From assembly GCA_019321725.1 (NCBI GenBank), contig CM033118.1:8892071-8956070 (forward strand): a DNA stretch of 64,000 nucleotides, written 5' to 3'. The notes under the pieces were generated by a model. It was not told where the DNA came from. It made no database searches and saw only the letters and a program-made list of their open reading frames with translations. Origin of the DNA: Paulownia fortunei (Eukaryota > Streptophyta > Magnoliopsida > Lamiales > Paulowniaceae). The translations under genes and the position numbers were made by a program. Shown here in pieces: positions 1 through 64,000 of the stretch (position 1 is its first letter; each line of letters starts with the position of its first letter).

Positions 1-361
1 ATTTACATATTTTATGTTTTTCACCTTTAACAATATATCCTTTCGGTTGATATATGTAAATTTCTTCTTCTAAGTCTCCATTTAAGAAAGCAGTTTTGAC
101 GTCCATTTGATAAACCTCTAAGTTATAAATAGAAGTAATTGCGAGCATAGCCCTAATACATGTAAATTTTGTAATAGGAGAAAATTTCTCAAAACAGTCT
201 ATATCTTCTTTTTGACTGTAACCTTACTAATCAACAATACCATCAGTTTTGAGTTTCTTTCTTAAAACCCATTTACAGCCATACTTGGTGTTAGGAGGAG
301 GATCCACAAGAGTCCATGTTTGATTATCAAGTATTGATTTAATCTCATCATCCATGACTCT
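1..361 (-). pseudogene. copia A reverse transcriptase, N-terminal part
   Basis: The minus strand reads as the start of the copia-type reverse transcriptase domain (RVT_2): a NQTWTLVDPP stretch, then YGCKWVLRKKLKTDG, then FSPITKF and YQMDVKTAFLNGDLEEEIY. The VKTAFLNG block is a family hallmark. A stop pair near 225-230 interrupts the frame between the second and third blocks. The catalytic YVDD block lies beyond the left edge of the window. It follows the integrase immediately, as in all copia polyproteins. Confidence 0.8.
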
Positions 362-1493
362 CTTCTACATATTTGAGCCAGATAATGACATAGCTTCTTG
401 AAAAGATTTAGGATCCTCTTCAAATATGTAAGTTAACATATCAAGACTAAAATTCTTGTCAATTATATGCCTTTTACTCCTCCTCAATTCAACAATTCCA
501 TCACTTTCATCCTTATTTAAATTTCCATTATTCACAGATGTTCTAACATACATGTGTGAGCTAGATGAAACATGTGAATTAGTCTCATTTATTTCTAAAT
601 CAAGTTCATTTAACAAATCATTATTTAGTTCTAATTTATCAGCATCTTTAATAGTTAAATTTTCATAAAATATAGCATGCGTAACTTCAAATACACTATT
701 ATCACTAAGCTTAAGAAATCTATATGCTTTACTAAGTAAAGAATATCCAACAAAAATAGATTTGATAGCTTTACTACCAAGTTTTGGCCTTTTAAAGTTG
801 CATCTAAAACATATGCAATACAACCCCATACTTTCTAGTGTTTAATGCTAGGCTTGTGCTCAACCAACAACTCATATGGAGTTTTCATATGCTTTTTATT
901 CACAATTCTGTTACTATAACAAGAACTTACTAATGCCTCTCCCTAATAACCCATTGGAAGTTTTGAGTGTATTAGCATGGCACTAACCAGTTCCATAAAG
1001 GATCTAGTTTTCCTTTCAGCTACTCCATTATGTGGTGGAGAAGTAGGTGCTGGAAATTTTCTAACTACACTATTTTGTAAACAAAATGATACAAACTCAT
1101 TATAAAAATATTCACCACCTCTATCGATCTCAACCTTTTGATCCTTAAATTGGTTTTGTTTTTAAATTCTTCTTTGAAGATTTTAAACTTATCAAAAGCC
1201 TCATCTTTGGTTCTTAATAAGTACACATAAGTGAATTTAGAGAAATCATCAATAAATATAATACAGTAACATTTTTCACCTCTAGTAACTTGCTCTTTAT
1301 TATCACATATATCAATTTAAATAAATTCAAGTAAACTAGTTGATCTAACTACACTTTTAAAAAAAGTTTTAGTCAACCTATATTGTGCACAATATTCACA
1401 AGTGTCCATAGATAGAGTAGATAAAGACTTGGGGATTAAATCAGAATTAATCATACGATATAGCATTCATACAAGTGTGTCCTAATCTAAGAG
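362..1493 (-). pseudogene. copia A integrase
   Basis: The minus strand from about 1493 down to 362 carries a broken copia integrase: the DDFSKFTYVYLL block (catalytic core), a PPHNGVAERK-like block around 1020-1040, and a C-terminal open stretch of 154 codons (365-829) with the GYS..AYRFL segment typical of the copia integrase tail. Stops and frame changes separate the blocks. It joins the reverse transcriptase downstream and the protease/GAG-pre-integrase upstream. Confidence 0.75.
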
Positions 1494-1925
1494 TCAAAAA
1501 CCATGCTTATCATTTTCAACATAATGAAAAGAATCAACAAAGTAAGAAGAAATAGAAATATTATTGTCAATGCTCAACAAGTACATATTGTATTTAATGT
1601 AGCCTTTCCCAACAAATGACCCCTTCTTAGTTATGATCACTTTTTGGAATTCAAAAGCTACTTTAAAGTTATTTTCGTCCAACTTGTGGACTGATACAAG
1701 ATTCTTCCTCATAGAGGAAATTTGATACACATTTTTCAAAGTTAAAGTTTTTTCCATAGTAAAAAGAAGAAAAATAGTTCTTTTCCCCATGTAGACTGTT
1801 TTTGCCTCACTAAGCTTTTCATATGTCTTGAATAAATTCTTATTTGGAGTCACATCATAAGTTGCACCTAAATCCACACACCAAGTTGAATTCGTGTCAT
1901 TAAACACACATATTTCAATAAGCAC
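1494..1925 (-). pseudogene. copia A protease and GAG-pre-integrase region
   Basis: An open minus-strand stretch of 143 codons starts inside the copia aspartic protease. It has WCVDLGATYDVTPN, where the usual active site is D-S/T-G-A/C; here it is DLGA, so the conserved Ser/Thr is lost. Downstream blocks such as LKNVYQISSMRKNLVSVHKL match the segment linking copia protease to integrase. It lies between the gag zinc knuckle and the integrase and is non-functional. Confidence 0.75.
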
Positions 1926-2350
1926 AACAACTAAGTCATTTCCACCAAATTTGTTTCTTCATTTTTATTTTATCCCTTGCGATTACGATATTCCCTAGCT
2001 AAATGGCCAGGTTTGCCACAAACATGGGAAGGTCTCTTCTTCTTCTTCTTGGCATTCCCATTTTCTTCATTCTTGTTCGAATTGAAGTTTTTCCTCTTCT
2101 TAGATTTTCCTTGGTTTCCCTTAGAAGTTCTTTGAAGGTTTTTTTCTTTCACTTGATTTACATCATCATTCTTCACCGAAATTGAACCATCACTTTTAAG
2201 AGTTTTAGTCTCAATTTGGATGCCTTGATGAAATTCGTCCAAAAGTAATAGACTTCTTCTTGTGCTTTAATTTCTTTTGGTAATCCTTACATGAAGGAGG
2301 AAGTTTACCAATGACAATAGGAACTTGGAAGGTCTTAGAAATGGGTTCAC
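1926..2350 (-). pseudogene. copia A gag C-terminus with degenerate zinc knuckle
   Basis: The minus strand carries a lysine-rich gag tail ending in HVCGKPGHLAREY, a CCHC knuckle in which the first Cys is missing and the last is Tyr. Upstream (2243-2345) a different frame reads LPPSCKDYQKKLKHKKK, the conserved copia gag segment before the knuckle, so a frameshift lies near 2240. The rest of gag is missing at the junction with the Athila LTR. Confidence 0.7.
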
Positions 2351-2385
2351 CTGCATAAACACATTATGTTGCAATATCATTGAGT

Positions 2386-4181
2386 TAATTCACTTTATTC
2401 CTTTACCTCTTTTAAATACCACTATTGAAATCCATACACAATGAAGGTTATAATGGAAAGATGTTATCAAATAGCTCATGCATTAAGGTAATCATGATAT
2501 TATCTTACTATTTGCAAATTATCTCTTAACACCAATACTTGTTTATGAGATCAAGTATTTATGCACACCTTTGTCTACAACAAATCAAGGTTTCACGTTA
2601 GTAGTCGGTGTAGTAGAACCGTACAATAAGCTAAATGAACCCAAGTATTTGTTGTACCATTGGTGATACATAAATCATGAATTACCACTAAATAAGAAGG
2701 GTATTAACGCTAATACTTATTTATGGGATTAAGTATTTATGCACACTTTTGTCTACAACAAATTAAAGTTTTACGTTACCAGTCAGTGTAGCAGAACCGT
2801 ATAATAAGCTAATTGAATCCAAACATAAACAAGAAGGATTTTAACACCAACATTTATTTATGGGATTAAAGTATTTATGCTCAAAGTTGTCTACTTGGTG
2901 TAGTAGAATCGAAAAATAAACTAAATGAATCAAATATTTGTTGTGCCATTAGTGATACATAAATCAAGAACTACCACAAAACAAGAAGGGTTTTAACGCC
3001 AACACTTATTTATGGGATTAAGTAGTTATGCACACATTTGTCTACAATAAATAAAGGTTTTGCATTATCAGTCAGTGTAGTAGAACCATATAATAAGCTA
3101 ACCCAAGTATTTTGTTGTGCCATTGGTGATACATAAATCAAGAATCACCACAAAACAAGGAGGGTTTCAATCAAAAATTAAAATAATAATCCAACATACC
3201 TAAACATTATACACCTTTATAATCATTCCCTTTCTTCATCAAGAGATTCTCCCTTTCTCCTCAACTAAATAAAATTTAGAAAGATATAATGAAAGTAGAA
3301 AAGACTACAAATAGAAGAAAAACTAGAGAATATATTTCTATTACTACTAGAAAACTTAGCCAAAAGAAAGACAACAATAAAACTTTCTTTCCCTCTCTAA
3401 GAGTTTTTGTGTATCTTTAGTGACATCCAAGAGCTCCTATTTATAGTGGAAGAGTGTCTAAATTAGCATATTCAAATTCACTCCATATGCACTCTAAATT
3501 ACTTCAAATATGCTCTAAATTCACATGTCCTTTTTAGATTCAAAAATCAACTGATTTTGGAAAAATGATCAATATAAATGTTGTGTATTTAGCTTCATGT
3601 TTCAACTTGAATCACCTAATTCTAACCACTAGGAAGAAAGTTATACTTGATTTAAGAAAATGTGTCAGCATAGATAGATCATTTCCAATACTCACATTTG
3701 GACGAATTTTCTACTATAATCAATATTGAATTGGGCTGAGTTTCGAACATCAAAGTTGTAGTTCTATATCTTTGCTTTCAAATAAAATAATATTCAGGTT
3801 TATAGGGCTTTTGAACATGGAGTTATGACCATACGAATACTGCATAAGTCTAGAAACATGCTTATTTTGAATTTAATGCAAGCCGATCAGTTGCAAAGTC
3901 CAAGTGATTTCTTGCATATATTTTGATCTACACATGATGTACTTAGGCAAAAATGACCCTTTTCTTTTAATTGTGATGCTTATTTGATCTAATAAAATAT
4001 TATCTTCCAACTTGCTTACGAAACTTGTTATTTTCTTTGGTTTCATTTTGGTTCTTTTTTATTTCTTTTTGTTCATTGATTTCCTAACACAAAAGATTAA
4101 TAAAACTATAATATTAACAAGAATAAAAGAAGAAAAGTATAAAGAATTTGATACAAAAATAAGTCAAATATGTACTTATCA
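2386..4181 (-). repeat. Athila copy 2, 3' LTR (truncated)
   Basis: The segment matches the LTR at 9330-10866 plus 14058-14242 throughout. Its element-sense start is at 4181 (TGATAAGTACAT on the minus strand) directly after a polypurine tract. The other end, about 230 bp in the companion LTR (9104-9330), is missing and replaced by copia A. It contains four tandem units (2531-3170) and TATA-like sequence near 3440. Confidence 0.85.
2531..3170. repeat. LTR-internal tandem repeat, 4 units
   Basis: Four imperfect units begin near 2531, 2709, 2845 and 2998 (spacing 178, 136, 153 bp). Each has the order TTATTTATGGGATTAAGTA, TCTACAACAAAT, GTAGTAGAACC, CCATTGGTGATACATAAATC. The same unit occurs three times at 9480-9995, three times in inverted orientation at 28860-29385, and once in each LTR of Athila copy 1. 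Confidence 0.9.
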
Positions 4182-5866
4182 AATTTCCCAACACTTAAAC
4201 CCTTGCTTGTCTTCGAGCAAAGGTAAAACAAATCTAAACTAATTTATTTTTGTAGGAAATCATGATTGTATTTAGCATATGCAACAAGCCTTTAAACCCC
4301 TACGTGACTTATAAAGGATGATTTATAGTCTCATGAGAGTTTCCAGCGTGATACTCATAAACACCTATGATAATTAACTTCCAACCATTATTCTCATGAA
4401 ACAATAAAGTAATATAAAAATAAAATCAAACAAGTGTTGAATCTAACCCTTAGTTATCCAAAAGTCAATATATTTCCACAATAAGCATACTCAAGTGTGT
4501 GTGTGAATAGTATAAATTAATAGTGATGAAAACCATGGATTCTTCAAATAAGTGAAATCCTATATAACCTCACAAAAACCATCACCAAATTTTTAATGCA
4601 AAAGTTAAACATCATATGCTCTTCATTTGGTACAAATCTCCACTACACTAAAGGCACTATACGAAATCAAAAGGTATTCAACAAAGTTTGTAATGGGTCC
4701 AAAGGGTAGTGATGTGGCTCAGAAATAAGATAGAATGCAACAAATGTTCTAAAAACTTCATAGAATTAGAGACATACAGTTTATCAATGAAGAATTATCA
4801 TACTCCACGAATTTCAACACAAGGGCCTATTGTTATTGAATTGAACCCCTCTTCATCATTCTTATTGATTTTACAACATCCCATTTTTAGTTGCAACTCG
4901 TAATATTTTTAAGAATTCACAATTTTTTTTCTTTTTTTTAGAAGAGAAACTTCCCCACACCTATCTTCTATTCCAACCCAAAATTTGCAAGCTCACCTTT
5001 GTCAATAGAATGTTTCTTAAGCTCCGAATCATTTTTAGAACCCGTTAGGCTAGGTAAGAAGATATGGTTACCACAGAAAAATCCTTATTTATTGAAAAGC
5101 TCAAAGTGGCTTACAATGGGGGATATTCTCTTGGAACATCATATGGGAAACAAGCTGATTTGGTCATGGTGCTCAATCAGTTATTCGCCTTGACAAACCA
5201 AAAGAAAAAGTTCTAACACTCAACCCCTACATGTTGAAAATTCAAGTGATGATTAAAGCGAGGACATAAGAACTACCTATTTTGACATGTTTGTCTCCGA
5301 ACCAAATAACATAACTATTTGTGCAAATTTTTTTGAGTATAATTATCAAAAAAATTATATTAACCAAAGAACAACATCAAAGTCTGAAACAACACCCATC
5401 ATCAATCAAACCATATTATTCGTGCTTAATTTTAATCATTGAAGTTAGAAGAACATCTACGACTAAAAAAATGACAATTCACAAATTTTTGTTAAAAACT
5501 TAACAAACTTTCAATGTTATGCAAAAACCAATAGGGGTACGTCTCAAGAGTGTTAAAGTTACCATTTACTCTGCCACCCTTTTTCATAATTTCAATGGAC
5601 TCAAAAGAAAATATGCTTGAATTTAAAAAAAAACTAGAAAAACACACATTAAACATACAAGACATGATATAAACTATCCTCTCCCCCAATCTAATCGAGA
5701 CATTGTTCCCAATGTCGAAAATAGATAAAAAAAGTAGAGTTTAGAAGATATTACCTGAAATTTGACTTATTGAAAAATAAAGCTGAAACAACACAATATA
5801 TATACTATTTGTTGAAACCATTAATGATGAATTTCATAGATTGAGAGTCAAATTCATTTTACGTTT
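4182..5866 (-). other. Athila copy 2, polypurine tract and 3' noncoding region
   Basis: Directly next to the 3' LTR, the minus strand reads GGGTTTAAGTGTTGGGAAATT, a polypurine tract of the type seen in Athila elements, preceded by a CTCGAAGACAAGCAAGG block. The region corresponds to 50874-52607 of copy 1, including the CATTGGGAACAATG-type block at about 5697-5712. I see no coding region; short open stretches here are chance. Confidence 0.75.
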
Positions 5867-6487
5867 TTAACCATTATCCTTGTTGCACAAATCCACACGA
5901 ACCAAGGCTGGATCAGGTTCTGGCACATATGCTAGAAGTTGATCAATCAGTTGGTCAGGTGTTGGAGCAGAAATGAGAATTCATCTTACAGATGGTGAAA
6001 TAAAATCTTTTTCTGTAGCATGATCTATAAAAGATAGCAAACGATAAAAAAACCATTAACATTAAGAATACCTATAGGTTTCTAGTGAATGTTGAGTTGT
6101 GCCCTAGAGATAACTTGGAATAATTTCTCTGGTATATCAAAACCACCAAGTAGAGTGATGAATGCCTCTACATTGTTTAACATGTCAGGCATTATGTCCT
6201 GAATATGTGATACTTTTAGCTCATTTCTGATGGTCATACCTGTGATATTCTGTACTGTTAAAGGTTTTGGGACAATTTCTAAAACTTGTCTCCTCCTATA
6301 TGAGCAGAAGTAGCAACACTCCCCATTAACCCCAGATTGCCTCCCCATACGCTAAATGAATTTTTCTTTCTACTAAAGTTCTACCAAGGTTATTGATTGC
6401 CCCTATAAACTCACCATTTTTTCTGGATTGGTTCCAAAAAAGACACAAATAAAGTTGAACTTGTGAGTGGAAAAGACTTTCATTTTT
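5867..6487 (-). pseudogene. LOG: captured LOG-like cytokinin phosphoribohydrolase, near full length
   Basis: LOG enzymes cleave cytokinin riboside 5'-monophosphates to release active cytokinin bases. Read on the minus strand across three frames, the region gives the LOG blocks in order: KFNFICVFFGTNPEK (N-terminal Rossmann strand), NNLGRTLVERKIHLAYG, GGNLGLMG, EIVPKPLTVQNITG, MPDMLNNVEAFI, the altered PGG motif LLGGFDIPEKLF, GILNVNGF, ISAPTPDQLIDQLLAYVPEPDP, and a stop at 5867-5869. No intron interrupts it, although plant LOG genes are usually multi-exonic. Lesions include a stop near 6407, one base lost in the GGG run near 6342, a stop near 6276, and three changes in PGGxGTxxE. About 200 codons compares with 210-240 for the family. 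It lies in element sense between an unrecognised ORF and the 3' LTR. Identification is by motif recall, not a search. Confidence 0.85.
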
Positions 6488-6570
6488 TTTCTTTTTGAAA
6501 GTGAGTTGTGAAAAAATAGAGTAAGTACGGTGCTAATTATTAAGGTGTGTACAAGAAATGCATATTACTG

Positions 6571-6722
6571 TACGTCTTTTTCTTTTGTCAGAAAGGTTGA
6601 AAATAAAGACACAAAGTTTGAAAAAACATTAACTACTACACGTGAATGTCTTTTTTTTTCTTAGAAAGGTTGAAAACAAAGACACAAAATTTGAAAAAAA
6701 AAAATAACTACTACATGTGAAT
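6571..6722. repeat. two-copy direct repeat upstream of LOG
   Basis: A segment of about 75-80 bp occurs twice in tandem. Each copy has GTCTTTTT..., AGAAAGGTTGAAAA, AAAGACACAAA and AACTACTACA(C/T)GTGAAT. In element sense it lies just before the LOG reading region, so it is part of the leader of the captured gene. Most of it is deleted in Athila copy 1. Confidence 0.8.
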
Positions 6723-6855
6723 ATACATATAGTTATGATTGTGGCTCATATTTTCCTCTAGTTTTATGTCCAGTAATGTCTTAAACGCTCTCTATGGTAG
6801 AGAATATGCTTCCCATCTAATTTTCTTATAAAGTGGAAAATAGGATCTTTTAAAG

Positions 6856-7247
6856 TTAGATTTTTAAGACTATAACACTCATATTCATCCCAAAAGTAAG
6901 AATTGCACGTTGTACTAATCTACATGAATGCATCTCAAGAGTCAATATAATGTCATCTAAAGACTCCTTAATCAGTCCATCCATAATGAATTGAATTTCA
7001 TCTTCTCTATTTTTAGAAATCATTCCTAAGGAACGAAATTTTGTGTTGCAAGTCCATTGAGCACATTTGTGACAAACTTGCATTTTTTTCCCTTCATTAT
7101 TTTGAATATGTTCTTTTACCAAAACCAGGTATGTATGTAGTAAGCAAGTTTGAAAACTCATATGAAAACTCACTTGCTACTCTCACATTTATTTCAATTA
7201 TCCATCATATATCCCCTAGGATACCCTTGTGCATTAGCATCTTTAAT
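6856..7247 (-). pseudogene. unrecognised Cys-motif ORF of Athila family, copy 2
   Basis: I do not recognise this protein. In element sense it starts after the pol deletion with MLMHKG, continues through SFHMSFQTCLLHTYL, then CHKCAQWTC (a Cys-x2-Cys-x4-Cys cluster), RSLGMISKNREDEIQF, IMDGLIKESLDDIILTLEMH and SCRLVQRAIL. The same blocks occur at 49930-50300 in copy 1 in the same position, so the ORF belongs to the element family. A frame change lies near 7170. It could be part of the captured host sequence, a second captured gene, or a degenerate env-position ORF. Confidence 0.55.
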
Positions 7248-8921
7248 CTCCCAAATCTAACATACATTTTTCAAGTCTAGTCTTACCAATGGTACAAGAG
7301 ATGGTAAAAGTGCCCGAATCCTTACACTTTGGAGGGAGTTTTCTTTGAAAAACCACCAAAACATTCTCCCCACACTTAGTTTTTCATCCCCATCAACTTC
7401 CATTTGTTAGTGCATAGCTCTTTAAGGAACTTAGCATATTGAGGCATCTGCTTGATCGCATTAAGAAGAGAGATGTTTACCTCCACTTTTCAAAAAATTT
7501 CAAGAATCTCCTTTTCTTGCTCATTTTTCTTAGAATTTGCTAACATGCTAGGAAAAGGGGGAGGTGTAACATAAGCATGAGATAGAGGTTTAGGAGTGGC
7601 TACAGACTTTGGATTCTCCTTAAGATGAATATACTTATCAAAAACTTTTTCATTCCGAAGAGTTATGATCAAATTTGCCTCATTAATTAAATTTTCACCT
7701 GAAGAAGAAACATGACACTGAGTGGAAGGATTAGGTTGAAGTTGAGTAGGAAATTTATCTTTTCATGAGTACGAAAAGAAGCTGTCAGTGTTGAAAGTAT
7801 GCTTTTGATCTTATTGATGTCTTATGAATCTGGTTATTAATGTTTGTTTGTGCATGCATAAATTGTTACAAAGTTTCCTTAAGAGATTTTTTAATTAGAG
7901 TTAGATAAGAAGGAAAGTTTGGTGGCTTTTGTGAATATAGCGTTTGGGCATGATTCTCATCTTGCCAACTAAAAATTGGATGATTTTTCTATTGTGGATT
8001 ATAAGTTTCATAATATGGAGAATGAAAAGGCTTTTTAATTGTATTCATGGCTTTTGCTTGTGTTGTAATATTTGGGCATTTATTGGTAGAATGTCCTACA
8101 AGTTCACAAAGGCTACAAACGTTTTCATTTTGCACAGATATGATTTTCTTTACTTTTTTAAGTTCCATGGCCTCAACTTTTCTTGTTAAACTAGCAATCT
8201 TAGCATTTGGATCATCTTTTTAACTAATGTAGTATTTTCCTTTATTACTATAAGCAAGATTATTTCTAATTGAGAGTTTTCTGTCAAATAGTCTAAACAT
8301 TCTAGGGCTTCATTAGGTTTTTTATCAAGAAACTCACCATTACACATTCTTTCAATATATTATTTTATTTCAAGAGTTAAACCTTCATGAAAGAAACTAA
8401 TTAAGTGTCATTTTTCAAAACTATGATGTGGGCATGAATTTAACAAATCTTTAAATCTTTCCAACATTGAAAGAAAACTTCATTAGAATTTTGAGAAAAA
8501 AATAGAGTTTTCTTTTCAAAGCATTAGTTTTAGGAATTAGAAAAAACTTTTTCAAAAATTCAATTTGCATTTTTTGCCAAGTGCCAACTAACTTAAGTTT
8601 TAAAGATTAAACCAAGTTTTTGTCTTTATCTTTTAAAGAAAAGGAAATAATTTAAGCTTAACAATCTCATTTGTACATGTTTGATCTTTAAAAGTGACAC
8701 ATACTTCATCATATCCTTTCGGATGCATGTAAGGGCTTTCAGAGTCTAAATCATGAAAATTTGGAAGTAAAAGGATCAAACTGCTGAAATCGAAAGTTAT
8801 TTGCATTACAAGGAAAAATGACACAAGAAGGAGAAGAATTTTGAGGAGGTTGCAAGTAATATCACATGGTACGCACCTGTTGATTCTTATTTTTATTTTG
8901 GATACTTTTATTTTCAACCAT
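7248..8921 (-). pseudogene. Athila copy 2 gag and start of protease
   Basis: The minus-strand gag starts at ATG 8919-8921 (MVENKSIQNKNKN) and continues with CVPCDITCNLLKILLLL, the FHDLDSESPY block and, near 8085-8110, the GHSTNKCPN part of a zinc knuckle. After it come the TLRNEKVFDKYI block and the LLNAIKQMPQYAKFLKELC block. The last element-sense piece is KCMLDLG, the Asp of the gypsy protease active site, at about 7250-7270. There the sequence jumps straight to the 3' ORF. Several frameshifts and stops make it non-functional. Confidence 0.8.
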
Positions 8922-9078
8922 GATGGAAGTGTGTGGAGATGACTTAAATAAATTTTTGAACAAAGTTTTAAAATTATTTCTAACTAAACGATGAGAATTA
9001 TGATTACGATACCATATGAACATATAATTGTAAAGAAAGAAAACACACAATATTTACAAACCTGAATACTTACCTTGC

Positions 9079-9103
9079 CTTTCCGACAACAGCACCAAAA
9101 ACT
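9079..9103 (-). other. Athila copy 2 primer binding site
   Basis: The minus strand reads TTTTTGGTGCTGTTGTCGG immediately after the LTR end. It is a diverged form of the TGGCGCCGTTGCCGGGGA primer site typical of Athila-group elements and thought to match a tRNA 3' end (tRNA-Asp in Arabidopsis Athila, from memory). Confidence 0.75.
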
Positions 9104-10866
9104 TACTACAACTTTAAGATTGCAAACCCAAATGTAGGTTGTGTCAAGTAATAAATTTCTCGGGAGTTCATGGTCGATTCACAGGGAAGTTATTTGAACT
9201 TTTTGAGTTTATATTTCTTAAAAGATGGGCTGAATGTGGTTTAGATTATAAAGAAAAAATTATGCTATAACTAAAAAATTGAAGTAATCAAAGTATTGAA
9301 GATTAGGGATCTGCTCTTGAGTTTTTGATAGAGGAACAATTATTTATTCTTTTTATCTCTTTTAAATGCCATTATTGGAATTCATACATAATGAAGGCTC
9401 CAATGGAAAGATGTTATCAAATAGCTCTGCATTAAGGTAATCATAATATTATCTTACTGTTTGTAAATTATCTTTTAACACCAATACTTGTTTATGGGAT
9501 CAAATATTTATGCACATTTTTGTCTACAACAAATCAAAGTTTCACGTTAGCAGTTGGTGTAGTAGAACCGTACAATAAGCTAAATGAAGCTAAGAATTTA
9601 TCGTGCTATTGGTAATACATAAATCAAGAATTGCCACTAAACAAAAAGGGTTTTAAAGCCAAGAATTATTAATGGGATTTAAGTATTTATGCATACCTTT
9701 GTCTTCAATAAATCAAGGTTACACATTAGTAGTCGGTATAGTAGAATCATAGAATAAGTTAAATAAACCCAAGTATTTGTTGTGCCTTTGGTGATACATA
9801 AATCAGAATCACCACAAAATAAAAATGATTTTAACGCCAACACTTATTTATGGGATTAAGTATTTATGTACACCTTTGTCATAAAAAAAATCAAGGTTTC
9901 ACGTTAGCAATCAATGTAGTAGAACTATACAAAAAACTAAATTAACTATTGGTGATAAATAAATCAAGAATTACCACAAATAAGGAGAGTTTTAATAAAA
10001 AATTAAAACAATAATACAAGACACCTAAACATTATGCACCTTTATTATCATTCTTCTTCCTCCATCAAGAGGTTCACTCTTTTTCCTCAACTAAATGAAA
10101 TTTAGAAAGATATAATGAAAAGTAGAAAAGACTAAAAATAGAAAAAAAAATAAGAGAATACATTTCTATTACTACTAGAAAACTTATATTACAACTAGAA
10201 AACTTAGCCTAAAGAATGAAAACATTAAAATTTTCTTTCCTCCTCTAAGTATTTTTATGTGTCATCAATGACATCCAAGAGCCCTTATTTGTAGTAGAAG
10301 AGTGCCTAAATTTGAATCTCCAAATTCACTCTAAATTTACTTCAAATATGTTTTAAATTCACATATCCTTTTTGGATCTGAATTTTTTCACACATTTTTC
10401 TCTATGAAATCACCTGATTTTGAAAACGTGATCAATATGAAAGCTGTGTATTTATCTATTAAATTCATTTTTCAACTTGAATCACCTAATTTCAACTATT
10501 AGGGAGAAAGTTATGTTTGATTTAAGAAAATGTGTCAACATAGATAGATCATTTCCAATACTCACACTTGGATAAATTTTCTGCTATAATCGATGCTGAA
10601 TTGGGCTGAGCTTCTAACAATAAAGACGTAGCACTATCTTTTGCTTTCAAATGAAGTAAGATTTAGGTCTACAGGACTTTTGAACTTAAAATTATGCCCA
10701 AAATACAAAAATTGCACAAGTTTAAAAACATGCTTATTTTGAATTAATGCCAGCTCAACAATCACTTGCAAAGCCCAAGTGATTTCTTGCATGTATTTTG
10801 ATCTACATATGATGAACTTAGACAAAAATTGGTTATTTTCTTCTAATTGTGATGCTTCTTTAATCT
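9104..10866 (-). repeat. Athila copy 2, 5' LTR, inner part
   Basis: Begins on the plus strand with TACTACAACTTTAAGATTGC, the reverse of the LTR end beside the primer site; the expected TG is TA, a C-to-T change on the element strand. It matches the 3' LTR from about 2386 onward. At 10866 the match stops and resumes at 14058, so a 3.19-kb segment was inserted later. Confidence 0.85.
9480..9995. repeat. LTR-internal tandem repeat, 3 units
   Basis: Three imperfect units start near 9480, 9658 and 9834. They are the same unit as at 2531-3170, where there are four. The two LTRs of one element therefore differ in unit number. Confidence 0.85.
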
Positions 10867-13800
10867 TCTAATACCCAATCCTTACACTACTCACTTGCCT
10901 AATATGATTTATGCATTACATGTTATTCATAAGTTCTTGCATTGAAACTAGCATGGCATGATCCTTTTTACCTTATAATCACATTTGATCATTAAATTTC
11001 TAGAAAATCTCATATGGTGTTAGTGGTCGATCATCATGATATAAGTAATCAATATTAAATTTAAATAAGAAGAAAATAAGGTTGATCAATATTGGATGTC
11101 GATGGGATATATAGGTTATAATTTTGAAAGAGTTAAAGGTGTTACTAGTAAGCTTATACAGTTTGAATCTATTTCATCCAGGTATTTCAAAAGTATATAT
11201 CGATAAATTGTATATTTGGGACATTGTACATAAGATAATATTATTCAAAGGTGATATTACAATATTCATTTATGTATAAGATTATATAATTTTTAATATG
11301 GACAATTATTTAAGAATAGGAAAACAATAGGGTAAGAAATTAAATAAACGGCTAGGAAATTTGCTTATGAGTTATCTATGGGATCTTATGGTAATTAAAA
11401 TAGAATGCAATAAGATTAATGTATAGTAAGACACATCTGATCTGGGCTTGAAATATGTGTGAAAGGTCAGATTTATACCACAACTTACCACCTCATGCTT
11501 GCTACTAAGCTTAAGCAAGCACCTCAAGTGCCACCTCAAGCTTTCTTTCACTCTTAGCCATTTAGCCACGAACCTCAACCATTTTCAGTCATTTTCAGGA
11601 TCCAAACTCATGTCAAAATCTCTCTAAGCTGGTCCTAATTGATTCCAAGTGTTAGAAAAGGACAAAGGAAGCAAAAGGAAGTAGTAATCACAAGTAGAAG
11701 TTGAAACTGTCATAGGTGAGGTTCATATATAGTTTTGACATCAATTTTTATGTTATTTGAGGGTTTTGTGATTTCTTAAGATTCTTATCATGTTCATGAT
11801 GATGTTAGAGGTTATTCATAGGGTTATTATGCATAAAAGAATGATTTGTGGTTGCAAACACATAGTAGAACCACTAAGGGGCAGAATCTGTATATATGTT
11901 GATTTCTAGTTTATTGAGCTTAAAGTCTGCAAGGAACCTGGGTAAATTCTATATTTATCATCATGAACGTGTTTATAGATTAGTTAAGATTATGTATTCA
12001 GGTTTGGATTTCTTGAGAATTAAAATATGACATGACAGTTAAAGAGATGCTCAGAACTGTCTCCATCGAATTTTAGATTTTGTCCTATGTGAAGGGGACT
12101 GGTTTTACAGCATTAAATCCATTATTTTTGGCAATACTATGACCTGGTTATCTCTTTGTATATTTTATCTAAGTATGGTGAAAATTTGAGAGTGGTTGAA
12201 TACACTTAAGGGTGCCAAAACTATTAATGTCATGAAGTGTGCAAAACTGTCATGGTAGGAAAAATCTGTTTTAGTAGAATGTGAAGGATGCTAAACTTGG
12301 GATGCTATATCCGTGAGTTTTAGCCATTATATGATATGGTTATATTTTTTTTATGTTATCTAAGTGTGATAAAAATTTGGGAGTGAATGAATATGTCTAA
12401 GGGTATCAAAATCATCATACAATTTAATGTGGCTGCAAGAAAATATGAAGTTGTGAATCTGTCCCATTTGGTCCATTAACATGTCCCAGCATAGATGTGG
12501 TGCATTTGATTCCTAACATTTAGGGGGATGTTATAAGATTTATAATACTCAATTAAGTGAGGTTAGTATACATTTAAGATGTAGAACAAATGTGCGTAGA
12601 AGGTTGTGCTCGGTTATAGTTTCTAAGTGGTAAGGTTGTTTAGTTAAATTGAGATTCAAGATCTTTATACTACATTAGGTATAATGAACTTGTTAATTGA
12701 GGATGGTGATTGATATCTTATATTTTTACAGATTGTTTCACATCTATGGTTGGGGAGTAGTACTTAAGAAACCTAGAAATAATACACAATCGATCAAAGA
12801 TAAGTAAAAATGCATTTGCAACTACAATGCATGAACATAGTATGTCTTGAAACATTTATACTTAATCTGTTGATGATATTTAAATTGATTGGATGACAAG
12901 TATAGTATGTACCTTAAAAGTTTTATGATTCTTGAAACATGTAGAGAGCAAGATGACTTACATTTCTTATTGAATATACCATTTACATGTGCATGCAAGA
13001 CATATGAGAATAGTTGAGGTTCTTGCATGCATGATATGATTTGAGATATGATTTTCAGAAAAAAAGTATTTTGGTTGGCCACTACTAGTGTACCGAGGCA
13101 TGCGAGGCGTGCTTATGTGATATTTTGGAGTGCCGCAAGTATTACTTCTCGGAGGATTATAGGGGTTGACAGAGGGTGTGCCTCTGGTGGTCCTGAGAGG
13201 GTGAACCACTTGATTGTACCATTATTGACGCCACTGGTAGGAAGACTTCTGCAGGATCATAGGGGAAGACAGGGGGTGGACCTCTGGTGATCCAAGGAGA
13301 TGGGCTTTAGATTATATCAATTTGTTTATGGCAATATGATTATTGATATTATTTATAGCTTTATCCGGTGCATAGTAGGTAGGCCAAGGACCCAGTGGTG
13401 GAAAATAATTTTGAATGAACTGTTTTGGTCGAGGAGCTTGCATTCTTGGCATGATTTCATAAAGATGCATCGCATATATGTTAAATTATCTCTTTAGCAT
13501 GCATGATTTTCACTTACTGAGTGTTAGCTCATGTAGTTCATGCATTGTAGGTAAGCATGGTAATACCTGAGACTCTGAGGCTTACTGGGCTGGTTGTTGG
13601 AACTCCTACAGGCTTCTAAGGATCACTGTACATGGATGACGACCTGGTGGGTTGTGTTGTAGACATATTCTAATTTTTACAATCATTATTATTGTATAAA
13701 TTGTTGTCTATATATAAAGGGTTACAAGATGCAAAATGTCCTTACTTCTTCCGAAAGTATAAACTATTATTTTAATTTTTGAGTTTATTGTATTATAACT

Positions 13801-14057
13801 TTGGGATGTCGTGTCCTATATAACTCTTGAAATTTTATAGTAAATAAGTTGAGAATATCATGACTGTGATGGGTGTTGTGTTTTTTATAAACAATGATTT
13901 TTTTATATACAGATTATATGTAAGAAAACACTTTTACTGTTTTTCAAAGTGCTATAGTTGACAAAAAAAATTATAGATATACACATGTACACACATGTGC
14001 TGCCTTGTCAAAATTATTATTATATAAATATCTATATTTAGTGGTAGAGGTGTTTCA
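10867..14057 (+). mobile_element. probable solo LTR of a Tekay/Del-like chromovirus
   Basis: A 3191-bp segment splits the Athila 5' LTR exactly. It starts TCTAATACCC (compare the TGTAACACCC start of many plant chromovirus LTRs) and ends GGTAGAGGTGTTTCA, close to the GGGTGTCACA ending of Tekay/Del LTRs. The flanks AATCT (10862-10866) and GATCC (14058-14062) look like a decayed 5-bp duplication; the companion LTR has GATCT there. It has no internal coding region. The block TTTTCACTTACTGAGTGTTA near 13507 resembles that LTR class. The start dinucleotide is TC rather than TG, so the exact end is uncertain. Confidence 0.6.
13165..13292. repeat. short duplicated segment in solo LTR
   Basis: GGTTGACAGAGGGTGTGCCT near 13167 recurs as GGAAGACAGGGGGTGGACCT near 13264, each preceded by GGATTATAGG/GGATCATAGG and followed by CTGGTG(G/A)TCC. 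The spacing is about 97 bp. GC content is higher than in the surroundings. Confidence 0.7.
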
Positions 14058-14242
14058 GATCCAATGAAATATTTCTCTCAACTTGCTTATGAAACGTGTT
14101 GTCTTCTATGGTTTCGTTTTGATGTCTTTTTTTTCATTGATTTTCTAATATAAAACATTATAAAACTATAATATTAATAAGAATAAAGCAAGAAAATTAT
14201 AAAGAATTTAATACAAAAATATGTGAATATATGTACTTATCA
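14058..14242 (-). repeat. Athila copy 2, 5' LTR, outer part
   Basis: Continues the LTR after the solo-LTR insertion and matches 3990-4181 closely (CTTGCTTATGAAACGTGTTG; ACTATAATATTAATAAGAAT; ends TGTACTTATCA). The LTR end at 14242 is the outer boundary of the element. Confidence 0.85.
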
Positions 14243-15576
14243 ATTACTAAATTCTAAGTTTACACTACTTAGAATTTTCTGAGCAGAAATCACAAGTTAT
14301 TTTTATAAAAGGAAAATACACAGAAAGAAAAACAAAAAGTTTACTCCAGAGAAAGTTTCAAAATTTCATATTTAAGTCTGTTGTAAATAAAAGTTATTTA
14401 TAGACTTTCAAAGATTAATTTCAAGAATTACAATCTTTCCAAAGAGACATTTTTTGATGACTAAACACCATTTTATTTAAAATTTCAATTGTTTTAATCA
14501 AAATAAGGCAGATTTAAAAACCTTCCCATTGGAACTCGCAGTCCCCTCTATCGATTTTTTCTCTTTTTATTTATTTATTTATTTCTTATATATAATATAT
14601 ATCTTAATTTTAAGATTTTCTTATTTTTTTTCTCATAAGAAGAGGACACTAAGATAGCTTGGTATACATATATTTATACATCAAGAAAAGTTCCACGACT
14701 TAAGCTAATAATCAATGTGGGACAAATGTAAATGCATGTAGACTCAATGTGAACAACACTTTCTAATGTGGGATTTTATCATATGTAATTACTCTACAAT
14801 ATACAACAATCACATACGTGACCGAAAAGCAAACCTTGCAACACCCGAGTCACCCTACACATCCACTGACACTCTTGAAAAGGTTTTCTTTATTTAGTGT
14901 GATGCTTGTGGTTTGTGGCATAAAACACAAAGGCAAGTCATATATATGCAGTGATTATCAATTCTAAATACATGAGAGCTGTGCATCCTTGCCGAGCACC
15001 TTGGAAAGGAAAAGCCACCACCATCACCCTTTATCCCTCACTTTTCATCTTCCAGAAGATCATCACAAATTTGGATTCAAATGTGATATCTTTCACAAAG
15101 ATTTTCCATAAAAAAACTGGGTATATCATTGTAATCTTTGCAAATATGTTGTCCATATCAATTGCGCCATCAAAACATCTATCACAACCCAATTGGCTAT
15201 CGGTTTTATCTCGTAATACTTATATTAATGCTTTGTTATTCTTGTTCCTCTGTGCTTTAGTTGTTACTACTCTCCTTATCTCACATTGAGTGTTAATCTT
15301 ATTTCTTTTTTAGATGCTAGTAAGTGATGCCTCATTATTGAAAATAGTAATTTTAATTTGACGAAAGAATAAGTTTTAATTTTTAACGTCAATAAAAAAA
15401 ATGAGAGATTAAAATTGAGTTGGTATTTTATCTTGCAAACCTGGATTGATTAATTAATTATTTTTGTATATTCTTAGATATTTGATTTTTTGCTTGTGGT
15501 TGCTTCCAGAATTAAAATTGAAGCTGATGAAGATGTGATCCACTTGCCATAAATAATGTCTATGAGGACCAAATCA
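14243..15576. other. AT-rich region without a supported gene
   Basis: Contains a (TTTA)n run near 14567-14585 and a 7-bp hairpin (TTCTAAG/CTTAGAA) at about 14251-14273. The longest open stretch is 112 codons on the plus strand (14951-15289) with two hydrophobic segments (GYIIVIFANMLSI and YINALLFLFLCALVVTTLLI). I cannot assign it to a family. It could be a short membrane peptide or chance in AT-rich DNA; no homolog is recognised. Confidence 0.4.
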
Positions 15577-16061
15577 TGTTGGAATATAGGTGTAATATCA
15601 AGGGATTGAATAATTTTAGGCAGAATAACAACTGGAGTTTATAGTCGAGGTAAGAGTTTAACTCTTTATCTTTAATAATTTACTTATTTCCCTAGTCTTC
15701 TCATACATTAGGTAAATAATTAGAGAAGTGATCTTATTATAGAATAAAAGGGGGAAACGGGAAACAAAGTAGTCGACGGCTGTACATAAGAAGAAAAACG
15801 CGATGAAGAAAAGGGAAATAAAGTTCCACAACTTTTGACTTAATTGGTTGAAGATAAATCTGAATCTATGAAATTGGGGTTTAGGAATTTTTTTATTGAA
15901 AACAAAAATCCGAAAATGGGGTATAGTGTTAAAAATCATTTGACTTTTTAACAGATTTAGTGCATGAATTTGACACGACTGCAAGGTTGAACTGATTCTT
16001 TCAAACCTGGCCTAATCATAAATAAATAAATATCAATTGTAATTGGGTTGGTGATATGTAG

Positions 16062-16092
<31 letters not shown>

Positions 16093-17325
16093 ATATGAAG
16101 TTGTGGGACAATAATTGATTGTCATGATATTAGAAGAAGTTCAAGTAATTAGCCCGTTTACCTCATTACTAGTTCATTATTTATGGTTTTAATATTTATT
16201 TAGCATAATTAGTTAAGTCTTAAGATATTAAAATTGAGATTAGTTTACGTAAATAATTTAGTGGATTGATGGTTTATATATTCTTTTAGATTTTATTGCG
16301 AACGAGTGAAATGAGTTTGGACGATTTGTGATTCTTTTAGTGTTGAAATTAAGGTAAGTAATCTTTCACTTTTCTAGTGTATAAATCGTTTATGTAGTAT
16401 TTTGGTGTGTGTTGAGAATTATCATTTTAGATGGATCAAGCAAGTTGATATTATCTATTGAATATGAGAATGGCTTTATAAATGTGATTCGTTATATATA
16501 TGTGATTTTAGAAATAAACTGTTAAAAATGTGATTTGGTGAAATCGTTGGTTTTGAAACTATTGTTGAGACCCATGTGCATAGTGGCTATTCCAAAATAG
16601 GCCAGGGCAATCGAGACCAATTGGGATTAAGTGTTGGTTCGTGACCTAGGATAGGGGGGTAAAGCCTGCCACGTGACCCAGGACAGAGGGATTAAGCCTG
16701 CTACGTGACCTAGGTTGCCTTGTATATGGTATTGTGTGTAGTGGATATAATTTGTTTAATCTTGTTATTAAATTTTTTTGTCTTATACTTAGTTTTTAAA
16801 ATGATTATGGTATTGGTTCTATTTGAGTATTTTTTTTATCGGTGATATATATATATATTTTGGCTTGCTTGATCCAGCTAATAGAGTATTGGGTTATTTA
16901 TTAGGCTGTCGTGCTCATGATTCTATTAATATTTTTTTAGATATCGAGACTTAGTAGCTTGCAAGAATAATTCTTAAAATATGAGGAAGTCTATGGAAGG
17001 AGTTCAAACTTTTTTTTAGAACTTAGTAATCGAATTGATTTTAATATTGAGAATGTATTATCTCCATGGACTCAGTGGTTGATTTTAGGCATAACTATAT
17101 GTGTATTTGGGGATTTTTACATGATTTATCCTTATTCTGTTCGAATGATTGCTTATAAAATTCTTGGTTCATTTTGTTGATGCGTTATGATTTGAGGGTA
17201 TAGATGCTCTATACCAATGATTTCCATTGGATTAAATGAAAACTAATAGGTTAGCCTTGTAGGATTTTAAGATAATCTAAAGAGCTTGTGGTGGTTGTCA
17301 TAGCCCTTGGGTTTGCGGCATGACA
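15577..17325 (+). repeat. LTR-like region before a gypsy primer site
   Basis: The right end reads TTGCGGCATGACA at 17313-17325, followed after 7 bp by TGGTATCAGAG, as in Tekay/Del-type LTRs that end in CGTGACA. The left boundary is not defined. TGTTGGAATATAG at 15577 is shared with 23721 and may belong to a different copia LTR. The region contains an (AT)12 run at 16062-16085 and a short tandem repeat at 16640-16714. Confidence 0.45.
16640..16714. repeat. 32-bp tandem repeat, about 2.3 units
   Basis: Units start with CGTGACC(T/C)AGGA at 16640, 16672 and 16704 and share TAAGCCTGC(C/T)A. This kind of GC-richer tandem block is common within plant gypsy LTRs. Confidence 0.85.
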
Positions 17326-17332
17326 ATTAAAC

Positions 17333-17343
17333 TGGTATCAGAG
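17333..17343 (+). other. primer binding site of gypsy element
   Basis: TGGTATCAGAG matches the initiator tRNA-Met primer site used by many plant LTR retrotransposons. It lies 7 bp after the LTR-like end and about 260 bp before a gag reading frame. Confidence 0.7.
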
Positions 17344-17603
17344 TATAGGTTATGATCTTTGGATTAATGTTTATAATTTTTTTTTGTCATCCAATGATTT
17401 GCATGGATAATAAGTAACCAAGTTGACTAATCACCTTGTGAGTTCAAGATAGATATATTGTTGGGATTAAGTTAGTTTAAACTAAGAACTTGTTAGTCAT
17501 TATTTGTTGTTTGGGTTTGTGAGGTTTTTGTATAGGAGTTGAGAATTCATTTTATATTAATATGTTACGTTTAGCTAAATTATTATTAATTTTATTTTAG
17601 AAA

Positions 17604-18530
17604 ATGCCACAAAAACGAGGAAGACCTGGTGATACTCGTGCTAATGTGCGTGCTAATAGAGATAGGGGACAACAACGAGCAGGCAATAGCAACCAAGTGA
17701 ATCCACCTATTGATGATAATAGAACTGAAAGTCAACAGGAGGTTCATGGAGGAAATCAAGTGAATGGTCCTCATGTTGGTCGCGAAAATCTTGGTAATCA
17801 ACAAGTGGGGGTAGTTGACTTACTGCAAAATTTGATTGGGGCTATACAGAATAACTAAAGTTAGGGTGACAAGTTTGAGAATTTTACAAGGACCAATCCA
17901 TTAACTTTTCAAGGCCTATCAGAAGCTGATGAGGCCGAAGGATGTATTACTAATATGGAGAAGATCTTTAGGAGGTTTGATTATAACGATATTCAGAAGA
18001 TATCTTATGCTACTTATACATTGAAGGGGGAAAGCATATGAATGGTGGAGAATGGTGGAGGAGTCGGAGACTGAACCAACAACATGGAGAGAATTTAAGG
18101 ATATATTTTATGAGAGGTTCTATCTTGAAAGCATGCGTGACCATAAAAAGGCCGAGTTCCTCAACTTAAAGTAATGAGGCATGACCATAGCATAATATCA
18201 AGACAAGTTTACATCATTATGTCATTTTGCCCCTTACTATGCAGAGAATGAAGGTCGAAAAGCTAAGAAGTTTATGAAGGGTTTAAGGACAGGGATTCAT
18301 GTGCCAATATCTGCACAAACATTGACCACTTATATGATGATTGTTAACAAGGCTCTTGATGTTGAGTTAGAGTTGGGAGATGAATAACCAAGAGAAGCAA
18401 AGAGAGAGACTTGAGAACTTCCAACAAAATCAAAGATCTAATAGGCAATTAAGGAAAGAAAACTATCAAGAAACACAATTTGGAGTAGAGCAACAAATAG
18501 GGAATTGGTGCATTAGGTGGGGTAGCTTAT
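17604..18530 (+). pseudogene. gypsy (Tekay/Del-like) gag
   Basis: Opens with MPQKRGRPGD, a basic N-terminus of chromovirus gag, followed by an Asn/Gln-rich stretch to a stop at 17858. The downstream frames carry the retrotransposon gag domain: FENFTRTNPLTFQG, EADEAEGCITNMEKIF, YATYTLKGES, TWREFKDIFYERFY, FTSLCHFAPYY, KKFMKGLRTGI. At least three frame changes and stops separate them. The sequence ends near 18530 before any zinc knuckle or pol, so only the front of the element remains. Confidence 0.75.
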
Positions 18531-18925
18531 GGCATTGAACCTTCTTTAGTGGAATACTATTAGCTTTACTAGGCTGCTTAGTGATGCGATGCCTTGAACT
18601 ATTATGTTGTTTGTGTAAACCAAGATAATAGTATACACACAATAACTTTTCTAATACCTCTCATTTCTCACAGTTGTGTCCATTTTGGCCTTGGACAACT
18701 TTTTTGATTCATAAGTGTTTTGTTGAAGCGACCATTCTTTACACTTATATAGGTGACCTCCTATTAAGAGTATCCTATCTTACCATGCTCCACTTTATAG
18801 TATAGGAATCGTTAAAAGCTTATAACTCAACGTTACTACATGCAGCATGTAGCACTTATTTATCATAGGAATGAGAAGAAAATAATTTCGAAGCACTCAT
18901 TAGAATATTCATAACTTAGTTGTCC
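18531..18925. other. unassigned segment left of the hAT-like element
   Basis: No coding region is seen. It was contiguous with the copia remnant at 20011 before the hAT-like insertion, so it probably holds the 3' untranslated region or LTR of that copia element. I found no match to the other LTR at 23721. Confidence 0.35.
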
Positions 18926-18933
18926 CATTAAAC

Positions 18934-20002
18934 AAGACCTGACCACGGTTCAGAAATCATCAGTTATGGTTTGGAACCGCCGATTCCACAGTTTAAGAAA
19001 ATCCCGACCCTTAACCTTAACTATCAAGGTCGGTTACGGTCCGTGTTCTGGAATCGCTGGGCCGATTACGGTTTCAGTTTCAATTAACCACCAGTTCCAA
19101 CCCTTATATTATATTTTATTTTATTTTTAAATTTTTTGAACTTAAATTTGCAAAATATATTGTTAATTTTTTAACTTAATGAAAAAAATTTAACTTAAAT
19201 TTGAAAAAAAAAATAGCTAAAATTTAAGCATATGGTCAAAAAACAAAAGTGATTAAATTAATTTATGAAATTTTAAAAAAATAATTTTCTATTTACACTG
19301 CATTGATAAAGCATAATTTATTAAATTTTGATTTTTGGAGTTAATGTTATCATATTAAATCGATGCAATATTACAATAATTTAATAATACTAAATGAGAA
19401 GTTGAGGAATAAACATTAGATATTATAAAGTAGCATCATTTACTTATTATTAAGATAATTATAAAGTAGCATCATTAGATAATTTTCAAAACTTTACTTA
19501 TTATTAAGATGAAATATACAATGTTTAAATATAGGACTTGATTTACAACTTGTTGCAACTAATTAATAAAATTTAAAGAGGGACACAACACCAATTATAT
19601 TGATTTTCAGAACAAGACAAACAATTTGAGAGAAAAAAAATGAAAAAATTAAATCATGAGATTTATTTATGCACTTATTCAAAATTATAAACATATGATC
19701 TATTAGATCAGTTGGTTAGAGTGTTATGTTAATAACTTGGAGGTTATGGGTTCAAAACCTCTATAACACACTTTATACTATTTTTGTTAAAAAAATAAAA
19801 AATAAAAAATAAATAAAAAATTAAAAAACTGCCGCGTCGGGCCCGGCGGTTCAGGCCCGTGGATAAAATTGTAACTAGCCTATGGACTCACAGGCCGGTT
19901 CATGGGTTCAACCCGTGAACCGTGGTCAATGGGTTCTAACCCTTTGACCACGGTCTGGTCACGGGCTGGGTCCGGTTCAAACTCGGCCCATGATCGGGTC
20001 TA
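18934..20002. mobile_element. non-autonomous hAT-like element
   Basis: The 1069-bp element is flanked by identical 8-bp duplications CATTAAAC (18926-18933 and 20003-20010), the size typical of hAT elements. The ends form short inverted repeats: left AAGACCTGACC, right (reverse complement) TAGACCCGATC. Both subterminal regions are GC-rich with many GGTTC/GAACC/ACCGTGG motifs, while the middle is AT-rich, another hAT feature. There is no transposase reading frame. It inserted into the 3' end of the minus-strand copia remnant. Confidence 0.85.
19697..19770 (+). pseudogene. tRNA-Ile(AAT)-like pseudogene inside hAT-like element
   Basis: The 74-bp segment has the spacing of a tRNA: TTAGATCAGTTGGTTAGAG (A box and D arm), TTAATAA in the anticodon loop, and GGTTCAAAACC (B box and T arm). 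It aligns throughout with plant tRNA-Ile(AAT), whose loop is also CTAATAA. The acceptor stem no longer pairs well and the anticodon stem is weak, so it is a relic, or the head of a tRNA-derived SINE. The A- and T-rich run after it (about 19785-19825) would suit a SINE tail. Confidence 0.75.
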
Positions 20003-20030
20003 CATTAAACTAAGATCTTGGGATCTCCAA

Positions 20031-20740
20031 TCAACAAGGTTGGGTTACCGCTATGAAGATTCTATACTTTGTAGGTTTTAGGCTCATTCCCTTAGATAAG
20101 CAATATACTTGATCTCTACTTAAACTTTTAGTTAATGGATCTGCTAGGTTTTTCTTTGATTTTACATAATCAATGGAGATAACTCCATTTGAGATCAACT
20201 GCCTTATAGCATTGTGTCTTCGATGCATATGTGAAGACTTACTATTGTACATACTACTTTGTGCCCTTCCAATAGTTGACTGGCTATCACAATATATCAT
20301 AATTGCAGACACTGACTTTAGCCAACAAGGAATATCCTCTAAGAAATTACATAGTCATTCTGCTTCTTCTCTAGCTTTATCTAAAGCTATAAAATTTGAT
20401 TCCATCATGGTTCAAGCTATGCAAGTTTGTTTAGAGGATTTTCAATGACACAACTCCTCCGCCAAAGGTAAAAACATAACCACTAGTGGATTAAGAGTCT
20501 TTTGTATCAGATATCCAATTAACATCACTGTAACTTTCTAGTATAGCTGGAAATCTCATATAGTGTAATCTATAATTTAAGGTGAATCTTAAGTATTTAA
20601 GAACCCTTGTTAATGCCTTCTAATGTCCATTTCTTGAATTACTCATAAATCAACTCAGTTTAATGTGAGTATGCAATATCCAGACGTATGCAGTTCATAA
20701 CATACATCAAACTACAAATTATCCGTGAATATTCTAACTA
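20031..20740 (-). pseudogene. copia C RNase H
   Basis: The minus strand gives the C-terminal copia RNase H blocks: STSGYVFTFGGG, EEAE, IMIYCDSQSTIGRAQ (with the catalytic Asp region), HMHRRHNAIRQLI, ISIDYVKSKKNLADPLTKSL and the end YRIFIAVTQPC at 20031. Frame changes near 20320 and 20440 break it. The upstream reverse transcriptase is not recognisable. Confidence 0.8.
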
Positions 20741-21439
20741 TGATATGGCTCACCATGGTTCTTATCCAAATGGAAACTTAAGTTACTCCATGAAAGACCT
20801 TGGAATATTGTGTTTGTATTGCAGGATATAATGCAACCAATGTTAATTAAGAAAACCAAATAAATGAGGAAAACATTTGGAGTTGTAAGTTTAACATAAA
20901 ATTAGGGCATCTTAGTTCAGTGGCAAAGCTGCTGGATTAATACTGGACGAGGTGATTTTGCCATATTATATAAAATAAGTTTAAAGAACTACTTTATATT
21001 ACTCATGAATGTGACTGATATTTGAGGGCTTCAAGGTGAACAACTAAGAGTTTCCATTATGAAGAATTAAAGCATTGCTTGAGTTTACTTTGTATTCATG
21101 TCTCTCTGCCTGTGTGCGAGGATGTGTGCTAAGTCAGGATTACATTAGATTTGAAAATCAGCCGCTCTAGTTTATGCCAACCTTAACTACCTATGTTTTT
21201 AACACATAATGATATAGTGTTTGAATAATTTTACAAAGGGCTATAAAAATTTATATAATGTGATTGTCTTTTTTATGATTGATTTAGCCTGATGAAAATA
21301 TGAAATGGCATAACCACAGTGCAGTACGGTAGAAACACCATTATATTTTTGATCAACAAATTCTATATTTTTTGAGTTTTTTATTGTGATACAATGGTGT
21401 AATTGTATCAGAAGGCTGATTCATTTTCTAACATATAAG
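20741..21439. other. unassigned segment within copia C
   Basis: This stretch occupies the place of the reverse transcriptase but I cannot read RT motifs on the minus strand. It is AT-rich with no long reading frame, and may be decayed RT or foreign sequence. Confidence 0.4.
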
Positions 21440-22500
21440 TTAGAAAATTCGAATAAAATGTTTTAGCTGTTTTAGCTCTCTCACTGCGTCTTGGTTCTTC
21501 ATCACTGTAATGATTACCATTCTTAGAATCACAAGTTCTTTTATGAGAATTAATCTCTTTTCTTTCTTGGCAACGAAAGATATCTTTAAAAAATACAGCA
21601 TTCCTAATTCAATAATTGTACCTTCATGTACATTGGGAATTGCTAATTTGTGCATTAAAAATTGATATGCACTACTATTATTACCATATCCAATTAATAT
21701 ACAATTAATAGTCTTGGGCCTTATTTTGATTTGTTTTGGTTTAGTTACTTCTACCTTAGCCAAACATACCCACAATTTAAGATATTTATAGAAAAGTTTA
21801 TGACCTGTCCATAGCTCATATGGAGTTTTATCCTTACTTTTGTGTGGTATTTTATTAAGAATATGATTAGCCAAGGGAATTGCTTCTCCCCACAAATTCT
21901 GAGGTAAAACTGAATTTATCAACATAGCATTCATCATCTCTTTAAGAGTTCAGTTCTTGTGTTCAGCAACACCATTTGGTTGAGGTGAATAAGGAACAAT
22001 AGCTTAATGAATGATGCCAGAATCTAAGCAAAATTCTTCAAACTAAGTTCTATACTCTCCATCTCTATCACTTCGAATAATCTTATTTTGTCTGCTAAGT
22101 TCATTCTCAACCTCCTTCTTATAGCTTTTGAAAGCTTCTAAGGCCTTATTTTTGCTTCTCAATAGATACACGTAATAGTATCTCGTGTAATCATTGATAA
22201 AAATAATAAAATACTTTTTCTCACCTCTAGTTTACACAAATTTTAAATCACATATATCATTGTGAATTAATTTTAGAGGTGTTGTATTTCTTTCCACTGA
22301 AGGGAATGAAGCTTTGGCTATTTTAGCCTCAACACATATCTCGCATTTATTATGATAATCAATTTTAAATGAAGGTAATAAATTCAAACTTACCAATCTA
22401 CGTAGAGTATTAACAATAATATGTTCTAATATAACATGCCGTAAATTAGAATGCTCAATTAAGTAAGTAAAAGGCTTAATTTTATTAATTTCAACATTTC
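21440..22500 (-). pseudogene. copia C integrase
   Basis: The open 165-codon stretch at 21440-21937 has MNAMLINSVLPQNLWGEAI, ANHILNKIPHK, TPYELWTGH and CILIGYGNNSSAYQF, all from the copia integrase C-terminal half. Further minus-strand fragments up to 22500 carry the catalytic core in broken frames, including the YLLRSKNKALEAFKSYKKE segment near 22110-22180. It lies between protease and the unassigned RT region. Confidence 0.8.
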
Positions 22501-22552
22501 AGAGTACAATCATTACATTCATCCTAAAAAGACCTTTATCTAAGTACCCATT

Positions 22553-22860
22553 TCATATAAACTGCCCATTTTTAGTGACTACAAACTTTTTAGATTCAAA
22601 TATGAGCCTAAACCTAGTCTTGACTAATGAGTCGGACACCATATTTTTTTGGATTTCTGGGTTGTTCACCATATTAATCAAGGTTAGCTCCTTGTCTGAG
22701 GTTATCTTTAGCACAACCTTGCCCAATCCGACAACATTGGAAGTTGATGAGTTTTCCATGTATAACTTCTTTCCATTAATTGGAATGTAAGATGAAAACA
22801 TCTATTTGTCTAAATAGATATGGCGTATTGCGCTTGTGTCAACCCACTATTCTCTCAAAC
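22553..22860 (-). pseudogene. copia C protease region
   Basis: The minus strand reads WVDTSAIRHIYLDKQMF (the active-site block, DTSA in place of D-S/T-G-A), then LYMENSSTSNVVGLGKVVLK and VSDSLVKTRFRLIFESKKFV, matching copia protease and its downstream linker. A stop near 22801 splits it. Confidence 0.75.
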
Positions 22861-23692
22861 AGTCCACACAGTTGGCTTCAAACACAACTACCAAGAGAGC
22901 GAGGTCCGACATGTCAATTGGTAATGTCGTGTCCTTAGGGGTTGGGGTTCGGTTTCTATAGTTGTAGAATTTTTCTTTAAACTTTTTAGCCTTTCCTTAT
23001 TTTTGACCGTTGCCATGGTACTTTCTTTTATTGCTAGTGTTTAGTTCCACAAAGTTTGCTTTAACCTCTATGGATAGCTAACCAGATTTAATTTTAAACT
23101 TGTGGTTATCTTCTTCATTCCACTGTCTAATAATCTAATCCTCAAGTTCCATCTTCTTCCACTTATATTTCAGGTAGTTCTTAAAGTCCTTTCAATAAGG
23201 TGGCAACTTCTTAATAATGGCAGCTACCTAAAAGGACTCATCGAGCTGCATGTCTTTAGTATGTATATCATGCAGGATTATTTACAGCTCTTGTGCTTTT
23301 CTATTACTATTTTAGAACCACCATATTGAAGTTTAGGAATTTACCAAGTATGAATTTTCCAAACCGACATCTTCAGTCTTGTACTTCTTCTTGAGATATT
23401 CCCATAGCTCTTTAGCTGTCTGTACTGAACTATACACGTTACTCAATATGTTGTCTATTCCATTGAGGAAATCATTGTGACTCTATGCATTGAATGTTGC
23501 CCTCTTTTGAGGATCTCGTTCCTCATCTCCCAAAGTTAGGGCATTCCCCCATAAGAACCTTGCCAAGTTCAGGGTAGTCAGGTTGAACAACATTTTCCAT
23601 TGCCACCTTTTAAAATTAGTAGCGGTAATGTTTTCTCATTTTTTTCCATGAGCTGGAGTTGATAGAATGATTGCTGCTAATGTTGAAGCCAT
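22861..23692 (-). pseudogene. copia C gag
   Basis: Starts at ATG 23690-23692 (MASTLAAIILSTPAHGKK) and continues with FKRWQWKMLFNLTTLNLARF, TFNA, AKELWEYLKKKYKTEDVG, AAIIKKLPPY, KDFKNYLKYKWKKMELED, the standard copia gag blocks. About eight stops or frameshifts are visible. The zinc-knuckle region is not clear. Confidence 0.8.
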
Positions 23693-23720
23693 TTGATTAC
23701 ACATAATTTTGTTTTAAAAT

Positions 23721-24190
23721 TGTTGGAATATAGATCGAGCCAAGAGTTTAACTCTTTGTTTTTAAGATGAAATTGCCCAACACACAGTGTTTATAGTATT
23801 TGGCAATCATCTACAAAGATACAACGACTAATTTTTGTGATAGTAGTACTACAAATCACAAGAACAATGAATAAAAGATATTTAAGAACTCTCTTAGAAG
23901 ACTTGGGAGTATGTGAAGTGATTTCTAATTTAGGTGAATGAAAATGACTAAAGTGGTGGTCTTATAGTTGTGGTGAATGCAGGTACTTTTCCAATTGTTA
24001 TTATTCTTGTACAGACTACAATGTCAAAATAGATGTCAAGTGTGCTTCTATGCCCAATACTACATGTTAATTTGGTTTTATACCAATGTTAAATGGATAT
24101 TTTACCTATCATTTGAATGCCTTTGACTTGATCATTTGTCTGTATCCAAGTATTTTCCATTGTTTTCACGTATGTTGTTTGCATTTTGTA
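23721..24190 (-). repeat. probable 5' LTR of copia C (inner end)
   Basis: TGTTGGAATATAG at 23721 stands 29 bp from the gag start codon, the position expected for a copia LTR end. The first 70 bp resemble 15577-15700 with a 60-bp gap. The primer site cannot be recognised, and the outer end is a guess. Confidence 0.35.
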
Positions 24191-24239
24191 AGATTTAGAA
24201 AAGGAGACAAATAATTAAGGGTGGAAATGAGGGAAATAA

Positions 24240-25433
24240 ATAAGAAAAAAAATCTAGCTAGTTAGATTGTTTGGTGCCGGAGCACCACTACTCGGGGCCA
24301 TGGTGCTATCTCAGGAAAATTATGCAAGATGTTCCATATTGCGGTGCCAAATCTTAATGTCATGACTCCATTTCAGAAAATTTGGGCAGAAGATTTCATG
24401 TCGTGGCTATGTCATAACTTTAGCACTCCATGCCATGACGCTAGTTTCCCATGTCGTGACTCCATCTGACTTTGACTTCAACTAGGTCTCTTTTTGTACG
24501 GATTTTGAAGGAAAGACTTAAATAGAAGACCTAGCAACAAAATAAAGGACTTTTGGAGAATTTTTGGAACACGAGAAGGAGAAGTAAGAGAACAAAGGAG
24601 AAGACTTGAAAATGAAGATCGAAGACCTTAATTATTGGACACAAGAATTGATTTCCTTTCAATTTCTAGAGTTCCTTCTATCATTTTCTTTTCTTTTCTT
24701 TTCTTTGAATCATGAACTTTCATTTGTCTGAGTTTTCTAGATTCATTAAGAATTAAATTTATTTTCTAGGGGAATGATGTAACTTAAATTTGAACCTATG
24801 TTTTGATTATTGATTATTCTAATTCGAGTTGTTTTAGTGTATTTATATTATTTAATTTGATTACATCTTGATTAACTAATAATTAATCTTGATTATTTGG
24901 TATACAAAATTCAGCACTCGAGGGAGGCAATTTTGTATGTGACTTTAGAATAGCACAACCTAGGAATTCATGGAGTCGATAGACTTATGAACCCTTTGAA
25001 ATCTCATAAAAGAATAACTGAGATTTTCAGAATTTAATTTTAGATTTTTATAGGGATATTGAATTCTAATCTTAGATTCATAATCACTCGACACTAGAGA
25101 GAGGTAGTTGATTACACTAGAATTCTTGATTTATAAGTTGATAACTCAGAATTCGATTAATTGATCGGATAGAACATAGGAGATAATTAGGTGAAAATCA
25201 AACATATAGAGTTTAATTCATATTTGTTCTTCGTAATATTTGCTAAGTCATTAGCTTTCTTGATTTTAGGAATTATAATACACTCTTTAATCATTATGAA
25301 TAAAGTTAGGATTATTCTAATTACAATGCTTAGTACGTATTTGATTTTAATCCCTGTGGATACAACAACCCGTTTCTCATTTTTCTATACAAAAACTTGA
25401 CATCGTATGCTTGTGCTAGGATTTCAATGAACA
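24240..25433 (+). repeat. probable gypsy LTR upstream of Athila-type primer site
   Basis: The right end (ATTTCAATGAACA, 25421-25433) is directly followed by AGTTTTTTGGCG, as in the other Athila elements here. The segment contains imperfect repeats around CATGTCGTG(A/G)CT (24370-24470), a (TTTTC)n run near 24687-24715 and no coding region. The left end is not defined. Confidence 0.45.
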
Positions 25434-25436
25434 AGT

Positions 25437-25458
25437 TTTTTGGCGTTGTTACCGGAGA
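25437..25458 (+). other. Athila-type primer binding site
   Basis: TTTTTGGCGTTGTTACCGGA is a diverged form of the TGGCGCCGTTGCCGGGGA primer site. It lies a few bases after the LTR end. Confidence 0.8.
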
Positions 25459-25559
25459 TTGATCTATTTGATTTGCATTAATATTGTTACCAAGTAGTCT
25501 TAGTTTTAATTCATAATTTTTTATATTTTTTTGTTTTTGTTGTTTTGAGGTCAAAGCAT

Positions 25560-26085
25560 AGAAGATGGATACCAATAGCTACCAATGGTCAATGGCGAAT
25601 TTATGAGTAATATGGTAGTTGGGGCTATAGAACTAAATCGGTTAGCAGCTCTTCATGCTCAAATTTCATCATTGTCCCATCAGTTTGCAATCTTGACCAC
25701 ACAGAGCACTTTAAGGAATTCACAATCATGAGAATCTCTCTTATGAGAACTCATGGAATATCTTGCAACCACCTCCAAGTTTCAACAATCCACTAAACAT
25801 TATCAATCAAGTACTAGAGAAAAAGTCCTCTTTGGAAGATGTGCTTAGCAATTTTATAATAGAAATAAGGGCCAGGTTCAACAAGTATGAAGTCGGGCTT
25901 GATACAATTGGGACACAAATTGGACAGTTAGCATCTATTATAAGAGCACAGATGATTAATATGGAAGCACAAGTGAAATCTCTTGAATTTCATATTCGAT
26001 CACTAGCCACAACAATCACTACCCACAATAAGGATGATAAATTCGAAGTCCCAAGAAGCATTATGAGAAGACTAGTCCTATGAGT
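25560..26085 (+). pseudogene. gypsy gag C-terminal fragment
   Basis: Plus-strand frames read AIELNRLAALHAQISSLSHQ and then QPPPSFNNP, SLEDVLSNFIIEIRARFNKYE and TIGTQIGQLASII. These resemble the Athila-group gag segment in which an Asn/Pro-rich linker leads to a coiled-coil before protease. Only this part remains. The front of gag (capsid domain) and all of pol are absent. Confidence 0.6.
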
Positions 26086-27833
26086 GAGACAACAACTAAG
26101 GATCTGGAATTAAAGAAAGTCCAACCTACTTTCCCTTTATCACAACAGTCATATATGGTCTCCTAGTGGAGATTTTATAAATTCACATTCCTACTACAAA
26201 TTTAAAGGAGTCTCTTGAGAATTCAGGTTATATTAGCTTGTGTAAAGACCCTAAAGCTCACTTACACATCCATTGACTGATATACACATAGTTTTGTAGG
26301 AAAGTTCACCCAAGTCTGTGATTGAGCATATGAGTTGGTGGAAGCTTTCAAGGAAGAAAGTTAGGAATGTAGGAGGCTAGCGAGTATACAAAGGAAATGT
26401 GTACAACATCACCATTGGAGCCCTATGGTGATAAATTTTTGAATGGTTAATGGTGATGAATTATGACCAATGTATATTTAATTACTAAATTGATTATTTT
26501 GTTATAATTAATATCTATTTTCTAAGTAATACAATAATTTATGCACTTTGCATGCTTGATTAGGTCATAATAATGGATAAGAAACAAAAATTGGTAAGAG
26601 AAAACTCGTTAAGTTTATATTTTACAGTGATTGTCATCTTGTGCTGTAAGTTCAACAGGTTATAGAGTTGAACTTTCTTTGGTATTAAATTTTATAAATT
26701 ACTGTGATCAAATTAATGTAAAGATTATGAAGGTATGGAGTCTCATACTTAATTACAATTATAAAATATTCACGTGCCTTGATCATTCCTATATAATATC
26801 TCATAATCTGAAATTCTAGAGTGTTTTAGAATATAGAATAGAGAATCAAATTGATGTAGTTCGAGATACGATCTAAGGCGTAATAATTTATTTCTATCAT
26901 TTTAATAATCTATGTAATGAAGATAGAATTGCAACATAATTGATTATTCCTAACGCGTCTATATAGAATGGCATTTCAAGAGAAGGGACATAAAATTATT
27001 TTGATTTAATGAGATCCATGAAGGCTTAAGTTAACTTGTTGATTTTCTTTAAGAAATATATTTTGGTTAACTGGAGTCCACATTTGAATTAAAACACCTT
27101 CATAATCAATATTTCCTTTCCATAAGAGATGTGGATAGGTAAATGATCTAGCCTAAGCTAACTTAGATATTGAGATTGATTATCTCTATTCAAAAAGTTT
27201 TTCAAGTAAGTTTGAAAAATTATATGTGAGAGACAATAAATGTATATCTTGAAAATATAAAAAATTGTCTAAGGGGTACATGTTCATAAGTGGACAAGGA
27301 AATAGAATAGTGATTTGCATTAGATTATAGAATATCACATTTCTTGGGGGAAATCTTCAAATATTGAACATTGCTAAGGTTAAATGATTCCAATTGTGGT
27401 TATGTACTTGATAAATCATTTATGATGCAAAATATTTATTGCTTCCCAATTTTAGTGGGAGCATTTTATCACTTATGGTATAAGCATATTTATGGCTTTT
27501 TATATTAAGTGGGAGTAATTTTATCTAAGTGATCAAGCTAAAATTGAATCAAAACTTTGTGCAGGCATGAAGTAGTCTCTAGAAGATAATGTAGAGTCTA
27601 ATATAGTGATACTCTATCATATTTTACAAAAGGATAATAGAATTAAAGAAATTGAAGAAGAACAATATGCAACTATGAAATCTGTTATCCTGTGTGGCAG
27701 CAATAGCTCTTACAAAAAAATTACTAAAGAGGCGATTATTGGGCTGTGAACCATAATTGCTCTCATGATGAATGTGGCATTTGGACTATTGCATTATTTA
27801 AAAGATTTGAGTTGTAAAGTTGGTATCAGCTAC
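26086..27833. other. unassigned degraded repeat DNA
   Basis: No coding region is seen. TGGTATCAGC at 27821-27830, directly before the Athila LTR, resembles a tRNA-Met primer site. AGTGGGAGC and AGTGGGAGT near 27450 and 27510 resemble copia polypurine tracts, so this is probably an eroded copia LTR region, but I cannot define its ends. Confidence 0.35.
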
Positions 27834-29385
27834 TGATAAGTGCATATATTGAAATATTTTTGTATCAAATCATTTATACTTTCATTGTTTTATTCTTGTT
27901 AATATTATAGTTTTATTAATGTTTTGTGTTAGAGAATCAATGAGCAAAAAGAGATAAAAAAGAGCTAAAATAAAATCAAAGAAAATAACATGTTTCGTGA
28001 ATAAGTTGGGAGATAATATTTTATTAGATAAAAAAAGCATTAAAATTAGAAGAAAATGACATGTTTGCCTTAGTCCATCATATGTAGATCAAAATATATG
28101 CAAGAAATCACTTGAACTTTGCAAGTGATTGTTAGGCTTGCATTAAATTCAAAATAAGCATATTTTCAAACTTGTGTAGTATTTGTATTTTGGTCATAAC
28201 TCTATATTCAAAAGCCTTATGGACTTGAATCTTACTTTATTTGCAACTTTGTTATTGGAAGCTCAGTTCAATTCAACATTAATTATAGCAGACAATTCGT
28301 CCAAATGTGTGTATTGGAAGGGATTTATCTATGCTGACACATCTTCTTAAATCAAGCATATATTTCTCCATTGTGGTTGGAATTAGATAATTCAAGTTGA
28401 AAAATGAAGCCAACAAAAAATGTACAACTACTATATTAATCACTTTTCCAAAACCAGCTGATTTCATGAGAAAAATATATAACAAAAATCAAATCTGAAA
28501 AGGTTATGTGAATTTAAAGCATATTTGAAGTAAATATGGAGTACGTTTGGAGTGAATTTAAAAATACTAATTTAGGCACTCTTCTACTATAAATAGGGCC
28601 TCTTGGATGTCATTCAAATAATACAAAAACTCTTAAAGGGAGAAAAAAAGATTTTATTGTTGTCTTCTTTATGCTAAGTTTTCTAATAGAAATATATTTT
28701 CTAGTTTCTTTTCTATTTTTAGTCTTTTCTACTTTCATTATATCTTTCTAAATTTTATTTAATTGAGGAAAAAGGTTGAACCTCTTGATGGAGGAAGATG
28801 AATAACATAATGTTCAGGTGTGTTGTATTATTGTTTTAATTTTTGATTGAAACTTTTTTTATTTTGTGGTGATTTTTGATTTATGTATCACCAATGGCAC
28901 AACAAATGCTTTGGTTCATTTAGCTTATTATACAGTTCTACTACATCGACTGCTAACATGAAACCTTAATTTGTTGTAGCCAAATGTGTGCATAAATACT
29001 TAGTTTCATAAATAAGTATTAGCGTTAAAATCCTTCTTGTTTAGTGGCAATTCTTGATTTATGTATTACCAATAGCACAATAAATACTTGGATTCATTTA
29101 ACTTTTGTATGGGTCTACTAAACCGACTACTAGCATGAAATCTTGATTTGTTGTAGACAAAGTTGTGCATAAATACTTGAACCCATAAATAAGTGTTGAC
29201 ATTAAAACCCTTCTTGTTTAGTGATGATTCTTAATTTTTATATCACCAATGGCACAATAAATACTTTGGTTCATTTAGATTGATGTACGGTTCTATTACA
29301 CCAACTACTAATGTGAAATCTTGATTTGTTGTAGACAAAGGTATGCATAAATACTTGATCCCATAAACAAGTATTTATATTAAGA
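27834..29385 (+). repeat. Athila LTR, copy 3 (truncated)
   Basis: Starts TGATAAGTGCATATATTG, identical in the first 12 bases to the LTRs of copy 1, and follows the longer LTR type of copy 2 (including the AAGAAATCACTTGAACTT segment). It contains three tandem units at its right part and stops near 29385, before the TTAAGAGATAATTTGC continuation seen in copy 1. No internal region follows, so it is a truncated LTR. Confidence 0.85.
28860..29385. repeat. LTR-internal tandem repeat, 3 units (inverted relative to copy 2)
   Basis: Three units of about 170-175 bp, each with GATTTATGTATCACCAATGG, GTTCATTTAG, TTCTACTACA and GCATAAATACTTGATCCCAT. They are the reverse complement of the units at 2531-3170, consistent with the opposite orientation of this LTR. 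Confidence 0.85.
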
Positions 29386-31163
29386 ATAGTTCCTATGGGA
29401 AGTGATTGAATGGTTCCTGCTTCTTCATTATGTGAGCCCATATTGTTTGGTGTACCCTTTGGGACTTTGGACCATGTCATGAGGTGTAAGCTTGATGATG
29501 CTATTTTATCATATATCCAACAACCTAGGATGATTCAGTCTATCGAAACATGTTTAGAAAAGTTGTAAAGACCAAGCTGGACATGAGAGACCGATGAAGA
29601 ACTAAGTTCTTAACACACTTATATTTTATTGTTCAAAGCTCGAGTGACTATGCCAAAATGTGTTTGATTAGTCATGAACATAAATACATACTTTAGAGAG
29701 TCGAACATGCTCTACTTACTTTCATTAAGGGATTTAAAAATGCTTGATTGGGTGCAAATAGTTTGGGGTACACAACTAGTTATTGAGTTGTAGAGTTATG
29801 TTAGTATGGTGATGACTTAACAGAACTCTCCTCACCTATGTTTTTTCAGTTGGTCGCAGACCTCATTTCCTATATGTAGGGAAGAACATGAGATTGAGAA
29901 ATTGTATGAGAATGAGATTCAAAGATCTCAACATTAGAAATTAAGTTCGATTTACTCAATTAACATTCATATTTGAGTTTGATGGTAACTCCACAAGTCA
30001 GGTGGGATTTGAATTCCTAGTTGGACTAGAAATGTTCTTTGTGTAGAAAAACATATACACCTATATATATTAAATTCCTCTCCTAATAGAATAAGATAAT
30101 TAACGTACTGTCATAGATTCTTTTCTCTCTATATTTTTGCTTGGAGCATCAGCAAAAAACTCAATGAATTTGGAGTGTTTAAACGTGTGAATAACTCTAG
30201 TAGTTGCATATACATATACCAGATCCACTCAATTATATATTTATAATATGTGATACATGATATCATATTGACTATGTGTGATATCAATATATATTAATTT
30301 TCCTGTAGCTACTTTCTAATTCCATACAAGCCCATTTATAGGTGCTCCTAAAAATCTGCACATTGCAGTTTCTGCCATGAAATTTGTTCATTGCAAACAT
30401 GTCTTTTTCATTTTATAGTATTTGCATCTTTTTTGCAGTCCTTCTCTAAGGTACAATCTTTTTTTGATAAATAAGACTATTCGTTGAGTTTTGATTCTTC
30501 TCTATGTAATCATCAACCTTGTTGTACTGTTCTTTTGATGTATTAGCTTTCTTCTTCACTAGGCTGCCTGCCTTACCCTGTTGACTAGCAACTCAGCTCT
30601 GTTTTGAACTTCACCATATACTTGTTTAGCCTTTGTCTAGAACACATCTCAGCTTTGTTATGTCTGATCTACAAGTTATCTACATCTTTCAACTCTTCCT
30701 ACAAATAGTCTTTACACTTCAACCTATCAGACACATAGTAACAAGAATTTTGGGGTCTTCTAATCATCAAACCTTCCCATCAATAGTCCTATCATGCCTA
30801 ATGCAAGAGGGTAATGCTTTACTACCACTAGCTGTGATAGAAGAAAGGGTTGGGTCCTTGCTAGGCTATGAAAGCCTTGCTTTGGTCGAGAATTGTAAAT
30901 GTCTTTCATTTGCAATTTGAGGCCTTCTCTTTTGTTCTTCTTAATTCTTCTTTGACTCATATGTAATTAACTCATGAATGTTCATCCTCTATTTAACACC
31001 TGGTTTTCTACAAACATAAAAGAGTGTGTGAATTCTTAAATTGAGTTGTATTAATTCATTTACTAGCATAAAAGGATTATTTTACGTAGATGTTCAATAT
31101 GCGAACTAACTTTAAAAGGAGATACATGTGTCTCTAAAATGAATCCATCAATCTAGAGGGGTA
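29386..31163. other. AT-rich region without a supported gene
   Basis: Open stretches of up to 95 codons (for example 30633-30920 plus strand) show no motif I recognise and look like chance. The left part follows the truncated Athila LTR directly. Confidence 0.4.
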
Positions 31164-31168
31164 ATAAG

Positions 31169-33280
31169 TGTTTGGTTCGCATAATCTTGGGAAACGTATA
31201 TGCAGCAAAATTTAAATTTTTTCAAAAACATAAATATAGATTACATCACATGTAATTAAAATAAATCCTGAAACTCTTTCGCGATTACTCAATTGTACAT
31301 TTTCTGATAGTTAAAGTAAGAAAGTTTTAGAAACCTTTACCTTGGTTTATACTCCAGCTGATGCAAATCGTTATCCCGACATGAAAGTATCTCCATGTTC
31401 TTCAATTCAAAACCCCTTTGATTGAAATTTGATTCAATTTTAGGATCCTAAATATTATCTCTCTAACGGTATCTATACCTTGGATGCCCACTTGCAATCG
31501 AATCCTATGCTAATAGTTTTCGATTCGATAATTCTATCCCAAAATAATTTTGTTTGGAATAAGAACACACTAACAATTTAGTGTTTTAGGTGTTTAATTT
31601 AATTCTTAATTCAACAATTGAATCAAGATTTAAACTAGATAAAAGGTTGGTGAACTTTTAGAGATTGAAAGAGAAATGAGGGAAGAATTTTTGGAGATGA
31701 AGAAAACTATTTTTCTTCAAGAAAGTGGTTGTTTTCCACATTTTTTCTTCACAAAAATCTGCAATTAAATACCTATAAAAATGTCTAAGAAGATTGTCAA
31801 TAAAAGCTACTACAAGTCCTTTCCATGTAGGACTATTATTCATTTTTTATCTCCAACTCTTTTAGTAAGATTCTCTATCCCATAAGGACTTTCCTTTTTT
31901 CTTATTACCTCTTAGAAATTAAATTCCCAATTTAACTTCCTCTAGCAATTGGATTCTCAATCTAATTTTCTAATGGGTTTCCTACAAGCCCACACCTAAT
32001 GGGCCTAAGGCTAATTAATCAATTAGGCCATACTTTAATTAATCCAATCAATTAAATTTATTTATTTAATTAATTAGGCCTGTCTTAATTAATTGATCCA
32101 ATCAATTAATTAAATATTTCAATTGGGCTCCCTAATCGAATTAGGTCCAATCAATTAATTTAATTAATTAATTGAAATAATTCCACACTTGAATTAATTT
32201 AAGCCCCATTAATTAATTATATTAATTAATTTAATCCAACACTTGGATTAATTTCTAGGCTAGAATGACCCCTTAGGTTCACTTTAAGCTAGCCATGGGT
32301 TTACAACTTTTGTGACTTACTTGAACAATTAATTGTTCTGATTAATTAATTCAATTAATTAATTCCAAGAACCCCCAAGACATGGGAAACACCTAGCACT
32401 GCATCATGACTCATAGTCTAAGGTGAATGTGCGAACCTATTTCAATTACGAATACCATGCAAGTACAATCCTTCCATCATATAATCTCTTGATTGAGCCT
32501 AGGGCATGGATGTTAAGTCGAAACCCCAGTAGCTTAATAACTATGTTTTCATTCCTAGTAGCTTGACTCGACGATGAATAATTAGAAAACCCCATGTCTA
32601 ATTTTCATCCAACCTTGGCCAATGATTTTAGAGTTAAGTACAGTGGAATATATAGGAGATTCACTTATTCATCTAGATAGGTGATGGATCTTTTGTTGGC
32701 TACTCATTAATCTCCATACATGAAGATATTACACCCAATATAAAACCCTCATGATTGTCATGCAATCGGGAATTACATCAAAGTACAACATGTCATGCAC
32801 AAGGTTACCATGGTACCTCAAGTCCAAGAACTAATTCTTACACTATCGTAATGAGAAAATTCCCAGTCAATAATAGAATATTTCCAATTGGAAATTTTTA
32901 GGTGGGGTTGTTCAGTGTACTTGTTTCCAGCAAGTACCCACATACATGCACTGGTGTCTCCACACTAATACCTATGGAACGAGGCATCCTCCTTTCGAGC
33001 CTGCATCGTATGCGCAAGTTTCAACGGGATCAATGATGTCCCATCTCATTGATCCTTAACTTGGAACATTTTAAGATCATAGCTTTAGAGGCATATTCCA
33101 CGATCACCATCATATGCGCAACTATGCCCCATAACTATGTGTGATCTAAGGACTTTATCTAATTCTTATGATGAATTTAAGATAAAGATTATCATTTAAA
33201 TAATATTAATATAAATAAGAATGATTCACAAGAGTATAAGAACGACCAGATCAATTAGCTCGTCGGACACTACTATAGCA
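31169..33280 (-). mobile_element. solo LTR with ATAAG target duplication
   Basis: The 2112-bp segment starts TGTTTGGTTCG and ends CTATAGCA (TG...CA), flanked by identical ATAAG at 31164-31168 and 33281-33285. It holds no coding region. Its right half, reversed, matches 60312-61135, which lies before a plus-strand copia gag; this gives the minus orientation and suggests a copia family with LTRs over 2 kb. The central part is rich in TTAATTAA-type palindromes. Confidence 0.85.
31995..32360. repeat. TTAATTAA-rich palindromic stretch in solo LTR
   Basis: Many overlapping AATTAATT motifs alternate with GGGCC/GGCCT words and CCAATCAATTAA. The stretch can form several small hairpins. Confidence 0.8.
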
Positions 33281-33285
33281 ATAAG

Positions 33286-33772
33286 AACCATAGGGAAGCT
33301 TAGAAAAAGCTTTTGGATCAATCTAATTAAGGCTCAGAAGCATTAATTGAAGTCTTGAATCAATCAAAAAGATTCGGGAGAAGTTATAATTTAATTTTGA
33401 AGAAGCCAAAAACTGGACTGAGGTTTTAAGTTTGAATTGACTTCCATTATTATGCGCAAGAGTAATAATTCTAATCCTTCTCTTTACAAATCAATTAAAT
33501 TACATAAACGATTAATGACATTTCTTGAAAAGTCTTAGTTACGACTTCTCCAATCTATCTCTATTTGGGTGAGTTAAAAGCTAGAATATTGACCAGACAA
33601 TAGACCCATGACCTTAATGTGAAATAATGAAACTTAAGAAGGTAACGTTTCTACATTGATCAACCAAAGACTATCTGTGATTTACTCTTATTAAAACAAA
33701 TAAAATACATGTGAATAGGAAAGAAAGATAATGCATCAATATATAGGATGTTGTAGTGGAGAAAGTGCTTTG
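33286..33772. other. AT-rich spacer without a supported gene
   Basis: No reading frame or repeat end is recognised. It is the left flank of the Sirevirus-type element. Confidence 0.5.
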
Positions 33773-33777
33773 ATGTT

Positions 33778-34851
33778 TGTTAGAATTTGTTGTCGGGTTT
33801 AATTAATTCGATTAAACAGTTTACCAGATTTGTTATATTCCAATTAGTGTTTGAACAAAGATTAGAACAAAAAACGACATGCACAGCGGAATTTAAAATT
33901 GACACAACAATTTTAACGAGGTTCGGATCTCAATATCCTACTCCTCGAGGCCACGCTCAGAGATAAAACAATTCACTATCAGTAAAGTTTAACACAATAT
34001 AATAATAGGACATATAACACAAAACCAAAGACTCCCTCTTGCTTTGACACCGTTCTTGTATTGCTTCACCAATAGACTTGTTTGCGAGATCCCTTAACTT
34101 GAATCTGCATCGTTGAACTCTCTTCAACGTTGACCTCCTGTCAAAATGACAAAGCGTTTTCTCCCAAGAACTCATCTCCTTCTCCCGAAGGATGTTCAAT
34201 GTGTTGTTCCGATATAAACTAGAACAGACTTAAATCTATAGTGGTGGCTTGAAACTCGAATTTCACTCACAATCTTTTATGTGCATTGAATGGGGAATCG
34301 ACTCCTTATTGTCTTTAGATTTCTTCTCTCAAATCCGCAACTCAAACTAATGTGCGTTTGTGTTTAAATACACAAAACACTCTAGTTGATTCCTAAACAA
34401 ATACAAGGAAAGATTCCTAATCTATTACAAAGACTTTCCTTCCATAATGCTACCATTAACTACCGTGTATGAAGCTGAATCTTGGAGTTCAAGATTACAT
34501 TAATTTTCTTCTCTAAATAATGATACACGACTTCTTGGAATGGTAGGAAATCTGCTAAGTAAGTCTATAATAACTCAACTTCCTTTCCAATTGGACATAG
34601 AATTATTAGAAGATATCTTGTAGATTTATTTCCATAAATACTACAAGCTTGTATTTAATAAATCATTCCACTATGGTAAGTAAGAGAGTTTGATTCCTAC
34701 AAGGAAACAAATAAAAAAGAGTTAGTTTAGCATTAAAACTCTTATTAAACATGCAAAACATAACCTACCTTAATTAGAAGACTTATAAATTGCACTTACC
34801 ATTTTGATCAAATAATGCCAATTAAATTACATAAGTCACATGGACTTAACA
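33778..34851 (-). repeat. Sirevirus-type 3' LTR
   Basis: Starts TGTTAGAATTTGTTG and ends GGACTTAACA on the plus strand. The polypurine tract lies immediately inside at 34852. It matches 54805-55874 almost throughout, including AACGAGGTTCGG and CTACTCCTCGAGGCCA. Confidence 0.92.
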
Positions 34852-34863
34852 ATCTTCCCCTTT
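34852..34863 (-). other. Sirevirus-type polypurine tract
   Basis: AAAGGGGAAGAT on the minus strand directly abuts the 3' LTR and marks the plus-strand priming site for second-strand synthesis. Confidence 0.85.
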
Positions 34864-35161
34864 GGCATTTTTGTCAAAATCAATACTATTAGCTTAGTGT
34901 CTAAAAATAGGTTCAAGTATGCATGTTCCATCAAGAAATATCATATAAGCAATTTAGTCCAAAACCTGTGTTCGAACATAAAACTGAACATGACAGTGAA
35001 TAACATACTAAGGTAGATAAATCAATGTTCAGGGGCAATCAAAAAGTCTACCTATATTCAAAATGCTTCCCCTAACCCATCAAACAAAACATTAAAATTT
35101 CAAAACATCAAAAACAATTTTAATCACATAATCACATTAATCAAAATCAAAATCAAAGCTT

Positions 35162-35391
35162 TATTCAAGCTTCCTTATCAGCTTCAGTATCCAGTGCTTC
35201 TCCTCCAATCTCTGTAGTAGCTACAACTCCAGGTTCAGCATCAACTTCCCCTGCATCAACTCCCCCTGCACCAGAAGTCCCATCAACTTCTGCAGCCCCT
35301 ACAATAGTAACTGACTCCCCATTTTTGGCCAAAAATGCCGAAGGACCAGATGCCTGAGTAGCAGAGCCAAAACTATCCAAGGAAAGTAGTT

Positions 35392-35422
<31 letters not shown>

Positions 35423-37030
35423 TTGGGAAGTAGAACCTTTGAGTTGGGCAATAAGATGTAGAACTTCTTTTCCTTAGCCTACCCTTCTGTAATTTGTTGC
35501 CTTGTTGCAAGTAACTATCTCTCTAGATAGCTTAAAAGATCATCGGATGGAGCAACAGATGTTCCAGGCCGTGTTCCAACAGAAGATGAAACAGGAGTGG
35601 GAAGTCATCCAAATATCCCTTAAACTTGCCAAGCCTAGTAGAAATAGAGTAATCAACTCTAGGATATTCTAGTTATTCCTTCCTAAGCTTCTTAAAACCT
35701 TGAGACACCAACACATTGTAAATCAAGAAAGGGAATGGTAAATGACCAGTAGTAGTCTTCACTTCAGCAAGCTTAATAATGATTCTCATTATGTGCCTGC
35801 CTAGGTCATGAGGATGCCTCGTCCCAGTACAATAAAGTAGTATAGCCTGATCCTTAACAAGCACTGTGTGATTGGCTGTGGGAGTCTAATTAGTCACTGC
35901 TGCCTTGTGAAAAATGGCATATTTAAGAGTCAATTTGGCAGCAGAAAAAGTAGAAGAATGTCTAAGCCAAACACTCAAACTACCTTCAGTTAACTCTCTA
36001 ATGATCATATCAAAATCAGTGGGTAACTTAGTAAATTCAACATGAGGGGTACCCAAATAGTCATTGATCATCTGAGTTGAAAAAACCTTACCACTAACAT
36101 ACACATGACCAAATCTACCAGAATTAGCCTTGATAATATCAGAATGGAGATTGCAATAAAATTCCTTAACAACTTGAGGAACATAAGGCTTAATGTCTGT
36201 CATAGAGCCAATTAGTTACCTATCAATCAAAATGGAGTCTAACCCACGATCCTCAAATTCACTCAACCTAATTGACCTCTCAAACCACAATTTCCTTTAA
36301 GAAACACATTCCTACATTTTCTTTGCATAATCTGAATAAAATTTGTGGGACACAGCTTTACTAACCTCAATTTTCTCACCTTTAACATCCATAACATCCC
36401 TTTGAGCAGATTCCTCAGAAAAATGATCAGAAACAGAAACATGAATGTAACCTTGAGGTTTGAATTCTTCTAGAATTTATGTTGTTCGGCCTCGTGTTCG
36501 AATAGGGCTTCAAATAGGAACACCATCAATGCTACCTTGCTGTACTGTGAATTCCACAGAATCAAAGAATGTGGATAAACGGGTAGTGGGTTGAGGTACA
36601 GAGTTAGGAACATGATAGTTTCCTCTCCAATATGATCAGTCCCTTGCCCTTGGTGAAAGTCCCTCAATGTTTTAACAACTTCAGCAGTATTGCCAAGAGA
36701 TGCTGCTGGAGTATGAAACAAAGAGCTCCCTTGAACAGGTTTAGTGACTTGTTCTTCTTCAGCAATCGGTGTGTCTTTGTATGGTTTAGAGGTGATTTCA
36801 AGTGCTGGATATTCAATAGCTAAGGGTAAAGGATCAACCTCTGTCTCTATAGGAATTCCTGATGCTGGAGATGTGCCGGCGATATCACCAGATAGTTTTT
36901 CTCTTTTGGCTTGAGCATTAGATGATTCGCCTCTCTATTTTCTTTTCTCTGTATGCAATTTCTATTGTAATTGGGCTATTGTTTCATCTTGAGATCCTGC
37001 TATGTTAGAATAGATACACGAACAAGAGAG
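35162..37030 (-). pseudogene. env-like ORF of Sirevirus-type element
   Basis: Between pol and the 3' LTR the minus strand carries a long broken ORF. From its start it reads IAGSQDETIAQLQ, an acidic/Pro-rich stretch (DIAGTSPASGIPIETEVDPL), then after frame changes VVKEFYCNLHSDI, YVSGKVFSTQMINDYLGTP and GSLSVWLRHSSTF. The last blocks resemble the plant domain annotated as envelope-like or putative plant transposon protein (compare Pfam PF20167, from memory). It ends with an Ala run (CTG codons) and an acidic tail near 35165. The position matches SIRE1 env-like genes. About four frameshifts or stops are visible. The function of such ORFs is not established. Confidence 0.7.
35392..35421. repeat. 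(CAG)10 microsatellite
   Basis: Ten CAG triplets in a row, in frame with the env-like ORF on the minus strand, where they read as CTG/GCT and encode a homopolymer run near its C-terminus. Confidence 0.95.
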
Positions 37031-37159
37031 AAAGCATAATGGAAAAGTGAAAATGGCTGAGGAATTTTTTACGGCTGTAACACTAGGGTTTTCTGGTGAT
37101 GGAGCAACGGTAGGGTTAAAAGCCCTATATATATCCAAGGTAAAATATTTTCCTGCCAA

Positions 37160-38108
37160 AGTGAAAGTATCCTTAAGTGCAAAAATTTGTTTCCAATCCG
37201 GTCCTCAACTTTTGGAGTAATCTTCCTCCACCAAACATAAGTATTTCACTTACACTGGGGGTCTAAAAAATAGGGATATAGATAAATCAGATTTGTATCA
37301 ACTTAATAATCAAATAACTTTCATATTTATCTAATTATTGATGCACAAGAAAATTAAAATAAATATCCTAAAAAGATATGCCTATTATGCATTCCATCCC
37401 ATGCAAATCACAAATCAAAACGTGCTAAAGATAAATATGACACTATTTAGATTTCAAATTTCATAATTCCAAAACATCGATTAAGAAATTCAACCTTTGA
37501 TCCGGTTTGATAATAAACTCAGAATTTCTTCAAATTTTCATTCCATATTTTTTTATAATCACAAAAAAAAATTGATCAATGAAGAACTGAATTTATGAAC
37601 CATCATCATTTTTTTTATGTTCAACATATTGTTCTAACAAGCACTAAGAACAAGGATTTAGCCAGTCAGTAGCTTTCACTCTAAGACTTAGGATAGCCTT
37701 TTCTCATCGTAGATTGTTCTCTAGATATTGGTGATACCTAGTCCCAGATTACTCACGAGTGGCTTTCACTCCTAAGAATAAGTAGCTTTTTCTGTCAAAG
37801 GCCTCCAAGTTCTTAGTTTTTGCAAATTCTAGCATAATTAATGATGGAATTTTTCTGAAGTCTACTCAAGTTCAAGGTCAAAACAGTTAAAACTATCATT
37901 CAAAATTGAGATTTCAGAATTTAGAAATATCAAAATCTGATCATACTAAACATTCAATGCAATATGCATAATGAAAGTCCTAGCATGAGATGCATAAATT
38001 ACCAAATAAAAATCAAGTTCTAATAGCTATGTCCTAACAGTGTGTTGGAACACAATCTACATATGACAGTGTGCAATACAGTGTTCCAACAACAGACTGA
38101 ACATGACA
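37160..38108. other. noncoding spacer between pol and env-like ORF
   Basis: AT-rich with no reading frame. It contains two similar GTAGCTTTCACTC(T/C)/GTGGCTTTCACTC blocks near 37669 and 37751 and several GTTCCAACA words near pol, characteristic of the spacer in this element type. Confidence 0.55.
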
Positions 38109-39590
38109 TTACAGAATGCAATTACCCAAGGACTTTCTCAATGCAATGAATCTCTGTACATCAATAGCCTTGGTAAAAATATGAGTCAGTTGATTTTCAG
38201 TTGTTACATGATCTATTATCATAATTTCACTTTCTACTAACTCCCTAATAAAGTGATGACGTATGTCGATGTGTTTTGTTCTCGAGTGTTGAACTGAATT
38301 TTTAGAAATTTTATAGCACTTAGGTTATCAAAAAATATATTCACTGAGGTTTGCATAATTCCATAGTCAGCAAGCATTTGCATCATCCACAGGAGTTGTG
38401 AACAACAATTTCCACATGCAATGTACTTAGATTTAGCAATAGATAGGGAAACACAGTTTTGTTTCTTACTAAACCAAGATATTAGATTATTATCGAGAAA
38501 GAAACAACCACCTGATGTGCTTTTCCTATCATCCACGTCACCAACCCAATCAACATCACAGTAGCCTGCAAGATTTAAATTAGTGTCCTTAGAATACCAT
38601 ATGCCATAGTCAGATGTACCATTCACATATCTAATGATCCGTTTGACTGCTTTCAGATGTGAGTCCTTGGGATCAGATTGGTACCAGGCACAAACACCTA
38701 CACTAAAGCAAATATCAAGTTTATAAGTAATAAGATATAAAAGACTTCCAATCATGCTTCTGTACAGTGATGTTCCAACAGATGTTCCAACAGATGTTCC
38801 AACATCATCTTTGGACAATCTGTCATTAGTGCCCATAGGATTTTTAATGTGTTTGGTGTTCTCCAATCCAAATTTCTTTACTAGGTTTGGGTATATTTAC
38901 TTTGAGAAATAAAAATCTCATCATCAAGTTGCTTGATTTGTAAACATAGAAAATAATTTAACTCTCCAACCATACTCATCTCGAATTCTTCAGACATTTG
39001 TTCAACAAACTCATCAACATTGTGCTTAGAGGTTGACCCGAAAACTATGTCATCCATATAAATCTGTGCGATAATCAAACTGGTGTTCAAACATCTAATG
39101 AACAAGGTTTTATTAGCTCCCTCTCTCTTATAGCCTTTATTGACTAGAAAGTTTATCAAACACTCATACCAAGCTCTAGGAGCTTGTTTCAGCCCATACA
39201 AAGCCCTTTTCAATTTATAGACATGATTAGGATGATGTGGATCCTCAAAACCTTTAAGTTGTTCTACATAAACTTCTTCATTAAAAACCCATTCAGAAAG
39301 GCACTTTTGACATTCATTTGATAGAGTTTGAAATTCATCAAACATGCTATAGTCAAAAGTAACCTAATGGAATCTAACCTAGCTACGGGGATAAAGGTTT
39401 CATCAAAATTAATTCCCTCAATTTATGTGTAACCTTGAGCAACCAATCTAGCTTTATTTCTTGTAATATTGCCAAACTCATCAGTTTTGTTCTTAAAGAT
39501 CCATTTGGTACCTATTGCATTAGAGTCTTTAGGTTTAGGAACTAGAGTCCATACATTATTCATAATAAATTGACCTAATTCCTCTTGCAT
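38109..39590 (-). pseudogene. Sirevirus-type reverse transcriptase and RNase H
   Basis: From about 39590 the minus strand reads NNVWTLVPKP and GTKWIFKNKTDE, then in a new frame (39345-38881) [19 protein letters not shown] and the catalytic [10 protein letters not shown] block, followed by [15 protein letters not shown]. RNase H follows at 38866: [52 protein letters not shown]. After a frameshift near 38305 it continues [16 protein letters not shown] to a stop at 38109-38111. The YMDD core is intact, but frameshifts near 39400, 38875 and 38305 break the polyprotein. Confidence 0.92.
38771..38804. repeat. 12-bp tandem repeat in pol
   Basis: TGTTCCAACAGA is repeated nearly three times, in frame on the minus strand, giving Val-Gly-Thr-Ser repeated three times just before RNase H. 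It is an in-frame expansion; related GTTCCAACA words recur through this element. Confidence 0.95.
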
Positions 39591-40719
39591 AGCATTGACA
39601 CAAAATTCATCTTTCAAAGCTTCATTGACATTTTTTGGTTCAATAGAGGAAGTGTAGCAAACATACCTCACCATGTCTCTATAGTTAAGCTTAGACTTTT
39701 GCCTTGTCCTCATTTTATCAGTAAAGGTTCCAATTACCTTATCTAAAGGATGATCGTTTTGAATTCTGGCAAGTGGATCCCTTTTGGGTGAATCTGTCTC
39801 AACAGAACTGTCTGTTCTATCCGATGTTATGACATGATTGGGAACAACAGATGGAACATCAGAATGAGCATTTTGTTCTTTTGACTTTGATGATTCTAGT
39901 GGACTATCAACATCATCAGTCAGATTGTCAATTCCCTTTTCCAAGGAAAATTGTGCAAAATCAGAGAAGTCATTAATAACCATATTAGAAGATTCCATAA
40001 TAGCTTGAGTCCACATGTTAAACACACGATAGGCTCTATTGTTAGTAGAATATCTGATAAAAACTCCATCATCACCCTTTTCATCAAAGTTTCCCAAATA
40101 TTCACAATCATTAAGTATAAAGCACTTAGCACCAAACACATGAAAATATTTGAGATTAGGTTTCTTACCTATCCAGATTTCATAAGGAGTCTTACCAGAA
40201 TTATGTCTTAAGTGAACTCTGTTGGATATGTAACAAGCAGTGCTAATGGCTTCAGCCTACAACTTTCAAGTCAATTTCTTAGAGTTGAGCATGACTCGAG
40301 CTATTTCTTGCAAAGTCCTATTCCTCCTCTCAACCACACCATTCTATTGAGAAGTCTTAGGGTTGAAAACTCATGAGTTATACCATACTTATCACAATAA
40401 TCAGTAAAAATATTGTTTTCAAATTCCTTTCCATGGTCACTTCTAATCCTAACAATTTGACTAATTTCACTATTTTTCTCAATTTTTAATCTTACACAGA
40501 GTTTCTTAAAGACATGAAAAGTGTCAGATTTCTCTCTCAAAAAGTCAACCCAAGTATACTAGAGAAATCATCTACACAAACAAATATGTATTTCTTACCA
40601 TCGAGGCTTTCAACCTGCATGGAACCCATCAGATCCATGTGTAGGAGTTCCAGAATCCATGATGTACCTACATGTTGGAACATGGGATGGGACACGCATT
40701 TCTGTTTTCCAATTGACAT
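39591..40719 (-). pseudogene. Sirevirus-type integrase
   Basis: The minus strand has LLHMDLMGSMQVESLDGKKY and VCVDDFSS (first catalytic Asp), then RIRSDHGKEFEN and FTDYCDKYGITHEFS (second Asp), then a frame change near 40340 before the glutamate region, and the C-terminal FGAKCFILNDCEYLG and IRYSTNNRAYRVFN blocks at 40139-39970. An acidic linker leads to RT. At least two frameshifts are present. Confidence 0.88.
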
Positions 40720-41228
40720 GGACCATAGACACCATCCTTTTTCTTACTTAATTTTGGCACTCCCAGAACTGCACTTATATTCACAAGTTTAGATAGGCTT
40801 TTAAAATTTAAGGGTCCAAGTTTCTGGTGCCAAATCTCAGTCTCATTATGTGTGACATTCAAACAGGACATCTGATGTTCTAGCAAATAAAAATTGTCTG
40901 CTGACCATTTACCTGTCATAATACAACAATTAGTATCATCAAGAAATTGACATAAATCTTTTGTAAAATGAACAAATAGATTTTGATCACATAATTGACT
41001 AATACTAATCAAGTTTGTCTTAAGACCTTCAATCAATAGCACATTCTTTAGTCTAGGTAAACCTTTAACATCAAGTGTACCCTTACCAAGAATCTGTCCA
41101 TAAACTCCATCCCTAAAAGTCACATGACCTTTCTCTATACTTTGAACGTTTGATAAGTTGCTTTTGTTAGTCATGTGCCTAGAACAACCACAATCAAAGT
41201 ACCAAGATTCATAAGTAAATGCTTTCAA
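40668..41228 (-). pseudogene. Sirevirus-type protease and GAG-pre-integrase
   Basis: An open stretch of 186 codons reads SWYFDCGCSRHMTNK, the copia protease active site, where DSGCSRHM is usual and Ser is now Cys. It continues with LGKGTLDVKGLPRLKNVLL, LISISQLCDQNLFVHF and IWHQKLGPLNFKSLSKL, the GAG-pre-integrase block. The His of the integrase zinc site is Pro here (LGH to LGP). Confidence 0.9.
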
Positions 41229-42601
41229 GGATATATTTGTAACATTACACCTAAGATTAGATTTTCTAATCCAAATTCTACATGGAAAATCATTTTTTAG
41301 TTAAATCTTAATATTTGGTGTGTGTTTAGAATCAGATTTTGGCCCATGTTCAAACTGTCCAAAGAACGATATTCTAACATGCTTTCCATTCCATAAGTCA
41401 TTTTTTAATTTGAAACACTTAGGATGTATATGACTAGGAATATGATAGTAATGACAGATTGGTACATACCTTCTTGGTCGAGGTTTTGAAAAAACCTTTT
41501 TTATACTAGAATCAAAGATGGATGATTTTGCTACAGTGCTTTTCACAAATTAAATCTTCGATTTAGGATCCATCTTTGTGTTTGAACACTCACCAATGTA
41601 GTCTATACCTTGATGATTTTCTCTAACTTATCCAGTAGAGAGAATCTCATCAAGCTTGGTTTACTAGTATTTATTCTAGACAAAAAGGATTTTGCCATTT
41701 CTAACTCAACAGTAGTGCTCTTGAGCAACATATCTTTTTCAATAATCTGAAGCTTGAATTGATTCAATTCATGTTGTAACTCAGTTATCTAATATGTGAG
41801 CTCAACAATCTGTTTATCTAAGACTTGTTTGTCTTACACACTTCAAGCCATTTTTTGTTCATCAGTCTACACATTGTTCGAATGTCCTTATCACTTGGCT
41901 CTTCTTCATCACTACTGTAGTCAGAAATCTCATCAGTAGAAAAATTTTGAACAACTTTTTCTTTACCTTTTGAAATAGAGTCAGTACTGACTTCTAAAAT
42001 ACGCGATGTTCTAACTGTGTTTGAACATGACTTGTGACATAACATTTTCTAGACTGGATAATTTCATCTTGTTTGAAAGATAAAGCAACACGGTTGTTAA
42101 CATCATTATCATGTTCTTCCTGATTGTCATCTGAATCTGCATCACTCCAAGTTATGTTTAGTAACCTTCCCTTCTTCTTCTTAAGAGTGTTTGCATATTC
42201 TGATTGAATGTGTCCATACCATTCACACTCTCTACATTGGATCCGTTTATTTTTTGTTATTAGAAAATGAAGAAGAATTAGAATCACTTTTGTATCTAGG
42301 AGTATCAGAATTCTTACCTCCTTTAGATTTCTGGGATTTCAAAAACTTTTAAAAGTTTTGTGTGAGAAGAACTACTGGATCAGTCATGTCATGATCATCA
42401 ATTTGAGCATCATCCTCGGTTTCATGAGCTTCAGCTTGCAGCATAATTCCCTCATCTTTCTACTTTTTGTTTTGTTTCAAATTCATCTCGAATGTCTGTA
42501 GTGAACCCATAAGTTCATCAAGACGCATAATGGTTATATCTTTGGCCTCCTCGATGGCAGTAACTTTGTGAGCAAACCTATCAGGTAGGGATTTTAGTGT
42601 C
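41229..42601 (-). pseudogene. Sirevirus-type gag, C-terminal part
   Basis: The minus strand from 42601 reads the end of the copia gag domain (PDRFAHKVTAIEEAKDI, then MRLDELMGSLQTFEMNLKQ), then a zinc knuckle CRECEWYGHIQSEY at about 42240-42200 with the last Cys as Tyr, a Ser/Asp-rich acidic region, and a second knuckle-like CHYYHIPSHIHPKC at about 41475-41430. Two knuckles are seen in several Sirevirus gags. The Athila element interrupts gag at 42602; the N-terminal part continues at 54215. Confidence 0.88.
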
Positions 42602-44207
42602 TGATAAGTGCATATTTTAACATATTTTTGTATCAAATCCTTTATACTTTTCTTGCTTTATTCTTGTTAATATTATTGTTTTATTAATGTTATGTGTTAG
42701 GGAATAAATAGAAGTATGTTTCTAGACTTGTGCAGTTTTTGTAATTTGAGCATAAATTCATGATCAAAAGCCCTATGGACTTGAAGATTATTTCATTTGA
42801 AATCTAAGAGATAGAGGAACAACTTTTCTATTGGAAGCTTAGCCCAATTCAGTCTTGATGATAGCAGAAAATTCATCTAAGTAGTTGCACAAAATGGATC
42901 ACCAAAATTCGGATCAGAGTTCAGCCTAGTATTGACTTATTTTACCAATTCGATTATATATCTTGAGCCCAAATTTATTTTGGCCTGAACTTCGGATATG
43001 TTATACCCAAGAGGTAAGTAAACAAGTTTGATAAAGACAAGATGGTGTGAAAATGTGTTGAAATTGTAACAATATAGGTTGCAAGTTGTTGCTGCTGTTA
43101 CAGGGTGGCTCTTGGATATGACTCGGTAATTTAACCATATATCCTTTATCCGATAGCCAAAGTTGACAAAAGATATATGAAAATATATCAACATTGAAAG
43201 ATATACAATTTTTATTGTTCACATATCTTCAAAATATGACTGTATCTAACCAAAAAATATAATTCAATTTAGTGGGTGAGAAATTTATGTAATAACTTAC
43301 CAACTTTTGGCAACTAGCATACCACTTGATTAACCCCTCCATTATTTATTTGGCCTCTAGCTTACTCCATATAAATAGACCATGTATTAAGCTTGTAAGA
43401 GGAGGGGGGTAGAGGATTTCTTTAGGCTAAATTATCTAGTTTGTATGTTTTCTAGTATTGTAAGTTTTCTAGTAGTAATAGAAATGCATTCTATAGTTTC
43501 TCTTATATTTTTAGTCTTTGCTACTTTTATTATGTCTTTCTAAATTTTATTTTGCTGAGGAAAAAGGGTGAATCTCTTGATGGAGGAAGAGAAATGGTTA
43601 TAAGGGTAGAAATTATTTAAGTATGTTGTATTATTATTTTTATTTTTGATCTAAACCCTACTTGTTTTGTGGTGATTCTTAATTTATGTATCTCCAATGA
43701 CACAACAAATACTTGGGTTCATTTAGCTTATTGTACGATTTTACCCACCGACTACTAATGTGAAACCTTAATTTACTATTGACGAAGGTGTGCATAAATG
43801 CTTGATCCCATAAATAAGTATTGACGTTAAGAGATAATTTGCAATAATAAGACAATATCATTATTACCTTATTATATGAGTTACTTGATAATATCTTCCC
43901 ATTGGAACTTTCATTATGTATGAATTCCAATTATGGCAATTAATAGAGGTAAAAAGAATAAATAACCATTTCTCTATCCAAAACTCAAATGTGGATCCCT
44001 AATCCTCAGTACTTTTATTACTTCGGTTTTTCTTTAGTTACATTATACATTAATTATTCATATATTTTGATTCACATAAACTTCATCTTTTTAGAAATAT
44101 AAACTTGAATTCTTCAAACAACTTCCCTGTGGATCGACCTCGAACTCATGAGAAATTTATTACTTACTACAACCTACACTTGGGTTTGCAACCTTAAAGT
44201 TATAGCA
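42602..44207 (+). repeat. Athila copy 1, 5' LTR
   Basis: Starts TGATAAGTGCATATTTTAAC and ends AAGTTATAGCA. A TATA-like TATAAATAGACC near 43370 is a likely Pol II promoter. It contains one unit (about 43665-43835) of the repeat that is multiplied in copies 2 and 3. By eye it differs from the 3' LTR by several percent, so the insertion is not recent. Confidence 0.95.
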
Positions 44208-44213
44208 AGTTTT

Positions 44214-44230
44214 TGGCGCTGTTGTCGGGA
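44214..44230 (+). other. Athila copy 1 primer binding site
   Basis: TGGCGCTGTTGTCGGGA, 6 bp inside the LTR, is one of the better-preserved forms of the Athila primer site in this window. Confidence 0.85.
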
Positions 44231-44406
44231 AAGGTAAGGTAAGTATTCAGGTTTGTTAATATTTTTCCTTTGTAAACTTAGTTTGTTTATTTTCTTTATT
44301 GATATATGGTTATATGGTATCGTAGTCATAATTCTTGACGTATAGTAAGAAATAGTTTTGAAACTTTGTTTGGAATTTGTTTGAATCATCTCCACACACT
44401 TCCACC

Positions 44407-45588
44407 ATGGCTGAAAATGAAAGTGTTCAGGATGAAAATGAGATAAACAAGTGCGTACCATGCGTTATTACTTGTAACCTCCTCGAAATTCTTCTCCTTC
44501 TTGTTTCATTTTTCCTCTAAATGCAAATAATTTTTAATTCAAGTCAGGTATGATCCCTTTACTTCCTAAGTTTCATGGTTTAGACTCTGAAAGCCCTTAC
44601 TTGTATTTAAAAGAATTTGATGAAGTATGTGCCATTTTTTATGATCAAACTTAACAGATGAGATTGTTAATCTCAAATTATTTTCTTTTTCTTTAAAAGA
44701 TAAAGCTAAAAATTGGTTTAATTCTTTAAAACCTAGGTCAATTGGCACTTGGCAAGAAATACAAGCTGAATTCTTAAAAAAATTCTTTCCAACTCATAAA
44801 ACTAATGCTTTGAAAAGACAAATTCAAAATTTTTCTCAAAATCCGAATGAAGCTTTTTTTCAATCTTGGAAAAGATTTAAAGATTTGTTGAATTCATACC
44901 CACATCATGGTTTTAAAAAATGACACTTAATTAGTTTCTTTTATGAAGGTTTAACTCCTGAAACAAAATAATTTGTTGAAACAATGTGTAATGGTGAGTT
45001 TCTTGATAAGGAACCTGATTTAGCCCTAGAATATCTAGATCATTTGGCAAAAAACTCTCAATCATGGCATAGTGTTAATTCTTCTGAAGGTTCTATTAAA
45101 TCTCATCTTGCTAATATTAATAAAGAAAAATATTAGTTTAGCCAAGAAGATGATCTAAATGTTAGGCTTGTTAGTTTAACAAGAAAAGTTGAAGCCATAG
45201 AACTTAAAAAAGTAAAGAAAATCCAATCTGTGCAAGAGGAAGAAGTTTGTAGCAATTGTGAACTTTTGGGGCACTCTACTAATGAATGTCCAAATATTCC
45301 AGTACAAACAAATTTTATGAACACATTCAAAAAATCTTTCCATTCTCTATATTCTGATACTTACAATCCACAATGGAGAAATTATCCCAATTTCAGTTGG
45401 CGAGATGATAATCGTGCCCAACTACTGCATTCACAAAAACTACCAAATTGTCATTCTTATCCAACTCCACATACAAAATCCATTGAGGAGACTTTGCAAG
45501 CATTTATGCATGAACAAACAAACATCAATAATCAAACTTTACAAGCTATCAATGAGATCAGAAGAACACTTTCAACACTGACGCTTCT
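44407..45588 (+). pseudogene. Athila copy 1 gag
   Basis: ATG at 44407 (MAENESVQDENE) parallels the copy 2 gag start. Then, over several frames: KFHGLDSESPYLYLKEFDEV, LKDKAKNWFNSL, GTWQEIQAEFLKKFFP, ALKRQIQNFSQNPNEAF, FFYEGLTPETK, NGEFLDKEPDLALEYLDHL, the standard gypsy capsid blocks. A zinc knuckle CSNCELLGHSTNEC (45250-45291) has all four ligands. Stops occur near 44519, 44654, 44922 and 45135. The NINNQTLQAINEIRRTLSTL coil follows the knuckle. Confidence 0.9.
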
Positions 45589-46700
45589 TTGCGTATTCAT
45601 GAAAAAGGTAAATTTTCTGCTCAACCTCAACCTAATCCTTCCACTCAGTGTCATGTTTCTTCTTCAGGTGAAAATGCAGTCAATGAGGCTAATTCAGTTA
45701 CAACTCTTCGAAATGGAAAAGTTATTGACAATACTATTCATCCCAAGGAAAAAGTTTCTAATCCACCTCCAGAAATGAAAAATGAAAATAGTCTTGACGA
45801 CGAAGGTAAATTTGAAGAAGGTAAGCATGAAAATGATGAAAAAGAAAAATATTTACCTCCAGGATCCTTTCCCCAAAAATTACAAGTAACTCAAAAATTG
45901 AACTCAAATGCTGAAATTTTTAAAATTTTTAAACAAGTCAAGATTAATATTCTATTATTGGATGCAATCAAGCAAGTTCCAACTTATGTCAAATTTTTGA
46001 AAGATTTGTGTACAATCAAAAGAAAACATCATGTACAAAAGAAGGCATTTTTAACTGAAAGTGTTGGTTCAGTAATTCAACAATTCACTCCACCCAAGTA
46101 CAAAGATCCAGGTTGTCCAACCATTTCATATATCATAGGAAACACTAGAATAGAGCGTGCTTTGCTTGATCTTGGTGCTAGTGTAAATCTTCTACCTTTC
46201 TCAGTTTATGAACAGTTAGGTTTGCGAGAACTTAAAACAACTTTTGTTGTACTCCAACTAGCTGACCATTCGATTAAAGTTCCAAAGGGAAAGTAGAAGA
46301 TGTGTTGGTACAAATTGATAAGTTTTACTTTCCAGTTGATTTTATTGTTTTGGACATAGAGCCTGTTGCACAAACACATACCCAAATTCCTATCATTTTG
46401 GGTTGTCCTTTTCTTGCAACTTCAAATGCTTTGATCAATTGTAGAAATGGTATTTTGAAGTTATCATTTGGAAATATGACTTTGGAACTAAATGTGTTTA
46501 ATGTTTGTATGCAATCTGCAGAAGATGTCGAAATACATGAAGTGGATTCGATTGAGGAACTTGTTCATGAATACTTCACTACTACTAACTCTTTAGATTC
46601 TTTAGAGACTTATTTTGAAAGTGAAAGTATTTGTAAAAAAGAACACACTAATACTATCTCTGAATTTTTGCAGGTACAAGAAAAATATTTTTGGAAGCCA
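45589..46700 (+). pseudogene. Athila copy 1 protease region
   Basis: After a frame change, 45589-46296 reads TTLRNGKVIDNTIHPKEK, LLDAIKQVPTYVKFLKDLC and, at about 46165-46220, ALLDLGASVNLLPFSVYEQL, the active site of Athila-type protease (DLGAS in place of DSGAS). It ends with a stop at 46294-46296 and a frame change. The following frame has FIVLDIEP and IPIILGCPFLAT, the second half of protease (ILG block). Confidence 0.88.
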
Positions 46701-48374
46701 AGGTTCGAAAAACTTTTATCATCAATAGTAAAATATATTCCATCAAGTATTAAAGTTCCCGTGGTTGATTTGAAACCTTTGCCAGTTAATTTGAAATACT
46801 CTTTCTTGGGTGAGAATGAGACTTTTTCAATAATAATTTATTCCAAACCCGATGCATTTCAAGAAGGTAAGTTGATCGAAACCCTGAAAATGCATAAGAA
46901 TACTTTAGGATGGACCATTGCTGATATTAAAGGTATTAATCCTTTCATTTGCATACATAACATCTGTTTAGAGGAAAATGCTGAACCTTTTAGAGAAATG
47001 CAACGAAGGCTAAATCCTAATATGAAAGAAATAGTGAGAAATGAAGTTATTAAACTCTTAGATAATGGGTTCATTTATTCTATTTCTGATAGCAAATAGG
47101 TAAGTCCTACTCAAGTTGTACCTAAGAAATCTGGAGTTACTGTATTCAAAAATGAAAATGATGAATTAATTCCAACTAGGACTTTTACTGGTTGGCGAAT
47201 GTGCATTGACTATAGAAAACTTAACTCAATTACTAGAAAATATCATTTTTCATTACCTTTCATGGATCAAATTTTAGAAAGAGTTGCAGGACACGAATTT
47301 TATTGCTTTTTAGATGGATATTCTGAGTATAATCAAATTATAATTGCACTTGAAGACCAAGAGAAAACAACTTTTACATGTCATTTTGGTACTTTTGCAC
47401 ATCGAATGATGCCTTTTAGATTATGTAATGCACCAGCTACATTCCAACAATGCATGCTTAGTATTTTTAGTGACATGGTTGAACGTTTTCTTGAAGTTTT
47501 CATGGATGATTTTTCTATTTTTGGTAATTCATTTGATGATTGTTTATCTAATTTAGAAAAGGTTTTGATCAGGTGTGAAGAAAAGAATCTTGTGCTCAAT
47601 TAGGAGAAATATCACTTCATGGTAACAACTGGTATTGTTCTTGGATATATTATATCATCAGAAGGTGTTGAGGTTGACAAATCTAAAATTGAGTTAATTG
47701 TTAATTTGCCAACACCAAAGACTATGAAGGAGATTAGATCATTTTTAGGACATGTTGGTTTTTATAGAAGATTTATCAAAGATTTTAGTATAATATCTAA
47801 ACCTTTGTGTAATCTTCTAACAAAAGATAGTATTTTTGAATGGACTGAAAACTATGAAAATGCTTTTGTTAAGCTTAAAAGCATGTTTACATCTGCTCCA
47901 ATCATGCAGCCTCCAGATTGGACTTTACATTTTGAAATAATGTGTGATGCTAGTGATTATGTTGTTGGAGCTGTCTTGGGATTAAAAAAAGATAAAAAAC
48001 CATATGTTATTTACTATGTAAGTAAAACTTTAAATGGTGCTCAATTGAATTATACAACAACTGAAAAAGAATTACTTGCTGTAGTTTTTACATTGGACAT
48101 ATTTCGATCTTATCTTGTTGGCTCACCAATTGTTGTTTTCAGTGATCATGCAGCTTTGTATTATCTTTTGTCAAAAAAAAATGCTAAACCAAGACTGGTT
48201 AGGTGGATTCTCTTACTCCAGGAATTTAATATTACTATTCGAGATAAAAAGGGAGTAGAAAATGTAGTGGCTGATCATTTGTCGAGACTTGTTTGTGATG
48301 ACTCATTTCAAACCACACCTATTAATGACACTTTCCTTGATGAACAACTATTTAATGTTTCTATTTTGCCTTGA
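46701..48374 (+). pseudogene. Athila copy 1 reverse transcriptase and RNase H
   Basis: RT starts with PFREMQRRLNPNMKEIVR near 46985, has a stop at 47097-47099, and continues MCIDYRKLNSITRKYHF, FYCFLDGYSEYNQI, HRMMPFRLCNAPATFQ and EVFMDDFSIFGNSFDDCL (FMDDF catalytic box intact). A stop at 47601-47603 precedes [19 protein letters not shown] and [18 protein letters not shown]. RNase H follows: [17 protein letters not shown] (catalytic Asp), [13 protein letters not shown] (Glu), [13 protein letters not shown] (Asp) and VVADHLSRL. Key residues are present, but two stops disable the polyprotein. Confidence 0.94.
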
Positions 48375-49609
48375 TTTGTTGACATTGTTAATTTTCTTGT
48401 GACAGGAAAGATGCCATCACATTGGAATTATCAAGACAAAAAGAAGTTTTTAACTGAGGTTAAAAAATTTTATTGGGATGATCCATACCTATTCAAATAT
48501 TGTCCGGATCAAGTATTTCGAAGATGTGTGCCTGACAATGAGATAGGTAATATTATCAAATTTTGTCATTCAGAAGCATGTGGCGGTCATTTTTTCTATA
48601 AAGAAAACTACTGCAAAAATCTTACAATGTGGATTTTATTGGCCAACTCTTTTCAAATATACTTGCACTTTTTGCAAAAGTTGTGAAAATTGTCAAAAGT
48701 TAGGGTCCCTTTCAAAGAGAAATATGATGCCTCTACAACCTATCCTAGTGATTGAAATCGTTAATTGTTGGGGTATTAATTTTATGGGGCCATTTCCATT
48801 ATCATTTGGTTTTCTTTACATATTGGTTGCCATAAATTATGTTTCAAAATGGATCGAGCCAATTCCTTGTCGAAACAATGATCATAAAATAGTGATAAAA
48901 TTTTTGAAAGAAAATATTTTAAGTCGATTTGGAATTCCTAAATCTATTATCAGTGATGGGGGAAAATATTTTTGTAATAAAGTTTTTAGAAATTTAATGA
49001 GGAAATATGAAATCATACATAAAGTTGCAACCCCTTATCACCCTCAGACAAATGGACAAGTTGAACTTGTAAATAGGAGATAAAATAAATTTTGGAGAAA
49101 ATAATTAAGCCAAACTGTAAAGATTGGTCTCTTAGACTTACCAATACACTTTGGGCACATATAACTGCTTTCAAAACATCATTAGGCATGTCTCCTTATA
49201 GGATAGTTTATGAAAAACCTTGTCATTTACCTATTGAACTTGAACATAAAGCTTATTGGGCAATCAAAATGTTTAGCTTCAACCTTGATGAAGTTTCAAA
49301 ATTACACAAATTGTAAATTAATGAACTTCAAGAACTAAGAAATGATGCATATGAGAATTCTAAAATTTATAAGCAAGAATCAAAGATTTTCATGATAATA
49401 AAATTTCAAGAAATATTTGAGGTTGGTCTAAAGTTTTTACTTTATAATTCTTGATTACATTTATTTCCTAGAAAATTGAGATCAAGGTGGAGTGGTCCTT
49501 TTGTTGTAAAAAAAATATATCCTTATAGGGCGATTAATATTGAGAATCCTAAAAATGGTAATATATTCAAAGTAAATGGACAAATAGTTAAATCATTTCT
49601 AGAAAATTA
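48375..49609 (+). pseudogene. Athila copy 1 integrase
   Basis: Starts after a stop at 48374. The zinc domain is partly kept: CHSEACGGHFF, then a frame change near 48600 and FCKSCENCQKLG. The core has WGINFMGPFPLSFG, where the first catalytic Asp (usually WGIDF) is Asn, then IISDGGKYFCNKVF (second Asp) and HPQTNGQVELVNRR (Glu present). A stop follows at 49081-49083. The C-terminal frame reads KDWSLRLTNTLWAHITAFKT, GMSPYRIVYEKPCHLPIELE and, near 49485, [15 protein letters not shown], ending about 49609. The lost Asp alone would abolish catalysis. Confidence 0.92.
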
Positions 49610-49683
49610 ATTTTCACAAGAGGAAATTCTTTTTCTTTCTAACCCTTGTTATGATTATTATTGTATATACTCATTTTCTCTGA

Positions 49684-49725
49684 CATTATTTTTTTTTCTT
49701 CTTTTATTTTTTTTTCTTTTTTCAG
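49684..49725 (+). promoter_or_regulatory. possible splice acceptor before the 3' ORF
   Basis: A long pyrimidine-rich run ends in TTTTTTCAG at 49725, 4 bp before ATG 49730. A spliced subgenomic RNA is the usual proposal for expressing 3' ORFs of Athila-type elements. The sequence fits a plant 3' splice site but use is inferred. Confidence 0.4.
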
Positions 49726-49729
49726 TTAA

Positions 49730-50394
49730 ATGGGGATAACGGTACTCCATGGCTATAAAAGTCGGACTTGTCAGTTTCCCAAACAACTGAAATCTTTGTA
49801 CAAATTTTCTTTGCTTTTCTCATTCTCTTTTATTGTTCTTTTCAAAATGGGTGATATTTTTCTAACTCTCAAGAAGCGATCTCCTTTTCTTCCTAAAAAT
49901 GTAATTTTAAAAATTTATAAAATCAAGATTGAAAGATTGAGGATGCTTATGCACAAGGGCATCCCGGAGGACATACGATAGATACTTGAAGCAAAGGTAA
50001 GGGCAAGTGAGTTTTCACATGAGTTTCCAGATTTGCTTACTAGATACATGTCTAGTTTTGGTAAAAACATATATTCAAAAAAACGAAGGCGAAAAAAATA
50101 AAAGTTTATCATATTTTTGTTAGATGGACTTGTAATACAAAGTGTCGTTCTTTAGGAATGGTCTCTAAAAATCGAGAAGATAAACTTAAATTCATTATGG
50201 ATGGACTGAATAAGGAGTCTTTAGATCACATTATATTGACTCTTGAGACTCATTCATGTGGATTGGTACAATGTGCAATTCTTGATTTATGGATCGTTTT
50301 CAAAATATACATGAGTTTTATAGTCCTGGAATCTGACATTAAAAGACCCTATTTGCCAGTTTATAAGAAAACTAGATGGGAAGCATATCTTTGA
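49730..50394 (+). pseudogene. unrecognised Cys-motif ORF of Athila family, copy 1
   Basis: I do not recognise this protein. It opens with MGITVLHGYKSR, a hydrophobic stretch (FSLLFSFSFIVLF), GDIFLTLKKRSPFLPK, then RLRMLMHKGIPEDIR, a stop at 49979-49981, EAKVRASEFSHEFPDLLTRY, a basic KKRRRKK cluster, a frame change with FVRWTCNT, and LGMVSKNREDKLKFIMDGLN, KESLDHIILTLETHSCGL. The parallel region in copy 2 adds CHKCAQWTC. It lies just after pol, where Athila elements may hold an env-like gene. The single hydrophobic stretch is too little to call it an envelope. It may be element-derived or captured. Confidence 0.5.
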
Positions 50395-50486
50395 CCCATA
50401 TAAGGCATTTAAGCTGTTACTAGACATAAAACCAGAGGAAGATGTGAGGCACAATCACAACTACATGTACATACACGTGTTAGTAG

Positions 50487-50873
50487 GTTATGACAATTGG
50501 AGATGAACTAAAAATGTCACATATTTAGGACAGAATGCCTAACATGCTAAACAATGCGGATGCATTCATCATTCTACCTGACGGTTTTGGTACACTAGAG
50601 GAATTATTCCAAGTTATCTCTGGGCACAACTCAATATTCACCAAAAAACCTATAGGTATTCTTAATGTTAATGGTTTTTATGATGGTTTGCTATTTTTTG
50701 TAGATCATGCTGTGAAAAAAGGTTTTATTTCAACTTCTGCTAGAAGAATCATCATTTCTGCTCCGACACCTGACCAGCTAATTGATCAACTTCTAGCATA
50801 TATGCCAGAACCTGATCCAACCTTGGCCAATATGGATTGGTCTAACAGAACAATGGTCAAAAACACAAATTGA
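50487..50873 (+). pseudogene. LOG: captured LOG-like cytokinin phosphoribohydrolase, C-terminal half
   Basis: Codons from 50490 read MTIGDELKMSHI, a TAG stop where copy 2 has CAG, then an open frame of 112 codons (50535-50873): MPNMLNNADAFIILP, DGFGTLEELFQVIS (the LOG PGGxGTxxE motif with the first Gly of GG changed to Asp), KPIGILNVNGFYDGLLFF, ISTSARRIIISAPTPDQLID and PEPDPTLANMDW. In plant LOG enzymes the motif contributes to nucleotide and active-site binding. No intron is present. Compared with copy 2 about 475 bp with the N-terminal half are deleted near 50485. It is in element sense, between the unrecognised ORF and the conserved 3' motif. Confidence 0.9.
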
Positions 50874-50984
50874 ATTTGACTCTCAATTTGCGATACTTAT
50901 TGTTAATGATTTTATCTAATAGTATGTGTTTTTTTTTTATTGTTTTAGCTTCAGGTGATATCTTTCAAACTCTCTTTTTTATCT

Positions 50985-51031
50985 ATTTTTTACATTGGGG
51001 ACAATGTCTCGATTAGGTTGGGGGGAGGGAT
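50985..51031 (+). other. conserved Athila 3' motif and internal purine tract
   Basis: TACATTGGGGACAATGT followed by GATTAGGTTGGGGGGAGGGA. A CATTGGGGACAATG block before a G-rich tract is commonly seen 3' of the last ORF in Athila-group elements. A diverged copy is at 5697-5712 in copy 2. The tract may act as a second polypurine primer. Confidence 0.6.
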
Positions 51032-52587
51032 AATTGATATCATGACTTGTATATCAATGTGTGTTTTTCTAGTATTTTAAAAAAATAAAAATAAAAAAAT
51101 AAAAAAATATATAAATCAAGCCTGTTTTTTTTATGGGTCCGTTGAAAGCATGAAAAAAAGTAGTTGAGTAAAGGGTAATTATAACACTATTGAGACACAT
51201 CTCTATTTTTTGCATAACATGGCAGGTTTGTAAAGTTTTTAACAAATGTTTGTGAATTATCAATTATTTTTTTGAGTCGTATAAGTTCTTCCAACTTCAA
51301 TGATTAAAATTAAGCATGAATAATATAGTTTGATTAATGATGGGTGTTGTTTTGGACTTTGATGTTGTTATTTGGTAATATATTTTTGCGATAATTATAC
51401 TCAAATTTTATTTTGTACAAATAGTTATGTTATTTAGTGTGAAGTCAATCATGTTAAAACAGATAGTTCTTATGCCTTTTCTCTAATCATCACTTGAATC
51501 TTTAACATGTATGGGTTGAGTATTAGAACTTTTTTTTTTGGTCTGTCGAGGCGAACGACTGATAGTGCACCACTAGAAAAAGGATTAAGGCATTAAGCTT
51601 TCTAGCACCATTGCCAAATCAACTTGTTCCTTATATGATGTTTCAAGAAAACATCCCCCTAGTAAACCACTTTGAGCCTTACAATAAATAAATATTTTTT
51701 TTATAACCATATCTTTTTATTTAACCTAAATACACTATTATCCAACCCTTATTCTAAAAATGATTAGAGCTTAAGAGACATTCAATTGACAACTTGAACT
51801 TATAAAAAAAATTCAGGTTGGAATAAAAGATAAGTGTGGGGGAGTTTCTTTTTAAAAAAAACAATAATAAAAAAAATTAAAAAAAATTGCAAAGTGCTAC
51901 AAGTTGCAACTAAAAATGAAATGTTGCAAGATGAATAAGAGGGGTCTAATTCAATAACAATAGACCTCAGTGTGAAATTTGTGGAGTTTGAGAATTTTTC
52001 ATTGATAAATTCTCTGTCTCTAATTCTATAAAGTTTTAAAACTTTTGTTGCATCCTATCATTTTATTTCTTAGCTACATCATCACCCTTTGGCCCCATTA
52101 CAACCTTTGTTGAAGAACTTTGATTTCGTGTGGTGCCTTCTGTATAGTGGAGATTTGCACCAAAGGAAAAGTTTATGATGTTTAACTTTTCTGTTAGAGA
52201 TTGGGTGATGGTTTTTGCAAGATTTTATGACAATTCACTTATTTGAAGCATGCATAGTTTCATCACTATTAACATTAACTGTCCACACACACACTTGAGT
52301 ATGCTTATTTTGGAGATGTATTAATTTTTGAATGACTAAGAGTTAAACTCAACACTTGTTTGATTTTATTTCCATATTACTTTGTTGCTTCATGAGAATA
52401 AAACTTGAAAGATAGTTATTATAGGTGTTTATAGGTATCACTGCTGGAAACCTGCACGAGACTATAACTCGTCCTCTATGGGCCACCTAGGGGTTTAAAG
52501 GCTTGTTGCATATGCTAAATGCAATCGTGATTTCCTATGAAAGTAGATTAGTTTATGTTTGTTTTAAACTTGCTCGAGGACAAGCAA
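51032..52587 (+). other. Athila copy 1, 3' noncoding region
   Basis: AT-rich with no reading frame. It matches 4200-5690 of copy 2 reversed, showing it belongs to the element. Includes the CTCGAGGACAAGCAAGG block just before the polypurine tract. Confidence 0.7.
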
Positions 52588-52607
52588 GGGTTAAGTGTAG
52601 GGTAATT
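52588..52607 (+). other. Athila copy 1 polypurine tract
   Basis: GGGTTAAGTGTAGGGTAATT lies directly before the 3' LTR, a slightly decayed form of the AAGTGTGGGG(T/A)AATT type. Confidence 0.85.
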
Positions 52608-54214
52608 TGATAAGTGCATATTTTTGACATATTTTTGTATCAAATCCTTTATACTTTTCTTACTTTATTTTTGTTAATATTATTGTTTTATTAATATTTT
52701 GTGTTAGGAATAAATGAAAATATATTTTCAAACTTGTGCGGTTTTATAATTTGAGCATAACTTCATGATCAAAAGCCCTATAGACTTGAAGCTTGTTTCA
52801 TTTCAAAGCCAAGAGATAGAGGTACAATGTTTCTGTTGGAAACTCAGTCCAATTCAATTTGATGATAGCATAAAATTCATCCAAATAGTTCCACAAAATG
52901 GATCACCAAAATTCGGATCAGAGTTCAGCCCAATATTGACTTATTTTACCAATTCGGTATATATCTTGAGCCCAAATTTATTTTGGGCTGAACTTTAGAT
53001 ATGTTATACCTACGAGATAAATAAACAAGTTTTCTGAAGACAAGATAGTGTGAAAATGTGTTGAAATGGTAAAAATATAGGCTGCAAATTGCTGCTGCTG
53101 TTAAAGGGTGGCTCTTGGACATAACTTGGTAATTTGACCATATATCCTTTATCCGACAGCCAAAGTTGACAAAAGATATATGAAAATATATCAGCTTTTG
53201 AAAGATATACAATTTTTATTGTTCACATATCTTCAAAATATGACTGTATCTAACCAAAAAATATAATTTAATTCAGTGGATGAGAAATTTGTGTAACAAC
53301 TTACCAACTCTTGGCAGCTAACATGCCACTTGATTAACCCCTCCATTATTTATTTGGCCTCTAGCTTACTCCAAGTACTATAAATAAGCTATGTATCAAG
53401 CTTGTAAGATGAGGGGGTAGAGGGTTTTTTAGGCTAAGTTATCTAATTTGTATGTTTTCTAGTATTATAAGTTTTTTAGTAGTAATAGAAATGCATTCTC
53501 TAGTTTCTCTTATATTTTTAGACTTTGCTACTTGTATTATATCTTTCTAAATTTAATTTTACTGAGGAAAAAGTGTGAATCTCTTGATTGAGGAAGAGAA
53601 ATGGTTATAAGGGTAGAAATTATTTAAGTATGTTGTATTATTATTTTTATTTTTGATCTAAACCCTACTTGTCTTGTGATGATTCTTAATTTATGTATCT
53701 CCAATGCACAACAAATACTTGGGTTCATTTAGCTTATTATACGGTTTTACCCCACCAACTGCTAATGTGAAACTTTGATTTGTTATTGACGAAGTTGTGC
53801 ATAAATACTTGATCCCATAAATAAGTGTTGGCATTAAGAGGTAACCTGTAATAGTAAGACAATATCATGATTACCTTATTACATGAGTTGCTTGATAATA
53901 TCTTTCCGTTGGAACCTTCATTATGTATGGATTCCAATTATGACAATTAATATAGGTAAAAAGAATAAATAACCATTTCTCTATCCAAAACTCAAGTGTG
54001 GATCCTTAATCCTCAGTACTTTTATTACATCGATTTTTCTTTAGTTGCATCATACATTAATTGTTTATATATTTTGATTCACATATACTCCATCTTTTTA
54101 GAAATATAAACTTGAATTCTTCAAACAACTTCCCTGTGGATCGACCTCGGACTCACGAGAAATTTATTATATACTACAACCTGCACTTGAGTTTGTAACT
54201 TTAAAGTTGTAGCA
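52608..54214 (+). repeat. Athila copy 1, 3' LTR
   Basis: Starts TGATAAGTGCATATTTTTG, ends AAAGTTGTAGCA, followed by the GTGTC duplication. Near 53385 it has a TATAAATAAGC TATA-like box, and one repeat unit at about 53685-53840. Confidence 0.95.
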
Positions 54215-54730
54215 GTGTCTTCCTTACCAGTTTTGTGTCATCATACTTTTCACCTAAGGCATGACACTAATTTGCAATATCACAAAGTTTGGCGTTGAAG
54301 TCAGCAATGGTTTTGTTATCCTCCATCCCAAGGTTTTCAAATCAGGAAGCTAACATTTGCAGCTTAGAGAGTCTGACGGATGCAGTACCTTCATAAGCTA
54401 CTTGAAGTATGTCCCATGTTTCCTTGGTAGTTTCACAAGTTGCAATCAACCAGAATTGGTTTGAGTCAACAGCGTTGAAAATAGCATTCAAAGCCTTGGA
54501 ATTACAGCTTGCAAGTTCATCGTCCACTATTGTCCACAAATCTTCGGCTTGAGAACAACTTCCTTTTTCTTATTCTCCACAACTGGATGTTGCCAACCGG
54601 AGACAACAGATTTTCATGCCTTCTTGTCTACTGATTTTATGAAGGCTCTCATTCTAGCTTTCCAGTATGAGTAGTTGGAACCTTTCAGTAATGGTGGACG
54701 CAAAATCGAACCTCCTCGTAGGATATTCAT
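54215..54730 (-). pseudogene. Sirevirus-type gag, N-terminal part
   Basis: The minus strand starts at ATG 54728-54730 (MNILRGGSILRPPLLKGSNY), continues SYWKARMRAFIKSVDKKA, a stop, GWQHPVVENKKKE, TIVDDELASCNSKALNAIF, CETTKETWDILQVAYEGT and SVRLSKLQML, then MEDNKTIADFNAKLCDI, the copia gag (UBN2-type) domain. It runs to the Athila insertion at 54215 and resumes at 42601. Two or three stops and a frameshift are present besides the insertion. Confidence 0.9.
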
Positions 54731-54787
54731 ATCTGCAATGATTCGACAATAAATTAATCCAAGATCTTCACTAAGTGTATTTAGTGT

Positions 54788-54804
54788 CTGCTACTGATGC
54801 CACT
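54788..54804 (-). other. Sirevirus-type primer binding site
   Basis: AGTGGCATCAGTAGCAG on the minus strand, directly after the 5' LTR, is a decayed version of the TGGTATCAGAGC initiator tRNA-Met site. Confidence 0.7.
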
Positions 54805-55874
54805 TATTAGAATTTATTGTCAGGTTCAATTAATTTGATTAAATAGTTTACTAGATTCGTTATGTTCCAATTAGTGTTTGAACAAAGATTAGAACATAAA
54901 ACGATATGCACAGTGGAATTTAAAATTGACACCAGCAATTTTAACGAGGTTCGGATTTCATTATCCTACTCCTCGAGGCCATGCCCAAAGATAAAACAAT
55001 CCACTATTAGTAATGTTTAACACAATACAATAATAAGACTTTTAACACAAAACCAAAGACTCCCTCTTTGTTTTGTTTTGACGCCGTTCTTGTATTGATT
55101 CACCGATAGACTTGTTTGCGAGATCCCCTCAATTTGAATCTGCTTCGTTGAAATCCCTTCAAAATGACAAAGCATTATCTCCTGAAAACTCACTTCCTTC
55201 TCTCGAAGGATGTTTAATGTGTTGTTTCGATATAGTCTGGAACATACTTAAATCTCCAGTATTGGCTTGAAACTCGAATTTCACTCACAATCTTTTATGT
55301 GCACTGGAGGGGGAATCGGCTGCTTATTGTCTCTGGATTTTTCCTCTCAAATCCGCAACTCAAACTAATGTGTGTTTGTGTTTAAATACACAAAACACTC
55401 TAGTTGATTCCTAAATAAATACAAGGAAAGATTTCTAATCTATTACAAAGACTTTCCTTCCATAATTCTACTATTAACTACCGTGTATAAATCTGAATCT
55501 TGGAGTTAAAGATTACATTAATTTCCTTATCTAAATAATGATACATGCCTTCTTGGAATGGTAGGAAATCTGTCAAGTCTCCTCTTCATAAGGTAAGTCC
55601 ATAATAACTCAACTTACTTTTCAATTGGACATAGAATTATTTGAAGACATCTTGTATATTTATTTCCATAAATATTACATGCTTGTATTTAATAAATCAT
55701 TCCAATATGGTAAGTAAGAGAGTTTGATTCCTACAAAAAAACAAATAAGCAAGAATTAATTTAACATTAAAATTCTTATTAAACATACAAAATATAACCT
55801 ACCTTAATTACAAAACTTAATAAATTGTACTTATCATTTTAATCAAATAATACCAAATAAATTACATAAGAACA
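54805..55874 (-). repeat. Sirevirus-type 5' LTR
   Basis: Starts TATTAGAATTTATTG (TG lost to TA) and ends ACATAAGAACA; a 12-bp piece near the end present in the other LTR is missing here. The flank ATGTT at 55875 matches the left flank. Confidence 0.92.
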
Positions 55875-55879
55875 ATGTT

Positions 55880-56407
55880 TTATCTACTTGATGTTCACAC
55901 TCCCTTTTTTATTTTGGAAAGGTTCATTTCTACTGGTTGAGCTCTTCTGTAGGTTCGTTTAGACCTCGAGATACGTAGTACATTTATATTCCATGAAGTT
56001 TAAGTTTTTGTATCGGGATCTTACCATCCATGAAATTAAAGTTTTATTGTACTTTACTTCTTCCCATCAAATCCCAACTCATTTTTGCCGAAAGATCTAT
56101 CATGTGCATAATAAATGCCATATTTTGGGGTGAAACGATCGTTGAGGTGAACTTTAATCCTAGTTTCATTTTAGTTCCTCAAACAATGTGGGAAAGGCAA
56201 CCATAACTTCCCTTTTCATTTGAAAATGAATAAAACATACAGCATAAAAAGTATAAATAATAATAATTAATATAATTAATTAATTAATTATATATTAACT
56301 AATTAAAAATATTAATAAATTTTCAATTATGTTCCAATACTTATTTATAATAATCGTAATGAATAAAAAGAAACTTGGTTCCTGTAATAATTAGACATTC
56401 ATTATTA
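55880..56407. other. AT-rich spacer without a supported gene
   Basis: No reading frame or repeat end is recognised. It includes a TTAATTAATTAATTA run near 56270-56290. Confidence 0.5.
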
Positions 56408-56416
56408 TTTATTATA

Positions 56417-57278
56417 GAGCAAGATACATAAAATCCATTGAACGTTGTCTATAATTGCAAATACCCCTTCACTTGCAAATGTAACATTTACTTCTCTAAA
56501 TTATATGTTTAGATAAAATTGCTCTTAATGCAATTAATTTAAATAGTTTTTAGTTTACTTTGAATATTTTGCATCTCATATTCAATTTTAAATTCTTTTT
56601 TAATTAAAAAGTTTTTAATTATATTTTTAAAAAATAATTAACAACTTAAATGATTCAAATTTTCAAAAATTAAAGTAATAAATAAGTATAATAAATACAC
56701 CGAAACATATTAAACATGAAACAAATAGTTTAATTTTTTGAATTCAAAATAAAGTATTTACTATTTAAAGTAATGAAATTTAAACTCCTGTGGATAAAGA
56801 TAAATATGCATATTTTTGTAAATTTAATTTAGATATATGTATATATAATTGAGTAAGAATAATTTATGCATTCTTATTCAAAATAGTCAAAAATTAATTG
56901 TAATATATCTTTGATCAATTTAAAAAATATATAAATATATATCTAAATATCAATAGAGACATACGTATTTATTTTATTTAAAAGAATTCAAAATTCATTT
57001 AGATTAAATAGTTAATACTTTATTTTGAATTCAATTAATCAAAATAACTTTTTCATATTTAATTTTTTTGGGTATTTATTATACTCATTTATTACTTTAG
57101 TTCTTTAAATTTGAATTACTTAACTTACTAATTTGTTTTTTAAAATAAAATTTAAATTTTTTTTTGATTAAAATGTATTAAGAGTAATTTTATTTAAATA
57201 TTTAATTCAAAAGGATAATTGTTACATTTGCAAGTTTATGGGGCATTTGCAATTAAGGAAATTTTTTACATTTTGTCC
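56417..57278. mobile_element. Mutator-like foldback (long-TIR) element, non-autonomous
   Basis: The 862-bp element consists of two inverted arms of nearly 400 bp. For example TAAAGTAATAAATAAGTATA (56672) is mirrored by the reverse complement of 57083-57102, and TTGCAAATGTAACA occurs at 56475 and reversed near 57216. It is flanked by identical 9-bp TTTATTATA at 56408-56416 and 57279-57287, the duplication size typical of Mutator-like elements. Ends: GAGCAAGATAC left, GGACAAAATGT right (reverse complement). No transposase frame is present. Confidence 0.85.
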
Positions 57279-57287
57279 TTTATTATA

Positions 57288-58016
57288 ACTTGCATTAACA
57301 TCCGCTAATTTAAAGAAAAACTATTTCGTCAGGAATCTACTATACCAACGTTGATTTCAAAAAATTGACAAGGAGAACATACTGCGAAAAAAGTGAAAAT
57401 AGCCAAGTGACAGTTTATTCAATAGGGTGGTATAAGTTTATATTAAATGCACAACCTGTTAATTAAATTGTATTATCATTCCATTGTTGGATATGAAATA
57501 ATTTCCTAATCAACAAACTCTATCTCTAAGTGATTAACAAGATATAGAAGATCATGAGAGATAAGGAATATCAGCTCATTCTAAATTTAACTAGAACACA
57601 CACACACACCACAAGACTAGAAATCAAAAGGAAAAGAGATTGAAGATATGGATGGAGAGTTGCTTACTACCACACGTGATGCTATGAATCTTGGTTAACA
57701 AAGTGATAATGTTAATCAATTTGCTAAAAATAAACTCAAATACTAAGTCCTACATAAAGAACTTGAAACAAACTAAAAAGGACCAGAGAAATAAATCAAA
57801 AAAACGAAAAAAAAAAACACATAGGGCAGAAAAGCCAAAAGCACAAAAGAAGAGAGGAATAGAAAAACAAAATCTTATCAAAAGAAGTGTTGAATTTCAT
57901 ATTGTTTTATTGCGCTCATTATTAATTTCGACCTTAATTAAAAAGGTAAAATAAATATAATGAAAGAAAATAATTCATCACAAACCAAATAACTATTCTA
58001 AATTTATACTTTGATA
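57288..58016. other. AT-rich region without a supported gene
   Basis: Contains a (CA)n run at 57597-57609 and an A-rich stretch near 57770-57860 that gives a lysine-rich open frame (57691-57954), which I take as low-complexity chance. Confidence 0.5.
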
Positions 58017-58021
58017 GAATA

Positions 58022-58983
58022 TGTTGCCCAATTTTTTTAAAATTCTAAGTCTTGTGAAAAGTATTCTAACATCTAGATAGAGCATGCAACAAAAAAAGAT
58101 AACACCAAGATTTTTACGTACTCTACTGTACGAGGCCATGCCTAAAAAGAGAAACAATCCACTAATTAGTAACACTTTATAGAGTACATCTCATAGAATT
58201 AAAACAATTTAAAGACTCCCTCTTTAAATGAAGACTATCTTATTGTATTCCACTAATTAGTTGTTCTTGCGAGTACCTATCGACTTTAATCAATACTGCT
58301 GAACTCCCTCCAACTCTGAACTTTTTTAGATGGCTGATCCGATTTTCTCCCAAAAACCTCCACCTTCTTCTCCTGAAAAATGTATATGAGTAATTATGAC
58401 TGTTGGACTTTCTCCAACTTTGAACTCCTTCAGATGGCTAATGTGGTAATCTCCCAAAAAAAAATTTCACCTTCTTCTCCCGAAAAATGTATGTAAGTCA
58501 AATTTGCCTCACCCTTGAATCACTTTTGTAGCACTATTCAGTCCATCCACTTAGTTTTTTCAATGTTGAGACTTGATAAATATGCAACTATATATTTCAG
58601 TCCAAATTCCCCATGAAATCGGGTATTGATTGTTGCATATTTGAAAGATATTGATTTCTTAATTTGTTGTCTTATCCATAAGATTCTCCAAATCTTCTCT
58701 TACTTTATCAAAACAAATCAAGAATATATTTACTTTTAGCTATTTATCACACATCTAAAATAAATATTTTGAAAATCTTTGAATTATGGAAACCTTAAAT
58801 AATTAATTAATTAAATATTGTTCTGCCAGTATTGCAATATCTCTCATAATATTTATTGCAACACTTGGTTTTTGTGAAAAATTCCAACTTTCATAAATGT
58901 CAATCTTTTTTGATACTAACATAGTTGATTTTTATGAGAGAATAAAAATATAGTATAATTTTAAATGTATATAAAATATGTTG
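58022..58983 (-). repeat. diverged copia LTR related to the Sirevirus-type LTR
   Basis: Blocks GAGCATGCAAC, TTTTTACG, CGAGGCCATGCC, AAAACAATTTAAAGACTCCC and TTCTTGCGAGTACC follow the order of the LTR at 33778-34851. An internal segment with CCTTCTTCTCC(T/C)GAAAAATGTAT is duplicated (58360 and 58470). Possible flanks GAATA occur at 58017-58021 and 58984-58988, but the right end is TTG rather than CA, so the ends are tentative. Confidence 0.6.
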
Positions 58984-58988
58984 GAATA

Positions 58989-60311
58989 AATAGTTTGAGA
59001 AAGATTAAATTAGGCTGACACAGCCAATATAAAAACTACATAACTTTACTTTTTTTTTTTTTATGTAATAATTAAAACTTATCATCTCTTTTATGATAAA
59101 CTTAAATTTCCTAATCCTCTATGCCTAGTTTTTCTTTATTTTTTTATATTAGTATTTTTATGCATGTTGAGACATTAATATCTTTCCAATAAAGCAAATT
59201 GACCCACAAAGCATTAAAATTGATAGTTGATGCTAGTAATTCATGAATTAATAAATTTATTCCAAATTAATGCTTCAAAATTTCTTATATTTCTAATTTT
59301 TGGTTCAAAAATACATTTATACCTCTTTCTTGCCTTATTTGAGGTATTAAAATGAAATCAGAAACTAAAATTGAATTCAACAAACTATGTTTTGATTATT
59401 TTACCTCATAATATGGCATGTACAATGCACTTGACAGAAGGCAAAAAGTGCCAGAATTTGATTGTAAGAATTTAAATGGAACAAAAAACAATTTAGGGAG
59501 GGTAAAGTCATGATTTTAACATTATGGACGAAAGTGATACAAAACCTAAGCTATAAAGACTATAAATGTGACTTACCCTAATAACAATTATAATTAAATT
59601 CATTGTATCCCGTTGTTATTGCGACTTATGAATTATGCAAAATTAATTCTTGTTTGGAAAAAATCGAAAACTTTTACCTTGAGCTTCCGACTAATTGCAA
59701 TTGACTGTGAAACTTACAAATTTTTATCTACCTCCCACTGTTGAAATTCGGAGTTCCTGAATTAATTAGATCTTTCAAGATCCTATCTGATTAATCTGGG
59801 ACAAAAATCAAAACTCTTCGATTAACCTAATTCATTGTGAACCAAAAACTACTTCATAATCTTCAAACTCATTCATCAAAGGCTCCAAGTATATCATCTC
59901 TAAAATTGATCAGACATTTAGGATGACCACATGAATTTGATAATTCCTAACTAGGGGATTACTATTTAGGTGTTTTGGAAGCAATAAGACTACTAGTTTT
60001 TGTATGTAAATATTATTTGCGAGTTCTTATATTGAAATATGTAGAATAAAATAACATAAAAATAACACAAGAGATAAGAAAATACGGGAAGACAGTTTAG
60101 TCAAAGGGTGGAGGTGGGGTGGGGGAGAGAAATTATACTTGTAAAGTACTAATTTTGGGACCTACTGGAGTATTTATACTCCCACTTCCACGTATTCAAT
60201 GGATATCTCATTCCATGTGGGATTCTATTTATATTCCTAGTGTATGTAGGAAATTAATTGATAGTTCCCAAAATTCATCAACCACCTTATCTCATTCTAT
60301 TTCAAGGATTA
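58989..60311. other. AT-rich region without a supported gene
   Basis: No coding region or repeat boundary is recognised. A short G-rich tract lies at 60106-60125. Confidence 0.45.
60106..60125 (+). repeat. G-rich tract, possible G-quadruplex
   Basis: GGGTGGAGGTGGGGTGGGGG has several closely spaced G runs, unusual in this AT-rich window. Confidence 0.6.
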
Positions 60312-61135
60312 TGTTAAAATAGTGACTTGCGAGCCAGTTAGATTTGCTGCTATTATACTCTTGTAATGAATATTCTTTATTTGGTTTACATTAATAAATG
60401 ACAATCTTGATTTGCATTAATAGAATTAGATAAAATCCCTAGATTATAATTAGCTACGGGTGTGGTCGCACATAAGATGTCGATCATTAGAGTATGTCTG
60501 TATGGCTGTGATATTAAATATGTTCCAAGTCGGTTGTGATCTTAAATATGTTCCAAGTCAAGGATTCATTGAGGCGAGACAACGAGAAGCCCATAAATAA
60601 TTGTGCATACTATATAACCTCGAAAGGAAGGTGCCTCATTCTAAAGGCACCACTGTTGTGACACTATGCATGTATGCAGATGCTTTTTAGAGAACAAATA
60701 CATTGATGATTGAACTACCCCACTCAAAAATTTCAAAGAAAATATTAATTATCGAATGGGAATTTGCTCGTTATGATAGTGCATGAATTAGCACATTGAT
60801 TTAAGGCATCATGATAATCTTATGCGCAATGTGGTGCACTTAATTTTATTTTCTAATTACATGAAAATCACAAAGAAAATGTTTTGGGTGTATCATCTTT
60901 ATATATAGAGGTTTATGAGTGGCCAAGAAATGGGTCTGTCACCTATCTAGTAACCTTGGCCAATGTTGGAATGAATAATTAGGAATAGGTTTCTCAATTA
61001 GCATCAATTATTCATGATACTAGAAATTGATATATAAAATTGAGTTAATTGGATTTCAACTAATAATCCAGTAGGGCTTAATCTGAAAATAAGTTGACGG
61101 AAGGACCGTACTTGCAAGATATTCGTAATAGAAAA
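60312..61135 (+). repeat. LTR region related to solo LTR 31169-33280
   Basis: Starts TGTTAAAATAGTGAC, parallel to TGCTATAGTAGTGTC at the reversed right end of the solo LTR, and matches it through TTATACTCTTGT, CCTCGAAAGGA(A/G)G(G/A)TGCCTC, CACCTATCTAG and GTACTTGCA(A/T)G(A/G)TATTCGTAAT. Beyond 61135 the match ends. Its position before a plus-strand copia gag suggests it is the 5' LTR of that element, rearranged in its second half. Confidence 0.75.
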
Positions 61136-61189
61136 GATTTAGTGAAAATTATGTTTTAATTGTTAAAACTATAAAATTGATATGATAAA

Positions 61190-61390
61190 AAAAATAGAAC
61201 AAGAAAGCCGAAAGAGGGCAGATTACCCAAAGCTTAAGAGCCCATCACTTAGAGCCTAGGTACTGGGTGAATCAAAGAAGGCCAGACACTCCTCGCTAGA
61301 GTGGATGGAAGGAGGCCATGCACTCCTTGCCAGAGCAGATTACCCAGCACCTAGGATCCCCGACAAGCCTCGATAGGTGCTGGGTATTGT
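61190..61390. repeat. GC-rich block with inverted and direct repeats
   Basis: CCTAGGTACTGGGTGAATC (61255-61273) and GATTACCCAGCACCTAGG (61338-61355) form an inverted repeat with a 64-bp loop. Inside, GGCCAGACACTCCTCGC (61280) and GGCCATGCACTCCTTGC (61314) are direct repeats. A third GATAGGTGCTGGGTATTG follows at 61372. GC content is much higher than around it. Confidence 0.8.
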
Positions 61391-62719
61391 TTTCTATTTT
61401 GTATCATTGTATAACTGTTGCACTTAAAAATTTTGTTTTCAAATGAAATTTTAATTTTATGAAAAAATATTTTTCATGAAAAACCAAAAAAAAAATTATT
61501 AATCTCAAATTTAAAAGTAATAGCACATGTATGGATTGGTAAATTTTTACATGCTTTCATTTATCATGTGATGATTCATGCTTAGCAAGTTGTGATTGGA
61601 TATGGGGCCTAACCAATATGATTGGATTTATTTTATGCACTTATGGTTTAATTTTTGGGTTTTAATTAAAATGAGGACTGTGTATCTCTCATTTCCCTAT
61701 TTTCTCTTATTGTAAATTTTACCTCTCTCTTATGTACCTCTCCTTGGAAGTTGTTCCAATATTTATAGTAGTTTTTCAAATGTAATGAGACTAGAATTAG
61801 TTAGTGATATTATCTTTTTGTAATTTTGGCAAACATTACAAGAAGATGGAGAAAGATGAAGAAGTGAGGATTGAAGGCCCTTGTATACATGGGATGCATA
61901 TATGTAACATAAAGGTATATTACCTTTTTAATTATCACCCTAGATTGACCTTTGTTCCATTTTGACTCAAGTTGATCGCAAATGATATATGGTTCATGGT
62001 CATCCATATTATGTATGTTTAATGTTATCCTAAGATGTTTTACTTTGCTTGCCATCATTTGGATAGATAACATTAAACAAGATAATCATAAGATACATAT
62101 TTTTCTTAAAATTGTTTCAAGTTGAAGACATAAAAGGTTTACATTAAGCAAAAATGGACAAAATTGGGCGAGGCCCTATCATCCTTACCTTCCATCATAA
62201 GTAGTGACATGTGATTCATTGCTAAGCTTAGTCCGTTGACCAAAAGTTTTGGAATGTACTAAGTAAGGTAAGTTGTTATCACTACTAAGCATTGTGGTGC
62301 CCATGGGATGGGGCATCTAAATGTTGGCCACTAGTCATGGGACATTTAGGGATTTTATTCACATGAATATTTGATGGGTCTCGCTTGATATTAAGTAAAA
62401 TATGGGCTTATAGCATTGTGGTATAAAGGAAAGGTGAGGCAAATTACATATGGGTGTAACTGAAAATGAGTGGTCTACCATTTGTCTTTGTCATATGGGC
62501 TCATAGCATTGTGGCGTATGACAAAGTCAATTGGGCTTCAAGTGCACCAAGAAATTGGATTCCCTGAAGTTCCATTATGAGGGTAATGAAGTTTGAATAA
62601 AATAGTATGAGACATCTATAATTGAAGACTTTATTATAGATAAATGTTAAATTGAATGAATGCTTATTTTCTACCTCACATCAATTTGTAGATTAGACAA
62701 AAAATAGCTAAAAATCCAC
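61391..62719. other. unassigned DNA before copia gag
   Basis: Probably remnant LTR and leader of the copia element that follows, but no primer site is recognised. A segment with ATGGGCT(T/C)ATAGCATTGTGG occurs twice (about 62405 and 62498). Confidence 0.4.
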
Positions 62720-63407
62720 TTGCATCTATCTTGGATATCAATAAACTCAACTGTCCAATTTTTCCGACTAGCTAAGGAACCTTACGATTCTTTTAGAATC
62801 TAAAAAAAGGGCTTATATCCTACATATATTCGTCATCAAATCCTTTGGTGGATGCCACTGATAAGGAACTTGCCGAGCTTTACAAACAAGTTGACAATGA
62901 CATGCAAGCTAGATATTACATACTAGCATCTATATCGAATAAGTTGTAGAGACAACATAAGGGTATGTCACATGCTGCTGATATCCTGCTCCATCTACAA
63001 GAGTTATATGGTGAACACACTAGGCAGGGAAGATGTAAAGTCTCAAAAAACTTTTTCGGACTCGTATGATGGAGGGTTATTCGGTACATGTACATGAACT
63101 GCAGATGATACGCCTCATAGAAAAGCTCGAGGCACTTGGAGTCATTATGAATAACAAAATCTTTAGACCTCATCCTGTAGTCCTGCATAACTCATTCGAT
63201 TCTTTTGTGTTTAACTTCCATACACACAAAATGGAGACTAGCATTGTTGAGCTTGTCAATGTGTTGAAGACGACTAAATCCAGCATGAAAAAGGCTAAGT
63301 TTGTCATGTTGATTGGTTCTTTATCCAAATCAAAGACTTCTACATCTAAGAAAGAAAATGAGAAAAGTTCCTTGAATAATAATAAGCTAAAGGCAAAGGG
63401 CATGTAA
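62720..63407 (+). pseudogene. copia D gag
   Basis: The plus strand reads ASILDINKLN (copia gag start region), then NPLVDATDKELAELYKQVDN, MQARYYILASISNKL, a stop, HAADILLHLQELYGEHTRQG and, in the 113-codon open stretch 63066-63407, HELQMIRLIEKLEALGVIMN, FDSFVFNFHTHKMETSIVEL and NVLKTTKSSMKKAK, classic copia gag blocks. Stops and frame changes near 62780, 62948 and 63060 break it. Confidence 0.88.
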
Positions 63408-64000
63408 AGAACTGCCACCACTGCGTCGGTTCATTAGAGGAGGAACTGCAAGGAGTATTTATCAGCTGCTAGAACAATTCTAGTATGTACTTTGTTGAAG
63501 TTAACGTTTTGCTTAATGGTGTTTCTTGGGTATTAGATACCGAATGTAGTTCTCATTTATGAAATGTTTTGCAAGCAATGATAAAAAGTAATGAGCTAAG
63601 TAGAGGAGAGACAATCCTAAGGCTGGCTAATCGAGCAAAAGTTACTGCATTAGCCATAGGACTGTCCACTTAGCATTAGGTGGTGGAAATAGAATAGTTT
63701 TAAATTATTATCTTTACATTATTGAATTAATTTAGAACATTATCTCTATAGGAATGTTTTACATTTTCAATAAAAGATAGAAGTTGTTTCGCTAATGGTG
63801 GTTCTTCTTTAATTCATGTTGGAATGTTGACGAATGATTTTATACTACTCAACCCCAAAATTCCAACTTGCATATTCAACAGAGCAACAAAAGAAAAATT
63901 AGATGATCAAACCTCAACATATTTGTAGCACACTAAATTAATTCATATCTCTAAGATAGAGTTCACAAAATGGCCTACTTGCTTGACTTCACAGACTCAC
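63408..64000 (+). pseudogene. copia D zinc knuckle and protease, cut by window edge
   Basis: KNCHHC and RRNCKEYL in two frames are the halves of a zinc knuckle split by a frameshift near 63435. Then VSWVLDTECSSHL, the copia protease active site (DTEC in place of DTGC), followed by a stop and LRLANRAKVTALAIG. Further decayed blocks continue to the window end (KIPTCIFNRATKEKLDD). The remainder of pol is expected to the right. Confidence 0.82.

Follow-up and report, generated by a model that had tools for sequence, protein, structure and literature searches.

LOG-type and NABP-like accessory genes in an Athila-type retrotransposon family of Paulownia fortunei

In a large family of Athila-type LTR retrotransposons of Paulownia fortunei, the region from integrase to the 3' LTR holds two additional genes, one for a NABP-like zinc-finger protein and one for a LOG enzyme of predicted cytokinin-activating function, and the element described here is, judged from its sequence, a decayed member of that family. 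It lies in a window of 64,000 nucleotides (G000:C14:8892071-8956070 of a 509-Mb assembly), which was analysed as a whole and compared with further copies in the genome and with relatives in other plants. The gene content and order, the copy number and the linkage of both genes are direct observations. We regard it as probable, if by a modest measure, that the two genes constitute an accessory module that would dampen silencing and raise cytokinin where the element replicates. Within this reading, the part that concerns the identity of the LOG protein and its clade is held with high confidence, and the mechanism is put forward tentatively, largely by analogy.

Results

The element in the window

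The element is bounded by two copies of the target-site duplication GTGTC (42597-42601 on the left, 54215-54219 on the right) and reads on the forward strand. Its 5' LTR (42602-44207), which starts with TGATAAG and ends with TATAGCA, and its 3' LTR (52608-54214) are 91.2% identical (K2P 0.094). A decayed primer-binding-site-like stretch of the TGGCGC type, presumably of the tRNA-Asp type, follows the 5' LTR (44214-44231, +), and a polypurine-tract-like stretch, recognised by eye, precedes the 3' LTR (52593-52607, +). Pfam matches identify the RNase H part of pol (RT_RNaseH and RT_RNaseH_2; 47604-48371) and an integrase remnant (Integrase_H2C2 and rve; 48547-49080), both 5' of the LOG remnant and in the same orientation, and a Pfam scan of three frames upstream of these domains gave no match. 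Next comes a NABP-like zinc-finger gene of the Carla_C4/Viral_NABP type (49847-50398, +), delimited by its similarity to the frame of copy L041 and interrupted by a stop and by frame changes. The LOG coding remnant at 50490-50849 (+) covers residues 84-203 of 217 and contains one stop (50526-50528). A first, sequence-only reading of this DNA had placed a sense-oriented LOG coding region in an Athila-type element flanked by GTGTC, after integrase and before the 3' LTR, and this arrangement was borne out, although the adjoining NABP-like gene and the tail of the LOG protein had been overlooked. It had also called the element complete, a description that suits the two LTRs but not the genes, which are broken.

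In the scheme of PMC6317226, a second, archaeal-type RNase H is the mark of the Tat clade. None was found at E <= 0.01 in the scanned ORFs of the window and of copy L049, and the element therefore fits Athila better than Tat under that scheme. Athila ORF-1 (PF03078) was likewise absent from the scanned ORFs of the window element and of copy L049; this absence is not decisive because ORF-1 is a minority feature, given in PMC6317226 as present in 16% of Athila elements.

The open frame of 114 aa at 50529-50873 (+) matched PF03641 (E 9.3e-24) and the solved Arabidopsis LOGs, the best being At2g37210 (E 2.8e-25), and with these values a chance similarity to LOG is ruled out. The similarity to plant LOGs and PF03641 expected for 50400-50900 was thus present, and inside the LTR-bounded element. 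This copy is not intact: in addition to the stop, about 83 N-terminal residues are missing, and the remnant of the basic and LxLxL tail (QKHKLNLTLNL; 50846-50890, +) lies in a different frame. Relative to copy L049, about 405 bp are absent near 50489/50490, and the deletion has GT...AG borders together with an AGGT microhomology. The active-site motif of this copy reads PDGFGTLEE. The window LOG copy is a truncated pseudogene.

A second, older element in the window, on the reverse strand, retains a full-length LOG copy with several stops and a tail remnant (KRKMNLTLNL; 5837-6483, -) and a NABP-like remnant (6800-7261, -). The interval 5860-6490, to which the sequence-only reading had also pointed, is therefore a real, if decayed, LOG locus.

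Several other features were recorded in and around the window. The segment 49032-52370 is 100% identical over 3,339 bp to G000:C14:8197941-8201279 (copy L001), in opposite orientation and about 740 kb away, and the pair reflects either an inverted duplication of very recent date or an error of assembly. Two matches to the C/D-box snoRNA snoR71 of Rfam, just above the gathering score, lie in the two Athila-type elements of the window, antisense to each (8418-8524, +; 44805-44913, -). Ty1/copia remnants (RVT_2, SH3_retrovirus, Pol_BBD and gag_pre-integrs) occupy 38237-41300 on the reverse strand. A repeat of about 1.07 kb occurs twice in direct orientation, at 33777-34835 and 54804-55870 (87% identity), the latter copy just outside the Athila element, and an inverted repeat at 56452-57255, whose arms of about 570-590 bp are 75% identical and which has an extra 90-bp pair, is possibly an old foldback element.

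The family in the Paulownia genome

A search with a 28-nt LOG-core pattern, allowing at most three mismatches, returned 1,751 genome matches, against 0 for the control, and so located the further LOG-carrying copies for which the sequence-only reading had proposed to look. The NABP core gave 1,181 matches (control 0). When the exact matches listed by the two core searches on C1-C3 were paired, 23 of 41 exact NABP sites were followed on the same strand, at a distance of 386-842 bp, by an exact LOG site, compared with 0.045 for random shifts. A full-length LOG query produced 4,355 candidates, of which 150 were scored; every one of the 150 was at least 85% identical, most aligned over the whole query and many were without a stop. 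The intact form is an intronless gene of 217 aa that is kept in many copies, and two Paulownia fortunei proteins are 97% identical to it. Among 30 copies chosen by protein similarity (one pair identical, leaving 29 distinct), all 30 measure 651 bp, 27 have no internal stop and 28 retain PGGFGTLEE.

Ten copies were fetched with their surroundings. In nine of them LOG lies between paired family LTRs (identity 95.6-99.6%), which rules out both a LOG position beyond the element and a host gene nested in it, and in nine a NABP-like frame of about 185 aa is found, whole or in part, between integrase and LOG; the exception, L047, is without both the LTR pair and the NABP frame. A script located an exact 5-bp duplication in five of the ten and a PBS pattern in eight. 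Copy L049 has PF03732, PF13650, RVT_1 and RT_RNaseH in a single frame, followed by rve, in the order gag-AP-RT-RH-INT. The NABP-like frame is open from start to end in L041, L051 and L057. In the L041-L042 copy (G000:C12:9534100-9549300) the LTRs are 98.6% identical, no PBS match was found, the 5' LTR is separated from the NABP frame by just about 1 kb, and both accessory genes are open; this copy is possibly a non-autonomous derivative.

That the LOG stretch is present in so many copies would suit an explanation raised in the sequence-only reading, by which this stretch gives rise to siRNAs that silence host LOG genes. However, when 30 element LOGs were compared with two of the at least 17 host LOG places, the longest exact match was 13 nt, and the best 21-nt match of one copy to a host LOG had four mismatches. 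At the two loci tested such targeting is unlikely, and we consider this explanation of the LOG cargo very improbable.

The LOG protein and its C-terminal tail

The element LOG matched TIGR00730 at 1.1e-50, above the cut-off; the cut-off of 300 of the NCBIfam equivalog NF058542 was not reached by five proteins, which scored 112-125 bits. The structure model of the element LOG fits At2g37210 with an rmsd of 0.9 and a TM score of 0.96 by target. The active-site motif PGGxGTxxE is exact in 98 of 120 homologs (the best 120 of 2,965). The second accessory gene thus encodes a protein with the modelled fold and the active-site motif of a LOG, for which a cytokinin-activating function is predicted. Identity to Arabidopsis LOG3 is 44-53%, and therefore either the capture is old or the gene is fast-evolving.

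Many of these proteins end in a distinctive tail. Of the best 120 of 2,965 LOGs, 86 have LxLxL at most three residues from the C-terminus, and in 81 of these 86 it is directly preceded by at least three K/R. A DAFLSL type replaces LxLxL in 20 of the 120 listed LOGs, all named Orobanche; once these 20 and eight short or long rows are removed, LxLxL occurs in 85 of the remaining 92. All 30 Paulownia copies chosen by similarity have it, and it was found in none of five host LOG C-termini (four sequences entered by hand and one from L062). In the model of the element LOG the tail is disordered. An EAR motif is defined in PMC6479872 as DLNxxP or LxLxL. The tail resembles a nuclear signal joined to an EAR repressor motif, and it might act as a TOPLESS binder or as a nuclear signal.

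Such a tail also raises the prospect that the protein is no longer an enzyme and makes no cytokinin, the LOG fold having been turned into a platform for binding nucleotides or interacting with proteins, for instance as a nuclear co-repressor adaptor that works through the tail. The presence of the basic and LxLxL tail on 86 of 120 listed element LOGs and on none of the five host C-termini speaks for this, as does the inclusion of LxLxL in the EAR definition of PMC6479872. On the other hand, the exact PGGxGTxxE motif in 98 of the 120 listed proteins and the fold of active LOGs speak against it, and so do the 20 Orobanche rows, which have lost LxLxL but otherwise keep the LOG protein. We consider a non-enzymatic role unlikely and retain the prediction of a cytokinin-activating enzyme.

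The NABP-like gene

Paulownia ORF2, the NABP-like protein, passed the cut-off of Carla_C4 (PF01623; 25.4 bits, cut-off 20.9) and did not reach that of Viral_NABP (PF05515; 18.8 bits, cut-off 23), and the homolog P0122 exceeded both (29.5 bits for PF05515 against 23, and 21.9 for PF01623 against 20.9). The family comprises 434 hits at E <= 0.001; the best 120 of these include Xanthoceras, Populus, Rhamnella, Acer and Orobanche, and a CxxC...C...C finger is found in 105 of them. Among 54 aligned members drawn from the same best 120, 48 matched PF05515 (best 1.1e-8) and 48 matched PF01623 (best 1.7e-7). A structure model derived from the 54-row alignment was poor (pLDDT 66). Foldseek comparison of this low-confidence model with viral proteins gave no match at E <= 0.001, and 14 of the top 18 entries, with E values of 0.026-2.9, bear the name of a silencing suppressor or nucleic-acid-binding protein; against solved structures nothing better than E 0.56 was obtained. 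By its family matches, the NABP-like gene is related to the nucleic-acid-binding and silencing-suppressor proteins of carla- and allexiviruses.

Carla-type cysteine-rich proteins suppress RNA silencing, though not all to the same degree, and one of them, the transcription factor CVB p12, causes hyperplasia (PMC12172455, PMC3689765). CVB p12 itself is described as a weak suppressor in PMC12172455, and as one that does not suppress local silencing in PMC3689765.

Relatives in other plants

The LOG search gave 2,965 hits at E <= 0.001, the best 120 of which come from Paulownia, Rehmannia, Orobanche, Reevesia, Xanthoceras, Populus and unnamed sources; some of the clusters comprise tens to hundreds of member sequences. 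A tree was built from 36 homolog rows (35 of the best 120, taken whole, and half of P0013), with two bacterial sequences and six host LOGs for comparison, namely Arabidopsis LOG3, LOG7 and LOG8 and rice LOG, entered by hand, and Paulownia L061 (partial) and L062. The rows labelled TE, a label of our own that is backed by a location in elements for the Paulownia rows only, form one clade with support 100/98 on a stem of 0.51, apart from the host LOGs, and the Lamiales rows group together (99/99). In this tree a single LOG clade extends across several eudicot orders.

The tree bears on the question of whether related LOGs were instead captured several times in different plant orders. The comparison set holds six host rows, and an absent host subfamily could fall inside the clade; in addition Xanthoceras P0013, which is without the tail, may be a host gene. 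The well-supported single clade with its long stem (100/98; 0.51) and the grouping of the Lamiales rows (99/99) argue against this, as do the shared tail and the shared NABP partner family, and we judge independent captures to be rather improbable compared with one old acquisition. Xanthoceras P0013 and P0014 are both tailless LOGs with a host-like MHERKAEM motif, and each consists of two LOG units in tandem; the second half of P0013 branches first, as sister to all tailed LOGs. Both are candidates for host genes close to the donor or for copies that have been domesticated.

For plants other than Paulownia the evidence of a transposon setting is indirect. In Rhamnella P0237, a start that resembles the window ORF 49089-49316, downstream of integrase, is followed by NABP. 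The longest contigs of P0115 (LOG) and P0127 (NABP), compared by eye, both have 8,723 bases, an equality that may be chance, as short contigs also coincide in length elsewhere. When viral contigs were scanned with the LOG protein, ten pattern matches were obtained, none of which was confirmed as a relative.

Selection and origin of the accessory genes

The alignment of the host LOG L062 falls into five or more pieces, and an intron interrupts its PGG motif. L062 is thus split by introns, whereas each element LOG is one frame of 651 bp, and the simplest inference is that a spliced mRNA was captured.

In the 29 distinct copies, synonymous changes make up 33 of 164 private and 9 of 21 shared variants of the NABP-like gene (Fisher 0.027; neutral fraction 0.224, from a simple spectrum model, as is the neutral value below), and 19 of 52 private and 10 of 20 shared variants of LOG (Fisher 0.42), the latter in a set biased by its selection for LOG similarity. 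In eight C1 copies chosen by position, a small sample whose members also had to match the LOG core exactly, 28 of 67 shared LOG variants are synonymous (p 0.0045 against a neutral 0.255), and 24 of 90 private variants, close to that neutral value (shared against private, Fisher 0.059); stops occur in four of the eight. Purifying selection on both genes in the source lineages is moderately supported by these counts, which come from small samples, and the pattern fits decay after insertion together with constraint in the lineages that transpose.

The same data must be weighed against the simpler view that LOG and the NABP-like gene were acquired by chance and ride as passengers that do nothing for the element. 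According to PMC7264820, plant retrotransposons commonly capture genes, often to no effect, and most position-chosen copies are in decay, with private changes at the neutral ratio (24 of 90) and stops in four of eight. However, the shared variants are enriched for synonymous changes, and the LOG family, its length and its active-site motif are common to several eudicot orders, with the NABP-like gene likewise conserved. We hold mere passengers to be an unlikely account of the two genes and continue with the reading in which they form a functional module.

Discussion

We propose that LOG entered once, as a spliced mRNA, in an ancestor of the lineages that carry it. The NABP-like protein would blunt silencing, serve as a nuclear transcription regulator, or both, and the element LOG would release free-base cytokinin, the tail directing it to the nucleus and perhaps recruiting TOPLESS. 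Together, the two proteins may favour cells that divide and are less silenced, where the element can replicate and be passed on to progeny. Geminivirus AC2, described as a silencing suppressor that raises cytokinin, offers a parallel, and it is conceivable, though we do not think it probable, that an old eudicot retroelement lineage has kept a module for host manipulation, in which a suppressor or transcription factor of RNA-virus type and a nuclear, EAR-tagged cytokinin-activating enzyme tune silencing and hormone state as geminiviruses do with AC2.

The sequence-only reading knew of no described Athila family with LOG cargo. A LOG in Ty3/gypsy elements had already been published, although without a lineage in the portion of that account considered here: PMC9289625, citing Steinbauerova 2011, places a YgdH domain, linked to LONELY GUY, in Ty3/gypsy elements of Citrus sinensis and C. 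clementina and, with the n5 filter off, in elements of Populus trichocarpa. It also states that known domains are often absent from the extra genes of plant Ty3/gypsy elements, and antisense extra genes are said in PMC7264820 to show no similarity to viruses. Cytokinin and YgdH are not mentioned in the parts of PMC7264820 covered, including a term search, nor did a term search of PMC13317346 and PMC6466647 return cytokinin or LONELY GUY. In the literature searched, a scope that leaves out most subscription papers, we found no published account of the NABP-like partner, of the tail on LOG, of a common clade or of a signal of selection. Thus the LOG-type domain in Ty3/gypsy elements is known, and the partner, the tail, the shared clade and the selection signal are apparently new.

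Each of the two extra genes can be assigned to a known family whose activities can be tested, and, as with plant viruses, both direct attention to silencing and to the proliferation of cells. If the proposal is true, a retrotransposon acts on plant hormone metabolism within its own life cycle, and many annotated LOG genes in some plants are transposon genes. Rehmannia and Populus proteins of the element-LOG clade bear cytokinin-phosphoribohydrolase names in public records, and such annotation could inflate LOG gene counts and confuse expression studies, in Paulownia as well.

The Paulownia family can be set beside several known systems. With the Athila clade it shares the Ty3/gypsy order with integrase last, 5-bp duplications, a TGGCGCC-type PBS, additional coding sequence after integrase and ahead of the 3' LTR, and the lack, in the scanned ORFs, of a second (archaeal) RNase H; it differs in that its extra genes encode a NABP-like zinc-finger protein and a LOG enzyme, the scanned ORFs yielding no Athila ORF-1 domain. 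The Citrus and Populus YgdH elements likewise have a LONELY GUY-type domain in plant Ty3/gypsy consensuses, and Populus proteins fall in the same LOG clade, whereas a lineage, a NABP-like partner, a tail and a selection test do not figure in the part of PMC9289625 drawn on here. The Ty3/gypsy elements of Phalaenopsis with an m6A demethylase-type domain (PMC9289625) are also an amplified family with an extra enzyme domain, but the enzyme is another one and, according to that paper, its acquisition was recent, in one orchid genus. In the NABPs of carla- and allexiviruses (PF01623, PF05515), too, a basic run leads into a C-x2-C...C...C zinc finger, and the element protein differs from them in being longer (about 182 aa), in its conserved C-terminal region and in being borne by an LTR element. 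Finally, the element LOG agrees with the canonical plant LOGs (Arabidopsis LOG3, LOG7 and LOG8 and rice LOG) in fold, active-site motif and TIGR00730 membership, and departs from them in having no introns, a basic and LxLxL tail, and a place in a transposon at high copy number.
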